Shown here piece by piece: positions 1 to 64,000 of a stretch of 64,000 nt of DNA. Source of the DNA: Parelaphostrongylus tenuis (Eukaryota > Nematoda > Chromadorea > Rhabditida > Metastrongylidae); assembly GCA_019055375.1 (NCBI GenBank), contig JAHQIW010004567.1:310001-374000 (forward strand). Reading direction: 5' to 3'. Position numbers and translations under genes: made by a program. The stretch's first letter is position 1, and each line of letters starts with the position of its first letter. Below the pieces are notes generated by a model. It saw nothing but the letters and a program-made list of their open reading frames with translations, did not search any database and was not told the origin of the DNA.

Positions 1-2050
1 ATCAAACCCATCATAAACAACGAAAGCTATGGATCGTGTGAACGAAATCGAGAATTCCCGAATCATTAGCGAAGAGTGATCTTGAATGTTCGGCACGTGG
101 AACTAGCAGTAGTATTCAAATAATATACCTACCGTAACCATATAGTTATGGGCTTCATCAGGTGCAGTGATTGTGCGAGCACGACGGGGAAAGCACCCAG
201 TTGCTACAGACGAGATCGAGTCAAATGACATCGTGTTGGTTGAGCATCAGATTGCTAATCATAAAGAAAGTTAGACCGTCGCTCTGCTCTGTAGCTGTCT
301 AGGACATTCACGCTCATAGAGATATCAGAATAGAGTTTCCAGAGCAGATTAAATTCCTAAACTCAAGCTAACATTTTGTATAGAAATTTTGATCAATGTA
401 AACAATCGAACAATGACAAATAAAAAAGGTTTACTTAAGTCATCATTTGAGGGCATGTAGTTTATACAGATGAAAATGCATGTGCAGGATACAGCATTTA
501 GATTTTAGTTAGTTCTAAACATGGATACGTAGCTCTCACTCAAGCTACCCTTGCAGCCATTATTACTAGGAATGTTCAGCTTCTTTTTCTATTTCCCTTT
601 GGGTAGTTGCGATCTAGGAAAAACCCAGAATAGCTTTACGAATTCAAAAGAAAAAAAATGAAAATTTTCTATAACAGCGAAATAGCAGTTGGACTGAGGA
701 CTCTCTCTAAATTTTAGATACTTCTCATTCAAACTGTCAAATAAACGAATGAGCCTTAGAACAAGGAAGAACGGAAGGAATCAACAAATAAGTTCTATGG
801 AGGATCACTGCATGGTTGAAAGCCTCAGAATCATCGATAATATTTTACGTTATCTTATTCGAGTGTTTTTTCTTTCACCATGAAAACACTGAACTGAACA
901 GGTCAAAAAATTGCACGACATTGGACATAACCGTTAATAGTACGCGCTGAATACGAAGTAGAAACAAAGTGGATTAGGATGAGTTCATCTTATCAATTGT
1001 ACCTCCGTGGGCCGAACGAGACAAGCAAATAATGACGGGCTACTGCGTCGTTAGAAATCTTTATGACTCAGTGCACTCACAGAGGACTACGAAGAAATTG
1101 GTATCGGAAGTTTTGTTTACAACACTTCAACATTAGCAAACAAAACAATAACAATCTGAACTGCGCCATAGGTGATGAAAAAATCATCAAAGGCATCGAC
1201 CACTCGAAAGCAATCTAATGATAATGATCGAATACAAAAAATACACTTAGCTTAAATCTATAAATCAAGCGTCCCATCAGTTTCCCCCCATCTTAATAGG
1301 TGATCCCCTTGTTGAAAGTTGCTTCTTGATAAAGTTAGTATAGCTACAAAGAAGCAGTGACTCGCTTGAGAGTGCAACCAAGGTTACCACTAGCCGAATA
1401 CTCTTAGCGAAGTCAAATATTTCTCCGAAAGCAGAATGGGTATGGATAAGCAGATCAACAATTACGGAATCCATGTTATCCGTAGTGTTCGAATCCTGGG
1501 TGGTGCTGATTTGATAGATCAATACATGCGGGTAGAAAAAGTTAGGCTGAGTGTAAGCGATGATGAGGGACACGGGAGAGATAGGGAGGTGGAGATCAAT
1601 GAAGCTGCCGGCTGCCGCTCACAGCAAATGCTGGCGATCGGCTGATCGGTAAGAAATTATGTGCTAGGAAATAAACCACGAAAATCCGTTGCAACCGTGA
1701 ACCTATAGCTATAAGCACATGCGTTAGTATACTTGATTATTTGTCAATCTCAACTCGTACAGTTCTCTTCACTGACCCAAAGGCTGGTTGTCAACACTGT
1801 GAAAATTGTTTCGATATTGTTTTATCACCACCTGAGTTCTGATTAGAAGTAGCTGCAGCTGATTGCTATCCAGTTAATCATATTAGTCTAAAACTGAAAT
1901 CACAGAGCTCGTAAAGTAAAAGCATTCAGAACAGGTACTTCTTGTGATAACAACCCAAATCCGACTATCTTCTTTCTATTTGAGGTGCTTAATTGGAATG
2001 ATTATCTTATTTCTGAGGTGTTTGCCTGACTTGGTCGTCGACGTCCTGAT
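1..2050. other. No recognisable gene
   Basis: AT-rich DNA with only short chance frames on both strands. No exon with a recognisable family, no repeat family seen elsewhere in the window, and no RNA gene was found. Confidence 0.5.
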
Positions 2051-2057
2051 CTTTTCA

Positions 2058-2095
2058 AGCTCTGAAGAAGGCGAAGCCGAGGAAACGCTTCAGAG
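2058..2095 (+). ncRNA. Degenerate PLE-type hammerhead core
   Basis: It has AGCT, CTGAAGA, a GGC...GCC arm and GGAAAC like the better copies, but the expected GTC cleavage triplet reads GCT and helix II is disturbed. It is probably a decayed relic of a Penelope-like element end; no PLE coding sequence lies beside it. Confidence 0.35.
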
Positions 2096-2099
2096 CATT

Positions 2100-3585
2100 C
2101 ATAAAACGTCGTGTTTGGCTTTGAAAAGTTAATGATTTAGAATGGGATCATACCAAAGCAAAATTAGATTTATTTCGTAAGAACATTTTAACATTAGGTT
2201 GCATGACACATTCTTGTTAGTGTAATATAGTGATGTGCTTAATTTGTTTAAACTTAGCAATCATAAAGAAGTTTTACTTCTAAGCAATATATTTATTTTT
2301 ATAAATTAGTTCATATGACTAGACGTCACATGTTGTGCACATCCCATCAATCCTTGCGTTCGATTCGTTTTCTCATATCCATCATCCACTTAGGTCTTGG
2401 GACTTGTGTACGTCGGCTTGATCTCCTGTTTAATGACTTCATCTTCTTCACAAATGTTAATCAACCTAATTCATCTGCAATCCTGGTTGGCTGCTGTAAA
2501 GCATTCCCATTTTCAACCGCACAGAACAAGCAGTCACAAAAGTTGGTGGAGTGCAGAGGACTTCTTAGACAAGGCCAATAGCAATTTTTCGACTTAGAGG
2601 TAATAAGAGGCTCGGTATAGTGTGCTGTATAATCATAGACTGCTCATAATAGTGAACGTAAACTCTAGCTTCTGTTTTAGCTAATGCGCACACACTGTTT
2701 TGCTTTACAAAATTCGGTAGGGCAAGTAATTTCATTGCTCTCATGTCAATAACAAATCTAGTAGTTAGCTTATTTCAACCTCAGGTCATACAGCAAGTTC
2801 AGGAAAGCTTCCAGATTTCCGCCATCGTTTGTCAACCCATTTCAATGAGAGGTTTTTCAGCGTTTTTTGGGCAAAAAACTAGAAAGTAAAAAAAAGTTGT
2901 TTGAACTGTAAGAAAGTGAAAAGGTGTTGAAATTCCATGAACATTGTCATCAAACTTTACTTTACTTTAATTCACTCTATTTGATCCGTCATCACAGTGT
3001 TTATTTTTTCACTGTGCGGATCCCAGTAATTCTAGTATTATTCGCTTTTCGTCTTCTTCTTGAACGACGTAGAATACTGGTTGAGCGATTCTCCTTGCAA
3101 TCTCGAGGATAGCCTTGCTGTGGCATTCCATAGGACATTGTTGCTGACTGACAGAGAGATGTGTGGGGAGGGGGAGGGAGTGGAGCTCTGCTCCACGCGC
3201 ACTGTGAGCAACATCACAACCACTCGGCCACGGCGCTCCCAACATTGTCATCAAAAAAGCATTTAAATTATTAATTCGAGTGCTAACATAAATGGCGTCC
3301 TTGTCTGCGTCTCAATTTTCTTATCTCATGTTTTTCGATCCAAATCGTTTTCATTTGCCTGGAAACTTCATTACTGGTAAATCTTAGTTGCAAGACAGCA
3401 AAGCTTCCTAGGAACCACAAGCGCTTTCAGTATAAAAACATGAGAGGGCGCACTAGAACGGCGACTTGGAGCTGCAGCAAAAATCACGGCTGACCAATAA
3501 TCAGTATATCAGTGACGACAGAACATCATAGAATATCAAGGTAGAGCCTCATAAATATTAGAGCTTATACATATGTAAGGGTTAC
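2100..3585. other. Unassigned DNA with one tRNA-like relic
   Basis: No gene recognised. On the minus strand at about 3125-3242 there is a tRNA A-box-like stretch (GGCCGAGTGGTT) without a clear B box, next to a GGGAGG-rich run; it looks like a SINE relic rather than a tRNA gene. Confidence 0.4.
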
Positions 3586-4719
3586 AAATGAATGGAAAAG
3601 ATGTCAGTTGTAACTCGCTCTGCGGTAATAAGCCAGCTCAGTATCTACGTGGTCGGTTCTATGCAGAATTCTCCAAACAGACACTCGCGAAACTGCTCAG
3701 CACTTCTCTAGATGTTCGACAAGAAGCAGAACAAGTGGTGAAAGCGATAGCATGCCTAGGACATTTAGGATTTACTCATTCAGACCACTGGTTGACTCTT
3801 GAAAGCATGCCGTCATTAAGGAGATCGCTGAGAAATGTGGCCAACTCTACCAATATTCAAGCTAGCGTTATCAAAGGTGAGAATTCTAACGTCTTCAAGA
3901 GACAGCAGTTTCCAGGAACACTTGGGCTGGGTGCACCAGCATTCAGTCACATTAGTCACAGAACACCGAAAACTCTCGTGTGGACTTGAAAGGCACTGCA
4001 AAAGTGCAATAAAGGAAGATCCTTAACGAGAAGAGCATTAGATACGTTGGAAGATGCAAAAGCTGTGAAGAGATCACAAAGCTCACGGAAGCTTCTCCAC
4101 TTAAAAAGCCAAGATTATCGCACTTCAAAGCTTTGACGAAACAGTTATAGCTTTCAAAAATCCAGTGAAAAAACAGCCAACGATTAATATTGAGATCTTA
4201 TGCTAGCTTCGGCTTCCTATCGTGATATAAAATAAAGGAGAATAGAAATGTCGTTACATCGCTCCTCCTTCCCAATATTTACAAACTATTTCGTCGGCGA
4301 AAAATCGAACAGCACCTTTTCCGAACAGGATAGGACCGCAACATTTGGGAAACCCTTCACTAGTGCTCGTCAACGTAGTGGCTCGGTTTTTCACAATGCC
4401 TGTCAGAGCGTCAGGTTTCTGCCCAGGAAAAAGAGAACACAACATTGGCAACTATTGCCCAGTATGGCCATAGTCCATGAACTCTTCACTAGAGTCATTC
4501 TGAAGAAGATCAACAAAACAGTGAATGAGGGAGCTCATTTGAGTAACAGTTCTGAAAAAAGGTGAAGTACTATAGACCACATCCACTCGATAGCAAGACT
4601 CATAGAAATTTTTCGAGAGCTCAAAAGACCGGCCACTCTGATTTTCAACAATTTGAAGAGAGCTCCCAGCTCCTTTAAGATGAATGCAGATATCAAATAG
4701 GGCAAGAATGATGATATAG

Positions 4720-4845
4720 AATGAGACTAATACTATATACGTCCAGGCTCTGAAGAAGGCGGGTCGCCGAAACGTCAGCCGAATTTCTACAACTGTTTTA
4801 TCAACCTCGCGTCAGCTAATCAAGATTTCTCCATTTTCATATATC
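4720..4845 (+). mobile_element. 126-bp PLE-derived mini-insert with target-site duplication
   Basis: This unit is bounded by the exact 13-bp direct repeat AATGATGATATAG at 4707-4719 and 4846-4858, which reads as a target-site duplication in the decayed RTE. It contains one hammerhead-like core and a tail (CAACCTCGCGTCAGCTAATC and following) that recurs at 12.4, 14.5 and 19.75 kb. There is no coding capacity. It is effectively a minimal mobilised terminal unit of a Penelope-like element. Confidence 0.75.
4746..4780 (+). ncRNA. Hammerhead ribozyme, PLE type, best family-1 copy
   Basis: The parts in order are GGCT (helix I 5'), CTGAAGA (core), A, GGCG-GGT-CGCC (4-bp helix II with a 3-nt loop), GAAAC, GTC and AGCC (helix I 3'). 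GGCT and AGCC pair perfectly. Helix III is only AC/GT, a palindrome with no loop, so a monomer cannot close it; PLE-linked hammerheads of this kind are known to act as dimers. One A between the core and helix II is unpaired, which could lower activity. Cleavage would fall after the C at 4776. Confidence 0.72.
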
Positions 4846-6479
4846 AATGATGATATAGTTCTTGAATCACCGGGCATTAGCCAGGTTGAATAAATGCTGG
4901 GCATCTTCGACAGCGTTTTAGCGAAGTTCTGTGCTGTCAAGGCGTTTCTGTTCGGCATAAAAGCACAATTCATGACCCATGTGAACAATTTGTTACAAAA
5001 ATATCACCGCTCTACCGCGATGCTACCAAGGTTGTGAAAAGAGAGTTTTGGCAAGGCGGTATTATTTAGCTGGAATTATTTACAGCCACTCTACAAAACG
5101 TCATGAGAATATTAGAATGGAAAACATGAGAGTGAAGGTCGATGGTCAGTAATTACACCGTATTCGTTTTGTTGATGACATTATTTTCACATCAAGCACA
5201 CACTGAGCAGAGCTAATGTTGGCCTCATCCAACATTACTTCTAGAAAGATTGGTTTCGAATAAATCTCACGACGATATTGTTCATGAGAGACGAATTGTT
5301 TCGAATGCCCTATTCACGCTCAGCGTAATAGTTATCTCCCAATGATCGAGTTAAGTTTATCTCGATCAAGAAGTCAGTACGATGAGCGACATAACTCTAA
5401 TATTGAGTAGAAGGAAGAGAGCGGCTTAGGTAGCGTCTATAAGCAACGAGGATGTGATGAAGAAAACAAAGAACATCCGACTCTAAGCCCACCGGTTCGA
5501 CTCAACGGTTCCGGCCTACATAGCATATGCTTCAGAAACGTGGACATCACGTAAACAGGGTCAAAGACCACTCAGTATTATCTTAATTACAGTCAAAAGT
5601 GCGATGGCATTAGTATTTCGCATTGTGCAAGTGAGAGAAAAAAATGTGAAGTTTCCGCGCTTGTCGAAATTCCAACGGGCTGGACACATTAGGACGTCAA
5701 ATACACAGCAGAAAATCACGACGCCTTCACGAAACTCCTGGAAGAAAGAAATTATGCTCAAGAAAATATCGAGGCAAATCCCTTGAACTAATCTTGCACG
5801 AGACAAGGAAAAATGGAAGGTTCATTACGCCCATACGAGTAGCTCGAATATAAACGGGTGACAAAAGCTGTATATTTCATTCAACTCTGAGCATGTTTAA
5901 GATTAAGTCTCCAAAGAACTAATATTGATTTCCTTATTTTCTTCTTCAGGAAGACACAACGTGTTAAAACAACATTCATTCGAACAGCTAACGCTTCGGG
6001 AATTTCGTCCTCTGCAGAGCCTTAGAAGATCAGGTTGTCACAATTCAATCAGTCAAACACCTCAATTACTTTTCTAGAAAAAATCACCAGACCCAGATTT
6101 GAATGGCATCAACCACAGAATCAATTTTCGAGGTCAAAATCAACTAATCAAGATTGAATTTCGACATAGAAGTCACCATCCACGAGCAAAAAAAAAAACA
6201 TCAGCGCAAAAGATTCTAGAAGTGTCTAGATTAAAACCACCAATCTAATTGTAAAGCAGGAAAGCATGCTTCATAGTCACTCATAATTTGAATCAGTATA
6301 GAAGACAGCTGTTTTTATGGGTGAGGTACGTTAGGAGTCCATATGATCTCTGTCTAGTGGTCTCCACTTCAATAATACAGTGGAGCACTTACAAAAAGCG
6401 GTGAATATGTTGAAATTGATTTTATGCCTGATGCGATTGAAGTGTGGGTTTGGTGATTTTTTCTAAAAAGGTAATGGAA

Positions 6480-6650
6480 GTTTTTCAGTGACTGTATTGT
6501 GATAACCTGGTCTTTGCGGGCTCTGAAGAAGGCGAGACTGCCAAAACGTCAGCCAGTTATTATAACACTTCGTGCCTGTTTTAAGAAGGAAATAAGAAAT
6601 TACTGAAGCATACTGAGGTTAATAGATAGTCGATCTCGGGAATTGATAAT
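6480..6650 (+). mobile_element. PLE terminal fragment
   Basis: A hammerhead-like core at 6519-6554 is followed by a terminal tail containing CTGAGGTTAATAGATAGTCG, which matches the ends at 10.55 and 33.8 kb. No RT or GIY-YIG frame is attached, so this is a terminal fragment. The immediately following RTE sequence lies in the opposite orientation. Confidence 0.5.
6519..6554 (+). ncRNA. PLE hammerhead-like core, GAAA mutated
   Basis: GGCT, CTGAAGA, AGGCGAGACTGCC, AAAAC, GTC and AGCC are present in order. Helix I pairs, but the conserved GAAA reads AAAA, so it is expected to be inactive. Confidence 0.5.
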
Positions 6651-6689
6651 TAGATTTATGTCTAGACAGTGGAAGAGTGGTAGATGGAG

Positions 6690-7870
6690 ACTTAAATGAT
6701 CACCTGTGTCACCTGTTGTCCCGTTGATCGTCGAGTGATTCGAGTGGGCACTAGCAACACTTCTATTTTTCCCTAACGCGTGCACGAGTAGTACTGTGGT
6801 TCCTCTTTGCTCTAGGTGTTCGTTAAGCATCATATCTTTCATCTAGGTTTTTCGTGAAGAAATCGACCATCGGGTCGGTGATTCTTCTATAGAGCGCTTG
6901 ATATCCGTGGGGATCCAGTATGTAACAGCTTTCGTCCATCGGTTATCGTTGAAGCGCATCACGTGCCCGACCCACCAGATTCCCGATATCTTGAAGTGTA
7001 GAACGGCGTCTTCGATCTTTGATCGTCTACGTAGGTTGGACCTTCGGATCCTTTCTCTCATTTGCGAGATACGGGATCTCCTAGCATCGACCTTTCGACT
7101 GCGCGTTCAACAACCCCAACTGATCTTTCACATTACCTACGTAGCAACCAAGTTTCTGATACATACGTTGGGGCAGGGATAATCGTCGAGTCAGAAAAGT
7201 GGGCACGGAGTCGGATGTTCTTAGTCCTCTTCACTAAATGTTCGATACTCTTAAACGTTCCCCAAGCCGCTCGTTCACAAGCATCATGTCGATTTCACGA
7301 CTTAGATAGACGTAACTGGAGCATTCGGAGATTGTCGTTCCGTTGAGCGTGGATGGAGCATTCAAAACCCATCCGTTTCTCATGAACATCGTTTTCGTTG
7401 AATTTAGTTGAAAACCAATCTTTCCAAAGGCGTTGTTGAAACCGGTCAACAATCGTTCCGCTTGGCTGATGCTTGGTATTATGAGGACAATATCATCAAC
7501 GAAGCGAAGGTGCTTTAATTGTCAACCTTCGATTTTCACTCCTACATCGTCACATTCTAATAATCGCATGACGTTTCGTAGGGTGGCAGTGAATAATTTT
7601 GGCGAAATTGCATCGCCCTGTCGAACCCTTTTCTTGCGTCGATGGTGATATTATTGTAGAATGGAGATATTTTGGATATGAAATCTTTGTATAGCTCACG
7701 AAGGATCGTTATGTACCGTGTAGGGACGCCCTGGTTATCCAGAGCCTCTATAATCGCTTCAGGTTTTTTTGCTGAGTCAAAGGCTATCGTCATATCGATG
7801 AAAGTGAGACAGAGCGGTATTTTGCACTCTTTTGAAACTTCAATGAGTTTTGTGATCGTGTAACGAAAAA
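6690..7870 (-). mobile_element. 5'-truncated RTE-type LINE reverse transcriptase
   Basis: Reading from 7870 down to 6690 the minus strand carries, in shifting frames, an AFDSAKKPEAIIEALDNQGVP block, the KISPFYNNITIDARKG block, the catalytic LRFVDDIVLI block near 7500, NGTTISECSSYVYLSREI near 7320, and the C-terminal WWVGHVMRFNDNRWTKAV and PTRW blocks near 6870-6960. These match the palm-to-C-terminus part of RTE proteins common in hookworm genomes. The endonuclease is missing, consistent with 5' truncation. Frameshifts make it non-functional. Confidence 0.85.
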
Positions 7871-7879
7871 CATATCACA

Positions 7880-9760
7880 GCTGAGACAACAACTTCTATC
7901 CCTTAGAAAAAAAGGTTTTTCATTATGAATATTCTCAAACTAGCGAAATTACCTAATAATAGAGACGTAACGGCCCAAATTTGAAAGCCGATAGTATTTT
8001 TGCACCATACGAGTACGACAGAGGTCACGTCGCCCTGTGCGCGTGTGTTCCTCCCACCTGAATGGAAGTTTATCTTTCTTGTTAATTACATCAAATTTGT
8101 TATAATCAACCAGGATGCGCGTATGAGGAAAATAGCTTAGTGTGGCTTCTGACAGGTAAACTTGAAGTTCCTCTTTTCTTTTGAGAAGACCTGCCACAAA
8201 AACCTTTGTGTTCAAACCCCGTAGGTGAACTTAGTAAATCAAACTTGGATGCTGAGTGAATTACACAATTATTTACGCCATTATATCTGCTTTTAATTAA
8301 AGTTTTTTTCACTTTTTATCAAATTTCAGGAACGAAATAGCCTGTAATCTGAGTACAACTTGCGGAATCGTCGAAAAAAAAAAAACCCAGCAATACATAG
8401 GAAGTAGTGCAACATCATTTTTATTGTTTCTTGTTCCGCAATATTTCAGCATGACAATCAATAACATCGTCTAGGACTCATGTCACCTTTATTCCTTCTT
8501 TTCATTTTCACATTCGCTCTTCTTGTTTTTATTCGATCATCATGTACTCCATATAATCTCTCGACATAGGTTTGGAAACTACTTTTTGGAATTTTCACAG
8601 CTTTGTTTTTCCATAAACCCAGTTCTCTAGCTAACTGAATTACCAACTATCGTTTTGAGGCCGTCGCTTTCACGAGAAATGCGAATTTCCCACAATACGC
8701 ATCGCCAATGTTATCTGTGCATACATGTCTGTCTATCTGCCTGCCTTCCCACTAGATGCGACGCCGCTATTACACTACCTGATCGAGAACTGACGTTCCG
8801 TGGTGAGAAGCAAAATGACTTCCATGGTCTTTAAAGGGCTATACTGAAAAACTGTCATTGTATTTCAGTGTAAAACACACAAAAGATAATGTTTCGACGT
8901 ATCATTACCGCTATTCTCTATCATAGTAGGGTTGCTCGCCCCGTGTTTCTCTTAGTCATGTCTTGATCCTATCGGTGCCATCACCAATAGTGGTCGATTC
9001 CTCACGTCATTTTCTAATCAAAAATGAGACTTGATTGGTTTGGTTGTATCGCAAAACACTTCGCACAAGTTCTTTTATTATATTCAAGACTTCCATGTGC
9101 CAAAAATATAGAAAGTTCACATGAGAAGAGAGGGGCGAGAAAATTTAAAAGAACAAAAAACCGCTTTCAAGACAGACAGCAAAACTGATTTACAGAAGGA
9201 AAGTAACAACAGAATATCGGAGCTGATTACGCAGTCGTCGAAATGGTCGATGTGACGTTCAAAGGTCTCACCAGTGGACACAGCGAGGAAATGAGGGATC
9301 AGATATTTTGCCGAGAAAAAACAGCAAAACCTCAAGGCATTGTTTCCTCTTCCTTACTCTCATGGTTCACGAACGAGTAGTAATTGGTGGGAACACCATG
9401 AGAACAGTTTTTTGTCAAACGACTTCGGTTTGTTTTGTTCAGTAAGTTGTTGGCAGAATCCAGTGAAGGAAAACTCCTATGTTCAAGTTGCATTCCACAT
9501 CGTCGTCTTCAACAGCAGACTTTCTATATTCGAGCTATTCTAATTTTTTGCCTCCCACACCTTAAAAATTTCATTTACCACATCATCAGCGTTAGAATCC
9601 AATGATCCTTTTGATAGTTAACATTTCCCAACATGCTCGCCTTTGCCTAAAAACAAGAAACCAGAAGAACAAAAAGGCGCCGCTTAGTCTAACTCATAAT
9701 ACTTAACTAGGTGTAGGTATAGTTAGCACTCGATAAAGTAACTTTCTACACTGAATACTC
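7880..9760. other. Unassigned DNA
   Basis: Only short frames without recognisable families on either strand, poly-A/T runs and no repeat shared with the rest of the window. Confidence 0.45.
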
Positions 9761-9764
9761 TGCG

Positions 9765-10115
9765 AGTTAACCTTTTCTGGACGATGTATGTCTGCCGTGA
9801 CGGTATAAAGTATCCCTTTGTGGACGGTAGCATATTCGATATCGTTAGTGGCACGCGATTTTCGTTCTTCAACAAAGATTTTTCTTTGTTTCAGGATTTA
9901 CTTTAAGTTCTTTGCACCGCTCTGATAGAACGTGATTTTATCTACAAGTTTGTACATTTTTTGTGCATATATACTCTTATGAGCAAGGAAAACTGCGAGT
10001 GTGAAACGTAATTCTACTTTCGCTCTCACAGTGCCCTATGAGAAGCTTTTCGAGAACCAGTTCAAGCGTCAAATTCACCGAAATTCGGGCTGCCGAATGA
10101 GCCTAGTGTAGTCCA
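9765..10115. repeat. Dispersed repeat, copy 1 of 2
   Basis: This segment and 15655-15975 share an ordered set of weak matches: a GTTAACC-type start, a CGATTTTCGTT stretch, a GTGCATATATA stretch, then GGTGAAACG and TTCGGGCT. A shorter relative may lie at 14650-14800. No coding capacity is evident; it is probably an old non-autonomous element. Confidence 0.35.
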
Positions 10116-10186
10116 CTGAAAATCAATGCACAAACTTCAGCTGAGCAAAGATGGCTAACCGAGTGCGAAACATAATTTTATTTTTA

Positions 10187-10575
10187 GTTTTTTTTTCTGT
10201 TGAGCAGTTCCGAGGCGGTAATAAGAGCATTTATTGAATATCGGTAATGCAATACAACAATACAGTGTAGTAGTGCAGCATAAATAAAACAGTAATCGTA
10301 GTGGCTTTCTTACATTTCTGCTGAGGTTATGGAAGCTTTTTGACTGAATGATTTGCGGATTTATTTGACCCGTCCAGGCTCTGACGAAGGCGAGCCTCGC
10401 CGAAACTTTAGCTCACTACGATTATTGTACTATTTACGCTGCACTACTACACCTTAATGTTGTATTGCATTATTTCTATTCAATAAATACTATTTTTAAC
10501 ACCTTGAAACTGCTCAACAGAAAAAAAACTACTGATCTATTCCTACTATGCCGAGGTTAATCGAAAGCTGGTCTT
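10187..10575. mobile_element. PLE terminal repeats as an imperfect foldback
   Basis: Two roughly 110-bp arms (about 10187-10300 and 10420-10530) are imperfect inverted copies sharing TGTTGAGCAGTT, TTATTGAATA, ATGCAATACAACA and GTAGTAGTGCAGC, and they flank a plus-strand hammerhead-like core. The right side continues into ATGCCGAGGTTAATCGAAAG, the element end also seen at 14.55 and 33.8 kb. This is the second PLE terminal subfamily, the same as at 30.67 kb. Confidence 0.65.
10377..10414 (+). ncRNA. PLE hammerhead-like core, altered cleavage site
   Basis: GGCT, CTGACGA, A, a GGCGAG...CTCGCC helix II and GAAAC are intact. The cleavage triplet reads TTT rather than GTC and breaks the C-G pair of the short helix III, although AGC follows for helix I. 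Confidence 0.5.
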
Positions 10576-10760
10576 GGGAACTCTATTTTTGCTGCTACAG
10601 CGTACTACAGAGGTGTTTTTGAAAACCAGCAAATTGTGGGGATCCATGAGATCTAAGCTTTTCAATGGTTAATTTAATTTTGAACAAAAAGAGTTGTGCA
10701 GCGAAAAAGTAGCTCTGAAAATTTGAGAATCAGAATAACCCTCGCCGTCCGCGGAGGGTT

Positions 10761-11032
10761 AAAGCTCTCGGTGTTGATCAATCCCTGAGGGATGCGCCAC
10801 GCTTTCGATCTCATCAAGCATCGTCAAAAGTGATTGGAATGCATATCCGGCCTTTCAAAAGACTCGGATCCACTGAGTTATCAAGTCAGAGTACTGCTGT
10901 TCTCCCAGACACTCGCGTACCAGCTCGCCGACATCGAACAGCAGGAGGGTTTGGTGAGCGCAGGGCACGTGACCGAACCGTCGACCCTGCAAGCGTCGCA
11001 GTGCATCTCCAACCACTGCGCTACCCTTCTAC
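10761..11032 (-). repeat. tRNA-derived SINE, family B
   Basis: The minus strand begins with a tRNA-like head (A box GTGGCGCAGTGGTT-type, B box GGTTCGA-type) and runs through a conserved body to a tail reading, on the plus strand, AAAGCTCTCGG...ATCAATCCCTGAGGGATG. Six other copies lie in this window (14.9, 16.7, 23.0, 24.4, 50.8 and 60.3 kb). The open frames here, up to 133 codons, are artefacts of this repeat. Confidence 0.8.
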
Positions 11033-11039
11033 AAGAAGA

Positions 11040-11645
11040 CGTAAGACCATCGAGAAGAGACGTGAAATTAAGTGCATGGGCCGCAGTTTTCTCCAAATAC
11101 AAAGTGCACAATAGGTATCTGATTAGACGTCATCTTAAATTGTTTATTTGCAATTGCGTGGACGAGGGGGACTTTTTTCCTGAACGTTCGGGACTGTTCG
11201 TGACCTGCCCGGATCGATATCTATGCTCTTGTTAGGTGATCGTTGCTGACGTTATTGATCTTCTGATCGATCGATCGAATAGTCCGAGTTCGTGTGTGCG
11301 TCAGCGCTGATCATCACGCTTTTCTATGCCAGTTTTGATGACGTCACAGTTTTTTTCAGGTAACTGAGAAAATTGACTACCTGGTAGGTATTGGCTAAAT
11401 CAGGTGGATTTAGTGGATATCCACCAGTTCTAGCAAAGTTTTCTCATCGTTGATTTGCGATGGAAATCGTGCCAATGCGTTACAACTCGAACATCGATGA
11501 CTCTGAAGACAGTGAGGTTGGTGATATTGATTTTTTTCTCTATTTCAGAACGTGAATTTCGATAGTTATGAAGTCCCTTGGCTAGTTGATTCTTCATTTC
11601 CCTTTTGTGCCTTTTATATTTAATGCATTTCATCTTCCTTATCGT
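11040..11645. other. Unassigned DNA
   Basis: No recognisable gene or repeat. Confidence 0.4.
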
Positions 11646-11649
11646 CCAA

Positions 11650-12060
11650 CCTTTCAGGACCCTGAATCCTCTTCCTCTGCATCTTTAGCCCCCCGCATGG
11701 CAACGGCGGGTGCTCTGCTCCACCTCCCAGGCATCCCTAGCCCCCCGCGTTGCAACGGCGGGTGGTCTGCTCCACCTCCTCTACGTCCCTAACCCCCAGC
11801 GTGGGAACGCATTGGATGTATTATTGCATTAAAGCAGTCATATTATTGTTGTTATTTTACTGTTACGTTATATGTAAATACCATACGTTGTTATAAGTAG
11901 GAAAATAACAACGATAATATAGTTGAAATATTACAATAATGCATTCAACGCGTTCCTACGCTGGAAGTCAGAGATGCAGAGGAGAGGGAGCAGACTGTCC
12001 AGTGTTGCCACGTTAGGGTTAGAGATGCAGAGGAGGTGGACCCAAGGTCGCGAAAGGGTC
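11650..12060. mobile_element. Foldback MITE with GC-rich arms
   Basis: The segment is a large imperfect inverted repeat. The left arm runs from about 11650 through ACGTCCCTAACCCCCAGCG to about 11862; the right arm is its reverse complement, ending GAGGTGGACCC near 12045. The AT-rich centre pairs TTATTGTTGTTATTTT with its complement. A 52-bp unit beginning AGCCCCCCGC is duplicated in tandem in the left arm (about 11689-11790). The arm vocabulary matches a shorter foldback at 61.94-62.13 kb, so this is a family. Confidence 0.7.
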
Positions 12061-12177
12061 AATGTTTTTCGATGGAGATTTTCATTTAGGCATTTATATC
12101 TCCATTAATGCCGATGTGTGCTTACTAGACCAAACCCATTAAGGGTTGGGTGCTGAAGCCTCGACAGTCTTTATGGA

Positions 12178-12300
12178 AAGAAAGGTGGTCGCAAAGCGGT
12201 GGCCTCGGTAATGTAGTGGTAGCGCGCGCTTCCGGTAAGGCTGAAACACGGGTTCAACTCCCGCCCTGAGGTCGATTTTTTTGTGAACCACTCAATCTTT
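12178..12300 (+). repeat. tRNA-derived SINE, family A
   Basis: Starts GAAAGAAAGGTGG, followed by an A box (TGTAGTGGTAGCGCGCGC) and B box (GGGTTCAACTCCCG), closing with CCTGAGG that can pair with CCTCGG. It lacks a convincing anticodon arm, and related copies at 17.9, 19.0, 21.4 and 47.1 kb show it is a SINE and not a tRNA gene. Confidence 0.65.
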
Positions 12301-12379
12301 TCGAAAGACTACTTTCGTCTCAATAATAAATAGTAGTGGTAGCTGTAGAGCGTTTTTTAAACCTTATTTGTTGAACATT

Positions 12380-13100
12380 GGTAACATATAGATTCAATGA
12401 TATATGAAAATCGAGAAAACTTATCTTGATTAGCTGACGAGGGTAAAGTAGTCCTACTTGTAATTCGGCAGACGTTTCGGCGATCCGCCTTCTTCAGAGC
12501 TTGGGCGTATGTAATATCAGTCTATTCGAATGATTCGAATGGTCTTATTTATATGCTGCCTAGGTCAAGTTAGAAGATCAAACGAAGAAAGGGCGCGAGA
12601 TTACGTGTGATGTGACACAGTCGTCCTTCCGGTTCATTTCGGGGTTTCGGGCGTTTATCCAAAATGCCTCAAGAGTTTTGCGCGTGGATGTTCTTGATTT
12701 CTGCGCTAGGATTGTGACAGTCACATCAAAATCTTTGTTGTTGTGTTTTGTGCCCTATGTAAGCCTAAGGTTTGGTTTTATCTGTTTTAGATTCACTGTC
12801 TAGATGTTCTTTCATGCGGGTGAAAAGTGGTCTACCCATTCCGCCTATATATTCTTTCCTACATGTCTTACATGTTAGCAAATAAATTGTGCCCGATCTC
12901 ATACAATCCCCCTCTTTTCCGTCAGGGCAGATCATAGAGCTTTTGGTGTTGCACAATCGATCATAAAGTCTATTACGGATCAGCTGATGGCGTAGGGTGG
13001 GAGGTGGGATTTCAATAACTACCACGGAATTTTCAAGACCGCATCTTTTTAGGCACTTTTTAACCGCGCTGTTTCTAACAACGTTTAGCACCTAGTCTTG
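12380..13100 (-). mobile_element. Penelope-like element, 5'-truncated copy
   Basis: The minus-strand frame 13091-12765 encodes the PLE C-terminal region: an RHQLIRNRLYDRLC block, a Cys cluster (CPDGKEGDCMRSG, CKTC) and the GIY-YIG-type endonuclease block KEYIGGMGRPLFTRMKEHLD. Downstream is a 3' tail with a hammerhead-like core at 12467-12501 and the shared terminal sequence to about 12400. It is joined head-to-head with the plus-strand copy that starts at about 13101. Confidence 0.85.
12467..12501 (-). ncRNA. PLE hammerhead-like core
   Basis: On the minus strand: AGCT, CTGAAGA, A, GGCG-GAT-CGCC, GAAAC, GTC, TGCC. Core and helix II are intact, but the innermost helix I pair is lost (T opposite T) and another is weak, so activity is doubtful. 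Confidence 0.55.
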
Positions 13101-14196
13101 CCATCGCTTTTATGTATAAGATGGAAGCTCCAGTTCTCCTTCACCGCCCATTGCTCTACTGCCGGTATATAGACGATTGCTTCATTGTCTGTTCCACACA
13201 AGAGGAAGTGGACAAATGTTCTGAAGTCTTGAACGGACAGTCAGAGCATATAAAATTTACGCGAGAAAGTCCAAACGGGAGCTGGCTTCCATTCTTGAAC
13301 ATCCAAATGAATTTTTTGAATAGTGGCTATAGCACAAAATGGTATCGAAAACCAAGTAGCAAAAACATTTTGGTCAATCACCTCTCTCATCCTTCACACA
13401 TGAAAAATCTCTAATTGAAAACATGTTTCGAACGGCTAAAAATGTGTGCACAGGCGAAGAGGAAAGGAACGAATTATTGAACTTGGCACGAAAAATTGCC
13501 ATTTCCAACGGCTACAAAACATTTGCCACTCGCGAATATCCATAAAGTGTAATTAGGTCCCAAAAAAATCACGCTCCACACCTGAATAGAATTCTCTTCA
13601 GACTGCCATTCATATCAATGAAATTAGCAGCGCGGTTAAAAAGTGCCTAAAAAGATGCGGCCTTGAAAATTCCGTGGTACTTATTGCTATCCCACCTCTC
13701 AGCCTACGCCACCAGCTGATCCTTAATGGACTTTACGATCGATTGTGCAGCGCCAAAAACTGTACAATCTGCCTTAATGGAAAGGAGGGGCATTGTATGA
13801 GATCGGGCACAATTTGTTTGGTAACATGTAAGACATGCGGAGAGGAATATCTAGGCAAAACGGATAGACCATTTTTCATTCGCATAAAAGAACATCTAGA
13901 CAGTAAATCTAAAATAGATAAAACCAAACCTTTAGGTTTACATAGGGCACAAAAACACAACAACAACGATTCTGATGTGATTGTCACAATCCCAGCGCAG
14001 GAATCACAACATCCACGCGAAAAACTCTTGAGGCATTTTGGGTAAACGCTAAAAACCCCGAAATGAGCCGGAACGACGAATGCGTTACCATCGCGCGGGA
14101 TCTCGCGCCCTTTCCTCGTTTGATCTTTTAACCTGATCTAGGCAGCATATGAATAATATCCTCCGCATCCAAATAGTCTAATACTATTTACGCCCA

Positions 14197-14231
14197 AGCT
14201 CTGAAGAAGGCGGGTCACCGAAACGTCAGCC
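14197..14231 (+). ncRNA. PLE hammerhead-like core, near-intact
   Basis: AGCT, CTGAAGA, A, GGCG-GGT-CACC, GAAAC, GTC, AGCC. Compared with the 4746 copy, helix II has one C-A mismatch and helix I one A-C mismatch. It lies directly downstream of a PLE endonuclease frame, which ties the ribozyme family to PLEs. Confidence 0.6.
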
Positions 14232-14236
14232 AAATT

Positions 14237-14473
14237 CACCTGTATCACTTGTCGTCCCGTTGATCGTCGAGTGACTTGAGCGGGTACCAGCAACACCTCC
14301 ATTTTTCCCTATCGCGTGCAAGAGTAGCCCAGTGGGTCCTCCTCGCTCTAGGGATTCGCTGAGCATCATATCTTTCTTCTATCGCTTTCGTGAAAAATTC
14401 GGACCAACGGGTCGGTGGTCTTCCTGTAGAGCGCTGATGCAAAAATGCCAAAAACGGTAAGAAATAGTTGCCT
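14237..14473 (-). mobile_element. RTE 3' fragment nested in the PLE tail
   Basis: The minus-strand frame 14451-14245 carries GRPPTRWSEFFTKAIEERYDA and RRTHWATLARDREKW, the extreme C terminus of an RTE protein, followed by its 3' end. The PLE sequence CAGCC(A/G)AATT occurs on both sides (14227-14236 and 14474-14483), reading as a 10-bp target-site duplication. The RTE insertion therefore postdates the PLE. Confidence 0.8.
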
Positions 14474-14649
14474 CAGCCGAATTACTACGACTAATTTACC
14501 AACCTCGCATCAGCTAATCAAGATTTTTCTCGAATTTCATATACCGATTAATTATGCCGAGGTTTATAGAAAGCCGAACTTTTGAGTTGTTGCTATATGT
14601 ACCCCACAGATTTATGTCGATTTTATCTAAAAGCATTCAGATTATCACT

Positions 14650-14930
14650 TAGGGTCATGTTAACCCTTTGCGGATGGTGAGGATCGTCTTCGACCTCCAA
14701 CTTTTCAGTGGCTTTTTTTCGTTTGGCAGAGCTTTTTCCCTAGATTCTTAGTAGTCATTCGAAAGCTCAAATCCGGAGATTTCGGCCCTGTTTTTTTTTT
14801 AAAGTCCTGTTAAATATGTTATAGTAGCAAAAATACAATAGTGTTTCACAATCGGAGGTCTTTGTTTACTCGACAAGGGACTGAGGATCGTCTTCTATCA
14901 AACTATACCTGTATCATTCTGTAGCGCTCC
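14650..14930. other. Unassigned DNA, possible old repeat
   Basis: Contains TTAACCCTTTGCGGATGG and CTTAGTAGTCATTCGAAAGC stretches that resemble parts of the repeat pair at 9.8 and 15.7 kb. No gene. Confidence 0.3.
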
Positions 14931-14934
14931 CTAA

Positions 14935-15172
14935 GCGCATGTGGCGCAGTGGCTTGAGCTGCTCTGCATCACACACAAGATCGATGGTTCGACCTCGTGC
15001 CCAGGCCTCACTAAGCCATCCATCCCTCCGCTGTCGGTAAAGTGGTATCGGGGACGACTGGTCGCAGACTTCTCTAGGAGGATAAGCAGCACTGACTCGG
15101 TTCAGCGTTAGGCCACCGCGAGTCATTGTAGAGGCCGGACATGCATACAATCATTTCAAACGAAGTTTAACA
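14935..15172 (+). repeat. tRNA-derived SINE, family B
   Basis: Starts GCGCATGTGGCGCAGTGG (A box), then a B box GATGGTTCGACCTCG, then the family body (GGAGGATAAGCAGCACTGAC, GGCCACCGCGAGTCA) to CGAAGTTTAAC. It is the best-preserved plus-strand copy for defining the head. Confidence 0.8.
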
Positions 15173-15654
15173 GTGATATACCAAAAAAATTGCCAGTTTT
15201 TATGGACATGTGAAAATGCGTGATGCAAGTCGGTTGCTGTATTTTTATAAGTGTACTTTTATTAGTGTTGACATAAGCGGCTAAAACTACTTCTAAATAA
15301 CCCTCCATCACTTGTTGCGTGAATCCCATGACTTTCTCCATTCGCAGTAAATCGACAGATCAACAAATTCTTTATCTGACCGCTTTTTTAGAGGTAATAA
15401 TATGTTATAACTATATGTCAGTAATGTTGGGTGGTATGCAAAATTTTTAATCTCTGACGAGAGTTGAACTGGCGTTTCACCTTTTACTGGGCGTGTGCTA
15501 ACCACACTGCAATACTGGGACTTCTGCTTTGCTATCACTCCATCTGCGATATAAAGTATCGGTTCTGTCAGCATCAGCCGTCAAGCTCGCAAGAAGTTCA
15601 GTGTTGGTAGTTCTCCTTTCGAAAATGAACGTTTCCGCTATAATACCATCTTAG

Positions 15655-15975
15655 GAGCCGTCCGTGGGATAGGTTAACCCTTAGGGACGGTATTTGATCG
15701 ATCGCAGAGCGTAACTCGCAAGAGCCGCATGATTTTCGTTTGTCAATCATTTTCTTCCATTTGTAAAGTAGAACCTTAGGTTTTTTGTGTTATTCTGGCG
15801 CTCCATGATTTCGTCTACATGGTCATATTTTCTTCGTGCATATATAACTTTTCTCTATAAAAATTTTGAAGGTGAAACGAAACTTCTTTTCGCTGTTACA
15901 ACGTTATGTAATAACCCCTTAAAAACGGATCAAATCATCGAAACTCTCGAGGTTCGGGCTATCAAATGACTACTA
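15655..15975. repeat. Dispersed repeat, copy 2 of 2
   Basis: Partner of 9765-10115 (see that entry). No coding capacity is supported. The surrounding 15175-16700 otherwise shows only unassigned AT-rich DNA. Confidence 0.35.
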
Positions 15976-16702
15976 AGAGTGTGGCAAAGAGACATATACA
16001 AGCCCCAGTCGAGCAAGCAAGGCAATTTAAGAGTAGAATATAATCTTATTTTCGTCTTCCCTAAATAAGTACGCTACCGATTTTCCGACTCTGTAGCCGT
16101 GGGTGTCATGCCTTTATCGGGCGGATTGGACTAAGACTAGTTGAGAAATTGTAACGATTTACTCACTACTATATATTTGTGATGATTTATACATACGTGC
16201 AAAAATCTTAAGCTAATCTTATTCTTCATACAGGAGCGAATAAGTTTTGTCATGTGAATTTTTGTCGTTTTTTTTTTCTTCGGAGAGCCATCTATTTGTC
16301 AAAAAGTAGTCGAAATCTACACGTTGACTTCTCAAATGAGCAGTCACTTGCTTTATGTTGACATGTGAGGATTTCTTAGTTACTCTTATTATTCTTTCTC
16401 TTTCTTGTTTTTCTTTCAGCCGCTGTCTTATTATTCTGTTGTTCTTATTGTTTTTTTTTCAAATCAATTCATTGTTATAAACCGTAGTGACCGACTCATA
16501 TATAAAAGGATTCTGGACAAAATCTAGAGAGAGCATTGGCACAAGGTTGAACAAAGTCTATTATTGTTTTTTTTCTGTGAGATAGGATCTGTCGGTTTGA
16601 TAGCACCTCTTATTTTTTCGATTATTTTTTTCATTTCTTCTATATGCCTACCATCTGAAGATGGCAGCATAACATGAGGATTCTTTTCGATAGAATCAAA
16701 AC

Positions 16703-16977
16703 AAGCTCTTGGAATTTTTCATTTGCTGAAGGATGCGCCATACATTCGACTTCATCAAGAATCGTTAGAGGTGACTGAATGAATGCCTGGCCTTTGGAAT
16801 GACTCGCTATAACCTATCTGTGTACCAGGTCAGTGCTGCTATCCTCCCACACAACCCTGGTAGTTATTCATCGATCCCGGAGGGATGGAAGGCTCCGGTG
16901 AGCGTCAGCCTCAGGATCGAACCATTGACCTTCTGAGTGTCGCAAGGCACCTCTAACCATTGCATCACGCGCGTCCC
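16703..16977 (-). repeat. tRNA-derived SINE, family B
   Basis: Plus-strand reading gives the tail (GAAGGATGCGCCATACATTCGA), the body, then the reverse of the tRNA-like head (CTCTAACCATTGCATCACGCGCG) at 16950-16977. Slightly more diverged than the 24.4 kb copy. Confidence 0.78.
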
Positions 16978-17223
16978 TGATATGAAACTATTGCATTACA
17001 ATATGAGATGGACATTTCTTGAAACACTTTCGTGCCAAAAATCGAATTGTTGGGCGCCTCATAGTCGCGGCTAATCATTCGGCGACCCCAATCGTTAGGG
17101 TGTTTATCGCAAAACGCTCTGTTCGTGCCCAAAAAGTTCTCTAGTGCTTGGCATGTTTGCGGTCGTAAAGATTTCTAGATGTTTTTTCTTTTTTTCTATT
17201 GGAGAGGAAAAATATTTTAAACG

Positions 17224-17293
17224 TCTTTTCATTATCATTTGAGCCAGCTTGTCTGACAAGAAACTGACAGTTGGCTCAAATAATAATGAAAGG
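17224..17293. repeat. Near-perfect 70-nt hairpin
   Basis: The left arm CTTTTCATTATCATTTGAGC and following is matched by the reverse complement in the right arm, which ends TTGGCTCAAATAATAATG; about 25 of 28 positions pair around a short loop. A related right-arm sequence occurs near 19503-19520. It could be a small foldback element or a hairpin RNA; no function is shown. Confidence 0.55.
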
Positions 17294-17609
17294 ATCTATT
17301 CAAATTTGAGTGGTCTTAATAAAGCATTCGAAACAAAGGTATGATTTAAAACGTCTATTATTTGGTTTCTAAGGGCCAGTAATTTCTCATTTATTTATAA
17401 TTTTTTCATGCGATTTACTTAGCACAGGTATTCCAGTGTTCAATACATACCTTTAAATGGTAGCTGCTTTTACCTGTGTAAGCAGTTTATCTTTCGTCCA
17501 ATGACTCTTTCTGTCTGAACTAATTTCGTAGCCACATACTATAATGTTATAAAATTGCACGCTATGTTTTTTTCATGGCAAAATAATTCCACAAAATTGT
17601 TCTACATTG

Positions 17610-17705
17610 GCAATATATCCAGTGATGTGGAGTGATGTAACAAATTTTGCGTCAGGCGGGACTTTTGGCCCGCATCTCACTCTATCCGAGAGCGTGTAAA
17701 CCTAT
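17610..17705 (-). repeat. SINE family A copy, 5'-truncated
   Basis: The reverse complement carries GGATAGAGTGAGATGCGGG and the CATCACTCCACATCACTGG tail, matching 17885-18030. The two copies lie in inverted orientation about 180 bp apart. Confidence 0.65.
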
Positions 17706-17884
17706 AACATCATACCACAGCCAAAAGCGGTTAAATAGAAGAATTTCATTCGATCATCCAATACCCCAGTATCTGTCAGCTTGACTGGGTTCAATGTCGA
17801 TACCGACTATCTGAACCAGAACCGCTGAAGGTTGGTTGCTGACAGAGAGATGCGTTGTAGCGTAGAAAGAATGGTGGGTAAAAC

Positions 17885-18030
17885 GTGTGTTAGTAGTGCA
17901 ACGGATTAGAGCACGCGCTCCTGGATAGAGTGAGATGCGGGTTCTAGTCCCGTCTGATGTGAATGTTTTGCACATCACTCTACATCACTGGGTATATCTG
18001 TGACATAATCACACTGCTAAGAGTGGTCAA
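17885..18030 (+). repeat. SINE family A copy
   Basis: A tRNA-like head (GCAACGGATTAGAGCACGCG, B box CGGGTTCTAGTCCCG) is followed by the family tail TTGCACATCACTCTACATCA and CACTGCTAAGAGTGGTC. Confidence 0.7.
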
Positions 18031-18039
18031 ATGAAAAAA

Positions 18040-18960
18040 AAATTCTATTCGTTCTACAGCAGTTGTAATTGCAACAATCATTAGTTGCAATTGTCTGAGC
18101 TGAACGATTTAGCTCTGTTGGTTCGTACTTCATATTCAATGGGAGCATTTCTAATCTGGTTTCCAGTAGAATTTCCTGGTATTTGAACGCATCTATCTGT
18201 ATTGCCTAGTTGAGACGTTCAAATGTCTTGGTTACTCATGACTTTCACTGCATGTTCATGTTTTCTCTTCCTTTAGGAGGAGGATCCAGTGTTGGGCTTT
18301 CGTTGGTCGAGAGGTGACACGTTCATAAAGAGGTTCGTAGGAGTTTTTCTCATAGGCTTTCTGTTTTCCGAAGTTTTCGCGATTTTTTTTTCAATATGAG
18401 AGAATATAGTATTCAACTTAGTTCTCACTATAGGTGCGTAGGATACAGGTATTTAATGATTTCGTAAATTTGGACTTCTGTCTTCAGGAATCAATCTTCA
18501 TATCTAGGAAAAGCGGTATATTAATAGTTTGGTTTCTTTCTAAGATATATAGATAGATACGTGAAGTCAGTACCAATGATAACTTAGAAGAAGTAAAACT
18601 TTCGCAAGCAGGCACGGATTGATTGAGGTGATCTCTTTCGGTAACATTTTGTGATGGGAAAACAGTCGAATTTAAGTCTCAGTCTAATAAATGTGAAACC
18701 TGAATTTTTGCCTTTTTCCGCCTTAGGCTATTCCTTTTTTATTTATTCCTACATTTAAAATTAAAATGTCGTCAAATAAAACGTGAATTATTTTCCATAG
18801 AAAGGTTCGCTTTATGAATAAGTTTGAATGGATGGTAATACCGATTTAAGTAGGAAGAGAAAGATTCATAATTGGAAATTTTGGAAAATTGTGTCGAAGT
18901 TGATTATTATCATGATGGATTGCTAAGCATACGCGACTGAACTATTAATAGTTTATATCA
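18040..18960. other. Unassigned DNA
   Basis: No gene, RNA or shared repeat recognised. Confidence 0.4.
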
Positions 18961-18965
18961 AAGAA

Positions 18966-19100
18966 AGAGTGGTATCAGAATGGTATCATTCTCGATGGTG
19001 TAGTGGTAGCCCTCGCCCGTAATATGGCTTTAGCGTGAGTTCAGCTCTCGCTCGCTGCTTAATTTTTTGGCATACCCAACATTCTTGGACTAACAGTCCA
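18966..19100 (+). repeat. SINE family A copy
   Basis: GAAAGAGTGGTATCAGAATGG is followed by an A box (TGTAGTGGTAGCC) and a degraded B box (GAGTTCAGCTCTCG). Diverged from the 47.1 kb copy. Confidence 0.6.
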
Positions 19101-19109
19101 CTGTCAGCT

Positions 19110-19690
19110 TATCAATACGTAATTATATTGGTCGCACATGTCGAAGGTGAACGAAAGTTGCTATTGGAATGCGCTTTGAAGTCTTCAGATGCATTAGCTT
19201 AGGTGGTCCCATGTGCGACATCGTTAGGTGGGGTTTTTCTACATTATGCCGTCTGTTTCGAGTGCTTTCCTAATATTTCAAAATACCAGTTAAGACCAAT
19301 CGAATGTACAACACTGCCGATCTAGTGATTTTTTACTTGACGTCAATTTTGTAAATCGTCCGTCGTTACTGACTCTAAGTAGGAGGACTGGAGCACCCCG
19401 AGAGGATTGGTTAAAGACGAAGGGCCTACCCGACCGACAGGCTACCGAAAGATGTGTATCGAAAGATGGGCTGTGCAACAGTCCATTGACGGACCACATG
19501 ACATGTTGGCTCAAATAATAAATATGAGATGTTTTCTACTTTGTAACGAGATTCCGCCAGATTGGCGACAACTCTTCCTTTAACGTTTGACAAACCACAT
19601 AGGAAGATCATTCATCTACTACACACATTTTCTTTCAGTTCACATTCATCTTCTTATCGATTTTCTTGTGAAAAGTGGAGTGCTTCTTGC
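19110..19690. other. Unassigned DNA
   Basis: No gene recognised. TTGGCTCAAATAATAA near 19505 resembles one arm of the 17.2 kb hairpin. Confidence 0.35.
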
Positions 19691-19704
19691 CTGTTGAATT
19701 ATTG

Positions 19705-19928
19705 CAACAATTCAAAAGTTCGACTTTCTATAAACCTCGGCATAATCAATTGATATATGAAAATGGAGAAAACTTATCTTGATTAGCTGACGCGAGGTTG
19801 ATAAAACAGTTGTAGAAATTCGGCTGACGTTTTCGGCGACCCGCCTTCTTCAGAGCCTGGACGTATATAGTATTAGTCTATTTGAATGATCATTCAAAGT
19901 CGCCGAAACGTCAGCCGAATTTCTACAA
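19705..19928. mobile_element. PLE terminal insert, head-to-head, with target-site duplication
   Basis: A minus-strand PLE terminal unit is followed by a truncated plus-strand piece (GTCGCCGAAACGTCAGCC at 19899-19916). The two meet at the perfect 18-nt palindrome TTTGAATGATCATTCAAA (19881-19898). The insert is bounded by an exact 14-bp direct repeat CTGTTGAATTATTG at 19691-19704 and 19929-19942. No coding sequence. Confidence 0.75.
19822..19857 (-). ncRNA. PLE hammerhead-like core with one extra A
   Basis: On the minus strand: GGCT, CTGAAGA, A, GGCG-GGT-CGCC, GAAAAC, GTC, AGCC. It is identical to the 4746 copy except that GAAA has gained an A, which probably impairs cleavage. Confidence 0.6.
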
Positions 19929-19944
19929 CTGTTGAATTATTGTT

Positions 19945-21235
19945 CGTTTTACCTTTTTTCATCTGTACCAATTTTCATAGTATTTTAGTGAGGAAACAGC
20001 CTCATTCGAGTAACATAAGTGACTGATTTCAAAGTGCTTGGACAACTTTCCTCAATAACGTCCGTCAGTCATGCATTTCAGTTTGGTTGTAAATGTGACT
20101 TAGAAGGAATATATTGGGACATACATCTCAATTGGTCTGGTTTGATAAAATGGTTTGATCTCAATTGAAGATCTGTTTTAGAGAGACACTTCAGGTCAAA
20201 GTATCCATTTGATTTTGGTAGGTTCCTTACTTCATAAATCTCCATGTCAATACGTTCTGCCGCTTTTTAATAATTTGTGTCGTTAGTTTTCGCTTCTTTA
20301 TGATTAACATTGTAATTACTCGAAGTTACATCTTGGCAGCATATCTTAAGCCTTTCATAGGATCTAATATGGCACCTCAAGTGCTTGACCCATATTTTGA
20401 CTTCTTCGTGTCAAACCCCATCAATAGCACGTGCTTTTTGGTTCAGCCTAGCCCCTACATAGAAGAGTCGTCACCGACCGTTTAAACTGCGCGTAAAGTG
20501 ATAGATCACTTCACACTTCAGCAATTTGCAGTCGATCGCTCATGGCTGTTAAAAAGTAATACTTTCTTATTTAACTGTTTCTCAAGACCTCATTTGAAAT
20601 TTTAATACATCATGATAGGATATTTACAGATTGTGTTAAAATTTTGAGCAGGTTTTCAAAAACACTCGAATAAGAAGATATTGGAAGTTAGTTGAGTTAA
20701 TTAGCTGGAGTGCTTCCGTTCATTCAAATTTATTCAGTTATATAAAGAAATAAGCTCATTCGTAGATCCTCAATCCTCTGTGGTTTTCACAACACCCTTA
20801 GCTTTTTCCTCAGTCACAGCACACTTCTTCAGTGGTATAGTAGATATCAGCTGTTTATCTGGTGACTTCATCAAGTATAAGGAAACCTATTCTTAAATAC
20901 CTCGTTTCGACTAACTATCTTCCGTTTATATCGCACTCAGGAAATATTTATGAAATTATTTAGCATATCTACCGACTACAGAGTCATGTGCAAGTGATAC
21001 TTGCAAATTTGTAAACATTATAGAATGATTAGTAACAAGTATGGGTATCGGTGCTATTGAACACACCTTTTCCGTCGACTTTTTTCCACATTGATATTTG
21101 CATGTATGGCACCTATGCATCCGGAAGACTGGCTTTCTAGAGATTCCGCCATTTATAAATGGCGACCTCACCAGTATAAAAATGTACATGTATAACTCAG
21201 GGTTTTATCTTGCTTGACCGACGTGAGGCCGGTTG
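19945..21235. other. Unassigned DNA
   Basis: No recognisable gene, RNA or shared repeat. Confidence 0.4.
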
Positions 21236-21281
21236 CAATAGTAATAGTAGCAGTATTAGTAGTAGTAGTTGCAGTTCGATG

Positions 21282-21316
21282 GTTGGCGTTTCGGCGACTT
21301 TGCCTTCTTGAGAGCT
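21282..21316 (-). ncRNA. Degenerate PLE hammerhead relic
   Basis: The minus strand reads AGCT, CTCAAGA, ...GTCGCC, GAAAC, GCC. The invariant CTGA is CTCA and the cleavage triplet is lost. It is a relic of a PLE terminus. Confidence 0.4.
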
Positions 21317-21354
21317 TGAACGTATGCCGTTCTACACTATTCGTTTAACTGAAG

Positions 21355-21510
21355 AAAAAGTGGTATAAAAGTGGTGATGGTAAACGCGCCACCCCAGTAC
21401 TGATGAAATACGGGTTCAGCTCTCGCGTAGGGTTGAATGTTATGCATAAAACTCAGCATTCTTAGATGTATTATTAGGAATCATAACACTGCTAAGAAGC
21501 AGTAAGACAG
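21355..21510 (+). repeat. SINE family A copy
   Basis: GAAAAAGTGGTATAAAAGTGG start, B-box-like CGGGTTCAGCTCTCG, and the tail (AATGTTATGCATAAAACTCA, AACACTGCTAAGAAG). It directly follows the hammerhead relic at 21.3 kb. Confidence 0.65.
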
Positions 21511-21514
21511 AATT

Positions 21515-22745
21515 ATTGTAGAATTAACATTGCATAATTCGACCGATTATCGATACACTTGAACCTGCCCCTGTTTCCAGATCAGATCGGAAGATCAAAT
21601 CGAGCAAAGGCGCCATGATTTTTATGATAGTGGCGCATTCACCCTTTCGGTTCGATGTCTATACGTCTCTCATCCGTTGTCAAATATGTAACTTACTTCA
21701 GTTACACACTATAAACGTGTGTGTTGGTTGCAAGTGCTTAAGCTTTTGACTTCCCACTGATTTGATCTCCGAATTCAATCCATCATAGCTTTTCGTGTTT
21801 ACTATCGGCTGTACATTGAATTGTTTATATGCTTATCGATGTACTACACGACAATTGTCTTTGTGGCGTCATCTGCTCATCAGGAAGCTGGTCCGTTGTG
21901 TCGAGTGCCATGTGCTTTTCCTACGGACAGTAGCTGGCTGGAACGTCAAGGTTGACCGGCTTCTCCTACTACGAACAGTAGATGGTTGGAACGAGCCTGA
22001 CTGGGTTTGATCTCTTAACAAGTTCTCATCTATAGCACATTGGTTGCGAGGCCTGGTTCTGCCCATCGGTCATATGGGCCACATCATGCTTTTCTCGCAT
22101 TCAATCTGATTCCTCGATTCCATATACTACGAGGGTCGTCGCATTTGTATGCAGATTTAGCTGATTCTTGGGGATTTTTCGTCGTTCTTGTGGATGTCAT
22201 TGATTACTGGTTGATTTTATTTATTTTGCTCTCCTACATTAGCAATGATAGGGGCGTTTCAGTGTTGGGCCGCAGAGTCGCAAGATTTCGCGGGTTAAGG
22301 AAAGGAGGCTATTTTGAAGCAAGTGTGATGCCGATTTCTGCATTTTTAGGGATGAAGGGGAAGAGGAGTTGATGGCCCAAGGTCAGTCGAAGGAGGGTCT
22401 TGCGCATAAGAACTGCATCTTTACAACTACGCTTTTGTCGACTCATAAATTGTCGCATCGGTTACAAAAAGAACATTCAATAACTTCACGAATCAGTACT
22501 TCGTATGATTTAGCGAGAATCGTTATATAACATAGCGATGATAAGATCCATTCAGAAATACTAAAGAGAGCTTGTTTATCGAAAGGTCATCATTTTCTGT
22601 TTCTCCTTTCCCTTGATTGAACTTCCTTTTTCTCATAGATTATTTGTCGACGTGATGGATGTTTCGCTAACTTCACTGCTTCAGCACCTTAGAAAAAGTT
22701 GTTTCCCTCTAGGTCGTAGTAAAACTTTCCGTCAATTATGTCTGG
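21515..22745. other. Unassigned DNA
   Basis: A 110-codon frame at 22040-22372 has no recognisable domain and no exon signals; no other gene evidence. Confidence 0.4.
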
Positions 22746-22749
22746 TAAT

Positions 22750-22930
22750 AAATCGGAAGTTCGACTCTCACTAAACCTCGGCGTGAAGAATCAAAGTTGC
22801 CTTAGAAACCATAGTTTTTTAAAGCTTGTACGAGGTTCGTATATCATCTTTGAAGACAATGACTGACGTTTCGGCAATGTCAACATCCTCAGAGCGTAGA
22901 CGTACGAAAACTTATCACGTCTACTCATAC
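22750..22930 (-). mobile_element. PLE terminal remnant
   Basis: Contains the reverse of the element end (TAAACCTCGGCGTGAAG near 22773) and a minus-strand hammerhead-like core at 22862-22896 with CTGAGGA, a distorted helix II, GCCGAAACGTC and AGTC. No coding sequence is attached. Confidence 0.5.
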
Positions 22931-22999
22931 AGCTAATCCAGTATCTGATGAGACCGCATATGGTGCAGTTGTTAAAAGAGTTTTGAAACATACACGTTA

Positions 23000-23250
23000 T
23001 CGATCAATCCTATGGTGGATTGTACGGTCCCGCGTAAGGCTTACAGAACCCTGTCATGCCTACGAAGTTGATGATTTGGTACGCGACTTGTTTAGGAAGA
23101 TAGCAGCACTGAATTGATATCGGTATGCCAGCGTGAGTCGTTGTAAGAGGCAGCTATCCATTAAAAATAACCTCAAACTATTGTAAATGCAGATGAAATC
23201 ACGGCACATCCCTCAAAGCTTGATATTGACCAGCGCTAAGAGCTTTATTC
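23000..23250 (+). repeat. SINE family B copy, head decayed
   Basis: Carries the body (GAAGATAGCAGCACTGA, GCCAGCGTGAGTCGTTGTA, CGGCACATCCCTC) and the tail GCGCTAAGAGCTTTATTC, but the tRNA-like head is partly lost. Confidence 0.7.
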
Positions 23251-23254
23251 TTTT

Positions 23255-24245
23255 TCTTTCATATCTAGTGAAAATCTAGTGCACAATCAAATTCGGAGGT
23301 CTGCCCATTGAAGAGAATTCGCGGTTTAACTCCTACCAAGGGAAGGTCACCGGTGTTCTGTCACACACTATGATTAGTCAAAGTGAATAATCACAGCATG
23401 TGAGAAATATACCGGTGATTTTCCCTACGTACCAACCTCACGCAAATTTCAGAAAGGCAATGTAAGATAATACTTATGTTTTAGTGGTTAAAAACCTTTT
23501 TTTTTCTGAAAAATATCTTTGAGTTATGTCAGTAGGCTGCAATTGTACATCATGAAGGACAATGAGGAGTCTTTCTTTCAAAAAGCGGCATTAATCTTTA
23601 CTCCTTGTTACTGAACGTCAAAATCGTTGCAATTTATTGCACAATGATACCGCACATTACTACGATTTTCACAGCGATTGAATGATACTAGCAACTTCAA
23701 TTGCACTTCACAAATTCCCAACGTTTCTATCTTTATTTTAAAACAGACATACACGAAGAGTTTTCTGGAAGCAAGCCTCCAGTTACAATGAATTTTCCAA
23801 CTTATACCCACAAAAATGAATCTTGGAAATTGATATGTGTTCTCTTCTCCTGCAAAATGTACTCATAATTCCAGTGTTATTCTCCAATCCAATATTTATC
23901 CAATTATCTGTCATTGAATCATTCTAAGTAGGATATCATACTTTCTGTGGTGTCATGTTTCAATGTGACGACTCTTTTTATGTTCTTGAGTGAAAATATG
24001 TTTTTTTTTTTCGACGTTTTTCATTCTATATATTTTACAAAAGTAATGGGCCATTCGGCTGAGTTATCGTTCTATTTTACTTTCTTGTATTCTTCGGTGT
24101 TTTAATCACAGTTTTCCCATAAATTTGTGAATCGATTTTTTTTCACTGCAAATTGTAGCCACTGCAGATTTTCAATAACTTATAGTTTTTTCTTAGACTA
24201 ACGAACTACTAAAAGATTTGGTATGCCTGACGTTTGACTTTGTCT
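23255..24245. other. Unassigned DNA
   Basis: AT-rich with poly-T runs; no recognisable gene. Confidence 0.4.
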
Positions 24246-24254
24246 GCTTCAGGA

Positions 24255-24257
24255 CCA

Positions 24258-24288
<31 letters not shown>

Positions 24289-24330
24289 ATATATACATAT
24301 ATATATATATATATGTATTGCAAGTATTGT
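24255..24330. repeat. TA-rich microsatellite
   Basis: Alternating TA/TATG dinucleotide tract. With 24335-24385 and 24700-24850 it makes a long variable TATA/CATA-rich zone split by a SINE. Tyr/Ile-rich frames here are artefacts. Confidence 0.85.
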
Positions 24331-24401
24331 AAATATAGAAATGTGTACGCATAAATATACACGTGTATATGCATGCATACATGCATAAAAGGATAAAGGA
24401 T

Positions 24402-24691
24402 AAAGCTCTCGGCGTTAATCAATCCCTGAAGGATGCGCCATGCATTCGACTTCAATTTTTAACTTCGTTTGAGGTGATTGAATGCATATCTGGCCTTTAC
24501 AGTGACTCGCGGTGGCCTCCCGCTGAACCAAGTCAGTGCTGCTTATCCTCCCAGACAAGTCTGAGACCTGCCTGGTACCAAATTAGCAACCTCGGAGGGA
24601 TGGGTGGCTTGGTGAGCCATAAGCGCGAGATCGAACCATTGACCTCGTGTGCGACGCAGAGCACCTCTAACCACTGCGCCACATGCGCTCT
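24402..24691 (-). repeat. tRNA-derived SINE, family B, well preserved
   Basis: A full-length copy inserted in the microsatellite zone. It has the tail at AAAGCTCTCGGCG, the body (CTGCTTATCCTCCCAGACAA), and a reversed tRNA-like head ending CTCTAACCACTGCGCCACATGC. Its clean match to the 10.8, 14.9 and 16.7 kb copies fixes the family boundaries. The long frames crossing it are not genes. Confidence 0.85.
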
Positions 24692-24859
24692 CATACATAC
24701 ATGTATATATATATCGTGTATGCATCTGCGTATAAATGTAATGTACGCGAACGTATACACACACGTATATACACTTGCAAATGTACATGTGCATTCGTAT
24801 ATATACTTATGTATAAACACATATTTTTGTAAATACACGTCTATTTCATATCTCTTTTA

Positions 24860-25425
24860 TCCTTTTTTTATTTATTTAGGAAACCTTTTGCTCTGACGCA
24901 GTGGGTTAGTATACTTGTGTTTTATTCAAAAAATTTGCAAATTTTTCTAGCCTTCAATCAAATTAGTGATAGCCCACATTAAATATATCTATTGAAGGAC
25001 ATATTGTCCCGTTTCTAAGACACAGATTGATGAGTTAGCATTACGTCTCTTTGTCTATAGGTCGCTGTGTCCAGATGTTCGTAATTTCTCAATATCGGTT
25101 CCCATATTCCCGGCTGATGTTGTAGTTTGAGATAGCGACCCATCTGCCGTTTATCCTTCTTATGCAGTTAAGAATATTGTTGAATTGTGCCCAATTGAAT
25201 TTTTTCCGTTTCACATATAGAAATTTGATCCCTCTTCACATAACGTTGCGACTGAGCTGTTTTCAAACCGAGAGATAACTCATAACTTTGCATTGACGAC
25301 AACTTCAGTTCATTTCGATAAATAAATAAATAAATGTATATGCATATGTATATGTATAGATATGTGTGCCCATATATGTATAAATATATATACATATATA
25401 CACATATATATATATGCATATACCC
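24860..25425. other. Unassigned DNA ending in a TA-rich microsatellite
   Basis: 24860-25315 holds no recognisable gene; 25320-25425 is an ATAAATAA / TATATGCATATG simple-sequence tract. Confidence 0.5.
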
Positions 25426-25546
25426 TTGAGGGTTTTTTCAAGAATTCTGGAGCGTTGAAATTGAACACTGCGATCACATAAGTTAATCATTTACATCAGC
25501 ACAGCTGAAACTAATTTCAAAAAAGGATATTCGAAGCCTAAGCGAC

Positions 25547-25594
25547 GGCCATATACTGGTGTTTCGAAGGTCTCGCCATCCTCGTCAGTGACCC
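25547..25594 (-). ncRNA. Family-2 hammerhead core, decayed
   Basis: Minus strand: GGGTCA, CTGACGA, GGATGG-loop-CCTTC, GAAA, CACCAGTA, then TGGCC. The core boxes are intact, but helix II has a mismatch and the helix III palindrome is broken. Confidence 0.55.
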
Positions 25595-25813
25595 AAGCCC
25601 CGTATTAAGCCCTGCATTGTAGCAAGGAGGGAGGCGTACGTTGTGACGGCACAGTGTGCAATGACACGGGTCCATCACCACTTCTCTTTCGAAGGATCTC
25701 TGCTGGTAGAACGAATTTGATTCATATCATCAATGTTTTTAGAATCTCACAGTAAACATTCAAAATAATACCAAAAAAGAATGTCTGAAGCCTAAACGAG
25801 GTTGGTACGCCAG

Positions 25814-25860
25814 GGCCATACACCGGTGTTTCGGAGGTCTCGCCCTCCTCGTCAGTGACC
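25814..25860 (-). ncRNA. Family-2 hammerhead ribozyme, intact
   Basis: Minus strand: GGTCA (helix I), CTGACGA (core), GGAGG-GCGAGA-CCTCC (perfect 5-bp helix II, flush with the core), GAAA, CACCGGTG (palindromic helix III), TA (cleavage dinucleotide), TGGCC (helix I, pairing with GGTCA including one G-U). All invariant hammerhead positions are met. Helix III can form either a short CCGG-capped stem in one molecule or a 10-bp duplex between two molecules. I recognise no named family for it. Confidence 0.78.
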
Positions 25861-26283
25861 TGACTGAGAAGTGGTGATGGTCCAATGTCATTATACGCTG
25901 TGCTGTCACCACATACGCCTCTCTACTTGCTACAATGCATGGCTAATATGGGGCGTGGGTCGACCTGACTGAGAAGTGGTGATGGTCCAATGTCATTATA
26001 CACTGTGCTGTCACCACATACGCCTCTCTACTTGCTACAATGCATGGCTTAATACGGGGCGTGGGTCGACCTGACTGAGAAGTGGTGATGGTCCAATGTC
26101 ATTATACACTGTGCTGTCACCACATACGCCTCTCTACTTGCTACAATGCACGGCTTAATACGGGGCGTGGGTCGACCTGACTGAGAAGTGGTGATGGTCC
26201 AATGTCATTATACACTGTGCTGTCACCACATACGTCTCTCTACTTGCTACAATGCATGGCTTAATGTGGGGCTTGGGTCACTG
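25861..26283 (+). repeat. Four-copy 106-bp tandem array
   Basis: Units begin with TGACTGAGAAGTGGTGATGG at 25861, 25966, 26072 and 26178, a period of 105-106 bp, with only scattered substitutions and one 1-nt deletion. Each ends GGGGCGTGGGTC or a close variant; the last runs into the plus-strand hammerhead. The high identity implies recent expansion. Confidence 0.9.
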
Positions 26284-26322
26284 ACGAGGAGGGCGAGACC
26301 TCCGAAACACCGGTGTATGGTC
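26276..26322 (+). ncRNA. Family-2 hammerhead ribozyme, intact
   Basis: GGTCA, CTGACGA, GGAGG-GCGAGA-CCTCC, GAAA, CACCGGTG, TA, TGGTC. Core, helix II and helix III are identical to the minus-strand copy 25814-25860. Helix I keeps 5 pairs with wobbles. Expected cleavage is after the A at 26317. Confidence 0.76.
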
Positions 26323-26512
26323 GTGGCGTACGAACCTCGCTTAGGCTTCATACATTCTTTTTCGAAATTATTTTGAATGTTTATTGCGAGGTTTTGAAAA
26401 CAGTCGATGCCATGAAACTAATTATTCAAGTCCGCCTTTCGAGAAAGCTTCTTTTTTGGCTGGGAACATCTTAAGTGTTGCACTATTGCTTGATATCTTT
26501 CACTAATCATCT

Positions 26513-26605
26513 AGAGAATGGGTAGCTCAGTGGTAGTGATTCTATTCATTACGGAGGCAGTCGAACTTACTAGGGTGTAATTCAACCCTGCGCCGGTCCC
26601 ACGGA
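26513..26605 (+). repeat. tRNA-like sequence, probable SINE head
   Basis: GGGTAGCTCAGTGGTAG is a strong A-box match and GTAATTCAACCCTG a weak B box about 50 nt later. The acceptor and anticodon arms do not fold cleanly, so this is treated as a SINE or tRNA relic. Confidence 0.4.
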
Positions 26606-26609
26606 GCCT

Positions 26610-27440
26610 ATCATTTTCGAGTTGAGAAATTGACGATGTGGAGAAATCTGGAAAAATTTGGAGATCGAGTTGAGAGTTGTGTCATATGATGCACTTTATT
26701 TTTCTGTTTTTCTGACTGATTTCGATGGAGGCGACCTCGAACTTCTTCTTAAGTTTTTGCTCATTTGGCTGTAGTTCGGCATGCAACCTAATATATGCAC
26801 AAGTACCCTGTTACTATAATTCTTCAGAATAATCAGTGATGAACGGAAGATATAACTTAACATGAAAAAGTTTATCCTTTAACTCAACCTTAGAACTTAG
26901 AATAAGAATGGTTGTAGTCTACTTTAACCTATGACATCCACTAGGTGAACGGCTAGTCTTTCGAGATCCTTTATCTAAGAAATTATTGTGTTAGTGCAAA
27001 TATCATTATGTTGAAGTTGTCTGCCGTGGGCGACTTGAGGATGAAGTTAACATTTTTTGGCGTTATATCTAATGAATCGGTGGCTGAAGCATCTCTGTGG
27101 TATAAAGTTAGACTTTTGTCTGACCTACAAAAGCATTATCTAGAAAAATCTTCTTTTACTCATGATTAAACAATATCTAGTTATTTCTTCTCTATTTTCA
27201 CTCTGTACTGTCCTTTTTTTCTGCAATATTGGATATAGCACACCCAATATTAGAGTGGAAACTAGTTGGTAATCAAATGCGAAGCTTCGCTGGTGGTCTA
27301 AATTACGATTTTGTTGTAATATACGATATACGATAGATTCGTTTAGTACCGATAATTTATCTGATGTTTTCTGTTGAGGTGTGCAATAAATTAGAGCGCG
27401 TCTTATGTGACCTTCATTGTATTTCACACCTTTCGTCTAT
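26610..27440. other. Unassigned DNA upstream of the DIPK1-like gene
   Basis: No coding exon recognised. TTTTCCAG at about 27440-27447 just upstream of the first ATG is a good acceptor and may be a trans-splice (SL) site for the downstream gene. Confidence 0.35.
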
Positions 27441-27479
27441 TTTCCAGCTGTTAATTATGAGAGCTTGTTTGAAGTGAAT

Positions 27480-30400
27480 ATGAACGATTTCAGCCCTGGA
27501 GACTGGTTTGACGACGAAGTTCGTGCACTCGTGTGTTCAAAGCCGGGACGTTTGCTTATCACACTCCTTCTCATGATATTCGTTTATCTCGCCTTTATTG
27601 GTCAGTTTGTCTCTTTAATCCTTACTGTAGATTTAGTGAGACATCGAGTAAAGGCAAGTTTTCTAACGTAAACTAAAGCGTTATCATCTTTTGTATGGTA
27701 TTTCATGTTCTCATCATTCCAAAATATCTGTTTTATATGGGAAGTCGAATATGATCTGAACTCACGTCAGAACCTAGCCCAGTTTAACTGTAGCTGAAGT
27801 TAACGGTTAGTAGCAGCGATAGAAGCAAAATGTGGCCGAAAGAAAGTGAATGCTAAGGCCTGGGTTTGTCTAGTGGGCAACACGTGTGCACTCCAACGAA
27901 AAGGACAATTGTGAGTTGCTCACCCGGGGTTCCGAGTTTTGCTCATGTTTCAACATATGGTTGGTTGTAATTCAAGTCACATCGTATCATGAAAAATATA
28001 TGGACAGTAAGTAAAAAATTAAACTTTGTATCATGAAAACAAGTATACCACATAGAAAAGCGTTTGGAAAGTTTATTCAGTACAACAAAAAGCGACTTTG
28101 TTCTAGCCATACCAATTTATACAATTTTCCTTTTTATATTTTTTGCAGTCGATTTCTCGTGTTTCTTATCGGGTGATACATCATCGTAGCGCTCAGTTGT
28201 TACTAAGTATCAGAGTTGAGAGTTAAAGCACAAAAATTGTCACGATTTCTTACATGTTTCACATAATTATCATCGCTTTCCCGTAGGCGGCGTCTAAGCA
28301 ACTTGAGAGGTGATCTCTGTGCTCAGCAGTTTCAAATGAAATCCATTCTGTTGACGAGTAGGTTAGTCAGCGAGGAACTGCTTCCAAATTTCTTGATTAG
28401 TGCGTGATATTAGGTGTGATGTAGGATGTCTACTCTTAAAAACTGATTTTGTCTCTTTTTTGAAAAAGTGACGTTTCATACTCTTTGCGGTGGTAAATGT
28501 GCAGAATACGATTTTTATTTTTATGTCCAGCTGTTATCATTCTTGAAATGCTATTTACAGGGTCAATAGGCGTTTTTCTGTTTGTTTTCCGTTTCATTCA
28601 ATAATATAGGCTCAACTCTTTTCTTATAGTTTTTTCGTCAAATCGTGCCGTAACAGTCTTAGGCGTTGACGGCCCGGAACCATCGACAAAGGTGAATAAA
28701 ACAAGGTAGTTTTTGCTTGTCTCAAATGCAACCGTGCTCTTAGAAACGTTGCTCTTATCCAAAAAGTAGAATAATTGAATGCAGAGCAATCGATATTCTT
28801 ACGGAGTTGTGCGACTCATTTCGTGATGGTCTAATATCAGGAGATTCATGCAATCGGCTGTGTTACAACCGAGAGTGGAAAATCAGCGACTATTACGAGG
28901 GAAACAAGGTGCACTTGTAATTGCGATCGACATCATTTTGATCTCTTTACATGAGATGGTTTAGGTAGTACTGATATTGAAGGATGGAGGGCAAACTGCT
29001 GTATTTAAGAGTTTATATCCTTCTATGAATGATTTTTCACCACTCGATGAAAATCTCAGCTATGATGAGTTCTCAGACATGGTAATGTAAAGTCAGGAAT
29101 TTCGTTTCTCAGTCCTTCGTCATGATTTAATAGTATATTAATCTGTTTGTCACTAAAAAAATATTGAAATTTTTGTTTTTCCAGATTCTGAATCTGATTA
29201 ACGATGAGTTGCGATTGGGTTGGCCACATTACTACAAGAAACACCTCATGGATATCTTATGGCCAACATTACGAAGGCAAGCTTTTCCAAATTCTCAGCA
29301 TCGAAATTAGCTCATCTTCTCAACTTCAGTCTATTGTATGTTTATTCATGATCGGCTTTCGATCTAAAAACCACTAGAATAGTCAAGTTTCCGTTAAAGC
29401 GATTCTAAATTTGAAAAAGAAAATATTCCAATTTTTGGAGTTCGTAAAACATTTTTTCCACATGTATTTCGAAAATTGAGACTACTTGGTACCTCGAAAA
29501 GTAGACATATTAACACCAATTGCCTCAATACTGCAAATTTTCACGTTCTTATGTTCTCGAGTATCGTAATAATCGAAATATTATTGACAATTGCTGAGAA
29601 TTCACCATCGCCAGGAGTTGACATACGTTGAAAAATAAACCTAACGAAATGTTCAAATATTGACTGACTACGTTATAACAGGACTCCTGGGGAACCGATG
29701 TCCGGAGCTGATCGAGCATCTTTGTGGGCCTTGTTGCAACAGCCAGAATTTATCTTATTTCGGATTCTTCCTCTCACGAGAGTCACACCAAAGGTGCTCA
29801 TATTTATTCCAAATCTGAGAACCTATTTTTCTATTTGGTCATGTAAAATGATCAAAGTTTTCACAGCTCATTTTCGATTAAATAGATTACACTGAAATCA
29901 GTTTTAGTCTCTGAAAAGATTTTGGTTTTCTAATCTTTCAAATAATTAATTATGTGTTTAGCAATCCGAATTCATTCTTAGGAGTATCAATGTTTTTCGA
30001 TGAATTAGAAATCCATCTGCTGACACTTTTCAAAGAATGTTTGCGGACGGTCTTATTCATGGGCCCCAACTTGTTAGTCATACAGTAATGCCGCTTGTGA
30101 TAGAGTACAGCGTCCAATTAGGCGACCTGTAGATGACGACTGATCATTAAAAGACGATCAGCAGACCGTATTACCTTCAACTGCGAATTGCTACATATTG
30201 AGAAACTAGTCGAAGATATTATGCGGCAAATCGTTAACTAGCTATCTTCGAAAGTATGATTAAGATTTATTGCCGTGGAAGCTACTTAGATTCATTATAA
30301 GTAGAAGAAGGTAGGAAACCATGGAGGCTTGAAGAAATGGTTGACGTAGCGGGATTTTGTGTTACAGAAACTGCCACTTTTAACGAATTACCCTGCATTA

Positions 30401-33400
30401 TTTACAATTCTATTGCATATTTTTATACACATTTTAGGTCATCTTTACTATGAACAAAGATAATACTACTTTCTAAAATTTATCAAAACTTTTTACAATT
30501 TGCTAACTTCTTGCATACACAGATTATCGGCACATGTGGTCATTTCTACTCAACAGAGGCTCTCGTCGCTTTTCGAATGAAAGATTATTACATGAATCTT
30601 AAGGTTGGAGGTTTTGAGCCCTCAATCGACTATGAGTATAGTAAAATCCTTTTGAGTATTTTCTTCTGTTAAGCCGTTCCGAGGTGTTATTGATATTATT
30701 TATTGAACACTAGCGAAGCATACTACAATACAGCTAATAATGCACTGTGAATATACCATATCGAGGTGGCTAACGTTTCGGCGGTCGCCTTCTTCAGAGC
30801 TTGGAAAGATCATATCATTTTATCAAGCCAAAACCTCCATAATTCTAGCAGAAAACGTTAGAAATAAATTTGGGATTGCATAGGAATAATTTTATTTCAA
30901 AACTCTCACCGTTTTTATGTTTGGGTCTATCAGTTATTCATTAGACCAGCCGCTTAGGGTCAGTGCATCAGTGGGCTGTGCCTTACTCAGGCCGGAAAGA
31001 TCAGCCTGAGGTATGGTTCGAGGTCACGCGTGATTACGAGGCACTCCTCTTTTCGGTTAATTTTGGGCCTTTGTATGTATCCAAAAGGCTTCTGGGGTTT
31101 TACGCGCAGATGTTTTTGATTTCTGTGCGAGGATCGTGAATTTGACTTCGAACATTACTCCTGCATGTTTTTGGTCCCTATGCGTGCCTAGTGGAGTTTT
31201 TGGATCGGAGTCGCGTAACCCCACTAGTTGCTCTTTTACGTGGAGGAATAGTGGTCTACGCGTTTCGCCAATGTACTCATCCCGCATGCCTCGCAAGAGA
31301 TTAGGTAAATTATACCCGATCTGATACAGTCGTCGTCTCTGCCGTTTGGGCAAATTTGCAGTCGTTGGTTTCGCAGAGGCGGTCATATCGGTTGCGGTTT
31401 AATTGGGCTTTAGTGTCTTTGAGAGTAATTCAACTATTGCTACCGTATTCTACAAACCTGCTCTTTTTAGGCAGCGTTTAATATCTGTGCTTATTTCATT
31501 AAAAGTAAAAGGCAGAAAGAGAGGAACCCTTATTTCGCCAGACTTGTCGTTTGGGAGCATAGAATTTCCACTAAATCTAACCTGAAAAGCTCCTACCGTA
31601 TTGTTGTGAATCATTAGGACTGGCTATTTTTCGCGCCAAGCTCAAAGATTCTACCTTTTTTTTTGTGCACACATTTGTCGCTGTTCGGAACATGTTCTTC
31701 AGAAGCGCGCGTTTTATGTGTGAAGGATGAGGTGATAGGTAATGAACCACGATGTTCTTGTTGCTTAGTTTTCGGTACCATTTTTTTATTGTAAGATTCA
31801 CAATTGGGACCAATTTGCTTCTGGTTTCTCGCGGGCGTATTTTGTGTACTCTGATTGACTGTCAAGCAACTCAGACCTTTTGTCCATCTCCTCTTGGGTT
31901 GAGCAGCCGAATAAGCAGTCATCTATATACCTACTGCAGAGTAACGGCCGGAGATCGATTATTGGGATTTCCACTTTAGACATAAAGGCTATAGCAAGTG
32001 CTGGCGCTAGTCGTTGTCCCATTGCCAGCCCTCTGATTTGGGCAAAATAGTTCCCGGAGCATCTAAAGATTGAACAGTTCAGGCACTCTTTCAAGAGAGC
32101 CATAACCTGCCGGATGGAGAAGCCATACATGTTTATAGTCCTTTCGTGCTCCGCTAGAAGCTCGTATATGGCCTGCATTGCGGACCCATTCGATACGTTT
32201 GAATAAAGGGCGGTTACGTCGAAAGATTCCATTCCGTACGCTTTGTTGGGGGAGGCGCTAAGTAAATGTTCTAGGAACATTTGGGTGTTGGTGAGATGGG
32301 CTGGAATATGTTTTAGTAATTAGACTAGTATTAGGTTTAGGAACCACGTTATCCTAGTTTTGTAGTCCCTAGAGTGGGTTTTGAAGTTCTTGCAAATTAT
32401 ATGCGATACTGCACATGGTTTTCTTAGAAATGGGTTGCGCTGGTGAGAAACCTGGGCCCATTTCCAAGAGTGAGATTTGATTTCCCTGAGAAAATTTAAT
32501 ATCGTTAATATGCTAGATCAATCAAGGATCATCGTCCTAGGAGGCATGACTCTTCCCGATAATGCACGTTCACTCTTGAAGATGGGCGCAAGTTTTTCAC
32601 CAGCGCAACACATTTCTAAGGAAACCCTGTGCATTATCTCATGCAATTTGCAAGAGCTTCAAGACCGACCCCGCCATAAGGCCAGACTAGAATCATCCAT
32701 CACGCACGAACAACAAAACGTAGGGGCAATATTAACACCACCTTTTCCTCGAGCATTATTTAGGCAGCAAGACCCCAATAACAAGGTGGATATCAATTTT
32801 CGCATATTTTCAAACGAAACTCTCAGAATCGTTAACCACTACCTCGGGAAAATGTTTAGTCCTAACCTAAAAACAATCAGACTATCAGTTAGCGACAAGG
32901 GAGGAGAGTTTGTAGTAATTCCCAATCAGTTAGATATTGCGATAACGGAAAACCATCTTGAAGATACCACACTTTATCGCCCATCAACTGCTAAGTAATT
33001 CCAAAAACAGTATCGAAAATTGAACCAAGAATGGGTAAAAATAGCAAGTTCGGCTTGTTCAAAGCCTTCCGTTATCTCTCAACTAAAACTTAGTACGCCA
33101 TCATGTACCGTCTTATACTTATTCAAACTCATAGGTTGTTATGCACTGATGATCTTTTCTCTACTAATCCATCAAATTTCAAAGTTAGACCCATCATCAG
33201 CTGCGTAGGTGAGCCAACTGATGGGATAACGTGGTTCTTGAACCTAGTACTAGTCCAATTATTAAAACGCATCCCAGCCCATTTCAACAACACCCAAATG
33301 TTCTTAGATTTACGTAACACGTCTCCCAACAGCGCATACGTGATGGAATCTTTCGACGTAACCTCTCTTTATAAAAACGTGTCGAATGAGTGCGCAATGG

Positions 33401-35414
33401 AGGCCATATGCGAGCTTCTAACGGAGCACGAAAAAAATAGAACATATATGGCTTCTCCATTCGGCAGGTCATGGCTCTCTTAAAAGAGTGCCTGAACTGC
33501 TCATTCTTTAGATGGTCTGGGTATTATTTTGCGCAGATCAGTGGGCTGGCAATGAGGCAACGACTAGCTCCGACCCTTGCTATCGATTTTATATCTAAAG
33601 AAAAGGTCCCATTAATCGATCTCCGGTCGTTATCCTACTGTAGGTATATAGGTGACAGCTTTGTCGTCTGCTCAACCCAAAAGGAGGTGGACAAATGTTT
33701 TGAGCTGCTGAACAGTCAGTCAGAGTACATAAAGTTCACCCGTAAGAAACCGGAAGCAAACACCTTGGAACGGCTAAACAAAAGAAAATACTCATTTATT
33801 CAAACTATGCCGAGGTTTATAAGTAGTTAATCTTGGGATTCAAAATCCTTTTTTCTAGGGCAAAATCCTTGTGCATATCATGGGGACGCTTAAGCTTTTC
33901 CATGAGTTCATCAACGAGCCACTGCAATGGTGTGATGTTCGTTTCGATAATTTAGGCTTATCTGCTGATTATCCGAAACGGTACAGTGAATCCTGTGACT
34001 GCTACGATTTTGTCTCTTTTTTTTTCTCAATATCTGCCTAGTCTGCAGTGTTCATCAACTACGTGGCGGTAGATTCTTTGAGTTTAGGTTTTTTTCCTTC
34101 AGATTCGTTCTAATGGACGGTGATATGGTTTACACGGAGTCAAAACTGCGCGCCACACTTCATGAACGCCCTTGTGCAGGTGATTCAGATTGTACGATCG
34201 GGGATTGCGAAGCGAGGTGCACCTCTGACTTGACGTGTGGCGACAGGTCGAACACCAATCTGGAGGTATGAACTTATGAGTATTATAGAGTATCTCATCA
34301 TTTTACCCTTCTGATAGGGCTAATGCTTCTTTTTCACGACATTGTGACACCAATAGGTGTCAGTTTTTTCTGATCCTTTATTTTGACACACCATAGTCTT
34401 TGGTTTTTGTAATCAGTCGACAGCAAGCTGTGAAGGTACTATGGCTTGTGTCGTAGATTTAAAGATTTCTTTTTTCTAATTCCCCACATTATTGTTTACA
34501 AGTGTCCCTTGCTGTAGGCGAGATCATTTGATAGCGATGTATATTGGAATGGTCGAGTGGCAAATTGTTGAGTGGACAACTTTTCCTGGGCCAATGAGGG
34601 TTTTATATATACATTTGTAATCTATCGATTGATCACAAGAAGCCCAGGAAAAATTTTGGTGCATCTGTATTGAAGAAAATAGAAAAATCATACGCTATCG
34701 GTCGCTACACGCTAATATCACCACCTTCGCCGTGTCGATGTCTATGGCAAGCTCTCTTCCAAAGAGCAATGAATTGTGTATAAATCATGATTCACTTTCA
34801 ATAAACCATTTATTCTGCGCTGTTTGGAGAAATGTTGACGTTCCTCTAGTCCTATATATGCTTCATAAGCTTCCATACACGCTCACATGCCTTTAGTGAA
34901 AGAATAAAATTTTTTTCACAAAGGAAGAAGCTTCGCAGCTGTTCACTGAATGCTCTGTGATGTTATGCAAAAATTTTTTACGGGTATGATAAAAAACTTT
35001 TAACCTTTTTTTGGAAGGTTTTTACTGGTGCACGGAATGTTTTGTATTTTTACGATCAATCTATAGCTTATTAGTTTACGAATCAGAGTTCCGATCGATA
35101 ATAAGCATTCTAGAAGATAGTACATCAAATTTTGTGATCGGAAAATGCATAGTTTTGATAGACTAGTCGTTGTCTAAGTGTTATAAAAATCTCATGGAAA
35201 AAATATGAATTTCTGATATTCCTTTTGATAAATTGGCTTTTGTGAAATCACACCTTTTGAGGTATTCTGTGAAAAGTTGGTTCGAAAGCTGTTTGGTCAT
35301 ACCAAGTCGACGGTCAATAAATACCTGGCGGCGTGTCAGGAGTCTACTGGAAATATCACTAAGCGAATGAACGAGCTACGACTTACATGGTCGTGGAACT
35401 TGCCGAATGTGTAA
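27480..35414 (+). CDS. Divergent protein kinase domain 1 (DIPK1/FAM69) homologue
   Basis: A multi-exon gene for a type II membrane protein of the ER-resident DIPK1/FAM69 secretory-pathway kinase-like family. Exons: 27480-27600 (possibly to 27647), about 28744-28908, 28965-29081, 29185-29276, 29682-29793, 30523-30603, 33859-33980, 34103-34265 and 35262-35414 (TAA); phases agree from 28965 on. Exon 1 has a short N terminus and a membrane anchor (LLITLLLMIFVYLAFIG). Exon 2 has the family Cys motif (LISGDSCNRLC). Kinase-like landmarks are TAVFK (Lys), SLWALLQQPEF, IIGTCGHFY, WCDVRFDNLGL (catalytic-loop region) and FVLMDGD (DFG-like); a Cys-rich stretch (CAGDSDCTIGDCEARC) follows. The exon 1/2 junction is unresolved. 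The intron after 29276 starts with GC. The intron after 30603 holds two PLEs. The substrate is unknown. Confidence 0.87.
30654..32470 (-). mobile_element. Penelope-like element, internally deleted, inside a DIPK1 intron
   Basis: Minus-strand frames give the RT core (32280-31798: ESFDVTALYSNVSN, GLAMGQRLAPALAIAF, SRYIDDCLFGCS), then WYRKLSNKNIVVHYLSPH (31813-31577), then a GIY-YIG-type region (31386-31057: YIGETRRPLFLHVKEQL). Upstream of 32280 the N-terminal part is deleted relative to the plus copy. The 3' tail carries a hammerhead-like core (30768-30802) and the TTCTGTTAAGC terminus. With the plus copy it forms one insertion flanked by AAAATCCTTTT repeats at 30643-30653 and 33842-33852. Confidence 0.87.
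30768..30802 (-). ncRNA. PLE hammerhead-like core in the DIPK1 intron
   Basis: Minus strand: AGCT, CTGAAGA, A, GGCG-ACC-GCC, GAAAC, GTT, AGCC. Core, helix II and the palindromic ACGT helix III are kept, GTT is an allowed cleavage triplet, and helix I has one A-C mismatch. It is antisense to the host gene transcript. Confidence 0.6.
32471..33841 (+). mobile_element. Penelope-like element, head-to-head partner with mutated RT site
   Basis: Frame 32477-32998 encodes the PLE N-terminal region (LPDNARSLLKMGASFSPAQ, RLSVSDKGGEFVVIP). Frames 33103-33483 and 33471-33830 encode the RT (KVRPIISCVGEPTDGITWFL, ESFDVTSLYKNVSN, GLAMRQRLAPTLAIDF). The catalytic box reads CRYIGDSFVVCS: the first Asp of YIDD is Gly, so it is catalytically dead. 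The copy stops after TRKKPEA, loses the GIY-YIG domain, and jumps to the terminal ATGCCGAGGTTTATAAG at 33807. Confidence 0.87.
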
Positions 35415-37685
35415 CTTCTTCTGAACGGGTTCTAGATCTGCTCATATTTCTACATCGATAGTCGTTATATCTCTCTGATCATTTTTTACCGTCTTTGTTG
35501 TACCCAACTCAACTCATTGTGTTACTACGGGTGTTATGACTATCAAAAGCGTTTTGACCACTGACCGGCATAATGCTGTGTAAAGCTGTATAAATGTAAA
35601 TCGTTTGTTGACGGAAACACACCGATATTGAGATATTTTTCTCTAAAGTATTGAACAAATGATTTCCATCAATTTATCCTTCCTTCTGCATCGAAAGGAT
35701 AAAAGCAATTGAAGAGAAATACAAGTTTGTTATACCATAAAAGAAACTATCAGTTCACTCATCGTTTGTCGCCTGTTGTTACGAAGCATTGTCGTTCTCT
35801 TCATAAAAGTTTAGAAGTTATTTCAAGGTTAACTTTTGAAAACCGATGCGAGTGGATATCCACTCGTTTTTTGGAGCCGTTGGTTTTGGCTTATGAAGAT
35901 TTTGAGTTGCAGTTTTTGTAATTAAGTGATAGCAAATTAAAGCAGATCGTAGCGGTAATGTAGACTTTACAAATATATCTTGTGTAGTCGATAGTTCGTG
36001 AGAAAAGTTTTTAAGCGCGTTCATTCTACTGGCAAGGGTTTGCCGTTGGTGTGGCTCAGGAGGGAATAGGATCGTCTCGTCTTATTAGATGATAACGGAG
36101 TGTTTACATATATGAGAATATTACTTCTTAGTTGTTGTTTATCACTAATTCAAAATGTCTGGGTATTATAACGAGTTAAATTTGGACGTTCGAAAAACTT
36201 TGTCATTTCGAATGTTGAGCTTCCATTTTCGAATCTTACGTCCTCTAAGTCTTAAAGCCCTTTCTAACGGGAAGATCCCTCTCTGTTTCCCTTGAAGCAA
36301 TGAGTACTGTTATTGCATCAATTCAAGCTTATGTGGAATCTGTGAGAGCTGCCTACAATATCAGCGTTGTATTGGCCAAGAAATTCTATAGTACTACAGC
36401 AAATAGTTGCAAGGGTCTCGTAACAGAGATGAGGAGGACCAGACGTTTAGGATTGTCTATAAATTATTAGAGTACTGGGGATTCGAAAAACTGGGCAGAT
36501 GTTCATCGAGGGAATTTGACAAAATAGAAAGATTCTAACTACGAAGTCAATTATGATCAAAGCGAAATAATCCATTATTTTCGTAGGTTAGGATATTAAT
36601 AAAATGCATTAAGAATTGGAAAATGTTTTTATCGATAGGCCAATTCTATTTCTCAAGCACAAACCCAAATACGCTTTCATTCGGCAATACTCATGGGCTT
36701 TTTTGGCAACGATTTTTTTTTTTTTGAACATTTCGGCGATTACATGGACGCGTGTATTCTTGGATGACCGACCCAAACGACGAGCGAACGTATTCATAGC
36801 TTACCTCATCCATTTACATTCCTAGATATAAAAGGTTTTTGGGATAGCGGAATAAGTCTTGCGTACATCAAAATGCTCAAAGAAAATTACAATCATGGAA
36901 GTCAACCGTACTAGAAGGAAACATATGGAAATTGTCTGGGACGCGCACCACGATTGGATGAGAACCATTCAATCATTAAATAAATAGATAAATAATCTTG
37001 TAGTCAGTTAGAACTTGCCAGCAACCAGGCAGGTGCTCAAAACTCTCTCAGTAGATGCGTAGCCGCTAATGTTCTAAATTTTACCGGAGTAAAATATTCT
37101 TGATATTCTTGAAACATGTGCTCTTATTACAATGATTTATTTCAAATTCTGGAGATTAATTCTTTAATCCATGGCATCGACTGTTTTTCGTTCAGCGATT
37201 TCAAGTAGCCATAACTTCATGGGGACTTCTACCATTATTCAGGAAAAGCAGGACAAGTCGAGTATGGAGAAGCTATTCCCAAAGAATCCCTTTGCCCATT
37301 TGATTAGCAGCTTTGGAATGATGCGACCGAGGACTTTAAACTGGTTATCGAAGAATTCAAAATATTTGCTGAACTCGTTTCAGTCCCTCAGCTAAGAAGT
37401 TTTGACAACATCTCCATTACCACTAAGTAGATACTCGAAAAGAAAACAAATCTTAAGCTTGATTCTACGCAAAACACCTAGAGCGGCCAGTAATAGGTGC
37501 CATCTGTGGGAAATCCTCTCAAGTAGATTATAATCTGTATAAGCGGAAAAAGTTGATGAAAGCAGTTCAAAAACGATCGTGTGGAGAAGTGTCGTCTGCA
37601 TCTTAGCGAATATATGTTCCGCTATCTGCCCTGCTTAGCGAAAATAGCATATTGGTACATCGCCATGATATGCGATTTATGATTG
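35415..37685. other. Unassigned DNA
   Basis: No recognisable gene. The 3' end of the DIPK1-like transcript probably lies in the first few hundred bases, but no polyadenylation signal was assigned. Confidence 0.4.
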
Positions 37686-37689
37686 CAAC

Positions 37690-39250
37690 TTTCTCGACCA
37701 ATCTCTGCCAGTAGATAATCTCCGTCTGACCTCGAGATCTCCACTGGAAAAACTGCCCGGGATTCACACCTCTGAAATACGATTTAAAATTAGAACGCGT
37801 AAAGAAAGGCACAGCTCCTGGATACGATAATATCTATGTTAACTTTTTCCGAGCTGAAGGACACAAGCTACATGTATTTTTCGCTACTGGTAGACATTTT
37901 TTCTTCATAGGAAATCCTAGATTACTGGGATGTTGCTCACGAGCAATTTACCCTAGGAATGTGACCGGAGGGACCCTCGTAACTGCCATCCAACACGCTT
38001 GTTGAGTGTAATCTACAACTCTTCACGAAAACTATCTTTTTGCCTGCCTTGTCTTGTAGGACCTTGAATGTGGCACAAGTAGTTGAGTAAGCAGGATTCC
38101 GACAGAATATCTGCTGCATGAACAATGTTTAACCGTCTCATAGGTTATAGAAATATGTCAACAGTACCACTTGCCTCTTGTCCTAACATTCGTTGACTGA
38201 GAAAAAAACCTATGACAGCTTCGAAATGAATGAAATCCTTCCTGCGCTCATCGACTATGATGTTTAAGTCTTATAACGAACATTAGTGTATTCACCATCT
38301 TCATCAAACCCTCACCATAACCACAGGAAAGAGGATTCGATAAGGTGACACCATATCGCCAAAGTTCGTTTAGTGTAGTACTGCAACGGATAATGAAGTC
38401 ACTCGATAAAGAAGAAAAGGATATGCGCAATAATAAAGAAAAATTCTATTGAAGTTTCGTTTCGAGAAAGGCATAGTCATCTTCCCGAGGAGTATTAGTG
38501 ATGCAGTGGCTTTAATCAATGAACTCGAGGACGCGATAAAAGATTGCACTGTGCATAAGTAGGACGAGGGTCAGTTAATGAGAATCCGTGGTGTCAAGAT
38601 GAACAAATTCAAGTAGATGGTTCTCTGATTATAAAGACCAACTCTAACCTCTGCTTTGAACAGTGAATATGGAGAACAACATGAAGAAAGATTCGAAATG
38701 AAGAAGGAGAACAGCCAAATTTGGGAGTCGCGAAAAATGCTACCTGCCAAGGCACAGACTTGAAACTCCGTGCTCACCTTTGCGATTTAACAATCCTCCC
38801 AGCGCTCTGCTATGGAGCAAAGACCTGAACTGACACTTCAGCCACGTCAAGATATTTGCGCACCACCCCCAGGGTACGTGAACGATCTCTTCTAAAATCT
38901 AAGCGGCACTTACAACATCTAGTCAAAGTGATCAGCTCAGATCCTCCGAACCTATCCCATTTTCGGGATTCAAGAGAATGTACATCAAAGTAAGGCTGAA
39001 CCAATCACATAACAAGAAGAACAGTGGCAAATGGACAAAAAGATCGGAGGAGTGGACTAGCAGAGATGAAGGTTTCTTTTTAGTATAGCACTCAAATCAT
39101 ACAACCTACAGCTGTTGACGTTTTCTCACCATGATGGAGACAGGCTCGTCGCCATACTTAGATCAATCAGCATCACAGACGACGACCGCGGAATTGAAGA
39201 AACGAATGGAGATTATTTAAGGCCCACACTGACAAGTGAAAACGGTTCAT
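37690..39250 (+). mobile_element. Decayed RTE-type LINE
   Basis: Across frames: LERVKKGTAPGYDNI near 37790, SVVLQRIMKSLDKEEKDMR near 38370, GIVIFPRSISDA (degraded catalytic block) near 38470, LRAHLCDLTILPALCYGAKT near 38770, and a C-terminal region to about 39240. The order is that of RTE reverse transcriptases of a different subfamily from the 6.7 kb copy. Many stops and frameshifts. Confidence 0.7.
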
Positions 39251-39479
39251 CTAAGTAAGCTATTTATGAAGATGTTATTGATATACATATATCCGTTCTC
39301 AACAAAGCAATGACTAGATTTCCTATTTTCACGCGATCATTCCTCACAGCTCCCCAATACATCGTTAGTGTTCAGTGCAGATGGACAAGACCTAGTTTGT
39401 GTCGATGCTCACAAACGCATAGTCTGCTGCAACGGTTACTCATTCTTAGAGGATCATTTGCTCAATCGTTCATCACGTC

Positions 39480-39780
39480 GTTAACATCTAGAAGGAAATC
39501 ACACGAAAGCTCCCAAACTTAACAGTAAACATCTGAACCTATGCCGAGCCAATGGGAGAGTGTAAGGCGAACTTCCGCTTTGCGGATGAGAAAACTACTT
39601 TGCATTGATTCCTTTGATGCTATAAACAACCTCGAGTGGGAAGGCAAGCAGCCGTTATCATGATAACCACGTTCAGACGAAGGATGAATTGTGAGAGTGT
39701 GCACAAAATCGCAATAAATGAGTTTGAGATGGGATTTAATTTACATCGATCGGAAAGATGTCTTTTTTTCCGTCGCCCTG
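39480..39780 (+). mobile_element. Possible second RTE fragment
   Basis: LRFADE near 39570 and NEFEMGFNLHRSERC near 39720 resemble the RT catalytic block and the following motif of RTE proteins in the correct spacing. Too decayed for a firm call. Confidence 0.35.
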
Positions 39781-39789
39781 ACCTCATTA

Positions 39790-42700
39790 GGTGCTGAAGG
39801 GTACCAAATTGCTAACAGAAGGGCGGAGCAATTGTACTGAATGTTTTGAAAAAGTGGCGAAATGTCAATGCCCCGTAATGTTCGCAAACTCTCCTCTGCA
39901 TGTCAACATTAGTCGAAATCAATGTGGGATTCTAGAAATATAATGAGCCCTTATAAGTCCAGAGTGGAACTACGAAACGATCTCCTAGTGAGCGAATCAA
40001 GTGAAATAAGTGCTGAAATCCTATGCACAATAACATGATGATGGGGTGAAATAAGAAATAGATAACTAGTATCAATTTATCTCGTAACTACATTACTATT
40101 ATGATCTCTTGGATGACGAGCGAACGAGTGTGGACAAACAACTCGAATCAGCGGCTCTGAAGAAGACGAAGACATTGAAGTGTTAGCTAAAAAAATTTTT
40201 TGATACCAAGTTCGCGTAAGCTTAATTATGAAACTATTAGTACTTGTTATCAATACCAAGCATAGAAGGTCAACCAACTTAGTGAATAAAAGGTAGAGAA
40301 TAAAAATCACTTCAGTCATCTCCACCCCGCTTCAGCCCGTTAAGGAGAACGCGTTTTTTTTTGCTTTTTTCGGTGTACTTTATTTTCACAATAACCTTTT
40401 CAGTGTGCTGTGACAACATAAATAATATTATATTTCACACTCAAGCATTTTTTGCCTAACAGAGCTTTTTTCCTACACTCTCGGTAACCATTTGATAACT
40501 TGAATCTTGGTCGTTTCAATAGTGTACTTAGTTTTTGATGAAACTTATTATTGCGCTGTAGCGGCGCAGCCAGAAGAAGAACATTGGGTTTCTCAATCGG
40601 TGCGCTTTCTTTGATGGAGGCTATCTTCATGAAACATCTTGTTTAATACTTCACAGTCTTTTCTATATAGTCCAAAACACGAGGTTCTTACAAAAAAAAA
40701 CCTTTTCTAACAGCTGACGTTTCGGCGATTTCTCCTTCTCCTTCTCCATTCTCCTTTGTTATAACGTCGAAACGTTGCGGCAATGCGTTTGTTATCTGTC
40801 CATAGTCATACAATGACTCATTCGATGTTTCCCAGAGAATTTATAGGTCTGTCGAGCGACACGCCCTAGGCGGCGGATCGTCGACGTTTTGGTGGATTCC
40901 GGTTTCACGCTGGCGCTTCTCCCGTACCCCTTGTTGGCGTTTTGTGTTGTTGTTGTTTGGGAACAACTATTGATTGACGGCTTGTCCCGTCGTCCCGGAC
41001 ACCCAGATGAGGGACATCAGCACCCTCGCTGTGAACACAAGTTACGCCATTCGCTTCCCCATCGCTTCGACATCGATATTGATGTTGATCTGAGTGGCAT
41101 ATTTACGTTGTTTATTACGTTATTTTGGTTCTGTAATTGAAATTCTGCTATGGATCGATAGATGTATGCGTTATGATGCGGGAATTAATTGCGTAGTAGT
41201 TGAAAAACCTACTCCATTCGTGCCTGGCCGCCGCAATTACCAGTCCGTATCACGAAAACCATGCACTTCTCTGACATCGACGCAGGGCGTGGTCTTAGGT
41301 CGAGAGAGCCAAAAATCTGGAATGCTGCTCTGCTCGTCGTTGTAATATTCTACTCATTTCACATTTCAGACTTTGATCCAGGAATCCAAGTAGTTTTCAG
41401 CATTCACGATGGATTTTTACTCAAGTTTCAGAATTTAGTGGTATGAGGCAAACCTCCTCATAAAATACTTTTCTCCCTTTTTTTTCTATTATGTAGACGA
41501 TTAGAAGTGCAGTAACGTTTTTGAAGTACAGTGAGACACAAGTATATTACGGAAGCATTGAGTTGGTATAGTGAAAAAATATTACTTTGAATATCAAGGG
41601 GGTTCTTTCTGATCTAAGACGCTCTCTATCTCAGTTATTTCGTTGTCTCTTTTCAATTATCTTTCTTCTGGATTTGTCTCTGATCAAAGTTTAAATTTGG
41701 CACCGCAGAATCTCTTTGCATACCTTCTAACTCCAATATAGCAACGATTGTCAGAATTACTCATCCCTTGTCAACCTAACGAGCTATTCCGCGTTTTTCG
41801 AAAGCTCTTGTCGAGTTGCAATTACTTGTAGTGTAATGACTTTGTGTTGATGATAATATTTGTCCACTTTCTTGAGTAAATCACCACTTCACAGAGGAAA
41901 TCATTGCTATCAGTTTGTTATCGGTCTCATTTTCAGCGACACAAACATGGTTAGCGGTCAAGAAATGCATGACATAACCTCATCTCTCTTGCCAACCGAT
42001 TCCGTCGAAGGTTTTACCTTTCTGATTCTTCTTTTTTTCATACTTCGTAGAAAATAATTTGAATTAGTTCAATCCAAACTGGGAGTTACCTGCTGCGCGG
42101 CGGTTCTACTTAAAATTAATGTTCTATTGACAAAGTCTCTAAAACGGGCAAATGTATTCACTTTTTTAGATGTTCATGAACGAAATTCTGCTTCTTTATT
42201 TGATTCCCTTCGAAGTATCAATTATGACGGAAGAAAGTAAGAGAAATTATGCAGCGGTTTTTTGGAAATCGGATTTTTGTCATGAAATAATACGAAATTT
42301 TTCGTCTAGTACGCAAAGATTTGCAAATTTGGATTATAGTTATGTATATTGTTCTTATTTTTATCTATCAGGTTATTTTTGGGCCATGTAGACTTTCTAT
42401 GACTCCTATAGAGGTCACATCGCCGCGCAGGTGTTAAAGAATCTCTGAACCACCTGCAGACCTTCTAGTACCGCGTGAGCAAACAACATGAGAATGAGCA
42501 TGATTTGAGAACAAGCAAAAAGCATGCGGCTAACGCATCCTCACTGATTTTCTCCGATGTAATGAATTAATAATTTTATTGTTACTATTTTAATTAAAAA
42601 GAGTAATTTTGAATCTAAAACAAATAAATCGTTGACTAAAGTTGGTGTACCAGCCTGTACTTGGGCAACGTTTGTATGATCAATGCGTGTAGTTGTGTAA

Positions 42701-42865
42701 AGTAACGTCTCGGATTACCAGCAGAAATTGGAGCAAGAAACTCCTGAAGTGATTTTTTACTAGTTTCCCTATTGCGCCATCCATCTCTGTACTTCCATCA
42801 GTCGTATGCGTCGTTTTCAGAATTTCTATACAACTCTTTCACGAAGTTCCTTCATTATATGAAGC
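39790..42865. other. Mostly unassigned DNA with PLE relics
   Basis: A degenerate plus-strand hammerhead relic (GGCT, CTGAAGA, ...GAAG, TGT, TAGC) lies at about 40153-40188. CAGCTGACGTTTCGGCGA at 40711-40728 is a minus-strand relic. A possible exon at 41937-42010 (TTTTCAG acceptor, ATG at 41947 followed by VSGQEMHDITSSLLPTDSVE, then GT) has no recognised family and no partner exons. Confidence 0.35.
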
Positions 42866-42869
42866 TCAC

Positions 42870-43140
42870 ACGAGGTTGATATCTTCTTCAAAAAAAATGG
42901 CTAACGTTTTGTCAGTTTCGCCTTCCTTAGAATCGCTGAACTACTCATATGGGAAAGGTCGTTGATGTGTTGTTATACACTATGAATAAATCGTTCTATC
43001 AATCATTTTTAGTCATAGTGCGTGACAACAAACCGTTGACCTCTCCCACTGAGTAGATTAGCGACTACGAGAAAGGCGAAATCGCGGAAACATTAGCCGT
43101 TGTTTTTGAAGAAGATACCAATCTCTCTCCAGCTATATAT
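42870..43140. repeat. PLE-derived foldback of about 270 bp
   Basis: Two arms are imperfect reverse complements (GATATCTTCTTCAAAAAAAA...GGCTAACG against CATTAGCCGTTGTTTTTGAA). The centre also pairs (CTACTCATATGGGAAAGGTC against its partner near 43055). Each arm has a degraded hammerhead core, minus near 42899-42937 and plus near 43062-43104. Confidence 0.6.
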
Positions 43141-43369
43141 CAATGGATAGTCCTTGAGATAATCTTTATTTCTGATACCGAAGTTTAGCGAAGGTCATTC
43201 TTTTGATTTATCAACTTTTCTCCTGAGATGCTGTAGAATTTCTTTTGCTTACGGGATCAAAATTCTAGTACTCAAGACATCTAAAAGTTTCAGAATCAGG
43301 TTCATTTCCGTTCTGATAGTCTAAAAAAAAGAGTTCTGCCCAGCGAAAAAGATGTGCATGTGAAACATA

Positions 43370-43650
43370 ATCTTGTTGTGAATTTTTCAGAGTTACAAAA
43401 AGGTTTTTTCAGAACACCGGCTACGTATATGGATAGTTCGAGAGTAAACTTTCGAATGATTGATAACACTCTTTATGAAAACTTCTTATTCAGCGTAGGG
43501 GATAGGCTTAAAAATCTGTGCTATCAAACGGAAAAAGAAACCAAAAATCACTTTGTCTGTGCCGATTTTAATTTATTCATAAACAACGGCTTGCTTTATT
43601 GGTATGCTTACACAAGGTTGTTGCAAATTTCTATCATGACTAGAGGTTAA
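43370..43650 (+). CDS. Unrecognised open frame, possible exon
   Basis: After a TTTTTCAG acceptor, an open stretch of about 85 codons contains NTLYENFLFSVGDRLKNLCY and KETKNHFVCADFNLF, ending at a TAG near 43648. I do not recognise a family and see no connecting exons, so it could be a chance frame or old mobile-element coding. Confidence 0.25.
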
Positions 43651-43654
43651 GCGA

Positions 43655-46600
43655 TTTCCCTAAGAGCCACAATTAGTGCTGTTGGATGTTCACTGTAGCT
43701 ACTTTCTCAAGCGATAGTGTTTTTCTAACCGTCCCGTCGAAACGAGTCAAGTAGAGTACAGAATTACATGAATGCAACAATCGCACTTCGCACTGCTCTC
43801 TTATGCTGGACTTTGGTCGCGATGTTATGGTGGCGATTCATTTTAGCAGTCAGATTAATTGATACTGCTTACGTATGAGCTGGACTAATTTTAGCAATAT
43901 CGAATAGAGAAACATCTGCTGCGAACACGTAATTTGAATCGTCTCTCTCTCGTTAATAGGAAGCCATCGAAAAGTTGCAGATGGATGCGCACTGTAAATG
44001 GATTTAAGCTTTATACTGTGTTTGAAGATGGCATTAGCAACTAATTCCGTTTGATGCACTGCTTATTATGGTCAAACTAACACTCTCGTCTTATGCACGA
44101 AGCTTTATTCGGCAATATATCAGTGTAGGATACATTTAACCGGTTTTCTGCAATTTTGAAATTTCTGTGGTCTTACTGCTCCCCTCCATCTCAAACTTGT
44201 GTTGAATCGAATCTCAGATGTAATTGATAAATCCTTATTGTGTTTTCATTTATAACTAGATCATGAGAAAAATAGTAATCTACCTTCTCTCTTTCATTGC
44301 TTTTTCACTCGAACATTTTTACAAATGTCTTTTTCTATCCCACTTTTGTTTTCCGTTCCATTCTCTCTTCAATAATATCACGCTTATGTGACCTTTAGAG
44401 GAGTCATACGATGTAAAAATAGTGACTGTTTCCAACTCGAAGTCAACGCATCTTGACTCATACAGAATTATGATAAATGTAACAAATACTGCTGGAATCC
44501 ATGAAACCATTGCGTACAAGAAGCAAGGCTTATCTTATTTAGGGAGAATACTTATCTTCTAGAGCCAACGACTATACTTTTTTTTCCAGTTCTGGACTCA
44601 TGTACTGAACTTGAAGATAAGTGGGTAATTGGGATTTTGTTTGGAAAGGCACGATGGTGTTGACTAATGCTTCATTCATTTTTTAAAATATTTTCTTTAC
44701 ATGGGAAATATTGAGCACCTGGAATCTTTAGCCTATTTTCGGAAGTTGAAATCTTAACGCATACAAATTCGAGAAGACACTTTATGAAATCATGAATGAG
44801 ATTAATGCTATAGAGTAAGGGTTCTCATACGGGTTTCGAATGGTCTAATCTCTTGTAATTCTCTAATGGTTGAGAAACCACCGGAAGTATCAAAAGCCAG
44901 CTCAATCGCGAAAAGTCCCTCGTCTTTGCTTCTGAACTATACAGCAACGAAATGCTGGAGTGGTATCTGTCATGATGACTATTACACCAAATATATGCAT
45001 GTAACTTAGTCTTTTGCCTTATTTTATTTTACTTACACCGTACTTGTGCGGATTCAAACACTTCCTGCATTCAATTTGTTTTCTCGTGTTCATCGTCAAC
45101 AAAAGTTTTCGACCTTTTCCCATTTTGTTTTAGTGTTACTTGAGGATTTCGTCTAATCCTTGAATGTGGCAGAGTGCTGATAGAAAAAGCTGGAACAGAA
45201 TGCAAATTTTGAAAGTGCTGACCATTTTTGTCTAAGTGGTCCTGCATAGGTTGCATGGAACGAAGATGGAATCCGGTGCCAATAGTAGCAAACCCGAATA
45301 GGCAGTAGTTCCACAATTGTAGTATACCGCCCTCTTTGCTTCCCACAACCACGAAACAACTCTATGAACTCACCAGGTTCTTCAGGTATATGTTATACTC
45401 CTTATTGAGATCCTTAATGGAAATGTAGAACTCCCTAATTGGCTTAACCTGCTGTTTGAATCCACATAATAGTTCCAACTAAGGTTCTGGCGGTTTAGCA
45501 AACGTTTCTGCAAATATATTGTCCAGTTAACGATTGCGTTGTGCAAAAAGTACCGGTTATGTGTCGAATTAATTGCGGAATACCAAGATGTTTGTAACTG
45601 TAGTAGAATCTCCTATGCTCAGAATGGATCCGATAATTCCTTCCGAAAGCGACCGAAGTAGTAGGTGCCAATACTGATTTGACCCTAACTTATTCTCAAA
45701 TGGGCAAAACGCTGATTGAACTACAAAGGGTGGCTTTTGTACGTGGTGACGATTTGGAGAAAGCTTCAACCAGAACGGCTTTCAACTCATTCGCTTCTAT
45801 ACTTCGACGACCCATCTTAATCAGTTGTATGTACTCCAACATATCTTTCAATTGTTTCTTCGTTCGCAGTAATCGTCCATGATGATGTTTTGCTGATAGC
45901 AGTGTCTTGTCGATGTCGACCTCACATCGTGATCTGGAGAGCATCCTTAGTCGCGAGTAGACTCAATTGAATTTAATCGCAATCACGTTCGCTGAACGTG
46001 TAAGCTGTCATCCTAGAGGACGCTTGCATCCCCTGATATGTACTCAACATATCATTTGGCGTCTCTTCATCTCATTAAATAACTGAGCCATCTATGTTTT
46101 GCTGTCGAAGTCCATCAACCTGGATTTCAAATATGAATGAAACTTCGAAGTCTGAGCTCTGCATTTAAGCTGGATGTTAAATGTGTTGGTTTTATCTCAA
46201 GAGACGTCGTTTGAGTGCATCAGTTACCTTTCAAGGTGCCACAAGTGGCTGAGCTGGGGACTAAGAAGCTTCAATATTTCAATACACTCATACGTTTCTC
46301 ATTACTGTCTGCTATTTTAAGCGGTAGTACAACCGCAGAGATGTGATCAAATGTCATAATTACACAGGACGTCATTGGAACTAACCAAATGAACACGTCT
46401 ACTACACGGCATAGGGACTAGTTCTTGCACTGCATCTATAGCATCAGAACAAGGTCTTTTCGAAACCGCAGATCGCATCAAATTTTATGCAATCGCTTAA
46501 GAAGAGAAGAATCAGAAGGCCGATTAGATGACGAGACCTTTATTATTCGTAGGGCAAATAAAAAATTCATCACAAACTATCGATTGTGGCGACTTTGTTA

Positions 46601-47070
46601 TGCACTAATCTGTTATCAATCAAATCGTCCTGTACTAGATCCTATCATTTCGCTTGGTGATTCTCGGAACTCCGCGTTAGAAAATATTAGCGTCTTCTAC
46701 TGATACTCATTAATCTGTAAAGCGGATAGAAATGCATTATAACGTGCAATAATCACTTTGGGGATTAGTCCCCAACGAACTCCTCATAAAATTGTTATTG
46801 GAGAACACTCGAAGCCAAACTTGAGGTGACAGCGAAAATGTGTACGGGATCGCAACGCGAAATAGGAGAAATGGGGGTCGACTCAATCTTGACAAAGTTT
46901 TTTCTAAAGCACGTCTTTTCTTTTATTTTGTTTTTTCTAGAGAGGAAATAAAATCGAAATTGAACAATGAAGTCTTGGTGATTTTGTGAAAAGATCGACC
47001 AAATTTTTTCAGTCCAAGGTCGGTGTTTTCTTGATGAATAGGCATGAGGAGGTTTCTGACACAGTATTTA
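43655..47070. other. Unassigned DNA with possible decayed coding on the minus strand
   Basis: Minus frames 45944-45696 (RTKKQLKDMLEYIQLIKMGR, basic and helical) and 45359-45071 look less random than their surroundings and might be remnants of a polyprotein-like element, but no family was recognised. No SINE, PLE or RTE match elsewhere in this stretch. Confidence 0.3.
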
Positions 47071-47077
47071 TATCGAA

Positions 47078-47222
47078 GAAGGAGTGGTAGCAGAGCGGTT
47101 ATCGCGGTGGTGTAGTGGTAGCACGCGTCTCCGATATGGGTGAACGCGTATTCAACTCCAACCTGGAGTGGATTGCCTCGCATATCACTTAGCATTACTG
47201 GATGTATAATTGTAACAGGATT
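47078..47222 (+). repeat. SINE family A, well-preserved head
   Basis: GAAGGAGTGGTAGCAGAGCGG, then the A box GTGGTGTAGTGGTAGCACGC, a B box (CGTATTCAACTCC), and a tail with CATATCACTTAGCATTACTG. It is followed at 47236-47275 by a degraded minus-strand PLE hammerhead relic (GGTCAACGTTTCGGCAG), the same SINE-beside-PLE-relic association as at 21.3 kb. Confidence 0.65.
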
Positions 47223-47279
47223 TGTTTCGCAGTGGTCAACGTTTCGGCAGATTTTACCTCCTTCAAGCATACTCGAAGT

Positions 47280-48105
47280 CTAGATAGTAAAAACTGTGAA
47301 CAGCTCTTTTGATGAAAGGTCATCGTGTTTTGTGCGTCGTATAATTAACAATATAGATCACTCACGCGAGAGTTTTTGTAGGGAGGACTGTATCAAATCA
47401 AGAAACAAAATTTGGATATAGAGGTAAACTGCATGTGTTCAGAAGTCACTTTTCGCTGCAGTTCCTTCTTGGGTAATCTATATCCGTTTGAAATATATAG
47501 AAACATTCTATTCTACATACGTTCTGTTCACTAGTTCTTTACTTGCGAGGGAATTGATTTTTTTCCTCAAACTTCTCCACTATACATTCCTGTCTTGTAC
47601 TTGATCAGTGAAGTATTCTGTTTGACCTTAAAATTTCCATTGGGTGTTTTTTTTTGTGGACCAAAAGTGGCTCATCTCTTTTTGATGTCAATTCACATAT
47701 TTTGTGAAAAAAAATCAGATGTACCATACTGGAATGCCCCTTTATATTACAGCAAATTGTTAGATTAGATGTTATACAAAACTGCCGGACAAGTGATTTT
47801 GAAGATTAGAAAGATTTAGTATTCGGACAGAGTTCGTTAGTGCCATCGATTTCTCTAAATCGAGCCTTTCGAGATATCAGTGCTTACTTCATTAGTAATA
47901 AAGGCCTTTAAAAGTAAGACTTTATTTTCTCTAAATGTCGCTCCATATTGTGTGATTCCTTTTTCTGCTCCCTATTTGATTGCACACATCTGTGACTTTT
48001 CAAAACAGGTTTCTCAGTAAGAATCTTTTCTTCTCAAGGATAAGGAAAGAGATTATGGTCCAGCACGTTTCTATCATCTGACCATCGACACTGCTTTGTG
48101 ATTTA
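47280..48105. other. Unassigned DNA
   Basis: AT-rich with poly-T runs. No gene or shared repeat recognised. Confidence 0.4.
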
Positions 48106-48109
48106 GCCG

Positions 48110-48520
48110 CTTTCAATGAAGTTTACTCGAAGTTAAAAGATGGCGGCCATTCTCGTTTTGCTTTCTTCCTTGTGATCTAAAACGCTGACTACTTTTCAAC
48201 AACTCGGAACTTTTGTTTTTCCCTCGTAGAGCAGGAGACGTAACAGTTATCAATGTATCAGAAGAGTAGTGGCTGGAGGCGAAGCGGAGCACAACGGCTT
48301 CTATTTCGATTTTGAACTCGATGGTCAGAATGGGTGCTAGAAGTAGTCCTTTGGACAACTATTTGATTTGCACGTAATATTTTCTGCAGAAGGTTGTAGA
48401 ATTTAGGCATCTCATTGAAAAAGCAATCAGCTGTCCAATCGGTAAGACGTACATGTTTATCGCTCTTTTGTTTTGCATAGGGAGCTCGAGAATGGCTGGC
48501 ACAACCGAGTCATTTGACGT
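48110..48520 (-). mobile_element. Decayed PLE reverse transcriptase fragment
   Basis: Reading the minus strand from 48500 to 48110 gives NMYVLPIGQLIAFSMRCLN, KYYVQIK, KGLLLAPILTIEFKIEIEAV, then SSHYSSDTLITVTS. These align in order with NMYGFSIRQVMALLKECLN, GLAMGQRLAPALAIAF and the YIDD block of the 32 kb copy, with the catalytic residues gone. More diverged than the other copies. Confidence 0.65.
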
Positions 48521-49139
48521 ATCTGTGCAAGGTGCCGCAGTATCAAGAAGCTGCTGTTATATACACGCTGCACGGTCAGTCGTTACAGGAAGAGTTCCAG
48601 GGTTTCTCTGCTCCTTCGCTTTCACTCACCATAAACGATACCGGGCGACACCGAGAGTGTATACCTCAAGTGACTGTCTGCGTTTCCCATTGCCTGTGTT
48701 AAAACTATTTTCCCAACAACATATGTATCACTCAGATAGATATTATTGGACAAAATTTTTCATATTCAGTACATGAATTTTCTTCAGTTTTGGCGTACTT
48801 TCTTCCTTTCCTAAATAAAAGGGCGTAATATCTTGAAGATTCATCGTTTCTAAAATGATGAAAATCTTTCGACGTTGTTAAAGTAGCAACAGCTTTGCTC
48901 TAAATCTAGATGCGCTTTTGAATGACACTTGTAAGTGGCGTATAGAGGTCAGGAACGGGTCAAGTAATTAATATCCAGACGAACAATTACACCGAACAAT
49001 AAATCTTTGACGAGACAGCTGAGGCAGTGTCTATGATACGTGATATTGCGCTTGAATAAGAGAGTAGAAAAAAATTTAATCCCATGACCGAATATCTGTT
49101 AACCTTGGCATCTAAAGTTCCATGATTTCTTTTGTAGCC

Positions 49140-49990
49140 AAAACTCAAGGTTGCTGTAATACAATTTATTCTAACAGCTCTCTTTTCGGCGGTTTCGCCT
49201 TTCTCAGAGCCTGGGAAGATCGGGTTGTCCGCAACCCTATCAGCCAAACGCCTCCATCACGCCATTGGAAACATTCAGCAAACCCTGATTTCAATCGCAT
49301 CAAGCACAAAACAATTTTCAACATACTAACCGCTTTTTATAAACCGTCCACTAAGTTGTTCAAGTGGAAACTAACCACGCAGGGAACACATGGACTGCGG
49401 GTGCAAATCCCATTTCAAAATAAGTCCTATATACTGTGCCACAAATCGTGTGATAAGGAGGCATTCCTCCTTACGATTCATGTTTGGACATATTGCGTTT
49501 ATTCAAAGTGTTTCCAGAATCTTGCATATTGAGATTCTATGTTTTTGTGCGAGGATGGTGACTTCTAGTTCAAATTCATCTCATTATGTGTGTGTGTCCT
49601 ATGCGCACCTAGTGGGATGCTTGGTTTAGCCTTAAGCTCTCCGATTAGGTGTTCATTTTTATGGATACTGAGCGGCCTACCCGTTTCTCCGATGTACCAC
49701 AAAAGATTGAGTGAACGGTACCTGGACTTATGCAGTCACCGTTTTGACCTTAACGACGTATTGTGTACTCTTGTGTTGTACATAGACGGTCATATAAATG
49801 TTGCGGATTAGTTGATACCTCAGACTATTTAATGGCACTTTAATCGTCATTATCGAGTTCCCGCTCTTTTCTCAATGATCACCCTTTTCAAACATCGTTT
49901 GATATCTGCACCTAATTTCTTTGCTAAGGAATGGCAGGATGAACGGGACTTAGTCTTCGCTTGAATTGCCGTTCCCGGGGCGCGTTATTG
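49140..49990 (-). mobile_element. Decayed PLE GIY-YIG region and terminus
   Basis: The minus strand carries IGETGRPLSIHKNEHLIGEL near 49700-49640, matching the PLE endonuclease block, then further decayed sequence and a terminal hammerhead relic at about 49175-49212 (GGCT, CTGAGAA, GGCG..CCGCC, GAAAA). Upstream, to about 49990, lie broken pieces of the linker. It is not collinear with the 48.1 kb fragment, so it is a separate copy. Confidence 0.65.
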
Positions 49991-50051
49991 CCTCTTGAAC
50001 CAATCTCGAAAAGCTACATTTTCTTAGCCTTTGGAAAAGTTCAAATTTCAG

Positions 50052-50248
50052 ACAAGAGAAATAGACATTAATAATGTTTCAAATAGTGTTGCAGGCGATC
50101 GGGACCCATGTGCAGTGCCACCGTCGTCACGAAGTCGGATTGAAGGCGTCGACGGAAGTTTGATTGCTGATGTCACTTCTCCACACGGGAAGGATCACCG
50201 CATTGTTTTCTACCGTAAAATCAACGTGTTTGCCTTCGAACTTCTTGA
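50052..50248 (+). CDS. Candidate coding exon, family unknown
   Basis: Bounded by an AAATTTCAG acceptor and a GTACGT donor, with an uninterrupted frame that includes DRDPCAVPPSSRSRIEG, SLIADVTSPHGKDHRIVFYR and INVFAFELLE, ending in phase 2. The candidate exon at 51685 starts in the matching phase, and the ceramide kinase exons follow on the same strand, so this may be the N-terminal part of that gene. I do not recognise the sequence as a known domain. Confidence 0.38.
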
Positions 50249-50307
50249 GTACGTATGATTTTGCTAAGCTCATTGAGTTATTTCACCAGTCTACTAATTA
50301 TTTCCTG

Positions 50308-50346
50308 ACGCGAATGTTTTGCACATCACTCTCCATCACTGGGTAA
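50308..50346 (+). repeat. SINE family A tail fragment
   Basis: TTTTGCACATCACTCTCCAT and following matches the tail of the copy at 17.9 kb; the tRNA-like head is missing. Confidence 0.55.
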
Positions 50347-50763
50347 GCCAGTACAGTTATAGAAAGCCTGAATGACGAAATGTGGTGTTGTTGGATTGTT
50401 TACAGAAATTTTGCGACATTAATCTTGCAGAACGCAGAATCTTCTCTTCACATAGCTCATGTCATACCCTTAAGCGTATTAAGAAAAATAACTATTCTGA
50501 TGAAATGTCGTATTTACTAATTGCACACCTGTCTCATTGCACACCATATAGATGCTATAGTGCTCACCGCGTTTTCGACCTTTCACGACCGCGTGTACTG
50601 ATTTCGGTGCATGAACCAGTTAATTGGCGGGAAATTTCAACCTCTAAAGTCTCCCTCTTACTGGCCTAGATTTTTTTTTTATCAAGAGTCGAACCAAATA
50701 ACAGATTGTGATCTTAAGAAGCTCCATCTTCCCTGATTTCTGATTATTAAGTAAGCTCTCTAG

Positions 50764-51034
50764 AACGCGTGTGGTGCAATGGTTAGATGTGCTCTACATA
50801 GCACACGTGATCGATGGTTCGATTCCGCGCTCAAGGCTCACCAAACCTTTCTTCCCTTCGGGGTCGGTGATTTAGCATTATTCGTCTGGAAGGATAGCAG
50901 CACTGACATGATATATCGGTAGGCCACCGCGATCATTATATAGGCCAGATGTGCATTCAGTAACCTTAAATGAAGCTAATAATGCAGACGAGTGCGCGGC
51001 GTATTCCTTAGGGATTGGTAAACATCGGGAGCTT
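50764..51034 (+). repeat. tRNA-derived SINE, family B
   Basis: Head ACGCGTGTGGTGCAATGGTT, B box GATGGTTCGATTCCG, then the body (GGATAGCAGCACTGACATG, AGGCCACCGCGATCA) to ATTCCTTAGGGATTGG. It lies between the two candidate N-terminal exons of the ceramide kinase gene. Confidence 0.78.
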
Positions 51035-51684
51035 ACTTTGAGCTTTGAATAAGCATTGATTTCGATGCACATAAAAACCTCTTCTGAAGGACGTGTTCAG
51101 CCTTGTTTTGATTCGACGAGACGGAAGAGATGATGGTATAATCATATTCGCCATAGCTATGTTTGCGATCAAAACCTTTTCGAAATTGCGCATTGAGTTC
51201 AGTGCGTACGTATGTAACGTAATTATTAACGCTTTCTTAGCCTAGGTTTTGATTCCTTGTTCATTTGCTTACGGCAATATGTCCATGATCTGTGACGATC
51301 ACTTATAGCTGTATTAAATCTATATGCAATGAGTAATAGAACAGAATTTTTACATTTGCAGTAATCTACGTCAGCAATCAAAACAATTTTGTTCGTCGTC
51401 AACGCTATTTGTAACTTCAAAGTAACGGAGAGAGCCACTCTTTTTGCCCCATTCAGATATCTCCAAACAGCGAAGCGCAAACTCATATGAGAGGTTATGA
51501 CCGAAGTGAAAAGCCTTAGAAGCATATGGTTACAGTATCCACTCTCTAGGGGCTCATTTAAACTTAGGTGTGCTTCTCTACTATGTCATATTCCAGTTAT
51601 GACGATGTCCAAAGTGCATGCGAATGTTATATTGATGTATAAATGTGCTTCCACATTTTGACATGATATCGTACGGCATTGCAG

Positions 51685-51787
51685 TAAAACTGCACGACAC
51701 TCGATCACGTACCGTCTCGATGAGCTTCTATGCGTGCGAACAGCACCAGTGAAGATCAAGAGTGGAGTACCAGTATTTGAAGAGAAG
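51685..51787 (+). CDS. Candidate upstream exon, possibly ceramide kinase
   Basis: Flanked by a CATTGCAG acceptor and a GTAAGT donor, a strong match to the splice consensus. The open frame includes ARHSITYRLDELLCVRTAPV and KIKSGVPVFEEK. Its entry phase fits the exon ending at 50248; the next exon before 52719 was not identified. The assignment to ceramide kinase is positional. Confidence 0.4.
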
Positions 51788-51939
51788 GTAAGTTACTTAC
51801 ATCATCCTCTCTAGTAGGGTTCGGGCCACGTCGTTTTTTCCTTGCACAACATCTTTACTGGCTAACATTTTCATAAATTCTCGGCAAATTTTGTGTAGTG
51901 AACAAGTGGAACAACTCCTCTTTTCATATCGGTAACGGA

Positions 51940-52030
51940 TTCATGCAGGGAAGGTAGCGCAGTGGTTCTTGATGCAGTGTTAGAAGCAAGGTGATAAGCG
52001 CTGCATTGGTCGATTCCCGGCCCTATCACT
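51940..52030 (+). repeat. tRNA-like sequence, probable SINE head
   Basis: GGTAGCGCAGTGGTTCTTGA resembles an A box and GGTCGATTCCCGG a B box, about 60 nt apart. The intervening arm does not form a normal anticodon stem. Confidence 0.4.
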
Positions 52031-52718
52031 TTCTTGTAGTCAATCAACTGAGTGCATAGGAACACACTGGCTCGCCTACATCCGAGATTGCAAGAAGAAT
52101 GGTCTCGATCGGTATTGTGTGGAATTCATGAAGGAGATGAAATTCTCGAAAAACAGTTGAACAACAAGTGTACGAAAATTCGAAGATCTTTGTGGACGAT
52201 GAATGTGAGGATACGAATGGGATGCAAACAGTGCTAGGATCCGTCCACTCAATTAGGATAATGGTCGTACAAGAAAATGAGTGAATTTGTTGGTTTTTGG
52301 GCAATAGGTAGCAATTTTTCTATCAGTGAGAGACTTAAAGAGTGGTTGACAGATTGGTATAGTTATTGGGAAGGCTGTGACATTATGCTCTAGAGGTGTG
52401 TATAGCATGTGTAGAAAATGGAGTATACATTTCCAAAGAATTTTTCCAATTTGCTCAAACACTTACTTAAGCTTGCAGTATAGCCTGAGAGAATGATTAA
52501 AGCCTTTTATTTGGTATGTCAGCGGCTGACGTAAGCTTCGATAGTCTCGCCCGCCTAATCAGAACCAGGCGCCTTTGATATAGGATGGGGAAACAAGCCA
52601 CTAAAATATTAATTTCGAAAAGACTCAAATCACTCTCTCGACTATATTGAGTATTTATAGATAGGTTCAAAAAACAGTCCATTGAAAGGCAATAACTCAG
52701 TCAAACTACTTTTTCCAG

Positions 52719-55700
52719 TTGAAACCGTGATCATATTATTGCCAATTTTGATCACAATTGATAACTTTCCACAAAACAGCTGTTTTAAGATAGTATCGAC
52801 AGATGCGACACTGTTTTTCAACTTCGTCTTCAAAAGGGACAAGTGTCGTTGGCGATTAAAGCAGTTACCGGTAACGTTTAATACGCGCTCAGAACGCAAC
52901 TACTGGTTCAACATAATCACTGCAACGTTGATTGGTAGGCGATAATCATTAGCCGAACTATCTCGAGTTATCGTGAAGAATTGCAGGAGTGCGGAGTCGT
53001 CCGAAAAACATCATCGTATTTATCAATCCGTTTGGTGGAAAAGGCAAAGCGCAACAGATCTTCCAAAATTATGTAATTTTTGTGAATTGTTCGTATGACT
53101 TGAAATCAGCGACAAAGTTTTTTTCGCTTAGAATATCTTCAACATTTCCTCATTTTTTGTTATATTTATGTTAAAAATGCTCGTAGCAGAGTACAATGCA
53201 GGCTACCTCTTAATGCTATACTTAAATCATTAACATCGAACCTTCCACACGAACGCTATAGTTAGTGTTCATAGGTACAGCAATTAAGTCCCTTCAGAAC
53301 CATTTTCAAGCTCCGTAGGCCCTTTCGAAGCCTTTTCTCCACTGTGAATCGAACAATAAAACGACAATCTCGAAAATCAGTTTACCGTCTTTATTAGTTT
53401 TTTATACAAATACGCGACTTCAATGTAACAGTGTTATTGCGTGATATATTAGGTGTTGACAAATTTTGATGGAGATCAGAAACTATAATATAGTGGTAAA
53501 CAGAAGTCTGTCTGTACGCGTTTCTTCATAAGGAAATTCAACTTAGAGAGGAGGTGGGAGTCCCTTGAATGAATTATGGATTGTTTGGATTGTTAATGCT
53601 GAACTAAATTGAGTTAAAGCTTTATTTGGGAAGTCACCATGACTAAGTTTTAATTACTCCTGCAAGAAATCGGATGAACCAAAAAGCATCGTAGTGCTGA
53701 TGAGCCTGGAAAAACGAAAGAGTCCTGTAGTACTGTATATGTGCCATACTAGGACCTCATAAAAGGCTTGAAACATATTATTATTATATCAGATTCTTAA
53801 GTTATACATCACTTTGGCCTAATAGGACAGTTTCTCGTGTTATGAAATTATTGACGCGTTGTTTTTAGGTGGAGCCGTTTTTCAAACTTACTCCGGGTCT
53901 GTCATACGAAGTGATTCTCACGCAGAGAGCGAATCATGCTAGAGACTACATCATTGAAATGTCACCGGACCACTGGCAAAGTGTAGACGGCTTGGTAAGC
54001 AAGTACCTGAAAGCAAGAGTCTTCCTACATTATCATTCCAACAGTAGTTGAAGAAGATCGCCAACAATTCATGATGACGATTGATTCAAGAACGAGCTCA
54101 TTTTGACATTTGCTTGATTTGTAGTAAGAACCTATCTACAGCACTTCTCTTTTTCCAGGTTTCCGTCGGCGGTGATGGCTTGTTCAACGAGTTACTGTCT
54201 GGTGGTCTTCTAAGGACACAGGAAGAATCAGGTGCATTGATTAATCCGGATTTTATCTCTTCAAGTTTATATTGGTTCGCGGCTTATTCACACTAGCAGT
54301 TCTCTAATCTCACAGTGAAACCGAGTTTTTTTTTGTTAAGGGTTATAAGACGCAGTGACTTTCTGGGAGTACTGAGTGGAAATCATTTCGCATCGTTCTC
54401 TAGGTGTTGAATATCTACACCGATTTCAGGGAAGGACATTGATGATCCTGACGCAGAGCAATTACAGACGCCACACCTCCGATTCGGAATCATTGGTGCG
54501 GGATCTGCAAATTCGATCGTTAGTACTGTTCACGAAACGACTGACTACGCTACTGCAGCACTTCACATTGCCATAGGTGATGATCAGTGAGAATTCTCTA
54601 TGAAATTTTTATAATAAATGCATTCTCAATTTAAGACCATGGTAAGAGTTCCTTCACTAGAACATTGGTAGGCAGCGTCAATTCGTTACTTCGACGCTGT
54701 AATACCAAGTTTTTTGCCCTGTAACTGCAGAAGTTGTCAGCTGACACAAGCTCTTCTGTTCCTTACAGCTAATGCAAACACTTTCTTCTTGCTCTTTTCT
54801 GCGAGATTATTTTGTAACAAATGTGTATAAGAGATGCCTCGCTTCCAAGTTTGCTGGTCGACAACTTCATCACCACAAACTCAGTCGATAATATCAAGTC
54901 TGGAGGTGTTCTTCTGACCTTTCGCAATTATTTGTACGTGCAGCGCTCTTACAATTTGATTTTACATGCTTGTCGTCATAATTAGATGTAGTAATATATC
55001 CAAGAATGACAAGAAAATTACGGCCCTCGGACGGGGGTTGAACCGCGTTTCCTCAAATCTCTATGGGTTTCTTGAAGTCCTCCATTCTTTGGTCTCCATG
55101 AATTCATTTGGATCCTTGTTCATCTTTTGCATTTATTAGGTTCCGAATGCAATGTTGATGTGTGCACGGTGCACGAACACAAGAATTTGCTGCGAATCTC
55201 GGCCAATGCCATCTCGTACGGCTGGTTGGGCGACGTGCTCAGGGACTCGGAACGCTATAGATGGCTTGGACCAATACGCTACCAATGGAGTGGTCAGTAG
55301 ATATGACTTAGGTTGGAAGCGTTTACGAAGTGTGATCATGATTCTCAGCTCTGCGAACAACGATTCGCCATCCGATCTACCGAGGAAAAGTATCGTTCTC
55401 ATTGTCGCGTAAAGAGACCGAAGACCCAAGGGAAACGCTCCCACCGTGCCTTACGCCATGTGCCACTTGTGATTCTCTCTCTAGGTCTGACCTCTTCCAA
55501 GTTTGTGTATTAAGTGATTGACTTCTCAACTCACATTTTTCTGAGGTTTAGTGGTATTCCACAAACACATTCCACTCCCCGATATGACTTCCACTGGTAC
55601 ACGGATTTCACACATGTCATCTGCTGCGTGATTCCGACTGTTACTGTGTTTACGCCGTACGGATTAGCACCATTCACAGGTTAATATTTTTGAATTTTTT

Positions 55701-56986
55701 TTAGTCTACTCTTCATTCACAAATTTCAATATGTCAGCGGTATTGCTGAGATATAACCGCGGTAAATCACATAAACAAAAATTTGTAAACAAGAAAGTAG
55801 TATAATTTGAATGACAGTTCAGTGTTTTGTTCTCTTAGAAGCAATCTAGAATAGCTCCTAATTATGACCTGCATCTTTGTGAATGGTTTACATAAATTTC
55901 AAAGGTATATTTTTTCAATGATTGTTTCCACCCATAGAACGATGTTTCCAAGTTTCTTCTCTAAGTATGCTATTGTGTTCTCTTTTACGTTTATTCTGCT
56001 TATATCATCAGCGCTTACATAAATTTGTATCTTTGTGCTAAAATATATTCAACGTGTCCATGAGGTCATTCAAAAGCTGATATTTCAATGCCTGGGAAAT
56101 ACGGTAGAGATGGCTCGATGTGCTTCTAAAAACTCTAAAGAGATCTAAATGTCACAGATCTTGGCAAACATGTCCAATTGACGGTATTTTGAAAAGAAGT
56201 TTTGGAGCTTATACATTATGTAAACTGGCGCCATGTAAAATAGATGAAGTAAATATGTCACCTTACCATTTCACTGCTTCGTTCCAGATATTTTAATCCT
56301 CTTATGTCATTTTATCCACGTCTTTTCAGGTATTGGTGACGGAACTTTGGATCTCGCTCTTGTTCCAAAAATTTCTCGATGTCATAATATACAATTTATG
56401 AGAAAAGTTGCGATGTACGGAGGAAAAGGAGTGGGTTTCTTACATTAAAATTTTCAGTTTCGTGACCCGCTGTATTACTCTGCTACCATTCTTGTCATTC
56501 TCATTTTTTATGTATCGTTTCCGCGATAATATATGAGACTAGCTTAGTTTTCAGAAAAGTTCATCAGCTGACCGTAGCTCTCAAATTCGCTAAATTACAT
56601 GGTTTAGCTGTACAAACTCGACCGAACCCTCTGTTGCTTTCGAGTTTTGCGATGGTCTTTTGAACCAGATGAAAATCAAGTCGATCCGGGTGTTTGGAAT
56701 CTTGATGGAGAGATTCTCGAACAACCCAGAGGCACTCCTCTACACTTTAGGTAAGTCTGCTATGCGTTTTATAGCGAAGCGGATTCAGGAGTTTTGACAT
56801 AATCTCATCAAATAAAAAATCCTTGTACTGACCATGATAGGTGGAGGACAGTTTCACCATCAGTAATCGCTTTCTAGATTGCACCCTCAGCTGATAAGCT
56901 TCTTCGGACGTGACGCAGCAATGGTGGAGCCTTCAAAGAGGCAAAGCTACATCAAAAAGAGGAAGTCTAGTATCGTTTATACGTGA
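52719..56986 (+). CDS. Ceramide kinase (N-terminal exons not resolved)
   Basis: Ceramide kinase phosphorylates ceramide to ceramide-1-phosphate using ATP. Exons: 52719-52934, 52987-53072, 53869-53994, 54159-54231, 54430-54576, 55140-55296, 55552-55679, 56330-56430, 56608-56750 and 56878-56986 (TGA). All phases agree, giving about 427 residues; human CERK has 537, so about 100 N-terminal residues are missing. The first exon matches the end of the PH-like region (RDKCRWRLKQLPVTF). The lipid-kinase core follows: IIVFINPFGGKGKAQQIF (nucleotide-binding loop), VSVGGDGLFNELLSGG (GGDG), FGIIGAGSANSI, SYGWLGDVLRDSERYRWLG and IGDGTLDLALVP. The C terminus has VWNLDGEIL and a basic tail (KRQSYIKKRKSS). 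The donor of the sixth exon is chosen at 55297 because the nearer GTCAGT at 55293 would break the frame. Confidence 0.92.
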
Positions 56987-57521
56987 ATTGTTGTTACTTG
57001 GAAATGTTTCACTTGAAATTCAGCTTCTAGTTTGTACATCTTTCCACGTAAGGCCCGATTCGCTTTCCTTAGCGTCTGAGCTGACGTTTCGTCATATTCA
57101 ACCACGTGTCTTGCCTTATTGTTACCGCGACCATATTCTGTAGAAGATTCATATGATTCACTGTGATCATACAAATAATTTGCTTTCACTTTGATGATGT
57201 GTTGCCTTGAATAAATTACATTATCAAACCATTCTGGAGAAAGTTTCCACTTACGTTTCTAATGGGTTATTTATCGTTGTTTTAGTGTCAGTCATAGAAC
57301 TGCTCTTATTTAATTTATATCTAAAGTTCAGAGGATCTTGTAGTTCTTCATAGTATCAAGGAGTTCTTTGGCCAAATACACATAAAATCGTCTTTAGGGT
57401 ATCAGAAAAAGCATGACATGAGCAATTTACAAAGTATTAATACCACCAATCTCTTCCAAATGATCTTCACAGCTTTTTTGATATATGTATGTTGAAAATA
57501 AGATTTTAAGCTCAAATTTCA

Positions 57522-57719
57522 GACTATGATGTACGGGATAGTAAGCCTGCAAACTATCACTTCCTCCGTTCTACTCGGAAAGAAGAGGTGCAAGAAGCCA
57601 TACTCTATACGAAAAATGCTTTTCGAAGCTTTTGCGACTTATATAAACCCACTTTAAGAGAAATGGTTAACGTCTTGGCAAATTCGGCTTCCACAGACCG
57701 CAAACGTATTACGCCATGA
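57522..57719 (+). CDS. Candidate terminal exon, unrecognised
   Basis: After an AATTTCAG acceptor, a 65-codon frame (including DSKPANYHFLRSTRKEEVQE and RSFCDLYKPTLREMVNVL) runs to a TGA at 57717. A second frame on the same strand is also open for about 44 codons. An upstream stretch near 57404-57485 is open too, but the implied 36-nt intron is very short. It may be the end of a small gene downstream of ceramide kinase; no family recognised. Confidence 0.3.
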   Translation, partial: DYDVRDSKPANYHFLRSTRKEEVQEAILYTKNAFRSFCDLYKPTLREMVNVLANSASTDRKRITP

Positions 57720-58850
57720 TATATTTGATTCTTCAGTTTAATTTTCCTTCATCTACTTATGAAATATCAATCCAGCTGTACACCCATTAGAGAAAACGCA
57801 CAAATGATGCGGTATCTTATCTCAAATTCATTTTATAATTTGAGTGAAATTCTTTATTAGCACTAGTGTGCAACAACACACCGGATATCTTTCTCATTCT
57901 CATATGTGCAGTCAAACAGCATTTTCTTTGATAAGTAGGCATTTTGGTTAATTTTTGCATATGATGTGGTGTAGTATGTTTACGTTTGATTGAAGATGAG
58001 ATCGGTGAAACTCCAGCTATCGCTTCTCAAGAAGATATACAATCCTCACGCATGCTTCAAAAAGATATTACATAAGAAAGATTTTGACTGTTCACGACAC
58101 GGTTTAATGAGAGTTGGACTTTTGGTTTACTAATACTCTAAATACGTTCTCATCGGTTTATATTGAGTTTGACTTTTGGTTTGATAATACTCTAGATCCG
58201 TTCTCATCAATTTATATTGAGTCAAGTCCCTTCGAAAATTTGACTCATTTCAACTTTAAGCGTTTCATCATTCCGACCTAAGCAAAAGTGATACTAATTG
58301 GTACTAAACTACCCAGATGAATAAGGTCGATATCGTTCTTGACTTCATAGATGTAAATGACTCCGAACAACAAGCTAGGACTCTGTATCACATATGGGTT
58401 CAACACTACCCCTACAGATAGGAGCACATCTATCCACGTAAGTTGATATCAGCTCAATCTTTTCGTGGTCGTTTGATTCTGCCAAGCAGTCTTTTCTGCT
58501 CGGTTTCAAAAGTGTTCACTGAGTAGACTGCGTCTTAATTCTACTTCGAAGCTCTCGCGAAGAGAGAGCTCGAACACGTAAATAATGGAATGGAACTTTT
58601 TGCTTCCTGATTACTAAGAAAGGTTCAAAATTGCATGTCCACTTCAAATGGATGTCAACCAGACTCAATGCTAGCCCATCTGATTTTTCCTTTTGATTCA
58701 AAATTGATCAATTTGAATTACAAAACGAAAAAAGTTTCCCGCTTTCCAATGTGTCAAACGATCAACCAAATTCATTCGTCTGCCGGTACTAATAAGAGAG
58801 AACATCAATACAGATAACTGTCACATCACTTTGGTCAAAATACAAAAACT
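57720..58850. other. Unassigned DNA with a two-copy tandem repeat
   Basis: No gene seen. 58115-58168 and 58169-58222 are tandem near-copies (54 bp) sharing GACTTTTGGTTT, ATAATACTCTA and TTTATATTGAGT. Confidence 0.6.
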
Positions 58851-58852
58851 CT

Positions 58853-58923
58853 TCCGTTGCCGGGAATCGAACCCGGGCCTTACGGGTGAGAGCCGTAAAT
58901 CCTAACCACTAGACCACAACGGA
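58853..58923 (-). tRNA. tRNA-Glu (CTC)
   Basis: The minus strand folds as a full cloverleaf: acceptor TCCGTTG with CAACGGA, D arm GTCTAGTGGTTAGGAT, anticodon stem TACGG/CCGTA around the loop CTCTCAC (anticodon CTC, Glu), and T arm CCGGGTTCGATTCCCGG. Intact A and B boxes, 71 nt, no intron. Unlike the SINE heads in this window it has every arm intact and no SINE body, so it is taken as a functional gene. Confidence 0.95.
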
Positions 58924-58929
58924 CTGACG

Positions 58930-59985
58930 TGGATGTCCGTACCACCAGTGAAGAAGCCGTGAAGAAAAAAAAAGCAGTTCCGTTTTTGAACCTTATTAAC
59001 CCTTGAACCCGTCGTAGCTCAAATCTGCAAGGGCCACTAGAATTTGAGAACTGTTCCTGCTTTTCTCTCTCAAGATTACTTGTCGCCAATTCTCTGTACG
59101 CTTCTATTCTGACAATTAGCTTTCGAGCTTTCAGTATCGTGAACATTTTGCACTGACAGGCATGAACGCGACAAACTCACGCGGATCATGTTTTTCGCCC
59201 TATCGCTGCAGGTGATCGTTAAACTGTACAATTACCTTCAAGCTAGTAAGCAGCTCGATCCTCCTCTTTTATACCACATTCCTCACTAATATAAGTCGAT
59301 GCTGCTGGTCTTCATCAATTGCTGGAAGACTAGTAACGAACAAAACATTAAGCCTCTCCTCGTCCTCATGATCGTGATCCTCATGCGATTAAAATGTGAA
59401 TATTGTCCGCCAGGATGTCAATCAAACCTTTTCAAGCTCTGGCGAGTACAACACATCGGCTTATTGTCAGCTTTCATAAATACATGGTGTACTAACCACC
59501 CCTTAACTCTCCGTCAGTGATACAATTTAAAAAAAATGTTTCTCGGAGGAATCTGTAAGCAGCGCATGCCTGTGATGAGCATGCTTTCATAAATCTGAAT
59601 ATTGCAGAATAAATTGTATCACAAGTACTATCGCCAATGAAAGAGGGAAAAATGTTGGGGATAGAATTCTGACCACTTAGCATGAGTTCACTCCAATCCA
59701 ACCTACTTATTTCTCTTGTGCTGAAAAGTTTGACTTCAGCCAAATTCAACACCCACACAGTTACCAAGAAGCGTACCAACAGCGTTGACTGTTCCAATTG
59801 CACCTTACCAAGAGTATCCCTGTCAAAATATAGCATGTAACACTCGTAACATTGACGATATAAGTCGTTTATACACGAAAAAGTCTTCAGTAACAAGTAG
59901 ATAAATTATACACACCCCCAAAACATTACAAGATATATTGTATTCGTACCAAAACCATCAATAAATTCCACATGGAAAAGAGCAT
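58930..59985. other. Unassigned DNA between the tRNA and ubl-5
   Basis: No coding exon recognised; a 134-codon minus-strand frame at 59492-59896 has no identifiable domain. The 3' UTR of ubl-5 (minus strand) should lie just below 59989. Confidence 0.4.
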
Positions 59986-59988
59986 AAA

Positions 59989-61255
59989 TCATTGGTAATA
60001 AAGCTCGAAATTGAAGCCCTCATGGATCTCGTAATCCTGTAGAGTAATATGATCCTTGTAAATAGTGTACCACTTCTTTAAAACGATCTTTTCGTACCTA
60101 AAAAACACTGTAATCTTTGCATGTTCATATCAAGAAAACCCAAGAATACGACTCTCTATATTCACTATTTCACAATTCTCTAATGTAATATTTAGTGGAA
60201 CAATCATGAGACATGCAAGTAAATTTCAATATACAAAGAATAGATATGGGTAAAGTTGCTGACGTTGATCAGATCCTAAAAGATGCGTCCTGCATCCGTC
60301 TTCATCAAGTATCGTTAAAAGTGATTGAATGGTTCTCTGGCCTTTAGAATGACTCGCGGTAGCCTACCGATGTATCAAGTCAATGCTGTTTTCCTCGCAA
60401 GACAGGTCTAGCAGCAATTCATCGCTCCCGAAGTGGTGGAAGGCCTGGTGATCCTTGAAAGCAGGATTGAACCGAAGACCGATCGATGGGCCACGTGTGT
60501 GTCGCAGAGCCTCTAAGCGCTCAGCCACGATGGCTCTTTATTTCAAATATAAGGTTCGCAAGAAAGCTCAAGACTTTATCGTTCTTTTTTTTGGCGATTT
60601 CTTCATGCATGTAAGTTATTGTTTTTTGGAACCGTTTGGAGTAGCTTCTAGTTATTTATATAACATTTACACGTTTGTTTTAAAATGGAATTGCCCCAAA
60701 CCAAAAACGATTGTTGATGCTCCAAGAGTATCGTTTGGGTTCAAGTGCTATTTCGGCACGCAACGATACTCGTTTATCATCAACAATCGTTTTTGCTCGT
60801 GGTACACTTCAACCTTAAGACAAATGTGTAAGTGCTATAAATCAGAATAACCGAAAGAAGCTGCTTGAAACGATAGAACAAATAAAAACTTAAATGCATG
60901 GGAAATAATCAACAAGAAACGAGAAGGTTCGGGAAATTCCATACCAACTCAATATAAATCTGCTATCCTCTGCTTAACTGAGTAGTAATGTTGGCGGATC
61001 CTTAAAGTACCAATGGATGCCAAAAACATTGTGTTACTCTGTCTAATTTATATTATAACTACTAATTTTCTATGAGCAACCAACAGCGCTGAGAAACATT
61101 ATAATACGAAACAAGCATCTCGAATTCAACCAGGCAACAGACCTTGTTCCTGTCTGAGCAGCGATAAGCTTCTTCAAATCACCAATCGTATCGGTCGGAT
61201 TGCATTTGATTCGAACTTTCTTCCCCAATCGATCGTTCACAGTGATCTCAATCAT
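59989..61255 (-). CDS. ubl-5: Ubiquitin-like protein 5 (Hub1)
   Basis: Complete two-exon gene: 61255-61143 (37 codons plus two bases) and 60097-59989 (TGA), joined by a 1045-nt GT-AG intron. The 73-residue product has the family length. It starts [20 protein letters not shown], continues [16 protein letters not shown], and the second exon gives [20 protein letters not shown] and ends FNFELYYQ, without the diglycine tail of ubiquitin. UBL5/Hub1 acts non-covalently in pre-mRNA splicing and, in C. elegans, the mitochondrial unfolded protein response. A TTACAG six bases before the ATG suggests a trans-splice site. The intron carries a family B SINE and a 92-nt hairpin. Confidence 0.96.
60252..60537 (-). 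repeat. tRNA-derived SINE, family B, in the ubl-5 intron
   Basis: Plus-strand reading: a tail with GATCCTAAAAGATGCG, body CGGTAGCCTACCGATGTATC, and a reversed tRNA-like head CTCTAAGCGCTCAGCCACGA at about 60510-60530. It is in the sense orientation of ubl-5. Confidence 0.78.
60703..60794. repeat. 92-nt hairpin in the ubl-5 intron
   Basis: The arms AAAAACGATTGTTGATG (60703 on) and AGAGTATCGTT pair with AACGATACTCG and CATCAACAATCGTTTTT at 60761-60794. A 5-nt internal mismatch and a 24-nt loop give a pre-miRNA-like shape. No coding potential. Confidence 0.6.
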
Positions 61256-61940
61256 CGAGTACTGTAACATCTAGAGACATAGCTTCTGCCAGTAATCGAG
61301 GATTCCTAATAGATCAAATGCATAAAAGGCCGAAGTTCATTATTTAACAGGAGAGGTGATCTCAAATTCTCATTCTTCTACGAGAACACATGTTACAAAC
61401 AACATCATCCACGATATCATAAACCCATAGTGAGAAAAAGAAGTCAGAATTCTGAATCGTAATCACCCAAAACAGAAAGACCATTCAAAACACACAATAG
61501 TTTTCGTTGGGCAAAAGTATGTTTTTAATCTCATGACATAATTCAAACCCTTTAAAGGTCTGGTATGACACTTCTAGTGCTAGAAGTACATTCGGCTTAC
61601 CTGTCAAGCCTCACCAATACCGCATGCCTTTTGGTTCTATCGAGTCTCTAAGATCACATAACATGACAGTGAAAGGCGATTGCTCGATAGCTGGTAAAAC
61701 ATGTAAGGGCGACTCCTTACTATTCTACTGTTTTTTGAGATATCGTTCAAAATAGGAATTTTAATTTAGTAGCACATTTTTGAAATATTGACTTAGAGTC
61801 TCTAAGGATTCCTTGCATTTTACTACTCAAAACCCGAATAATGTCATAACTATATATCCAAGTAGGTCAAGTGAAACTGTGAAGATCGGACGAAATTAAA
61901 CTTGCGTCTCACCTCTTTCATGCACGTATCACTTGACCAT
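61256..61940. other. ubl-5 upstream region with a MITE copy
   Basis: 61543-61700 contains a single arm of the foldback family described at 62425-62910 (AAAGGTCTGGTATGACA, TCAAGCCTCACCAATACCGC). No gene seen. Confidence 0.5.
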
Positions 61941-61943
61941 TTC

Positions 61944-62134
61944 AGGACCGTGGAGTCACGGCCATTGCATCTCTAACTGGCTACTCTGGACGGTCTCCTT
62001 CACCTCCTCCGCATCTCTAACACCATAAGTGCAGCGTCTAACGATGGCACGCTGAAAATTGGGGATGCAGGTGAGGTGGAGCGGACCGTCCAGAGTTGCC
62101 AATTGGAGATGCAAAGGCCGTGGGTCCACGGTCC
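61944..62134. mobile_element. Short foldback MITE, relative of the 11.65 kb element
   Basis: The arms GGACCGTGGAGTCACGGCC...CTCTGGACGGTC...CATCTC and the reverse complement ending GGTCCACGGTCC pair over about 75 bp around a central region of about 40 nt. It shares the GCATCTC, CACCTCC and GTCCAG...TTGCCA vocabulary with the 11.65-12.06 kb foldback. Confidence 0.7.
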
Positions 62135-62424
62135 AGAAAGCGTTATCATTTCTGGATACATGACTACTCAAACAATCTTCCTCTATCTCAAAGCTTTGCA
62201 CTTTAAAATATACAAAGACCGTTTTTTGAACCACTGACCAGAGACCTGGATAGTAACCGACTATTACTTCAATCCTAGCCGCGACAGTGAAGCATGGTTA
62301 TCCTGCACTGTGGAGGAGAAAACTACTGCTATAAAAGCAGCAAAAGTTGAGAAATAATTCTGAACGGCGACGATTGTGTGGCTGTATAATGGCTCATGCT
62401 ATCACAGTATATAGCCAGATAGAA

Positions 62425-62910
62425 GGTTTTAAGCCTTTCAGAGGTCTGGCGTGGCATCTCTGGTGATTGACGCAGGTTTCGGCTTTCTTGCAAGCCTCAT
62501 CTGTACCACATGCCACTCGGTTGCTCATCCCTACTATTATTAGAAATCGTCGCTGAAAACGTATCACTACTTAACGTCAGGTGAAATGAACACTTGATGT
62601 TGCGTTCTTCCAGAGTGACTATCAATTGCATGGCTTACGGGGCTATCATGGTGCATATGTAGCAACACCTTTCAATCAGCTGCATAACAACCCTGATCTA
62701 TGCAATCGACAACCAATCACTGCGAATGAACGTGACATCAAGTGACAATTTTCACTGGACATAGAGTGATACTTCTGCGGCGACGACTCTTAACAATAGT
62801 AGTGACGAGCAGCCGAATGCCATGTGGTAATGGTAAGACTTGTGAGAAAGCCAAAACGTACGCCTTCCACTAAAGATGTTATACGAGACCTCTAAAAGCC
62901 TTTTACCTTA
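62425..62910. mobile_element. Foldback MITE, about 170-bp arms
   Basis: The left arm 62425-62600 (AAGCCTTTCAGAGGTCTGG, GGCTTTCTTGCAAGCC, ACCACATGCCACTCGGTTGC, ACGTATCACT) is matched by the reverse complement at about 62735-62910, with about 130 bp between. A solo arm-like copy lies at 61543-61700. No transposase. It sits between vha-10 and ubl-5. Confidence 0.72.
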
Positions 62911-63547
62911 AGACACTCAATTGGACTGCACTAAATTTCTGAACGAGGTTTCAAAGACGTTGATTAAGAGCCATCGTAAACATCGTAAACAGCATTATTC
63001 GTACCTATCTACGCCGACTGAGCGCTACAGCAAAGTCTTTCAAGCAATATCATTATGTTCACAACACCTTCCTCCTCCTTCCCCCTCAATTCCTTTTGAT
63101 TAACAATTATGTTTTATCAATAGCCAAAACTGGGAATGGGCCAGTGGATCGACCACATACAATATCGTGACTGTGAACGGCTATATCATGACCCAGGTTG
63201 AATTAACTAACCACCAATAAAGCCAAGGTCTCCATTAGAGGTTGTCTCCCTGTGAGGATTCGATACTCCAAAGGACTCGACCTCAGATGAAAAACATTTC
63301 CACAACATAAAACATTTTCTTCATGGAACTATATCACATCTGAAGTTACAGCACTACAAGAAATTATTAAGTGACACAATACTATTGCTATGTAAGTAGC
63401 ATCGTAATTTGTAATCCATAATCAAAATCATATCACATCATAAACGACACAGGAACTTATGGAATGTTTACGGCGAATAATATTCGTTTGCGGGATAACT
63501 ACTGGATTGAAATAGCTATTATTTTTATAGGATGCACAATCTAATGT

Positions 63548-63855
63548 TTACGAGAATTGTCCGTGGAGTTTCTTCTGAAGAATGAGATTATGGTGTAGCT
63601 CCGGCTTTATATCACAAACTAGCTGCAGTAAACGAATGATGACCTATAATAGAAACGTAGTCGGAACTACTTAAGAAAAATAGATTGTAACTTGCCACAA
63701 TGATAAAGCTAACGACGAACCAGCTGTTTGTTTGCCGCAACACTTCTCTTCATTCCTTCAATCTCATTCTCGGTGTCGCGACGAATTTTAGTTTCAATAT
63801 CCTCCTTTGTGCCTAGGTAAGTCTGTTCGTACTGCTTGAACTCACGCTCGCGCTC
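63548..63855 (-). CDS. vha-10: V-type proton ATPase subunit G, C-terminal part
   Basis: Two exons on the minus strand: 63855-63721 (45 codons) and 63643-63548 (TAA), joined by a 77-nt intron, phase 0. The first has FKQYEQTYLGTKEDIETKIR and RDTENEIEGMKRSVAANKQL, the second VIIRLLQLVCDIKPELHHN ending KKLHGQFS. This is the conserved second half of subunit G, part of the peripheral stalk of the V-ATPase that acidifies organelles. The N-terminal exon (about 50 residues) must lie above 63855, mostly or wholly beyond the window. Reading through the 63720 donor would give a short stop (LVRR), so the splice is required. ubl-5 follows on the same strand. Confidence 0.94.
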
Positions 63856-64000
63856 CTGTAAAATACATCACTTCCCTTATGTTTGATCAACGAATAACTC
63901 AAATGGGGAGTAGGTGAAATATCGGCCCATCAAGACTATTCACTCAGCTACGATAGCTCAAGGGATACAAATCACCACATGACGAGACCACTTATTTTTA

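Follow-up and report, generated by a model that had tools for sequence, protein, structure and literature searches.

In the excerpted text of the published descriptions, Penelope-like elements (PLEs) possess inverted terminal repeats, target duplications of 8-10 bp (some copies have none) and an optional 31-bp tail on one arm (PMC3846280). Purified PLE protein cuts both strands of the target and extends them, starting internally at two neighbouring sites between which the tail lies, and hammerhead cleavage is not needed for PLE insertion in vitro (PMC11167929). PLEs are also described as no more than a strong candidate for mobilisation of animal retrozymes, an argument drawn from co-occurrence, shared hammerheads and a tandem habit (PMC7229834). 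Hammerheads that combine a weak or palindromic helix III with cleavage as dimers are known in amphibian retrozymes and have been proposed for PLEs (PMC7229834; PMC7761336).

We analysed a 64-kb stretch of DNA, hereafter the window, in which positions 25517-26412 hold a 0.9-kb non-coding mobile element with outward-facing inverted arms and 11-bp flanking repeats. Its features, with the evidence for each, were as follows.

25506-25516, no strand: left target-site duplication TGAAACTAATT (self-comparison and random-placement test)
25517-25546, minus: short tail 3' of the decayed hammerhead, the short end, mapping to the loop of the tail stem-loop (alignment; missed by a model built on PLE tails only)
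25547-25593, minus: decayed hammerhead module, core retained, helices II and III damaged (sequence reading and module comparison)
25552-25818, minus: 267-nt hammerhead-to-hammerhead monomer, the predicted processed or circular RNA (spacing of 267 in self-comparison)
25590-25686, minus: fifth 106-bp unit, inverted, 84-88% like the array units (self-comparison)
25696-25813, minus: tail of the inner left copy (alignment; missed by the PLE-only model)
25814-25860, minus: intact type I hammerhead, predicted cleavage between 25819 and 25818 (descriptor scan, folding)
25857-26279, plus: array of four 105-106-bp units, 95-99% alike, without a hammerhead (tandem-repeat search, descriptor scan)
26276-26322, plus: intact type I hammerhead, predicted cleavage between 26317 and 26318 (descriptor scan, folding)
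26323-26412, plus: full tail, the long end (alignment)
26335-26393, plus: tail stem-loop AACCTCG...CGAGGTT, common to PLE tails (alignment, covariance and sequence models)
26413-26423, no strand: right target-site duplication TGAAACTAATT (self-comparison and random-placement test)

Read on the minus strand, the left part runs hammerhead, tail, unit, hammerhead and short tail; read on the plus strand, the right part runs four units, hammerhead and long tail. The arms form inverted repeats of 127-148 nt that are 86-90% complementary in self-comparison. Their outer ends are not flush: on the right the element continues for 38 nt past the last base that matches the outer left arm. An 11-bp word was shared between such flanks in 9 of 2000 random placements, before any demand that it sit at the boundary. 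No open frame of at least 110 amino acids overlaps the element, which thus encodes neither a reverse transcriptase nor a GIY-YIG endonuclease and can at most be a non-autonomous member of the PLEs. Comparison of the element with plasmids and of its module pattern with viral contigs returned no match, and little was expected in either for an animal-like genome.

Set beside the GIY-YIG PLEs (the Penelope families of Adineta vaga, PMC3846280; Poseidon of Anolis, PMC11167929), the element has the same inverted terminal repeats, tail on one arm, hammerhead adjoining the tail and AT-rich target, and differs in its lack of a reading frame, its longer helix III and its internal 106-bp array. Target duplications in this window measure 11-14 bp, whereas those published for PLEs measure 8-10 bp, where present (PMC3846280). 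Animal non-LTR retrozymes share with it a non-coding sequence, type I hammerheads and a GC content below 50% (46% in the 267-nt monomer), and the monomer falls inside their range of about 170-400 nt; the 11-bp target duplication compares with more than 4 bp in these retrozymes and 4 bp in those of plants (PMC7229834). The element is mirrored, whereas animal retrozymes are described as simple tandems; it has one complete hammerhead-to-hammerhead monomer and an array without the ribozyme, whereas theirs carry a hammerhead in each tandem monomer of 150-450 bp; and its predicted 267-nt circle was no more stable than 100 shuffles (z -0.1), unlike their highly self-paired circles (PMC7229834). Smalpha and the W-element of Schistosoma, which we liken to the element by description, likewise carry a hammerhead in short interspersed or satellite-like repeats, and the mirror layout is absent from the excerpted description of them (PMC8490949). 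Among the matches listed in the open-licence literature, as represented by excerpts, no retrozyme-like element combined the tail of PLEs with their mirror geometry; the mirrored layout itself is already known for PLEs (PMC3846280). The locus adds two sharper links between retrozymes and PLEs, in that both the tail stem-loop and the geometry of insertion are shared, and it turns the mobilisation question into a direct test, namely initiation by PLE protein on the element's tail.

Both intact modules read GGTCA-CTGACGA-GGAGG-GCGAGA-CCTCC-GAA-ACACCGGTGT-A-TGG(T/C)C, with a 5-bp helix I, a 5-bp helix II, a ten-base, self-complementary and loop-free helix III and an A at the cleavage position; helix I is open, which makes them type I hammerheads. 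A descriptor (CTGANGA, helix II of at least 3 bp, GAA, an A..T-closed helix III of at least 2 bp, H17 not G, helix I of at least 3 bp) matched only these two modules on both strands of the 64-kb window, at a chance rate of 0.26 matches per window in 100 random first-order windows. When at least 4, 3 and 4 bp were demanded of helices II, III and I, the rate in 100 random windows fell to 0.01 per window; both modules have 5 bp per helix. The decayed module retains CTGACGA and GAAA; of its 47 sites, 5 differ from the right copy and 4 from the inner left one, mostly, as read from the sequence, within helices II and III. Between the two intact modules one of 47 sites differs, against 12 of 80 in the tails that follow them (Fisher p 0.03), so that the module is better kept than the tail, a mild sign, at the level of sequence conservation, of selection on the ribozyme. 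No Rfam hammerhead reached its gathering threshold anywhere in the window or E<=10 in 24000-28000; on 26240-26440, RF00008 scored 11.9 bits (E 9.8; gathering 48.5).

An earlier, sequence-only reading of this DNA had reported two intact modules and a third, an inner pair facing outward around four 106-bp units, and exact 11-bp direct repeats as boundaries, all of which we recovered at the positions tabulated above, with intact modules of this quality expected by chance at the rate of 0.01 per window. Its description of the hammerheads as fully canonical is right only in part: helix III is a loop-free palindrome, Rfam misses the motif, and folding favours a two-molecule form, most clearly for the left module. 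The inverted left unit, the inverted repeats formed by the arms, the 267-bp hammerhead spacing and the PLE-type tail were absent from that reading.

Folded as monomers, both intact modules prefer another structure, the hammerhead lying 2.5 (left) and 7.1 (right) kcal/mol above the minimum free energy (MFE). In the left module the homodimer MFE structure coincides exactly with the double hammerhead, whose helix III spans 10 bp; for the right module (26276-26322), helices II and III form in the homodimer and helix I is absent. The gain on dimerisation was matched by 4 of 200 shuffles for the left module and by 15 of 200 for the right. Among the five PLE-type hammerheads of the window, none had the helix III dimer as its homodimer MFE structure. 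Lunse in 2017 reportedly placed PLE hammerhead variants in the dimer-cleaving type with a weak or palindromic helix III. The element resembles the dimer-cleaving hammerheads of newt and axolotl in its self-complementary helix III (PMC7229834) and, in the left module only, in favouring a two-molecule double hammerhead. Its helix III is a ten-nucleotide loop-free palindrome; that of axolotl is shorter, a single base pair with a palindromic tetraloop (PMC7229834). The palindromic helix III, which had been counted as part of an unfamiliar layout, thus has published precedent in dimer-cleaving hammerheads with a weak or palindromic helix III (PMC7229834; PMC7761336).

The two left hammerheads lie 267 bp apart in self-comparison, and this is the only complete hammerhead-to-hammerhead spacing in the element. 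Given the order hammerhead, tail, unit, hammerhead in the left part, the complete monomer is 267 nt and not 106, and the 106-bp units look like monomers without ribozyme and tail. An RNA circle of 106 nt, predicted from the array in the earlier reading, is unlikely: the units have no hammerhead, neither descriptor match falling inside them, and the same-strand hammerheads are 267 nt apart; we rejected this candidate. The array units are 95-99% alike among themselves and only 84-88% like the inverted left unit, which suggests expansion or homogenisation of the array after the arms had diverged. The 106-bp unit had no match elsewhere in the window (best outside E 1.1).

Downstream of the hammerhead, the order AACCTCG, AT-rich loop and CGAGGTT is common to the element and the PLE-type copies, with ACACCTTG in place of AACCTCG in the family that we call PLE-B. 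A covariance model built on five PLE tails, with the element held out, found the right tail at 26329-26408 with 28.8 bits and a rough E of 7.9e-4. Matches that are neither PLE-type nor part of the element begin at 12.1 bits, and those above that score were the element's own antisense strand (13.3 bits) and otherwise PLE-type loci; one of these, 58038-58122, scored 27.8 bits, near the element, and owes its PLE label mainly to the same tail match and to a hammerhead remnant recognised by eye. The two left tails of the element (25725-25807 and 25479-25553) were missed by this PLE-only model at E<=10. A sequence-only profile gave the right tail 11.6 bits (E 0.02), a score reached anywhere in one of 200 random windows. 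In single comparisons, the score of the element tail was reached by 7 of 2000 shuffles against one tail of the second family, PLE-A, and by 45 of 2000 against another copy; against two PLE-B tails the counts were 147 and 915 of 2000. The tail stem is paired in 93.9% of 49 cells, compared with 20-53% when slid by 1-3 columns. There was no compensatory change among the 7 sequences and column shuffles reached every measure, so the stem shows conservation only. Sequence similarity shows the right tail to be homologous to those of the window's PLE-type copies.

PLE-type features, meaning a minimal hammerhead (whole or as a remnant), a tail, or both, mark at least ten further loci of the window: 4707-4858, 5870-6660, 10106-10600, 12394-14597, 19691-19942, 22700-22900, 30643-33852, 42790-43215, 49083-49396 and 57900-58122 (named below by their first position). 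They form a biased sample, since inverted repeats in self-comparison drew attention to some and the tail model to others. A mirrored arrangement, both arms pointing outward, is present in six of the ten: 12394, 30643 and 19691 by self-comparison, and 10106, 5870 and 42790 by direct comparison, where none of 500 single-base shuffles reached the score. The last three (42790-43215, 5870-6660 and 10106-10600) are old mirrored PLE-type insertions with hammerhead remnants, which self-comparison, the tail model and direct comparison together brought to light. A mirror partner was not found at 22700, 57900 or 49083, where 42, 10 and 400 of 500 shuffles, respectively, did as well, and 4707 is a single, solo terminal-repeat copy flanked by its own duplication. 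Flanking duplications measured 14 bp at 19691, 13 bp at 4707 and 11 bp at 30643/33842; the 12394 copy had none of at least 7 bp, and 10373-10579 had only an 8-bp word, its flanks having been chosen before the mirror partner was recognised. Two of the loci hold pieces that matched the reverse transcriptase domain RVT_1, at 31798-32319 (E 4.1e-7, above the curated cutoff) and 13079-13414 (E 1.7e-5, below it). Five other scanned protein pieces had no Pfam match at E<=0.001, no Pfam endonuclease domain appeared even at E<=5, and one endonuclease-like piece had no match in a protein search. The name PLE is our inference from the RVT_1 matches, the minimal hammerheads, the tails and a putative GIY-YIG motif. 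The PLE-type copies have hammerhead-like motifs at the equivalent place, and those read have ACGT as helix III where the element has the longer ACACCGGTGT.

Measured against the tail stem-loop, the left end of the element maps to the loop and the right end to a point 19 nt past the stem; for PLE-B (30643) the left end likewise falls in the loop, and the right one 24 nt past the stem. Among PLE-A copies, loop ends are seen in the solo copy 4707 and in the left arm of 12394. At 19691 the left end is 28 nt past the stem, but the right end does not reach the stem and coincides with neither tail site. The loop ends lie at columns 42 (element), 49 (PLE-B) and 55 (PLE-A) of the tail alignment, near one another and not identical. 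Between the element and PLE-B the end sites agree well; PLE-A fits only in part. The element thus has the outward inverted terminal repeats and target duplication of a Penelope-like insertion, and at its ends, one short and one long, the PLE tail is recognised on the right; the left tails were those missed by the PLE-only model. Outward-facing modules, a layout at first not recognised, have been published for PLE insertions (PMC3846280) and are present in the six mirrored loci above. As a lead only, noticed afterwards, 9 of the 11 positions of TGAAACTAATT at the right junction agree with the inner left tail; the start sites of PLE reverse transcription described in the excerpts of PMC11167929 are not homologous to the cut DNA.

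We consider the element probably to be a non-coding, non-autonomous, retrozyme-like Penelope-type insertion, placed by PLE enzymes that copied from both target strands. The shared tail and the same mirrored insertion geometry support the earlier proposal of a retrozyme-like composite that may borrow PLE enzymes. In such a scheme, a multimeric RNA would be cut by its hammerheads into a monomer of ~267 nt, probably as paired molecules held by the palindromic helix III. A PLE reverse transcriptase/endonuclease would bind the tail stem-loop and nick both strands of an AT-rich target, copying would begin inside the tail on each target strand, and the two cDNAs, each starting in the tail, would meet head to head and leave a mirror image. 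The 106-bp array may have arisen later, through expansion of the segment 5' of the hammerhead once ribozyme and tail had been lost from it. Here we infer both the hammerhead cleavage and which PLE acts. More tentatively, and with a little less than even confidence, we propose a retrozyme that uses PLE machinery, its copy of the PLE tail stem-loop serving as loading and start site for the reverse transcriptase and its insertion proceeding from both nicked strands; mirrored insertions, in PLEs as in retrozymes, would then directly record initiation on two strands.

That tail could also have come with the element from a PLE. A deletion derivative of one autonomous PLE family, in which the monomer is the pseudo-LTR of that family, the reading frame has been lost and there is no independent retrozyme lineage, is a possibility that we hold in some doubt. 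The order of hammerhead and tail and the tail stem are the same as in PLE-type copies, and a solo terminal-repeat copy stands in the window at 4707, as solo pLTRs have been published (PMC3846280), but such a derivative leaves the 106-bp unit unmatched elsewhere in the window (best outside E 1.1) and the helix III longer than the ACGT of its supposed parents. The mirror image, for its part, might derive from self-priming or template switching on antisense RNA, as proposed in 2013 from palindromes at inverted junctions (PMC3846280), instead of from two-strand copying. The right end of the 19691 copy, at neither tail site, would suit this proposal; alone, it does not explain why both outer ends of the element and of PLE-B lie in or just past the tail stem-loop, and extension of both strands has since been demonstrated in vitro for one PLE (PMC11167929), so that we think self-priming unlikely.

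Chance likeness to a hammerhead in an ordinary inverted satellite fragment, with no ribozyme function, fits the Rfam scores below threshold and the preference of the monomers for another fold, but we judge it very improbable in view of the 0.01 such motifs expected per window, the better preservation of the module than of the tail (1/47 against 12/80) and the hammerhead-like motifs at the equivalent place in the window's PLE-type copies. Hardly credible at all is a DNA transposon of foldback or MITE type whose terminal inverted repeats acquired hammerheads: it would yield 86-90% inverted arms and an 11-bp duplication, but the duplication varies in length among related loci (11, 13 and 14 bp), the sequence of the right end is a PLE-type tail, and the outer arms are not flush, the 38 nt by which the right end is longer being the ground on which we ruled this candidate out.

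Several other repeats were seen in the window. The end of the element's tail recurs exactly over 18 bp at 37170-37187 (minus), which we rejected as a further copy because there is no wider homology, and 52488-52721, where a hammerhead-tail profile gave weak matches (E 0.16 minus, 0.06 plus), was not counted as one; both weak matches there face outward, perhaps as an old mirrored copy. Directly right of the element, 26519-26600 is a tRNA-like stretch (GGTAGCTCAGTGGTAG...) that was not called as a tRNA by ARAGORN, nor by Rfam at gathering. A dispersed repeat family, its pairs 68-81% alike, occupies 10757-11024, 14934-15176, 16703-16963, 24403-24691, 50762-51034 and 60276-60451, and is probably a tRNA-derived SINE, given the tRNA-like promoter boxes seen by eye in the 24403-24691 copy. 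A 54-bp two-copy tandem repeat at 58111-58222 overlaps the end of the PLE-type tail at 58038-58122, the picture that duplication of that end would give. Inside a PLE-A tail, 14236-14473 is a repeat of ~237 bp, a related copy of which (82%), at 6690-6898, adjoins another PLE-type tail.
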